The position numbers and the translations under genes are program-made. Of a stretch of 19,488 nucleotides of DNA, positions 1 through 19,488 are shown piece after piece. The stretch lies in NCBI GenBank assembly GCA_030452365.1, contig JAKDMK010000005.1, positions 1 to 19,488 on the forward strand. Direction: 5' to 3'. Below the pieces are notes generated by a model. That model did not search any database. It worked only from the letters and a program-made list of their open reading frames with translations, and was not told where the DNA came from. Position 1 is the stretch's first letter. Every line of letters starts with the position of its first letter. The DNA is from Nitrococcus sp. Lineage in GTDB: Bacteria > Pseudomonadota > Gammaproteobacteria > Nitrococcales > Nitrococcaceae.

Positions 1-32
1 CCGGATGCGAGCGTAATTGTCCAGCAGACCAC

Positions 33-887
33 TCAAGGCACGACTATAACCGGCGTGGCAATCTCATCGAGCAGCGAGCGACTTGCGGGATTGTGCAGCG
101 CGGGACTGGCGCGACTGAGAACCAATACCCGGCCGCCTAATTGGCGTAACGCCTGAACTAGGGTACCCGCATCTACGCCGGGCAGGCGCATGAAGCTTAT
201 TGACGTCTTGTGCCGCCGAGCCCAGTTGCGTGCGGCTGCCTCGGACCCTTCAGCCATGGGCTCGGCTGACGGGGGGAGCAGAACCATGATCTCTTGTTTA
301 CTCTCGCGCGCCATCAGTGCCGCCGCAGCGAGTGCCCGATCGCCGGTCTCGGCTCCTTCATAAAGCACCAGAATCGGCTGCCGGGGCGCCTGCGGCGGCT
401 CGCCCAATACCATCACCGAGCAGTTTGCGGTGGTGGCGATGCGCACGGTCAACTGGCCGAATCGCAAGCCGGTGCCGCGCGCCCAATCGATGCGCCGCAA
501 CACCAATAGATCCGTCGGTAGGGTGATGGCCAGCGTCTCCGCCTCCACCTGCCCGCGGCAGATCTGCAGGCTCCATTCGATGGCGCGTCGGCGCCCTGCC
601 GCCGCCAGTAGTCGGCGGGCTTCCTCTGCCTGCCGGCGCAGGCGGCGCTCCATATCGGCGCTGCTCATGGGCCGGATACGCCCGGAGGTGAAACCGATTT
701 CGCGGCCGAAGGGTAGGCTCGCCGAGCGCAGCAGATCCGTGTCTTCGACGAGAAGCCCGAGCAAGCGAGCGCGACGCCGCGCGGCGAGCTCGGCCGCCGC
801 TTCGAGTGCCACCCGCGCCGCCCGCGAGCTGTCCAGCAGGACGATGATGCGCTTAATGTGGGCCTCGTTGCCGTTACTCGTCGCCAT
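33..887 (-). CDS. Universal stress protein (UspA-like, tandem fold)
   Basis: A 284-aa cytoplasmic protein. The N-terminal half opens with IKRIIVLLDSSRAARVALEA, the usual first beta-strand and helix of a Usp domain. It runs to a strand ending in SVMVLG near residue 160. The second half starts again with PILVLYEG and ends IATPVIVVP, so two degenerate Usp folds in tandem are likely. The ATP-binding GxxGx9GS signature is not evident, so nucleotide binding is uncertain. The start ATG overlaps the 3' end of the upstream Lon-like gene by 14 nt, with an AAGGA just before it inside that gene, indicating translational coupling. Usp-type proteins usually act in stress survival; pairing with a protease suggests a shared stress operon (inference). 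The fold call is fairly safe, the exact role is not. Confidence 0.75.
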   Translation of the reverse strand: MATSNGNEAHIKRIIVLLDSSRAARVALEAAAELAARRRARLLGLLVEDTDLLRSASLPFGREIGFTSGRIRPMSSADMERRLRRQAEEARRLLAAAGRRRAIEWSLQICRGQVEAETLAITLPTDLLVLRRIDWARGTGLRFGQLTVRIATTANCSVMVLGEPPQAPRQPILVLYEGAETGDRALAAAALMARESKQEIMVLLPPSAEPMAEGSEAAARNWARRHKTSISFMRLPGVDAGTLVQALRQLGGRVLVLSRASPALHNPASRSLLDEIATPVIVVP

Positions 888-3285
888 GGTCCTTGCGCTG
901 CGCCGCGCCCTCCGCGTTGTCGCCGTGGACTCGACGCGCGAGCTCCGCCAGATCGCTCAGGCGTCGCTCGACCCGTTGATTGATCGATTCGGCCGGATAC
1001 TGGCCGTCCGGGCCGCGTTCGCCCGCCTCTACACCCGTCATCAAGGTCAATGCCTCATCCACGGTGTTCAGGGGATAGACATGAAAGCGCCCCTCACGAA
1101 CCGCGGCCACGATGTCATGGCGAAGCATCAAATGGGGGATGTTGGCGGCTGGGAGCAGTACGCCATGCTTGCCATCGAGGCGTTGCTCCTTGCAGATATC
1201 GAAGAAACCCTCGATTTTCTCGTTCACGCCACCAACCGCCTGCACTTGGCCATGCTGGTTGACCGAGCCGGTGACCGCAAACGATTGTTTGAGCGGTGCG
1301 TTCGCAAGCACGGAGATGAGCGCGCAGAATTCGGCCACTGAGGCGCTATCGCCATCCACCATTCCATAGGACTGCTCAAAGGCGAGGCTCGCCGATAACG
1401 ACAGCGGGCGATCCTGGGCGTAGCGGGAGGCAAGGAAATTGGAAAGTATCATCACGCCTTTGGAATGGATGTTTCCGCCCAATTTGGCTTCGCGCTCGAT
1501 GTCTACCATGTTGCCACGACCGAGCCGAGCGGTCGCGGTGATCCGCGTCGGGCGCCCGAACGCATAGCCGCCGAGCTGAATGACGGATAATCCATTCACG
1601 CGGCCGACCGCCTCGCCGCGGGTGTCGAGCATGATCGTGCCGCGGTGAATGGCCCGCTCCATGCGTTCGCGTACGCGCGAGGCGCGGTAGATCTGGTGAT
1701 CGATGGCCTGTTGTACATGCTCAGCGCTGATGCGGTCGCTGCCGGCTGTCGACGCCCAGTAATGCGCTTCGCGCAGGAGATCGAAGATGGCGCGATTGTG
1801 GGTCGTGAGCCGCTCGCTGTCGTCAGCCAAGCGGCTGCCGTGTTCGATGACGCGAGCGACACCGGTCGCATCGAGCGCGAGCAGATTTTCTTGCCGTGCC
1901 ATAGTCCCGATCAAACCCGCGTAGTGCCGAGTCGATTCATCGCCGCGCGCCACGTCTTCCTCAAAATCAGCCTGCACCTTGAATAGCTCCAGAAAATCCG
2001 GGTCGTAGGCCGAGAGGAGGTAGTAGAGCAGGCGCTCACCGAGCAGCACCACCTTGACGTTGAGCGGCACCGATTCGGGATCGAGAGTCACCGTGCTCAT
2101 CAAGCTATAGAGCTGCTCCAGCGATTCGGTTTTGATCTGGTTCGAGTACAGCGCGCGCTTGAGGCTCTCCCAAGCGAATGGCTGCATGAGCAGCTTGCGC
2201 ACGTCGAGTATCAGATAGCCGCCGTTGGCTTGATGCAATACGCCCGGGCGAATCAGCCGAAAGTCCGTGAGCAAGGCTCCTTGCTGGACCTGATGCTCGA
2301 TGCGACCGACCAGATGCTGATGGGTGGGCATATCATGGTAAATGACGGGTGCTCCCTGCTGCTGCGCGTTGTCGACCAGCACATTGGCCAAATAGCGATT
2401 GAGAAGTTGCTCCGGAGCGCGGCCGTGACCCTCTTGGCTGATGAACGCCTCGATATTTTCGATCACATCCTTCTGGATCGCCTCCAGATGCTCCAGTATG
2501 CGTGGGCAATCCTGATAATTTGTTCGGATCTCCTCGAGCAGATGACCGACCGCGAACAGCGCCATCTCCTCGTTGAGCTCGCGCACGCGGTTCTGGGTTT
2601 CCTTGCGCCAGCGCGGCATCTGCTGAATGATCTGCTGTAAGCGCTCCTGTAGTTGCTCGATGGTTCGCTCGAACTCCGCTCGCTCTTCCTCCGGCAGCGC
2701 GCGGTAGCTCTCCAAGCGCAGCACTTCGCCGTCGCGCTTGGGCGCGAAGGTGAAGCCGCTTTGTGACTGAATCAGGGCGATGTCCTGCTTGTCGGCCTCC
2801 TCTTGGATCTCACCGAAAGCCTCCTGTTGGCGTTGTCCGAACTCCTGCTGCAGCTCGTGCATTCGACTCTGGTACTCCTCGCCCTCGAAGGTGGCGGGAA
2901 TGGCGCTGCGCAGCTCCTGTACCAACTGCTCAAGATCCGAACGAATACGCTCGCCCCGGCCCGCCGGCAGCTCGATCAAGCGAGGTTTATGAGGGTTGCT
3001 GAAGTTGTTGATGTATAGCCAATCCGCCGGCGTCGGCTCATCAGCCGCGCGCGCGCGCAGAAACTTCTCCACCACCTCGTGTTTGCCGATTCCAGGCGGA
3101 CCGAGCACGAACAGATTGTAGCCTTCGCTGCGGATTCCGGTGCCGAACTTGAGGGTATCGAGAACCCGATCCTGGCCCACGATCTCGGTAAAGGGCTCGA
3201 GCTCCGCGGTGGTCTCGAAGTCGAACGCCCCCGGATCGCAGCGCCGATAGAGTGCCTCTGGATGCAGCGGTTTGGGTGTAGCCAT
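874..3285 (-). CDS. ATP-dependent Lon-family protease (LonB/YcbZ-like)
   Basis: An 803-aa AAA+ protease of peptidase family S16. Walker A is GPPGIGKH at residues 62-69. Residues about 110-250 form a Glu/Gln/Arg-rich, probably coiled-coil insertion typical of the YcbZ/AAA_32 group. A Walker B-like GGYLILD is at 355-361. The C-terminal proteolytic domain has the catalytic serine in MVDGDSAS (Ser647) and the lysine in GGVNEK (Lys690); the 43-residue spacing equals that of E. coli Lon Ser679/Lys722. There is no Lon N-terminal substrate-binding domain, which separates it from canonical LonA, and no membrane segments of archaeal LonB. The start is supported by AGGA eight bases upstream. It is first in an operon with the Usp-like gene and divergent from the toxin-antitoxin pair. 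Likely role: degradation of specific or damaged cytoplasmic proteins. It might also be annotated simply as an AAA family ATPase. Confidence 0.9.
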   Translation of the reverse strand: MATPKPLHPEALYRRCDPGAFDFETTAELEPFTEIVGQDRVLDTLKFGTGIRSEGYNLFVLGPPGIGKHEVVEKFLRARAADEPTPADWLYINNFSNPHKPRLIELPAGRGERIRSDLEQLVQELRSAIPATFEGEEYQSRMHELQQEFGQRQQEAFGEIQEEADKQDIALIQSQSGFTFAPKRDGEVLRLESYRALPEEERAEFERTIEQLQERLQQIIQQMPRWRKETQNRVRELNEEMALFAVGHLLEEIRTNYQDCPRILEHLEAIQKDVIENIEAFISQEGHGRAPEQLLNRYLANVLVDNAQQQGAPVIYHDMPTHQHLVGRIEHQVQQGALLTDFRLIRPGVLHQANGGYLILDVRKLLMQPFAWESLKRALYSNQIKTESLEQLYSLMSTVTLDPESVPLNVKVVLLGERLLYYLLSAYDPDFLELFKVQADFEEDVARGDESTRHYAGLIGTMARQENLLALDATGVARVIEHGSRLADDSERLTTHNRAIFDLLREAHYWASTAGSDRISAEHVQQAIDHQIYRASRVRERMERAIHRGTIMLDTRGEAVGRVNGLSVIQLGGYAFGRPTRITATARLGRGNMVDIEREAKLGGNIHSKGVMILSNFLASRYAQDRPLSLSASLAFEQSYGMVDGDSASVAEFCALISVLANAPLKQSFAVTGSVNQHGQVQAVGGVNEKIEGFFDICKEQRLDGKHGVLLPAANIPHLMLRHDIVAAVREGRFHVYPLNTVDEALTLMTGVEAGERGPDGQYPAESINQRVERRLSDLAELARRVHGDNAEGAAQRKDHGDE

Positions 3286-3375
3286 CTTGGTATTCCTATC
3301 TGTTCGAGGGTTGTCCGCGGGTTATTATTGCGTACCCACTTAAGTTTGTGCCGCGTAGGCATGAGGTCAAGCTTT

Positions 3376-3404
3376 TTGCCGCGCGTTCAATACACGAGTA
3401 CAAT
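3376..3404 (+). promoter_or_regulatory. Sigma70-type promoter of the toxin-antitoxin operon
   Basis: A -35 box TTGCCG (3376-3381) is separated by exactly 17 bp from a -10 box TACAAT (3399-3404). Transcription would start around 3411, about 20 nt before the antitoxin start codon. The -10 box overlaps the first GTAC operator box, as expected for an autorepressed TA promoter. Motif reading only; no transcript data. Confidence 0.6.
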
Positions 3405-3426
3405 TCGCGGTACACACAAAAGTACG
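3397..3426 (+). promoter_or_regulatory. YefM-type operator: three GTAC boxes at 12-bp spacing
   Basis: GTAC occurs at 3398-3401, 3410-3413 and 3422-3425, each 12 bp from the next and in the contexts AGTACA, GGTACA and AGTACG. E. coli YefM-YoeB binds palindromes with TGTACA cores about 12 bp apart. The boxes here cover the -10 element and the likely transcription start, directly upstream of a YefM-family antitoxin gene, so autoregulation is the natural reading (inference). Confidence 0.55.
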
Positions 3427-3431
3427 CAAAG

Positions 3432-3719
3432 ATGGGCATGGTCAAGATCAGAGTCGATGAAGATATCCGTCCCTTGTCTGAATTCAGAGCGGGGGTTGCG
3501 TCCTTCGTGAAGCAGGTTCACGAGACCCGGCGGCCGATGGTGCTGACTCAGCGGGGGCGCGGGGTAGCTGTCCTGCTGGATGTGCACGAATTCGAGGCGA
3601 TGCAAGCGCGGTTGGAGATCCTGGAAGACATCTATCGCGCCGAGGAACAGCTCGCGGCGGGTGAGGGCGTGCCGCATGGGAAGGCCGAGGCACAGGTTCT
3701 GAAAAGAATCGCTCGGTGA
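3432..3719 (+). CDS. Type II antitoxin, Phd/YefM family
   Basis: A protein of about 95 aa that would neutralise the adjacent ParE/RelE-type toxin and repress its own promoter. The N-terminal part (DEDIRPLSEFRAG, then RPMVLTQRGRGVAVLLDVHEFE) is the Phd/YefM DNA-binding and dimerisation fold. The remainder (LEILEDIYRAEEQL to the end) is the helical toxin-binding tail. The reading frame is open further upstream to 3348, but that stretch contains the promoter and operator. The start is therefore placed at ATG 3432; ATG 3438 (MVKIRVDEDI) is equally plausible, and neither has a strong ribosome-binding site. Its TGA overlaps the toxin's GTG start in a GTGA, indicating translational coupling. Confidence 0.88.
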   Translation: MGMVKIRVDEDIRPLSEFRAGVASFVKQVHETRRPMVLTQRGRGVAVLLDVHEFEAMQARLEILEDIYRAEEQLAAGEGVPHGKAEAQVLKRIAR

Positions 3720-4018
3720 AGGTAGAGTGGTCGCCCCTCGCGCTGGAACGAGTCGAGGTTATCGCGCGGTACATTGCGCAAGATAACCCGGATGCGGCCG
3801 TGCGTTGGGTGGTCGAGCGGTTTGGTACAGTGGAACGCCTGGCTGATTTTCCTGAAAGCGGTCGAGTCGTTCCTGAAGTGGGCATTGCTCGAATCCGAGA
3901 GGTGGTCTTCGGCGCGTATCGCGTGATTTATAGCGTGAAGGATAAGGTCGAGGTGCTCACGGTACGCCGGGGTAGTCAGTTGCTGCGGTTGAGCGAAATC
4001 GACGCTGAGCAGGCTTAG
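3716..4018 (+). CDS. Type II toxin, RelE/ParE superfamily
   Basis: A 100-aa protein starting at GTG 3716 and overlapping the antitoxin stop codon. The N-terminus VEWSPLALERVEVIARYIAQ is the paired-helix start of ParE/RelE toxins. The middle has FPESGRVVPE followed by IREVVFGAYRVIYSV, and the C-terminus is a beta-strand ending VLTVRRGSQLL. ParE members poison DNA gyrase and RelE members cleave mRNA at the ribosome. The EVVFGAYRVIY pattern and absence of an obvious RelE catalytic triad favour a ParE-like assignment, but the target cannot be decided from sequence alone. No truncation is seen, so the pair looks functional. It lies divergent from the Lon-like gene; Lon proteases are the usual degraders of such antitoxins, so the neighbourhood could be functionally relevant (inference). 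Confidence 0.88.
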   Translation: MKVEWSPLALERVEVIARYIAQDNPDAAVRWVVERFGTVERLADFPESGRVVPEVGIARIREVVFGAYRVIYSVKDKVEVLTVRRGSQLLRLSEIDAEQA

Positions 4019-4089
4019 GGCCAGCTAAAAGATTCTCAGTATTCTTACCCCACGCACTAGGCACACTTTTAGTCCGCCAGGAATCTGAT

Positions 4090-4626
4090 ATGCGCGCGGG
4101 ATATATTGTTATTCTAACCTTGGCCGCGATCTTCGTCCTCGCCGGTGCGGCAGGTTTCGCCATGGGGTCAGCTTGGCAGGTTGTGGTCAGCGGTCCTGTG
4201 GCCGCGCCGCCGCGTGAGGTGATCGGTTACCTGGCCGATTTTCATAGCTGGCGGCAGTGGAGTGTCTGGAACGCGCGCAAGTTTCCCGAATCGGGGTTTT
4301 CCTACCGCGGCGCTTCCGGCAGTGCCGGCGCCGAGCAGGTGTGGAAGTTGGGCCCCACGACCACGGTGTGGCACTTGCTTGAGGTCAAGCCAAACGAGCT
4401 GATCTACTGGCGGCAGAGCAACGATGGAGCCGTGCTCGACGGCCACTTCCAGGCCGAAAGCGCGGAGGAGGGCACGCGCCTGACGTGGACGGTCTCGGGC
4501 GATACTGGATTCAATCCATACGACCGGCTCATCGCGTGGCTCTATAGCGATCGCGTGCGCAGCCAATTGCGCGCCGGCTTGCAAGGCATTCAACAGCACT
4601 TCGACACGGTGCAAAGCGTGAAATAG
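4090..4626 (+). CDS. Membrane-anchored SRPBCC (START-like/polyketide cyclase) protein
   Basis: A 178-aa protein with a single hydrophobic N-terminal segment at about residues 5-27, either an uncleaved anchor or a signal peptide. An SRPBCC fold follows: VVSGPVAAPPREVIGYLADF with HSWRQWSVWN is the typical first strand and helix, and RLTWTVSGDTGFNPYDRL precedes the final long helix. This layout is common in small 'SRPBCC family' proteins that bind a hydrophobic ligand. The ligand is unknown. AGGA lies about eight bases before the ATG. The last codons and the stop lie inside the left arm of a REP-like palindrome, so the repeat has supplied the C-terminus (VK-stop). It is convergent with the acyl-CoA dehydrogenase gene. 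Function beyond the fold is not assigned. Confidence 0.75.
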   Translation: MRAGYIVILTLAAIFVLAGAAGFAMGSAWQVVVSGPVAAPPREVIGYLADFHSWRQWSVWNARKFPESGFSYRGASGSAGAEQVWKLGPTTTVWHLLEVKPNELIYWRQSNDGAVLDGHFQAESAEEGTRLTWTVSGDTGFNPYDRLIAWLYSDRVRSQLRAGLQGIQQHFDTVQSVK

Positions 4627-4732
4627 TGAAATAGGGGTCAGACCCCTATTTTCTCGCTTTTCTATTTCAGATGCTTGGCGCTAAAGTAAGTGCCATTCTG
4701 GTCTGATCCCTATTTCACCTATTTATTTCACG
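4617..4732. repeat. REP-like palindromic element between convergent genes
   Basis: The left arm contains a perfect 23-bp palindrome (4629-4651): AAATAGGGGTC, a central A, then GACCCCTATTT. The segment GTGAAATAGGGGTCAGACC (4626-4644) recurs inverted at 4700-4718 with one mismatch. Outer CGTGAAATA copies sit at 4617 and, inverted, at the right end (4732). The AATAGGGGTCAGACCCC core resembles, from memory, dispersed repeats linked to REP-associated IS200-type transposases. No transposase is nearby. Located between two convergent stop codons, it may act as a bidirectional terminator. Confidence 0.75.
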
Positions 4733-4733
4733 T

Positions 4734-5894
4734 TTAGCGAATCACCTCCGTGGCGCCGTCCATCAGGATGCGCCGGCCGATAATCACGCGCATGATTTCG
4801 TTGGTTCCCTCGAGGATCTGGTGCACGCGCGTATCGCGCACATGGCGCTCGAGCGGATATTCCCGAATGTAGCCATAACCGCCGTGGAGCTGCAGGGCAT
4901 CGTCGCAGACCCGAAAGCCGACATCGGTAGCGAAGCGCTTGGCCATGGCGCAGTAGGTGGTGACGTTCGGATCGCGGCGATCGAGCTTCCACGCGGCGAG
5001 GCGCACCAACTGGCGCGCGGCGACGAGCTCGGTGGCCATGTCGGCAAGCCTGAATTGCAGGGCCTGGAATTCGGCCAGCGCCCGGCCGAACTGGTGGCGT
5101 TGATGCAGATAGCCGCGGGCGGCCTCTAGCGCCACTTGCGCGGTGCCGACCGAGCAGGAGGCGATGTTGATGCGGCCGCCGTCGAGTCCCTGCATGGCGA
5201 TCTTGAAACCCTCACCCTCCACGCCCAGGCGGTAATCGGCGGGAACTCGTACATCAGCGAAGGTGATGGAGCGTGTCGGCTGGCTGTTCCAGCCCATCTT
5301 TACCTCTTTGCGTCCATAGCTGATGCCGGTGCTGTCGGCGGGCACCGCAAAGGCGCTGATGCCCTTCGCGCCCTCGCCCCCCGTTCGCGCCATGACCAGC
5401 AGCAGCTCGGTGGCGCCCGCCCCGGAGCTGAACACCTTGGTGCCATTGATCTGGTAATGCTGTCCGCTGCGGCGCGCGCTGGTCTGCAACGCCGCGGCAT
5501 CAGAGCCGGCCCCCGGCTCGGTGAGACAGTAGCTCGCAAGCGTATGGGCATGGCTTAAGCCCTCGCCCCATTCGGCCTTGAGGGTATCGCTGCCCCAGTT
5601 GGCGATCATCCAGGTCACCATGTTGTGGATCGTGATATACGCCGCCGTGGAGGTGCAGCCGGCCGCCAGCTCCTCAAAGATAAACGTGGCATCGAGCCGC
5701 GAGAGGCCCAGTCCGCCCATCGCCTTGGGCGTGTAGATGGCGCAGAAACCGAGCTCACCGGCCAGTGCGATGATGTCCTTCGGGAATATACATTCGGCAT
5801 CCCAGCGCGCCGCGTTGGGTGCGAGCTCGTGGCGCGCGAAGTGGCGTGCGGCATCCTGAAAGGCGGTCTGATCTTCGGTCGGCGCGAAATCCAT
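4734..5894 (-). CDS. Acyl-CoA dehydrogenase, isobutyryl-CoA (ACAD8-like) type
   Basis: A 386-aa flavoenzyme that oxidises a short branched acyl-CoA to the 2-enoyl-CoA and passes electrons to ETF. The FAD/substrate motif YCLTEPGAGSDA is at 122-133. The middle beta domain includes VKMGWNSQPTRSITFADVRV. The C-terminal helical domain has QLHGGYGYIREYPLERHVRD and the catalytic base Glu362 in HQILEGTNEIMR, the position used by the MCAD/ACAD8 group rather than isovaleryl-CoA dehydrogenase. Full length for the family. It lies 108 bp downstream of mmsA on the same strand, so the two are probably one valine-degradation operon. That context supports isobutyryl-CoA as substrate, though 2-methylbutyryl-CoA or straight short chains cannot be excluded. 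AGGA lies nine bases before the ATG. Confidence 0.9.
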   Translation of the reverse strand: MDFAPTEDQTAFQDAARHFARHELAPNAARWDAECIFPKDIIALAGELGFCAIYTPKAMGGLGLSRLDATFIFEELAAGCTSTAAYITIHNMVTWMIANWGSDTLKAEWGEGLSHAHTLASYCLTEPGAGSDAAALQTSARRSGQHYQINGTKVFSSGAGATELLLVMARTGGEGAKGISAFAVPADSTGISYGRKEVKMGWNSQPTRSITFADVRVPADYRLGVEGEGFKIAMQGLDGGRINIASCSVGTAQVALEAARGYLHQRHQFGRALAEFQALQFRLADMATELVAARQLVRLAAWKLDRRDPNVTTYCAMAKRFATDVGFRVCDDALQLHGGYGYIREYPLERHVRDTRVHQILEGTNEIMRVIIGRRILMDGATEVIR

Positions 5895-6002
5895 GCCTGT
5901 AGTCCTAAGCGCGAGGGCGGTCGTTCGTAAGTCGCGCCGGCAAGCCTTGGGCTACCGGCGGGCAGGCGCAAGCGCCTTCAGCTACTGCTATGAGACCCGG
6001 TT

Positions 6003-7505
6003 TCAGCGGAGGTTGAGCGTCATATTGGGGCCGTTGCCGCTTGGTGTATCCGCGTCGAACCAGCGCTCGATCACCGTCTTGGTCTTGGTATAAAAGCGTA
6101 TCGCATCTTTGCCGTAGGCGTGCAGATCGCCATAGAAGGAGCCCTTGCTGCCGGTGAAGGCAAAAAACGGCAACGGCACCGGAATCGGGAGATTGACCCC
6201 GATCTGGCCGACGTCGATGTCGTGGCGATATTTTCGCGCCGCGGCCCCGGAATGGGTGAAAATCGAGGTGCCGTTGCCATAGGGATTGCGATTGACCAGC
6301 TCGATGGCTTGGTCGAGATCGGCAACGTGCATCACCGACAGCACGGGGCCGAAGATCTCCTCCTGGTAACAGCGCATCGCGGTCGTGACCTCGTCGATCA
6401 AGGTGGCGCCGACCCAGTTGCCAGCGGGGTAGCCCTCGACGGTGCAGCCGCGACCGTCGAGCAGCAGCTTTGCCCCTTCCCGCTCGGCTTCGCCTATAAT
6501 CTCTTCGACCCGCGCCTTGGCTTGGCGGCTGATGAGCGGTCCATAGCTGGCCGCGGGATCCGTCGCCGGGCCTGGGTGGAGCTTGGCGAGCGCCGATTGC
6601 AGCTCGCCCGTCCACGCCCGCGTCTGCTCGCCCACTAGCACCGCTACCGAGATGGCCATGCAACGCTGCCCGGCGGCACCGCAGGCGGCGCCGACCAGAT
6701 GCTCGATCACTTGCCGCTTATCGGCATCGGGCATGACCACCATGTGGTTTTTGGCGCCGACCATGCACTGGGCGCGCTTAAAGTGCGCCGTCGCGGTGCG
6801 ATAGATGTGTTGTCCCACCGTTGGTGAGCCGACGAAGGAGACCGCTTGAATATCCGGATGTTCGAGCAAGGCATCCGCTTGCGCCTTGCCGCCGTGGATG
6901 ATCTGCAGCAGTCCCGGCGGGAATCCGGCCTCCCGGAACAGCTCGGCCAGGCGTGTTGGCGTGAGCGGGTCTTGCTCGGAGGGCTTGAGCACGAAAGCGT
7001 TGCCGCAGCCGATCGCGAGCGGGAACATCCACAGTGGAATCATGGCCGGGAAATTAAACGGCGTGATTCCGGCGCACACGCCCAACGGCTGCCGCCAACT
7101 GGTGGTGTCCACCTTGGCAGCGACATTCGCCAAGGTCTCTCCCATGAGGAGCGTGGGCAGGCCCATGGCGTGCTCCACCACCTCGATTCCGCGCCAGATC
7201 TCGCCGTTGGCATCCGTAAGAGTCTTGCCGGTTTCCTCGGCCAAGGTGCGGGCGATCGCCTGCTGGTGTGCCTTGAGCAGTTGCTGGTAGCGCATCAGAT
7301 AGCGCGCCCGCTCGGGCACCGGCACTTCTCGCCAGTTACCCTGGGCCGCCTTGGCGGAGGCGATCGCGCGCTCGATCTCCACGCCGGGCGTGACCGGGCA
7401 CTCGGCGATCACGGCATTGGTGGCGGGATTGGTGACCTCAATCCACTCGTCGGCTTCGCTGTCGATGAATTCACCGTCGACAAAAAGCGGAACCTTCTTT
7501 GCCAT
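6003..7505 (-). CDS. mmsA: Methylmalonate-semialdehyde dehydrogenase (CoA-acylating)
   Basis: A 500-aa aldehyde dehydrogenase superfamily enzyme that converts methylmalonate semialdehyde to propionyl-CoA (and malonate semialdehyde to acetyl-CoA) with NAD and CoA, the last step of valine degradation. The oxyanion/cofactor segment [19 protein letters not shown] is at 148-166 (Asn151), the nucleophile Cys282 is in [11 protein letters not shown], and EEIFGPVLS is at 382-390. GAAGQRCMA and the PAMIPLW stretch are characteristic of MmsA among ALDHs. A purine-rich GGGGTGAG sits just before the ATG. First gene of the minus-strand pair with the acyl-CoA dehydrogenase, divergent from the HSD10-like gene across a 193-bp spacer holding a LiuR-like palindrome. 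Confidence 0.95.
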
Positions 7506-7608
7506 GATCTCACCCCTGAGCGTTCAGTGCCCCGCGCGGCGGGCTCTGCGGCGCGACCGCGCGGCGGTCTTAGCTTGCATGAGCCATCGTATAGTCAGTC
7601 TAATGAGG

Positions 7609-7624
7609 TGTACGTTAACGTCAA
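7609..7624. promoter_or_regulatory. Palindromic operator, LiuR-like (mmsA / HSD10 divergent region)
   Basis: TGTACGTTAACGTCAA contains the perfect palindrome ACGTTAACGT (7612-7621). It lies between the divergent mmsA and HSD10-like genes. MerR-family LiuR regulators of branched-chain amino acid degradation in gammaproteobacteria use ACGT-half-site palindromes of this kind, as far as I recall. A related site precedes etfB. No regulator gene is in the window, so the assignment is inference. Confidence 0.5.
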
Positions 7625-7698
7625 TTGGCGTTTCCCCCGAGCTGCTTTGCGAAGCTGGGAGTAGGGCTTGTGGGATTGCTCAATAGGAGCGCCCGCGG

Positions 7699-8469
7699 AT
7701 GCAAATCAAAGGCAATGTGTACTTGGTCACCGGTGGCGGCTCTGGGCTCGGCCAAGCGACGGCGCGGCGGCTGGCGGCGCATGGCGCTCGGCTGGTGATC
7801 GCGGATACCGATGCGCCGGCGGCTCGGACGCTCGCCGAGGAGCTCGGTGAGCACGGGCGTTGCGCCGTCGCTGACGTCACTCAGGCCGAGTCGATGCAGC
7901 AAGCCATCGCGACCGCCATGTCGGCCTTTGGCGCTTTGCATGGGCTTATCAACTGTGCGGGTGTCGTGGTGGGACGCAAGGTCGTGGATCGAGAGGGCGA
8001 GCCGCATCCGCTCGATCTCTTCGCTCGGGCGGTTGAGGTAAATTTGATAGGGACCTTCAATGCGATCCGCCTCGCGGCGAGAGTCATGGCGCAAGGGCCG
8101 CCCAATGCGGACGGTGAGCGCGGTGTCATCGTCAATTCGGCATCAGTGGCGGCCTATGACGGCCAGATCGGCCAGGCGGCTTATGCGGCCTCCAAGGCAG
8201 GCGTTGTGGGGATGACCTTGCCGATTGCGCGCGAGCTCGCGGCCTATGGCATCCGTGTGGTGACCATCGCGCCCGGCGTTTTTGCCACTCCCATGATGGC
8301 GGGATTGCCGGAGAAGGTGCGCGCGGTACTCGGCCAGCAGACACCATTCCCGTCCCGGCTCGGGCGTCCGAGCGAGTTTGCCGCGTTGGCCCAGCACATC
8401 ATTGAAAACGCCATGTTGAACGGCGAGACCATCCGGCTCGATGGCGCGCTGCGCATGCCGGCGAAGTAG
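7699..8469 (+). CDS. 3-hydroxyacyl-CoA dehydrogenase type 2 (HSD10-like SDR)
   Basis: A 256-aa short-chain dehydrogenase/reductase, NAD-dependent. The nucleotide-binding TGGGSGLG is at 11-18, NCAG at 85-88, and the catalytic tetrad is Asn115, Ser149 ([10 protein letters not shown]), Tyr162 and Lys166 (YAASK). The stretches [32 protein letters not shown] and [14 protein letters not shown] match the human HSD17B10/MHBD pattern almost block for block. Members oxidise 3-hydroxy-2-methylbutyryl-CoA (isoleucine pathway) and other short 3-hydroxyacyl-CoAs, which fits the neighbouring catabolic genes. AGGAG lies ten bases before the ATG. Read in the same direction as etfBA, 117 bp upstream of them. 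Confidence 0.9.
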
Positions 8470-8532
8470 CTCGCCGACTGTACGTGGTCGCTCCGAGTAG
8501 CGCTCATTGCACCAGGGCGCGCGAGTGATTTA

Positions 8533-8550
8533 ACGTTTGCGTAAACGTAA
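8533..8550. promoter_or_regulatory. Imperfect palindrome upstream of etfB, LiuR-like
   Basis: ACGTTTGCGTAAACGT (8533-8548) is a 16-bp palindrome with two mismatched pairs. It shares the core CGTWAACGT with the site between mmsA and the HSD10-like gene (CGTTAACGT there, CGTAAACGT here). It lies 37-54 bp before the etfB start. Electron-transfer flavoprotein genes are common members of branched-chain and fatty acid degradation regulons (LiuR, PsrA). Which regulator binds is inference. Confidence 0.45.
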
Positions 8551-8586
8551 TCCAACAGCGTCTAACCAATAGCAATGGCAATTCGC

Positions 8587-9336
8587 ATGAAGGTTCTGGT
8601 TCCAGTCAAGCGAGTGGTCGACTACAACGTCAAGGTTCGAGTCAAGGCCGATGGCAGCGGCGTCGAGACGGCAAATGTGAAGATGTCGATGAATCCCTTC
8701 GATGAGCTCGCAGTGGAGGAAGCCATTCGGCTGCAGGAGGCGGGCCGGGTCGAGGCGATCATCGCCGTCTCGATCGGTGCTTCGGCCTGTCAGGAAACCC
8801 TGCGTACGGCGCTTGCCATGGGTGCGGATCGTGCGCTGCTGGTGGCCACGGAAACGGAGCTTCAGCCCCTGGACGTGGCGAAAGTGCTCAAGGCCGTGGT
8901 GGTGCAGGAAACCCCGGAGCTGGTGATCATGGGCAAGCAGGCAATCGATGATGACTGCAACCAGACCGGGCAGATGCTGGCCGCATTGCTTGGCTGGGGG
9001 CAGGGAACCTTTGCCTGCGCGGTAGCGCTCGCCGAGGACTCGGTGACGGTCACCCGTGAAATCGATGGTGGCAATCAAACCGTACGCTTGAAGCTGCCGG
9101 CCGTCGTGACGGCGGATCTGCGGCTCAACGAGCCGCGTTACATCAAGTTGCCGAACATCATGAAAGCGAAGCAGAAACCGCTGCAGCGCCTGACCTTGCA
9201 GGAGCTTGGCGTTGAGATCACGCCGCGCATCAAAACGCTGCGGGTAGCCGAGCCACCGCCGCGGCGTGCCGGAGTGAAGGTCGCCAGCGTCGCCGAGCTG
9301 GTGGAAAAGCTGCGCATCGAAGCGAGGGTCCTCTGA
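8587..9336 (+). CDS. etfB: Electron transfer flavoprotein subunit beta
   Basis: A 249-aa beta subunit of the soluble ETF heterodimer, which collects electrons from acyl-CoA dehydrogenases and delivers them to ETF:ubiquinone oxidoreductase. It begins [20 protein letters not shown] and contains the conserved [43 protein letters not shown] and the recognition-loop segment [22 protein letters not shown] binds between the domains in this family. The start at 8587 gives the standard 249-aa length; an in-frame ATG at 8575 adds only MAIR, and neither has a clear ribosome-binding site. One base separates its TGA from the etfA ATG, so the pair is co-translated. Confidence 0.95.
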
Positions 9337-9337
9337 G

Positions 9338-10285
9338 ATGAGTGTGCTGGTCGTAGCCGAGCACGACAACACGACCTTGGCCGGCACGACATTATCGACT
9401 ATCACGGCGGCGCTTCTGTTCGCTGACCCGGTGGAGGTGCTGGTCGCCGGCTATGGTTGCCGCCCCGTGGCCGAGGCGGCGGCGCAGGTGCAGGGAGTGA
9501 GCAAGGTGTGGCACAGCGAGGCCGAGCACTACGCGCGACCGACCGCCGAGGACCTCGCCGCCCTGGTGGCGGATCTCGCTACCGGCTTTGCGCATGTGCT
9601 GGCCCCGGCCAGCACCTTCGGCAAGAACTTCCTGCCACGGGTCGCCGCGATGCTGGATGTGGCGATGATCTCGGATATCGTACAAATTGAGGGGCAGGAC
9701 TGCTTCGTTCGACCCATCTACGCCGGCAACGCGATGGCGACAGTACAGTCGAGCGATTCAATCAAGGTCGTGAGCGTACGTGCTGCGGCCTTCGATGCGG
9801 TCGCCAGTGGGACCAGCTCGGCGCCGATCGAGGCGCTGGAGGCCAAGCCGCACAGCGATCTTGCGCAGGTGGTGGGCGAGCAGCGCACGCGCTCTGAGCG
9901 CCCTGAGCTTACCGCCGCCGAGATCATTGTCGCGGGGGGGCGCGGCATGGGCAGCGTGGAGGGCTTTCGCCTGCTCGAGCAGATCGCCGATCGGTTGGGG
10001 GCGGCGATCGGAGCGTCGCGGGCGGCGGTGGACGCGGGCTACGTCCCCAATGACTATCAGGTGGGCCAGACCGGCAAGGTCGTCGCGCCCAAGCTCTACA
10101 TCGCGGTGGGAATCTCCGGCGCCATCCAGCACCTGGCGGGAATGAAGGACTCCAAGGTTGTAGTCGCGATCAACAAGGACGAGTCGGCGCCGATCTTCCA
10201 AGTTGCGGATTATGCTCTGGTGGCCGATCTGTTTCAGGCGCTGCCCGAGCTCGAGGCGGAGCTGAACCGGGTGCTGGCGAGCTGA
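9338..10285 (+). CDS. etfA: Electron transfer flavoprotein subunit alpha
   Basis: A 315-aa FAD-binding subunit of ETF. The N-terminal domain (to about residue 190) has [20 protein letters not shown]. The C-terminal FAD domain carries GGRGMGS at 200-206, [32 protein letters not shown] from 258 and [15 protein letters not shown] from 278, all hallmarks of the family. Normal length. It accepts electrons from the acyl-CoA dehydrogenase encoded 4 kb away in the same cluster and from other dehydrogenases. The only odd point is the lack of the ETF:quinone oxidoreductase gene nearby, which is often unlinked. Confidence 0.95.
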
Positions 10286-10294
10286 TCCTGCAGC

Positions 10295-10324
10295 TTGCGT
10301 ATCGGCGCATTTTGTTGCTATGTT
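10295..10324 (+). promoter_or_regulatory. Candidate promoter of the DUF5658-like gene
   Basis: TTGCGT (10295-10300) and TATGTT (10319-10324) are 18 bp apart. The predicted start site would fall at or next to the ATG at 10331, giving a leaderless or nearly leaderless mRNA, and no ribosome-binding site is visible before that ATG. Weak, motif-only evidence. Confidence 0.3.
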
Positions 10325-10330
10325 CACGTA

Positions 10331-10807
10331 ATGAGGGAACTATTTCTTGCAAGCGAGCGCCGCCGCGCCGAGCGACGCGAGCGTCGCGTATGGGGCAGCC
10401 GTCATTTCTGGCTCGGCGGCTGCCGCTACGGCCCGCGGCGTGAGGATGATCACGCCCGTCGCTACACCGATGTCTACGAACCCGGGGTGACGGCTAGCGT
10501 GGTTATCATCATGACCGGCTGCGCCTTGGATGCGCTAATGACCTTGTACTTGCTCGACAATGGCGCGGTCGAGGCCAATCCGCTAATGGCGGTGGCGCTA
10601 ACCCTCGGCGTGGGGGAATTTGTTCGGCTCAAACTGGCGATCACTGGCATAGGCCTATTGCTGCTCGCCATACACCACCGCTTCATTCTCTGGCAATGGC
10701 TGCGGGTACACCAGGCCATGAATTGCCTCGCTGCAGGTTATATGGTCTTGCTGATCTACGAGCTGGGATTGAGCCAATTGAGCCAATTGAGCCAATTGAG
10801 CCAGTAA
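10331..10807 (+). CDS. Small membrane protein, DUF5658-like
   Basis: A 158-aa integral membrane protein of unknown function. The N-terminal 45 residues are strongly charged (SERRRAERRERRV) and presumably cytoplasmic. Three hydrophobic segments follow at about 53-75, 99-115 and 129-146. The segment CALDALMTLYLLDNGAVEANPLMA is the recognisable DUF5658 signature. The C-terminus is four copies of Leu-Ser-Gln encoded by a 9-bp tandem repeat, which looks like a recent expansion that reached the stop codon. A TTG start at 10295 would add 12 residues but falls on the proposed -35 box, so ATG 10331 is preferred. No operon partner; a strong hairpin follows the stop. Confidence 0.7.
   Translation: MRELFLASERRRAERRERRVWGSRHFWLGGCRYGPRREDDHARRYTDVYEPGVTASVVIIMTGCALDALMTLYLLDNGAVEANPLMAVALTLGVGEFVRLKLAITGIGLLLLAIHHRFILWQWLRVHQAMNCLAAGYMVLLIYELGLSQLSQLSQLSQ
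10769..10804 (+). repeat. 9-bp tandem repeat (TTGAGCCAA x4) at gene 3' end
   Basis: Three exact copies of TTGAGCCAA (10769-10795) and a fourth ending in G (TTGAGCCAG) run directly into the TAA stop of the DUF5658-like gene. Each unit is in frame and encodes Leu-Ser-Gln, so copy-number change would lengthen or shorten the protein tail without shifting frame. Confidence 0.95.
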
Positions 10808-10808
10808 A

Positions 10809-10858
10809 GGGTCTGTTGGCATCCACCCACGACGCCGTGCGTGGATGCCAACAGGCCC
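10809..10858. terminator. Long hairpin between convergent genes, terminator-like
   Basis: CTGTTGGCATCCAC (10813-10826) pairs perfectly with GTGGATGCCAACAG (10841-10854) across a 14-nt loop. GGGT/GCCC extends the stem to 18 pairs including one G-T. It lies two bases after the stop of the DUF5658-like gene and eight bases from the folX stop on the other strand. A real T-run is lacking on the plus strand, and the minus strand has only TTT, so termination may be weak or factor-assisted. Confidence 0.55.
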
Positions 10859-10865
10859 AAGTCGC

Positions 10866-11246
10866 TCAAGTTCGCGATGCGGCCATGGTCAGCGACACAG
10901 AGTCAGTGAAGCGCAGCGCATGGGGCTTGTCCACCTCGACAGCCGCGCGCTTGACCCCATCGAATGCCAGTACCAGGTTCAAGACTTCGAAGACCAGTTT
11001 CTCCAGCAGCAGGAATCGATTGTTCTCCACCAAGGCAATGACCTGCTTGGTAATCGCCCTATAGTTCAACGCATGCTCAACGGCGTCCCGGCTAGCCGCG
11101 ACGCGGGCGTCGTAGTCGACTCGAATGCTGATGACGACGTCTTGCAGCTTCGTCTGCTCGTCCACGTTCAAGCCTATGAAGGTGCGCAGCCGCAGGTTCT
11201 TGATATGGATTTGGGAATGATCGAACGTGATATCGCGCGGCGCCAT
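10866..11246 (-). CDS. folX: Dihydroneopterin triphosphate 2'-epimerase (FolX-type)
   Basis: A 126-aa member of the FolB/FolX family, which form octameric tunnel-fold rings. FolX epimerises 7,8-dihydroneopterin triphosphate to the monapterin form; FolB is the dihydroneopterin aldolase. Near-identity blocks to FolX are IKNLRLRTFIGL, ALNYRAITK, VENNRFLLLEKL and VEVDKPHALRFTDSVSLT, so FolX is favoured over FolB. The frame is open to an ATG at 11315 (149 aa), but the extra N-terminus is Arg/Pro/Ala-rich and not family-like. The start at 11246 gives a typical length, with GAGG about 11 bases upstream. Convergent with the DUF5658-like gene; no folate genes adjacent. Confidence 0.85.
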   Translation of the reverse strand: MAPRDITFDHSQIHIKNLRLRTFIGLNVDEQTKLQDVVISIRVDYDARVAASRDAVEHALNYRAITKQVIALVENNRFLLLEKLVFEVLNLVLAFDGVKRAAVEVDKPHALRFTDSVSLTMAASRT

Positions 11247-11397
11247 CGCCCATGCTACCTCACTGTATTGCGGCCGCGCAGCCCGCCTTGGCGCGTATGC
11301 TTGCGCCGGGTGCATTGCCTTTGATTAATTCGTGGCGGGTTGTCGGCTAGACCATCCCGTACCGGCTAATTAGCATAGCGCCGGTTGCAGCTCCCTG

Positions 11398-11889
11398 TCA
11401 GCTTTGGCTGTTGACTTGGGCCGCGATGTCGCCCGAGGAGGTGAGGCCGCGTATCAAGCCCAGCCATTTCCTGGCCGATTTCTGAATCGCCTCCGGCATA
11501 CGGGATTGGCCCATGTGGTTCTCTATTCGCACCCCGATCCGCTCTTGGTACAGTAGCATCCAATTGCGCGTCACAAGGTAGACGCTCTCAACAATGATCA
11601 TCTCCGCCTCGATCCGCTCCAGCCGCTGAGTGACCGCCAGGAGGTCGCCTGGGCTCAATTCGAAGGACTTCGTTCGGTTGGTATCGTGGACCCGCAATCG
11701 CAGATCGCGCTTTGCGAGCCCGCCCGTGTGTGCGCCTAGCTGCTCCAGAAAACGATGCCGCGCCGAGGCGCGGAGTTGGTGCAGGATTGCGGGCGAAAAC
11801 CGGTCATCGATTAAGTCGTCCTGCACCACCGTGAAGGTCTGCAGGTAGTGATAGGCGGTAGCCTGCGCGGGTTTTTTGTCTTTATCCAT
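11398..11889 (-). CDS. Hypothetical protein, 163 aa
   Basis: I do not recognise this protein. It is soluble, mostly predictable as helical, with charged stretches such as LRASARHRFLEQLGAH, DLLAVTQRLERIEAEMIIVESV and IQKSARKWLGLI. It has no cysteines, no signal peptide and no obvious catalytic motif. The regular hydrophobic spacing in VTQRLERIEAEMIIVESVYLV suggests a helical hairpin or dimerisation helix. The start ATG lacks a strong ribosome-binding site. GC-rich codon use matches the neighbours, supporting a resident gene. It stands alone, divergent from the nitroreductase-like gene across 229 bp. Confidence 0.6.
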   Translation of the reverse strand: MDKDKKPAQATAYHYLQTFTVVQDDLIDDRFSPAILHQLRASARHRFLEQLGAHTGGLAKRDLRLRVHDTNRTKSFELSPGDLLAVTQRLERIEAEMIIVESVYLVTRNWMLLYQERIGVRIENHMGQSRMPEAIQKSARKWLGLIRGLTSSGDIAAQVNSQS

Positions 11890-12006
11890 GATATGGCTTC
11901 ATTTCACTTGGCCGATCGACGCGAGCCTAAGTTCGGTATCGGCTGGTTGATTGGCTCCCTCGTAGTAGCGTGACGGTTATATGAGCTCGGCGATACACGG
12001 CACCCA

Positions 12007-12025
12007 TTGCGCCTGGCGGGCGCAA
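12007..12025. other. Short perfect hairpin in a divergent intergenic region
   Basis: TTGCGCC (12007-12013) and GGCGCAA (12019-12025) form a 7-bp stem with a 5-nt loop. It lies between the hypothetical 163-aa gene and the nitroreductase-like gene, about 14 bp upstream of a TATGAT (12039-12044) that could be a -10 box for the latter. It could be an operator or part of a leader; no family is recognised. Confidence 0.35.
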
Positions 12026-12118
12026 GCGCTGGCTTTGTTATGATGGCCACCACGATTCTTAGACTCGTAGCCGATGATTTTGCATTGTTGTCCAGTCTCA
12101 TCCTGCAAGGGAGGCCAT

Positions 12119-12715
12119 ATGAGCGTTGAGCAGGCGTCCGGTGTTGTCGGTGCGCAAAGCGCTGCCGCACAAGAAGTGGCACGCGCGATACGCAGCCGGC
12201 GTTCCATTAATCGTTTCCAGCCCCAGGCGCCGCCGCGGGAGATAATCCGGCGGGCGCTCGATCTTGCACGCTGGGCGCCAAACCACTATTTGACCGAGCC
12301 GTGGCACTTCTACCTCCTCGGTTCCAAGACCAAGCAAGCCTTAGTCGAGCTCAGTGCCGAGCTCGCCACCGCCGCTAACGGGCCCAGCGCCGGCGAGGCC
12401 AAACGCCGGCGCTGGGCCGCCATTCCCGGTTGGCTGGCCGTGACCTGTGATCAGAGCCCGGATGCGCTGCGGGCGCGCGAAGACTATGCGGCCTGTGCCT
12501 GCGCCATTCATAACTTGTCACTCTACCTCTGCAGCGAAGGCATTGGCGTGAAATGGACCACAGGTGCGGTAACGCGCGAACGCCGCTTTTATGACTTGCT
12601 CTGGATCGATCCCGAGCTTGAAATCTTGGTCGGCCTGCTTTGGTACGGCTATCCGGACGAAGCGCCGCAATCGCGTCGCCGACCCTTGGAGCACAGCCTG
12701 GTCGAGCTTCCATGA
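12119..12715 (+). CDS. Nitroreductase family protein (FMN-dependent)
   Basis: A 198-aa protein of the nitroreductase/NADH-dependent flavin oxidoreductase fold, expected to work as a homodimer binding FMN. The N-terminal FMN-phosphate motif IRSRRSINRFQ is at 24-34, followed by the ALDLARWAPNHYLTEPWHFYL block (46-66). The C-terminal GVKWTTG (143-149) and ILVGLLWYGYPDE are the other conserved parts. The middle ARAREDYAACACAIHNL-like helix (from about 119) is typical of the dimer interface. The substrate is unknown; family members reduce nitroaromatics, quinones or flavins. An upstream in-frame ATG exists at 12074, but GGGAGG lies just before ATG 12119, which decides the start. Confidence 0.85.
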   Translation: MSVEQASGVVGAQSAAAQEVARAIRSRRSINRFQPQAPPREIIRRALDLARWAPNHYLTEPWHFYLLGSKTKQALVELSAELATAANGPSAGEAKRRRWAAIPGWLAVTCDQSPDALRAREDYAACACAIHNLSLYLCSEGIGVKWTTGAVTRERRFYDLLWIDPELEILVGLLWYGYPDEAPQSRRRPLEHSLVELP

Positions 12716-13018
12716 GGCAGGGTTCAGCGCCGAGCATTAAGGCCTAATGTTTTTGGTTTTTGCGATGATTTCTGGAGCGTTGCCGGCCTTAGAGCCGGCG
12801 CAACGTGATGCGCAGCGGCTTCGCCGTACCGGCGCCGACCCGGGTCGGAACTGCGGGCCTGAGCGTGGGTCTCATAGGGCAAGGCGGAGGTTTTCCGTGT
12901 GCGGGGATGCGCAACAGCGCATCCCTTCTGAGGTGATCGTAGTGGCCCCGATTGGCGCGGATGTGGTGGTAGCCGCGGAGGAGGATGCAAGGGTGTATCT
13001 GGAAGTGAGGTCCACTGC
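12716..13018 (+). other. Hairpin-rich stretch without a convincing gene
   Basis: Between the nitroreductase-like and glycosyltransferase genes. Visible structures: CGTTGCCGGC / GCCGGCGCAACG stem-loop (12778-12805, two-base bulge), perfect palindrome CCGACCCGGGTCGG (12835-12848), and GGGATGCGC-AACA-GCGCATCCC (12904-12925, nine perfect pairs with a tetraloop). A 91-codon frame (12747-13022) ends in an ATGA overlap with the glycosyltransferase, and a 42-codon frame lies at 12808-12936. Both are unlike any family I know, and the longer uses several AGG codons, so neither is annotated as a gene. A structured leader is possible. Confidence 0.4.
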
Positions 13019-14311
13019 ATGAACATCGTGATGATGACCAATACCTACCTACCTCATGTTGGCGGTGTTGCGCGTTCGGTGGATGCGTTTACGCGCGCTT
13101 ACCGCGAGCGGGGGCACCGGGTGCTGGTCGTCGCCCCGGATTTCCGGGATACGCCGGAGGATGAAGTGGATGTCCTGCGCATACCGGCGATCCAGAATTT
13201 CAATGGCAGTGATTTTTCGGTAATGCTGCCTATTCCGGGCTACCTAGATTCAGCGCTCGATCGGTTTCGCCCGCAGATCATCCATAGCCACCACCCGTTT
13301 CTGGTCGGCACAGCGGCGCTGCGTGCCGCTTCGCTGCGGGATTGTCCGCTCGTATTCACCCATCACACCATGTACGAGCAGTACACTCATTATGTTCCTG
13401 GCGACTCACCCGCCTTGCGGCGCTTCGTGGTGCAGATCTCTACGAGTTATGCCAATCTCTGCGATCGGGTATTCGCACCCAGCGAGAGTATCGCCGAGGT
13501 GCTAAAGCGCAGAGGCGTGCGCATCCCCGTAGAGGTTATCCCCACCGGTGTCGTGCTCGATCAGTTCAGCAGCGGTGACGGGGCATTCTGGCGCCGGCGC
13601 CTTGGTATCCCCCAGAGGGCGTTCGTCATCGGCCATGTTGGGCGCCTGTCGCCGGAGAAGAACCTGGTTTTTCTGGCGCGCGCCGTGGCAAGGGCTATAC
13701 GCGGTCGGCGCGACATCCATTTCCTGGTGGTCGGGGGTGGGCCTTCGGCAAGCGAGATCCGCCGCGTGTTCGACGCGGCCAGGCTGGCAGATCGCCTGCA
13801 TTTGCCCGGCACGCTGATCATGCCCGAGCTGGCTGATGCCTATCACGCTATGGATGTATTCGCGTTTGCCTCGCTCAGCGAAACTCAGGGCATGGTGCTT
13901 GCCGAAGCCATGGCTGCCGGCCTGCCGGTCGTAGCCGTGGACGCGCCCGGCGCCCGAGAGATCGTGATGGATGGCTACAATGGCTACCTGTTGCCGACGG
14001 TCGATGTGGCGGCGTTCGCTTCCGCGTTGCGCAATGTTATGGCTTTGAACCGCAGCCAGCGTATGGCCTGGACCCAGGCCGTGGCGAGTACCGCCGGGCG
14101 CTACCGCCTGGAGCGCTCGGTGGATGCGGTATTACGGGTCTATCGGGCGCTCGAGACAGATCAACCAGGGTGTGGCCCGGAAGCTCACGAACCCTGGCAG
14201 GCCAATATTCGCCGCTTCAAGGCCGAGTGGGAGCTGCTCAAGGGCGTTGCTCAGGCTGCCAGCGCGGCGGCATCCGGCCGCCGCGGCGAGCGGCGTCAGC
14301 GCGCGATTTGA
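13019..14311 (+). CDS. Glycosyltransferase family 4 (GT-B), diacylglycerol glucosyltransferase-like
   Basis: A 430-aa retaining GT-B glycosyltransferase. The N-terminal acceptor domain starts with the glycine loop LPHVGGVARSV (11-21) and contains IIHSHHPFLVGTAAL and FTHHTMYEQYTHYVP. The C-terminal Glycos_transf_1 domain has GHVGRLSPEKNL (205-216; Arg209 and Lys214 contact the nucleotide-sugar phosphates) and the EX7E motif Glu288/Glu296 in SETQGMVLAEAMAAG. The HSHHPFL and HHTMYEQY pattern resembles 1,2-diacylglycerol 3-glucosyltransferases and PimB-type mannosyltransferases, so a membrane glycolipid acceptor is plausible but unproven. The last 55 residues are a basic, helical extension. GAGG lies about nine bases before ATG 13019. 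No other glycan genes are adjacent. Confidence 0.85.
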   Translation: MNIVMMTNTYLPHVGGVARSVDAFTRAYRERGHRVLVVAPDFRDTPEDEVDVLRIPAIQNFNGSDFSVMLPIPGYLDSALDRFRPQIIHSHHPFLVGTAALRAASLRDCPLVFTHHTMYEQYTHYVPGDSPALRRFVVQISTSYANLCDRVFAPSESIAEVLKRRGVRIPVEVIPTGVVLDQFSSGDGAFWRRRLGIPQRAFVIGHVGRLSPEKNLVFLARAVARAIRGRRDIHFLVVGGGPSASEIRRVFDAARLADRLHLPGTLIMPELADAYHAMDVFAFASLSETQGMVLAEAMAAGLPVVAVDAPGAREIVMDGYNGYLLPTVDVAAFASALRNVMALNRSQRMAWTQAVASTAGRYRLERSVDAVLRVYRALETDQPGCGPEAHEPWQANIRRFKAEWELLKGVAQAASAAASGRRGERRQRAI

Positions 14312-14462
14312 GCGGCCCCAGCGGCCCTTTGCGGCGATCCTGCAGCCGGCGGTCCACCCCCAAATGGGTGAGCAGGGCTGGCGGTTCGCCGCTAACCCAG
14401 GTGCCACGCCCGATCACGTCAACGGCTTTGATTAGCCGGGCCGGATATTGGTTTCAGTCAGC

Positions 14463-14543
14463 CACATGGGCGCGGTTGAAGTGCCCATTGTGCTATCGTG
14501 GCAATACTTCGTCTAACCGCTGTCCGTTGCGCAACGCTAACAG
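14463..14543 (+). other. Two stem-loops upstream of ribA
   Basis: CACATGGGC (14463-14471) pairs with GCCCATTGTG (14483-14492, one bulged T). Further on, CGTTGCGCAACG (14525-14536) is a perfect 12-bp palindrome flanked by CTGT/ACAG arms (14520-14543). They end 25 bases before the ribA start. An FMN riboswitch would be the expected leader, but its conserved AGGGTGAA and ACCGACGGT-like blocks are absent. Function unknown. Confidence 0.35.
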
Positions 14544-14567
14544 AATGCCGGGCCGAATACGCAGGTC

Positions 14568-15197
14568 ATGATGATGGATGATCGCAGCCGCGATAGACAG
14601 CCGGCGCTCGCTGAGGTGCGGCAGGTGGCGCATGCCTTGCTGCCTACCGCTTGGGGCGAGTTCATCATCTACGGCTTCGAGCAGACCCGCGGCGGCGAGC
14701 ACTTGGCGCTGGTTATGGGTGATCTGGCCGCGGAGGCGGCGCTGTTGGTTCGCGTTCATTCCGAGTGTTTGACGGGTGATGCGTTGTTCAGCCGCCGTTG
14801 CGATTGCGGAGCGCAGCTCGCGGCGGCGATGGAGCGCATCGGCGAAGCCGGGCGCGGTGCGCTCATCTATCTGCGCCAGGAAGGCCGCGGCATCGGTCTG
14901 CTCAACAAGATAAGGGCCTATCGGCTGCAGGATGAACAGGGTATCGATACGGTCGAGGCCAATGAGGCGCTCGGTTTTGCCGCTGATGCGCGCGACTATG
15001 CACTGGCGGGCACCATCTTGCGCAGCCTCGGTGTAATTCGAGTGCGCCTCATGACGAATAACCCGCGTAAGATGGAAGGCCTCATGCGCGCCGGGGTAGA
15101 GATTGTAGAACGCCTGCCGCTGTTAGCGGGCCATAACGCTCACAATCACGCTTACCTATCGACCAAGGCAATTAAGTTCGGTCACCTTTTCGACTAG
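14568..15197 (+). CDS. ribA: GTP cyclohydrolase II
   Basis: A 209-aa stand-alone enzyme that converts GTP to 2,5-diamino-6-ribosylamino-4(3H)-pyrimidinone 5'-phosphate with release of formate and pyrophosphate, the first step of riboflavin synthesis. Zinc ligands are Cys67, Cys78 and Cys80 in [36 protein letters not shown] (101-118) and the GTP-binding [12 protein letters not shown] (161-172) are diagnostic. No RibB domain is fused. The gene opens with three consecutive ATG codons (14568, 14571, 14574) after a short CAGG, so the exact start is uncertain by two residues. It is the last high-GC gene before the AT-richer module on the opposite strand. Confidence 0.93.
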
Positions 15198-15387
15198 GGC
15201 CACCGCCAGCTCCACCTGCTCCGGCAACACTTCAGCCAGCGAAGAAAGCGCTACATGCATGACTGGGCTGCTGTCGTCATCGGCTCCTCCCTTCAACCAC
15301 CGTTTTCGTTCGCAGACAATTCCCATTTGTGTCAAACATCGCCCATGCCCACAGGCATGCTCAACTGCATTTTGTTGGTAATTGCGT

Positions 15388-16683
15388 CTAATCAATTCCG
15401 ATTTTCTTGCCTTTTTCTTTCGCTAATAATTTGCCTTTTAACGACGTTCCAACTTTACGTTTGTTACTTATAGCCCTACCGATACGAGACTTCCGAAATC
15501 GTAATCTATAAACGTGAGAGCCCTTTTGTTTATTGGTCAGCAGCATCCCTTTTAGCCGCTGACCGAGCCCCGACAACATCCGCGTGCTCCTTTCCGACGC
15601 GTCAAAGTCGAACCGCTTAAACAACCTTGCAACTACCGGGCTGCTGCGTATATCTATCACAATGCGAGGCACTCGGAAGTGAAATTTCTCCGATTCAGAT
15701 ATTTTTTTTTTAAAATCTACCAGTGCAGCGCTTAACCATCGCCCGACGTTGTATAGCGTCCGAGTTCCACGTTCTACAGAACCACAGTCAACACCCTTTA
15801 GCTCCTCAACCACTTGCGTCGCTGAAGGCCGGTCGTTTGGGTCAATTGCCAGCATATCTCCAATTAGTTTAGCTAGTTTTTTGTTCTTCACGCGCAGTCC
15901 ACCCAAACCCGGCGTTTTCCCGTCAAGAACAGACACTGCTAAATACTGGTATTTTGACTTATTGAACTTTGGAAGTCGTCCATGAAAGTATTGATAATAA
16001 ATAATCCCCAACGAGAATATGTCCGACTTGCAGGTCACTTTGGCTCGCAGCTCATCGCCCCCTGTTTTTATATAACGGAGCAACTCCGGTGAGTAATAAA
16101 CAAAATCGCTGACGACTTCCCCTGGGTTCTCATTAACTTCCCCCTCAAAGAAGCTTTCGTCAAAATCGATTAGTTTTGCGACAAATTCCCCTTCCGCCGT
16201 TTTATTGATCAATAAATTGTTTGGCTTGAGATCCCCGTGCGCAATTCGCATCTGATGCAGGATTGCTACTGAATGCGCTGCTGTCGTAGCGATTACCAAT
16301 TTATTCTCAAATGGCAATTCAGCAATGCCGCTTACATCAAATGAGCTGACATCTACCTTAAGCGCAATCTTGTAATAAAAGGAGTCCACGCGAACGAATT
16401 CTATCGGCACGATTAAATTACCGCCAAGGCGAACGCAATTACGTAGTTCGGCCATGAACCGATTTTGCTCCTTCTCAAAGCGCTGACACTTCTCCATGAG
16501 CATCCGTTTTCTCTTCTCAGAACCCGGTGCTTGCCCTGGAACTGGATACTTTGGAGACAGAAATTGCTTTATAAAGAAGTGTTCCTTGCCTTTCGTGGCA
16601 AACGCCCACACCGACCGCCCACCATTGGTGGTCGTGCCGTCACTGTATAACCGATAACCGTTGATCACTTCGCCTATTTTCAT
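15388..16683 (-). CDS. Hanks-type Ser/Thr protein kinase of a VWA-PP2C-kinase triad
   Basis: A 431-aa soluble kinase. A glycine-rich nucleotide loop spans about 16-25, the ATP lysine is Lys39 (FFIKQF), the catalytic loop HGDLKPNN is at 149-156 (Asp151, Lys153, Asn156), and the metal aspartate Asp173 is in IDFDES (DFG changed to DFD, as is usual in this bacterial subgroup). YYSPELL is at 196-202, Asp221 in SDIFSLG, Arg285 in DPNDRPSA. All catalytic residues are present, so it should be active. After the domain (about 300) comes a linker and a very basic tail: residues 384-431 hold 17 Lys/Arg against 2 acidic residues, suggesting nucleic-acid or membrane binding. No transmembrane segment. An A10 tract lies in codons 325-328. 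The ATG overlaps the phosphatase stop (ATGA), so the two are coupled. Local composition is AT-rich compared with the flanks. Confidence 0.9.
   Translation of the reverse strand: MKIGEVINGYRLYSDGTTTNGGRSVWAFATKGKEHFFIKQFLSPKYPVPGQAPGSEKRKRMLMEKCQRFEKEQNRFMAELRNCVRLGGNLIVPIEFVRVDSFYYKIALKVDVSSFDVSGIAELPFENKLVIATTAAHSVAILHQMRIAHGDLKPNNLLINKTAEGEFVAKLIDFDESFFEGEVNENPGEVVSDFVYYSPELLRYIKTGGDELRAKVTCKSDIFSLGIIYYQYFHGRLPKFNKSKYQYLAVSVLDGKTPGLGGLRVKNKKLAKLIGDMLAIDPNDRPSATQVVEELKGVDCGSVERGTRTLYNVGRWLSAALVDFKKKISESEKFHFRVPRIVIDIRSSPVVARLFKRFDFDASERSTRMLSGLGQRLKGMLLTNKQKGSHVYRLRFRKSRIGRAISNKRKVGTSLKGKLLAKEKGKKIGID
15702..15711 (-). other. A10 homopolymer (possible slippage site) in the kinase gene
   Basis: On the coding strand the sequence reads TTT then ten A (Phe-Lys-Lys-Lys-Ile). 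An extra A leads to Lys-Lys-Lys-Asn-Ile-stop; loss of one A gives 15 new residues after the lysines and then TGA. Either event yields an intact kinase domain without the basic C-terminal tail. A runs of nine or more are known sites of polymerase slippage in bacteria. Confidence 0.9.
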
Positions 16684-17906
16684 AACAAATCACCGTCATG
16701 AAGGTATTGGTCGTACGTGTCTCGGTACCGGCTCCATGCCTCTTTCGTGTTTTCCTTCGCCACGGCTTTAAGAGAGGCGAGTTCTCGTTCCAGTTGCGCT
16801 TCTTTGTCTTTGAGTGCTTTTATGGGCCCAAGGAATTCTCCATCTAGTTTTTCCAAACGGCCTTTATAATTGCGTTTTAGATTCTCGAAGCTACTAAAGC
16901 CAACTGGATGAAGAATGATAGATACGTCATCACCGGCTGCAGCCAGTAGACGCTCAGCGAGTTTGTTTGCCCAATCCTGCATAGTTTCGGATGAATTAAG
17001 AGCGCTCAGCACAACAAATTCAAAGTCCATAGGGGTCGGCAGGTAATTGAAAGCGCCGTCACTTGCGCAGATTAAAATAGCCGGATTATCGCACAATAAA
17101 CTTTTGCGTTGAATACAGTTTGGGGTCTTCTCACTGATATAGTTGGTTAGGGGCGGATCCGCCCAGATTGCTTCAAAGGAATCATAGTTCCCTTTTGCTT
17201 CATCGCGCGAGACCTGGCGGAGGCCGTCAGCGTGTAACACATAGCATCGCGAGTCGCCCGCCCAAAATGCAGTTATTTCTCTTTCCGGTTCAGTGCGATA
17301 AACCCACCCAGCCAAAGTTGACGGCAGGTTGCGCAGAATTTTGCTCTTTAAACGACTAGGGGATTGTGCTTCTGTGATCTCACGGTTCATTTTTTCGAAA
17401 GCATAGTCAATCGTCTTACTAAGGACATCTATGTGGTGGGCCATGCTGGGGCCGCATACGGCCCCATTTAACAAATAGGCTGAACAACCGCCAACTTTTG
17501 CAACCACATACGGTTTTTGTTGATTAGAAGGTTGATGCTTCCCAGCTCCAGGCGATGTCCCAACTCCAAGCGATGCCGTAGTATTACCATCGGGCGGAGT
17601 TTGTAACCAGGCCCCCTTAAAAAAAACGAGGAGCACTTCAAGTAGGTTGGTCGCCGCTATCTTGGCCCCGGACGCCAGTCGACCACCAACATGGACTTGG
17701 CGGCTGCCCGCGCCACCAACGCCGTCAGAAACGGCAATGACGCCGAACGAATAATCGTCTGAGAGTAAAATTAAAGGTGGTCCATCTTCACCTTTTCCGT
17801 TTATTTTTTCACTCCATATTGACAAAGTTGATATCGAGTTATTTCCTCCATCGGTTACCGTGTGCCGCTCACGTTGTCCATCTCCACCGCCAGTACAGCC
17901 TACCAT
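16680..17906 (-). CDS. PP2C-type protein phosphatase of the triad
   Basis: A 408-aa metal-dependent Ser/Thr phosphatase. GED at 39-41 stands in the place of the usual NED metal motif. FGVIAVSDGVGGAGS holds the DGxGG metal motif (Asp61-Gly62). FWAGDSRCYVLHADGLRQVSRD (215-235) is the conserved central strand-turn, ILICASDGAFNYL gives Asp283-Gly284, and AGDDVSII (324-331) supplies the last metal aspartates. The catalytic core therefore looks complete. A Gly/Pro/Ser/Thr/Asn-rich insertion occupies about 102-131. Residues 340-395 (NYKGRLEKLDGEF, KDKEAQLERELASLKAVAKE) form a likely coiled coil, a docking surface for the kinase or VWA partner (inference). GAGGAG precedes the ATG by nine bases. It lies 195 bp after the VWA gene and overlaps the kinase start. 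It presumably reverses the kinase's phosphorylation. Confidence 0.87.
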   Translation of the reverse strand: MVGCTGGGDGQRERHTVTDGGNNSISTLSIWSEKINGKGEDGPPLILLSDDYSFGVIAVSDGVGGAGSRQVHVGGRLASGAKIAATNLLEVLLVFFKGAWLQTPPDGNTTASLGVGTSPGAGKHQPSNQQKPYVVAKVGGCSAYLLNGAVCGPSMAHHIDVLSKTIDYAFEKMNREITEAQSPSRLKSKILRNLPSTLAGWVYRTEPEREITAFWAGDSRCYVLHADGLRQVSRDEAKGNYDSFEAIWADPPLTNYISEKTPNCIQRKSLLCDNPAILICASDGAFNYLPTPMDFEFVVLSALNSSETMQDWANKLAERLLAAAGDDVSIILHPVGFSSFENLKRNYKGRLEKLDGEFLGPIKALKDKEAQLERELASLKAVAKENTKEAWSRYRDTYDQYLHDGDLL

Positions 17907-18101
17907 AATGCTTCGCTCCTCTTTTAGAGAAGAACGGGTTTTCGCTTCGCCAACAGCTTTTCACAGAGTTTTGGTTCGTCATTGCCCGCGAGATAGCCTC
18001 ATAAAGGTTGATTCATCTGAATGAATGTCAGAAACCATCTTCCTTCTGGAGTCGCGGAGTTTGCAGGGCCGGGCATCACGAAACCGTTGCGTGGGCGTGA
18101 A

Positions 18102-18917
18102 TTAGATACTGTGGGCTAGCATGTTCATTATGAAATCGTAGTCCATTTCTCCGAGGCCATCTCCACCCCTTGAAGGGAAATGTATGACTTCTTCCCAGTG
18201 TGCAGCAATATCAGACCATGGATACATATCCGGTGCAAAGAGAATCAGGCGACGAGCGCTCGCATCAATCCCTTCACCATCCCACTGATCGGTGAGTTCA
18301 TCGAAGGATTTTGGTATTTCCGCCGGATAATTGGGCGGCTGTTCAGTAACAGCGCGTTCCAAGGTATGTGTGCTGGTGTCAGTCCAAACGACAATGGCAT
18401 GTCGCCTCCGGTCTCCCCCGCTGGTCCAACTTGATTGTAAAGCCAATGCCAGGGCTTCCAGCCCGTTTTCAGGCTCGTCTCCACCCCCCTCGGCAATTAT
18501 CTCGGTAACAAAATTTTTGTACTCAGCAATTTGATCAGGTAATTCAAAAAAATCCGATACTTCCAACCAATTGGGCCCGTCAGCCCATACATCGCCAAAT
18601 GCTATGACGCGAATGCGCAGCTCGTCGACGCGCTTGTTCATTTCCTCCATTTTAGCCGAAAGGTCCTCATGGAACTTTAAAGCGTTGGCCTTTACCCGTC
18701 TGACTAGGGGTACCATGCTGCCTGTCTTGTCGATACAAAAGACCAGATCGACGGCATACTTCATACTCGGCGCTTGGGCCTCTGACTTATCCTGCGCAGC
18801 CACCTCTGGCGTATCCTGCGCAGCCACTTCTGTCTTATGCTGCAGTGGACTCTCTGGCTTAGGCTGCACCGGCCCCTCTGACTTCGGCTGCACTGGCCCC
18901 TCTGACTTATCCTGCAT
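18102..18917 (-). CDS. von Willebrand factor A (VWA) domain protein of the triad
   Basis: A 271-aa soluble protein. After a repetitive Gln/Lys/Glu/Pro-rich N-terminus comes one VWA domain. MIDAS parts: LVFCIDKTGSM (residues 58-68), GGGDEPENG (144-152) and WTDTSTHT (178-185). This DxTGSM...GGGDxPE...TD combination is a distinct VWA subclass (also in alpha-kinase VwkA-type proteins), not the DTSGSM form of classical TerY. The MIDAS residues are present, so metal-dependent ligand binding is expected. The frame opens at ATG 18947, but GGAGG sits five bases before ATG 18917, so the latter is chosen; the longer form would add ten residues. First gene of the AT-rich minus-strand set with PP2C and kinase. 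Likely a scaffold or sensor bringing the kinase/phosphatase pair to targets (inference). Confidence 0.85.
   Translation of the reverse strand: MQDKSEGPVQPKSEGPVQPKPESPLQHKTEVAAQDTPEVAAQDKSEAQAPSMKYAVDLVFCIDKTGSMVPLVRRVKANALKFHEDLSAKMEEMNKRVDELRIRVIAFGDVWADGPNWLEVSDFFELPDQIAEYKNFVTEIIAEGGGDEPENGLEALALALQSSWTSGGDRRRHAIVVWTDTSTHTLERAVTEQPPNYPAEIPKSFDELTDQWDGEGIDASARRLILFAPDMYPWSDIAAHWEEVIHFPSRGGDGLGEMDYDFIMNMLAHSI
18771..18914 (-). repeat. Octapeptide repeat region of the VWA protein (six units)
   Basis: 24-bp in-frame units encode QDKSEGPV, QPKSEGPV, QPKPESPL, QHKTEVAA, QDTPEVAA and QDKSEAQA, consensus Q-x-K-x-E-x-x-x. The DNA units are alike but diverged. The preceding HHKPEAIM looks like a seventh, decayed unit. 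The region is probably an extended, charged linker before the VWA domain. Confidence 0.9.
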
Positions 18918-18970
18918 AATTGCCTCCGGTTTATGGTGCATAGTCATTTGCCGTTAAGGTATTTGCCGGC

Positions 18971-19001
18971 TGCGAAGCCATAGGGCAACGGATACTTCGC
19001 A
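18971..19001. promoter_or_regulatory. Inverted repeat upstream of the triad operon
   Basis: TGCGAAG (18971-18977) and CTTCGCA (18995-19001) are perfect inverted 7-mers with 17 bases between them, 54-84 bp upstream of the preferred VWA start. On the minus strand a TTGCCC...AAATAC pair with 18-bp spacing lies nearby as a weak promoter candidate. It could be an operator or hairpin; nothing identifies the regulator. Confidence 0.3.
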
Positions 19002-19052
19002 AACCTCTTGCTGACGTCGCCATACTGCTCCGGCCGTCAAATCTCAGTCTAC

Positions 19053-19430
19053 TATGAGGCACTTCGAAAAGCCTGTTTTCTGACGTTCGTATTTGGAGTT
19101 CTCTAATATTGAGCCAAACACGGGTTGTCCACCAGGAAGCATCGTAGGGCAATTAAGGAGATGTTGTTTGCCGCCAGGAAGCGGAGAGAGGTGAGCGAGC
19201 GCCTGGGCGGCAGGCTGGCCGAGATCGAAGCGCGCATGGATTTTGCGGCGCTGGTGCCGGAGGCGGATGGGATAGCGCTGCACGCAAGCAGTGCGCTGGG
19301 CGGATGAACTGTATCGCCCAGGGAGCCGATGGTGCATATTGTGGTGCTGAAGCGCCTGACGGCAACAGGCGGGGTGTTGCTCAACAGCGCTATGTCGGGA
19401 CGGCGATTAGGGCGTTTCTCGGCAACCGAA
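19053..19430 (+). mobile_element. Decayed IS5-family-like insertion sequence remnant
   Basis: GAGGCACTTCGAAAAGCC at 19056 looks like an IS5-type left terminal repeat, preceded by CTA, a typical IS5 target. From ATG 19161 a frame reads EMLFAARKRREVSERLGG-like sequence and RLAEIEARMDFAALVPEA, which resembles a transposase N-terminus, and stops at 19307. The next recognisable piece, EPMVHIVVLKRL, is in another frame, and no complete DDE domain follows before the tRNA gene. The element is therefore frameshifted and lacks its 3' part. Family assignment is from pattern memory and tentative. Confidence 0.4.
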
Positions 19431-19433
19431 ATC

Positions 19434-19488
19434 TGGTCGGGGTGAGAGGATTTGAACCTCCGACCACCTGCACCCCATGCAGGTGCGC
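19434..19488 (-). tRNA. tRNA-Pro(GGG), 5' part cut by the window edge
   Basis: On the minus strand the sequence runs from the end of the D arm (GCGC) through anticodon stem-loop CCTGC-ATGGGGT-GCAGG (anticodon GGG), variable loop, T arm GGAGG-TTCAAAT-CCTCT, acceptor strand CACCCCG, discriminator A and encoded CCA (19434-19436). It closely follows E. coli proL. The 3' end points toward the kinase/phosphatase/VWA module, the side where tRNA-targeting integrases insert islands. Confidence 0.93.

Follow-up and report, generated by a model that had tools for sequence, protein, structure and literature searches.

In TerY-P, known from the R478 Ter locus and linked to CoCoNuT, a VWA protein (TerY), a PP2C phosphatase and a Ser/Thr kinase are encoded by adjacent genes, and the kinases may bear a C-terminal zinc ribbon (PMC11090510). 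TerY-P-like triads are reported to counter T7-like phages (Gao et al. 2020, via PMC7699616 and PMC11090510), and E. coli carries a VWA protein, a PP2C and a kinase in one locus, yegL-pphC-yegI, in which PphC dephosphorylates YegI according to PMC13232886. Adjacent genes for a kinase, a PP2C and a standalone vWA are also linked to GAP1-N2, the kinase coming with a zinc ribbon; in PMC7159879 this set is described solely with GAP1-N2 and in actinobacteria. KKP (PfkA-PfkB-PfpC) is a kinase-phosphatase defence module with two kinases, and the abstract of PMC11341870 names no VWA protein. The archaeal Arn module, ArnA-ArnB with ArnC and PP2A, brings together a vWA protein, a RanBP2-type finger, a Hanks kinase and a phosphatase (PMC12852372, PMC6509490), and switching by phosphorylation has been demonstrated for it.

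Here we describe a triad of VWA, PP2C and kinase genes in Nitrococcus sp. The window, meaning the whole stretch of DNA analyzed, comprises positions 1-19,488 of the forward strand of contig JAKDMK010000005.1 (assembly GCA_030452365.1; 19,488 nucleotides). Open reading frames, Pfam matches and motifs bear out the initial annotation of three consecutive minus-strand genes, coding for a VWA protein with a MIDAS, a phosphatase of the PP2C type and a kinase of the Hanks type, with all three frames intact and the last two genes overlapping by ATGA as it had stated. The features are as follows.

15388-16683, minus strand: kinase gene, 431 aa, with HGD/DFD motifs and a basic C-terminal tail (residues 300-431)
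16680-16683, minus strand: ATGA overlap of the PP2C stop and the kinase start
16680-17906, minus strand: PP2C phosphatase gene, 408 aa, with a predicted long C-terminal helix
18102-18917, minus strand: VWA gene, 271 aa from the likelier ATG, 281 aa if the reading frame is read from 18947
18779-18916, minus strand: 24-bp tandem repeat coding for an octapeptide linker at the VWA N-terminus
18963-19088, strand not given: conserved block upstream of the VWA gene, 78% in N. mobilis
19437-19488, minus strand: 3' portion of a tRNA gene that runs off the contig

The GC content of the triad block is 0.48 versus 0.62 for the contig; this drop, the replacement of DFG by DFD in the kinase and a fourth gene in relatives are absent from the initial annotation's list.

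The VWA start at 18917 is the second in-frame ATG and is likelier than 18947 because GGAGG lies 5 nt upstream and P0001, the closest relative among the matches listed, begins there. The protein matches Pfam VWA_4 (PF25106, 3e-9), and its MIDAS residues D73, T75, S77, D119 and D190 are invariant across 80 aligned VWAs (79 survey loci plus the window), with D157 present in 71 of the 80. Its predicted fold is closest to integrin beta I-like domains, solely integrins appearing among the matches listed. The octapeptide-repeat linker described earlier is real at the DNA level, consisting of a 24-bp unit in 5.8 copies with 77% matches; most of the repeats contain Ser or Thr, and the linker is, from its sequence, a possible phosphorylation tail. 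The N. mobilis VWA (231 aa) has no octapeptide repeats, so the linker is local to the window. The PP2C scores 21.0 bits against Pfam PP2C_2, below the cut-off of 24, yet carries the PP2C metal-site motifs, with Asp218, Asp283, Asp326 and Asp327 kept in 66 of 66 aligned relatives and Asp61 in 65 of 66. Its C-terminal tail, previously taken for an added coiled coil, is indeed predicted to form a long helix (residues 340-398, block pLDDT 92-97) terminating in W391, Y394 and Y398, but a long tail is a trait of the whole family and not an addition local to Nitrococcus. The kinase matches Pfam Pkinase (5e-21) and retains the catalytic residues of its aligned relatives (Lys39 in 67/68; Asp151, Asn156 and Asp173 each in 68/68), the second Asp of its DFD, D175, being shared by 65 of the 68. 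Its tail is strongly basic, as had been noted (pI 11.4, 34 K/R versus 10 D/E), and the N. mobilis kinase is 360 aa long, making the long basic tail local to the window.

Of 237 loci, 80 were kept for a survey; L006, a truncated contig of the same-genus genome G003, was left out before counting. In the 79 loci surveyed, each with a close VWA relative, 64 carry the VWA, PP2C and kinase genes on one strand; the order VWA-PP2C-kinase is found in 58, scored by ORF start, so that long overlapping ORFs (L081, L083) are possibly misplaced. These triads span seven phyla. At least one of the three genes is absent from the remaining 15 loci, including 11 with the VWA gene alone, which suggests that the VWA protein is able to work without the PP2C-kinase pair, and in one locus (L059) the kinase is fused to the VWA. 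Pairwise distances correlate among the three proteins (r 0.76, 0.76 and 0.70 over 65 rows, shared species history included), the highest r among 2000 permutations being 0.19. Because the three genes recur jointly across phyla, a chance neighborhood is ruled out, and the VWA-PP2C-kinase triad is a real, widespread conserved unit. The conserved co-occurrence that the initial annotation had proposed as a check is therefore present; homologs are not found mostly apart, and the window VWA groups with triad-linked VWAs.

The triad is frequently followed by a further gene. Where another gene lies close behind the triad, as in 49 cases, the gene next after the kinase encodes a four-cysteine zinc finger in 34, compared with a background of 35 among 764 other genes. 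RanBP2-type spacing occurs in 22 of these 49 first downstream genes, while 11 cyanobacterial fingers have other spacing; 12 of the 16 background genes with RanBP2 spacing themselves stand downstream of the triad in the same loci. A looser count, which accepts any plus-strand ORF with a loose motif, places the finger motif downstream in 45 of the 64 triads, solely upstream in 4 and nowhere in 15. The finger alignment (A6) comprises 16 hand-picked fingers from 43 loci. One such quartet is that of Herpetosiphon pHAU01 (Haur_5138-5140 with a zinc-finger ORF behind them). The zinc-finger genes end in differing C-terminal modules (S1 or Sel1 repeats, membrane segments, coiled coil), and the genes adjoining them also differ, for example DUF4407 and TerD; a literature search on DUF4407/PP2C found nothing conclusive. 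When a TerY-P kinase has a C-terminal zinc ribbon, the ribbon occupies the position that the zinc-finger gene takes in the triad family. Neither in the window nor in N. mobilis was a zinc-finger gene found next to the triad; five Pseudomonadota triads, at three places in the tree, are without one. PF00641 exceeds its cut-off in none of the five genus genomes, an insensitive test in that triad-adjacent fingers scored by Pfam also fall below it (for example 16.9 bits versus 27); weak matches, all under the cut-off, occur in 5/5 genus genomes and 13/14 controls. Since a fourth gene usually follows the kinase in relatives, the earlier description of the system as self-contained is doubtful. The survey thus names a fourth gene, for a zinc-finger partner, that occurs in most of the lineages covered, and this makes the question of the triad's partner testable.

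With the finger included, the parts match those of the Arn module, and the finger profile matches ArnA (5a8i) at E 0.024. The Arn phosphatase, however, is PP2A and not PP2C, ArnA has an FHA domain, ArnB has a beta-sandwich and a helical domain, and no finger gene was found by the Nitrococcus triad. The VWA profile searched against PDB sequences did not list ArnB up to E 10 and so gives no detectable kinship, and no FHA domain appears among the best 25 of 44 Pfam families in 84 of 125 downstream genes. By analogy, it is possible, and offered tentatively, that the triad family represents the bacterial equivalent of the Arn switch, a VWA/RanBP2-finger complex toggled by a dedicated kinase and PP2C, with the C-terminal modules and adjoining genes of the finger swapped across several phyla and Nitrococcus keeping a three-gene core after finger loss. 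The GAP1-N2-linked set may include members of the triad family; GAP1 is not among the Pfam matches listed for the neighbors scanned (84 genes downstream, 42 upstream) or for ten picked proteins.

We favor, at a probability of roughly 60%, the reading that the three genes form an operon-like phosphorylation switch built around a VWA scaffold and belong to a bacterial family that is widespread and distinct from TerY-P. Directly observed are the intact genes, the catalytic and MIDAS residues, gene linkage and order, correlated divergence, finger enrichment and base composition; the partners, substrates, role of the tails, signal and benefit we infer. The VWA protein would serve as the scaffold, its MIDAS surface, on an integrin beta I-like fold, gripping a segment of a partner that is acidic or phosphorylated. 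The kinase would phosphorylate the VWA protein, the partner or both, with the Ser/Thr-containing octapeptide linker as a candidate target here, and the PP2C, perhaps docked through its long C-terminal helix, would reverse this, such that the kinase/phosphatase balance would decide between a tight and a loose VWA complex. In most lineages the zinc-finger protein encoded right after the kinase would be the likely output arm; with no finger gene found next to it, the Nitrococcus triad would act through the basic tail of its kinase or through a protein encoded elsewhere.

The initial annotation had regarded the locus as a version of TerY-P. The composition is the same and often the order too, and a zinc-binding element lies nearby in both, usually as a separate gene in the triad's relatives, but a link by descent did not emerge. 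The locus could be a divergent TerY-P, descended from one ancestral triad, with its VWA and PP2C altered beyond recognition and a role in metal or stress sensing. In favor of this, the Ter kinase of R478, a distant relative, scores 44.6 bits with the kinase profile (E 4.6e-13; 74 bits with another profile); E. coli YegI scores 11.4 bits. The shared position of finger gene and kinase zinc ribbon (PMC11090510) would fit as well, as would TerD, whose gene comes immediately after the zinc-finger gene in three Bacteroidales loci (L069, L071 and L085), though it adjoins the triad in just these 3 of 64 loci. The PP2C reaches the R478 PP2C at BLAST 0.003 and hhalign 74%, while the survey profile scores that protein at 10.3 bits and does not list PphC; this yardstick is weak because PphC and the R478 PP2C match each other at only 5e-5, and the two families' phosphatases appear at best very distantly related. 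The VWA result decides. The profile of 80 VWAs reaches TerY2 at E 8.2 and TerY1 at E 8.6 with YegL and TerYC not listed, whereas YegL, a TerY-like protein, matches R478 TerY1 at 7e-26 in a control comparison; speaking for kinship, hhalign scores TerY2 at 64% across 109 columns, with YegL at 49%. Pfam assigns the triad VWA to a different VWA family and finds no TerY_C domain in the window VWA, a domain found in R478 (not in every TerY), in keeping with the earlier view that this VWA is unlike classical TerY. Membership of TerY-P by descent is thus rejected against the R478 and E. coli K-12 proteins, a divergent TerY-P is quite improbable, and on these comparisons the triad is related to TerY-P in design, not by close descent. 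At least two families of VWA-phosphatase-kinase triads are thereby indicated, so TerY-P is not the sole switch of such design. Other Ter genes are absent from the window, as previously stated; TerD genes occur elsewhere in 4/5 genus genomes, a count in which the genome that holds the window is included on a single weak match.

A phage-defense module, with a kinase toxin and a PP2C antitoxin as in KKP or TerY-P, is an unlikely reading drawn by analogy. The PP2C would restrain the kinase until an infection cue sensed by the VWA tipped the balance and the kinase halted growth or phage replication, much as KKP defends through kinase toxicity (PMC11341870). Low GC, patchy presence (the VWA occurs in 3/5 genus genomes), copies on plasmids, a PP2C-kinase-VWA set with two integrases on an unverified 'Bacteriophage sp.' contig (L109) and single neighbors such as AbiGi, or TIR plus a STAND-like protein at L083, are all compatible with the defense reading. 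Against it, many copies are chromosomal, two IMG/VR scans found no relative, and the window VWA and PP2C match no PADLOC model, although PADLOC gives no specific match for R478 or E. coli TerY-type proteins either. Pfam and PADLOC scans covered 84 of 125 downstream chain genes and 42 of 52 upstream, and PADLOC matched a handful of the downstream genes, a count with no control set. That Nitrococcus received a quartet, lost the finger gene and retains three functionless genes would suit the missing finger and the patchy distribution, but is very improbable: all three frames are open in N. mobilis as in the window, kinase and PP2C are open in G003 (where the VWA is split across two contig ends), catalytic residues are kept, the finger is missing from five Pseudomonadota triads at three places in the tree, and the block at 18963-19088, a candidate promoter or leader by its sequence, is conserved in N. 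mobilis while the remaining flank differs. As to a donor of the Nitrococcus triad, the next fork outside it in the tree, at 88%, joins it with one Arthrobacter.

The neighboring tRNA gene reported earlier was recovered by Rfam as a gene whose 5' part is missing because the contig stops there (29.2 bits versus a cut-off of 29), while ARAGORN reported no tRNA in the window. Integration at this tRNA is rejected, as no attachment repeat of the tRNA end was found in 15000-19488 and the G003 match to the window stops at 19289, short of the tRNA; a phage gene set is rejected on the IMG/VR result, with the unverified L109 as the counter-case. In the comparison for an empty site, the ribA flank was found solely in G003 among the genus genomes. 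The tRNA probably adjoins the triad without being part of it; its anticodon, read by eye, is GGG (Pro), and in N. mobilis the triad and the matching tRNA lie ~2 Mb apart on the contig.

Searching GTDB genomes with an alignment of 17 VWAs yielded 237 loci, of which the best 80 were kept; excluding L006, a contig of the same-genus genome G003, left 79 loci that we classified with local profiles for VWA, PP2C and kinase. All three genes were present in 64 of the 79, always on a single strand, and 58 of these triads had the order VWA-PP2C-kinase (two with a doubled VWA), bearing out the initial annotation's view of the three genes as one module. The triads span Bacteroidota (16), Actinomycetota (16), Cyanobacteriota (11), Bacillota (10), Pseudomonadota (6), Chloroflexota (3) and Spirochaetota (2), and VWA, PP2C and kinase distances correlate across 65 rows (raw distances, which include shared species history). 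The same order is found on the Herpetosiphon plasmid pHAU01, at 47, 29 and 37% identity. Tandem VWA pairs of the same family precede PP2C and kinase in L063 (1168-2612) and L078 (7983-9534). The other 15 loci comprise 11 lone VWAs, two VWA-kinase pairs, one VWA with PP2C at a contig end and one locus with two VWAs, L059, where 885-2687 encodes a kinase (1-313) fused to a VWA (376-600) behind the second VWA gene. Bacteroidota account for ten of the 11 lone VWAs, several of them amid housekeeping genes as judged by eye; those of Raineya-type Cytophagales (L008, L009 and L010, at about 8000, or 5320 in L010) have such neighbours, a hint that this VWA may function in the absence of kinase and PP2C.

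The gene directly 3' of the kinase frequently encodes a protein starting with four cysteines. Among the 49 triads with a same-strand gene no more than 250 bases behind the kinase, 34 have such a gene, against 35 among the 764 other genes used as background (p 3e-29), and in 11 of the 34 there is a 4-base overlap with the kinase stop. The RanBP2 finger spacing C-x2-C-x3-N-x4..7-C-x2-C occurs in 22 of the 49 against a background of 16/764 (p 9e-20), while the 11 cyanobacterial four-cysteine genes have a different one. A profile built from 16 picked fingers matched RanBP2-type chains in the PDB (RBCK1, NPL4, TAB2, TRABID, Nup153 and RanBP2) and also ArnA (5a8i, E 0.024); its weak matches include rubredoxins. 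In Pfam scans of 84 downstream genes, seven matched PF00641; the best match was 5e-6, and the two whose scores were listed in full lie below the cut-off. The module C-terminal to the finger varies, with S1 repeats in L016 and Sel1 repeats in 4/84 downstream genes, and zinc ribbons also occur upstream of triads (8 of 42 genes scanned). No four-cysteine gene was found beside the triad of the window, nor near five of the six surveyed Pseudomonadota triads, N. mobilis included. We recognized no description of the triad family with this fourth gene in the open-access literature searched, of which coverage was partial; the 2020 actinobacterial GAP1-N2 paper (PMC7159879) may cover members.

The initial annotation had regarded the triad as a version of TerY-P, a reading that holds for the shared composition and a distantly related kinase but not for the VWA. 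In the R478 Ter locus, two TerY, a TerY that carries TerY_C, a 545-aa PP2C and a 499-aa kinase adjoin one another; the E. coli K-12 locus is yegL-pphC-yegI, and PphC and YegI are treated in PMC13232886. Against the TerY-type proteins of these loci the survey VWA profile gave no match better than E 8, the PP2C profile reached 10.3 bits for the R478 PP2C with PphC absent from the matches listed, and the kinase profile scored 44.6 bits for the R478 kinase and 11.4 bits for YegI. Control matches among TerY-type proteins were YegL-TerY1 at 7e-26, PphC-R478 PP2C at 5e-5 and YegI-R478 kinase at 3e-5. Remote kinship is favoured by hhalign (VWA-TerY2 64%, PP2C 74%, kinase 96.5%) and BLAST (PP2C 0.003, kinase 5e-4). 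By sequence comparison, therefore, the composition is common to both systems, and kinship outside the kinase is remote at best.

The best-supported putative mechanism is a VWA scaffold with a reversible phosphoswitch around it. According to the papers on the archaeal ArnA-ArnB switch (PMC6509490, PMC12852372), unphosphorylated ArnB is bound by the ArnA finger alone and its phosphorylation is set by ArnC and PP2A (both PMC12852372); KKP is the subject of PMC11341870. Other papers deal with TerY-P in H. pylori (PMC4978471), describe a zinc ribbon or OB-fold on TerY-P kinases (PMC11090510) and ascribe antiphage activity to TerY-P (PMC11090510 and PMC7699616, both on Gao et al. 2020). Defence is possibly what the triad serves, as one use of the phosphoswitch: triad copies lie on plasmids and beside integrases, but defence-model matches, scored for triad neighbours alone, are scattered among the 84 downstream genes (AbiGi, PDC-S31, LmuB-like, PtuA-like and mad2-like).

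L109 (MT836186.1), a gut contig labelled 'UNVERIFIED: Bacteriophage sp.' that may be of bacterial origin, has PP2C-kinase-VWA at 109-2783 adjoining two integrases and a MazF-like gene. The mobilizable Calothrix plasmid L110 encodes a VWA, a kinase and a 1045-aa frame containing PP2C (5989-11333); a gene for type IV secretion and one for a DNA methyltransferase lie close by.

The Nitrococcus triad differs in composition from its surroundings, with a GC of 0.48 versus 0.62 in bases 1-15197 of the window, which is an entire contig, and a GC3 of 0.45-0.53, where four further genes on that contig have 0.72-0.80. The VWA gene was found in three of five Nitrococcus genomes, and a search of 54 other relatives gave none. 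In G003 the triad has the same flank as in the window; DNA identity is 87-89% next to the triad, 80-83% within the kinase and PP2C genes and part of the VWA gene, and 87% across the remainder. The N. mobilis triad lies at another site, with 126 upstream bases kept at 78%, and a joined-protein tree pairs it with that of the window (support 100) with no other firm partner. The distribution in the genus and the differing sites fit either acquisition or repeated loss. The N. mobilis PP2C has 254 aa in databases (P0131) against a 454-aa frame at 8880-10244 of its locus, L007; the database start is probably misannotated.

Other genes also lie near triads of relatives. DUF4407 matched 8/84 downstream genes (Pfam), and a DUF4407 gene lies 3' of triad and zinc-finger gene in L018, L024, L025, L028, L046, L049, L052 and L063; its product is a possible membrane partner. 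TerD matched 3/84 (Pfam): in three Bacteroidales loci, L069, L071 and L085 (5810-6511 in L085), a TerD-domain gene immediately follows the zinc-finger gene, physically linking relatives' triads to Ter genes. N. mobilis (G001) has three TerD genes about 210 kb from its triad (G001:C1:1627822-1631983), with similar sets in the Nitrococcus genomes G002 and G004. In Crossiella (L083, 2168-4996), a TIR gene and a STAND-like NTPase gene lie 5' of the triad.
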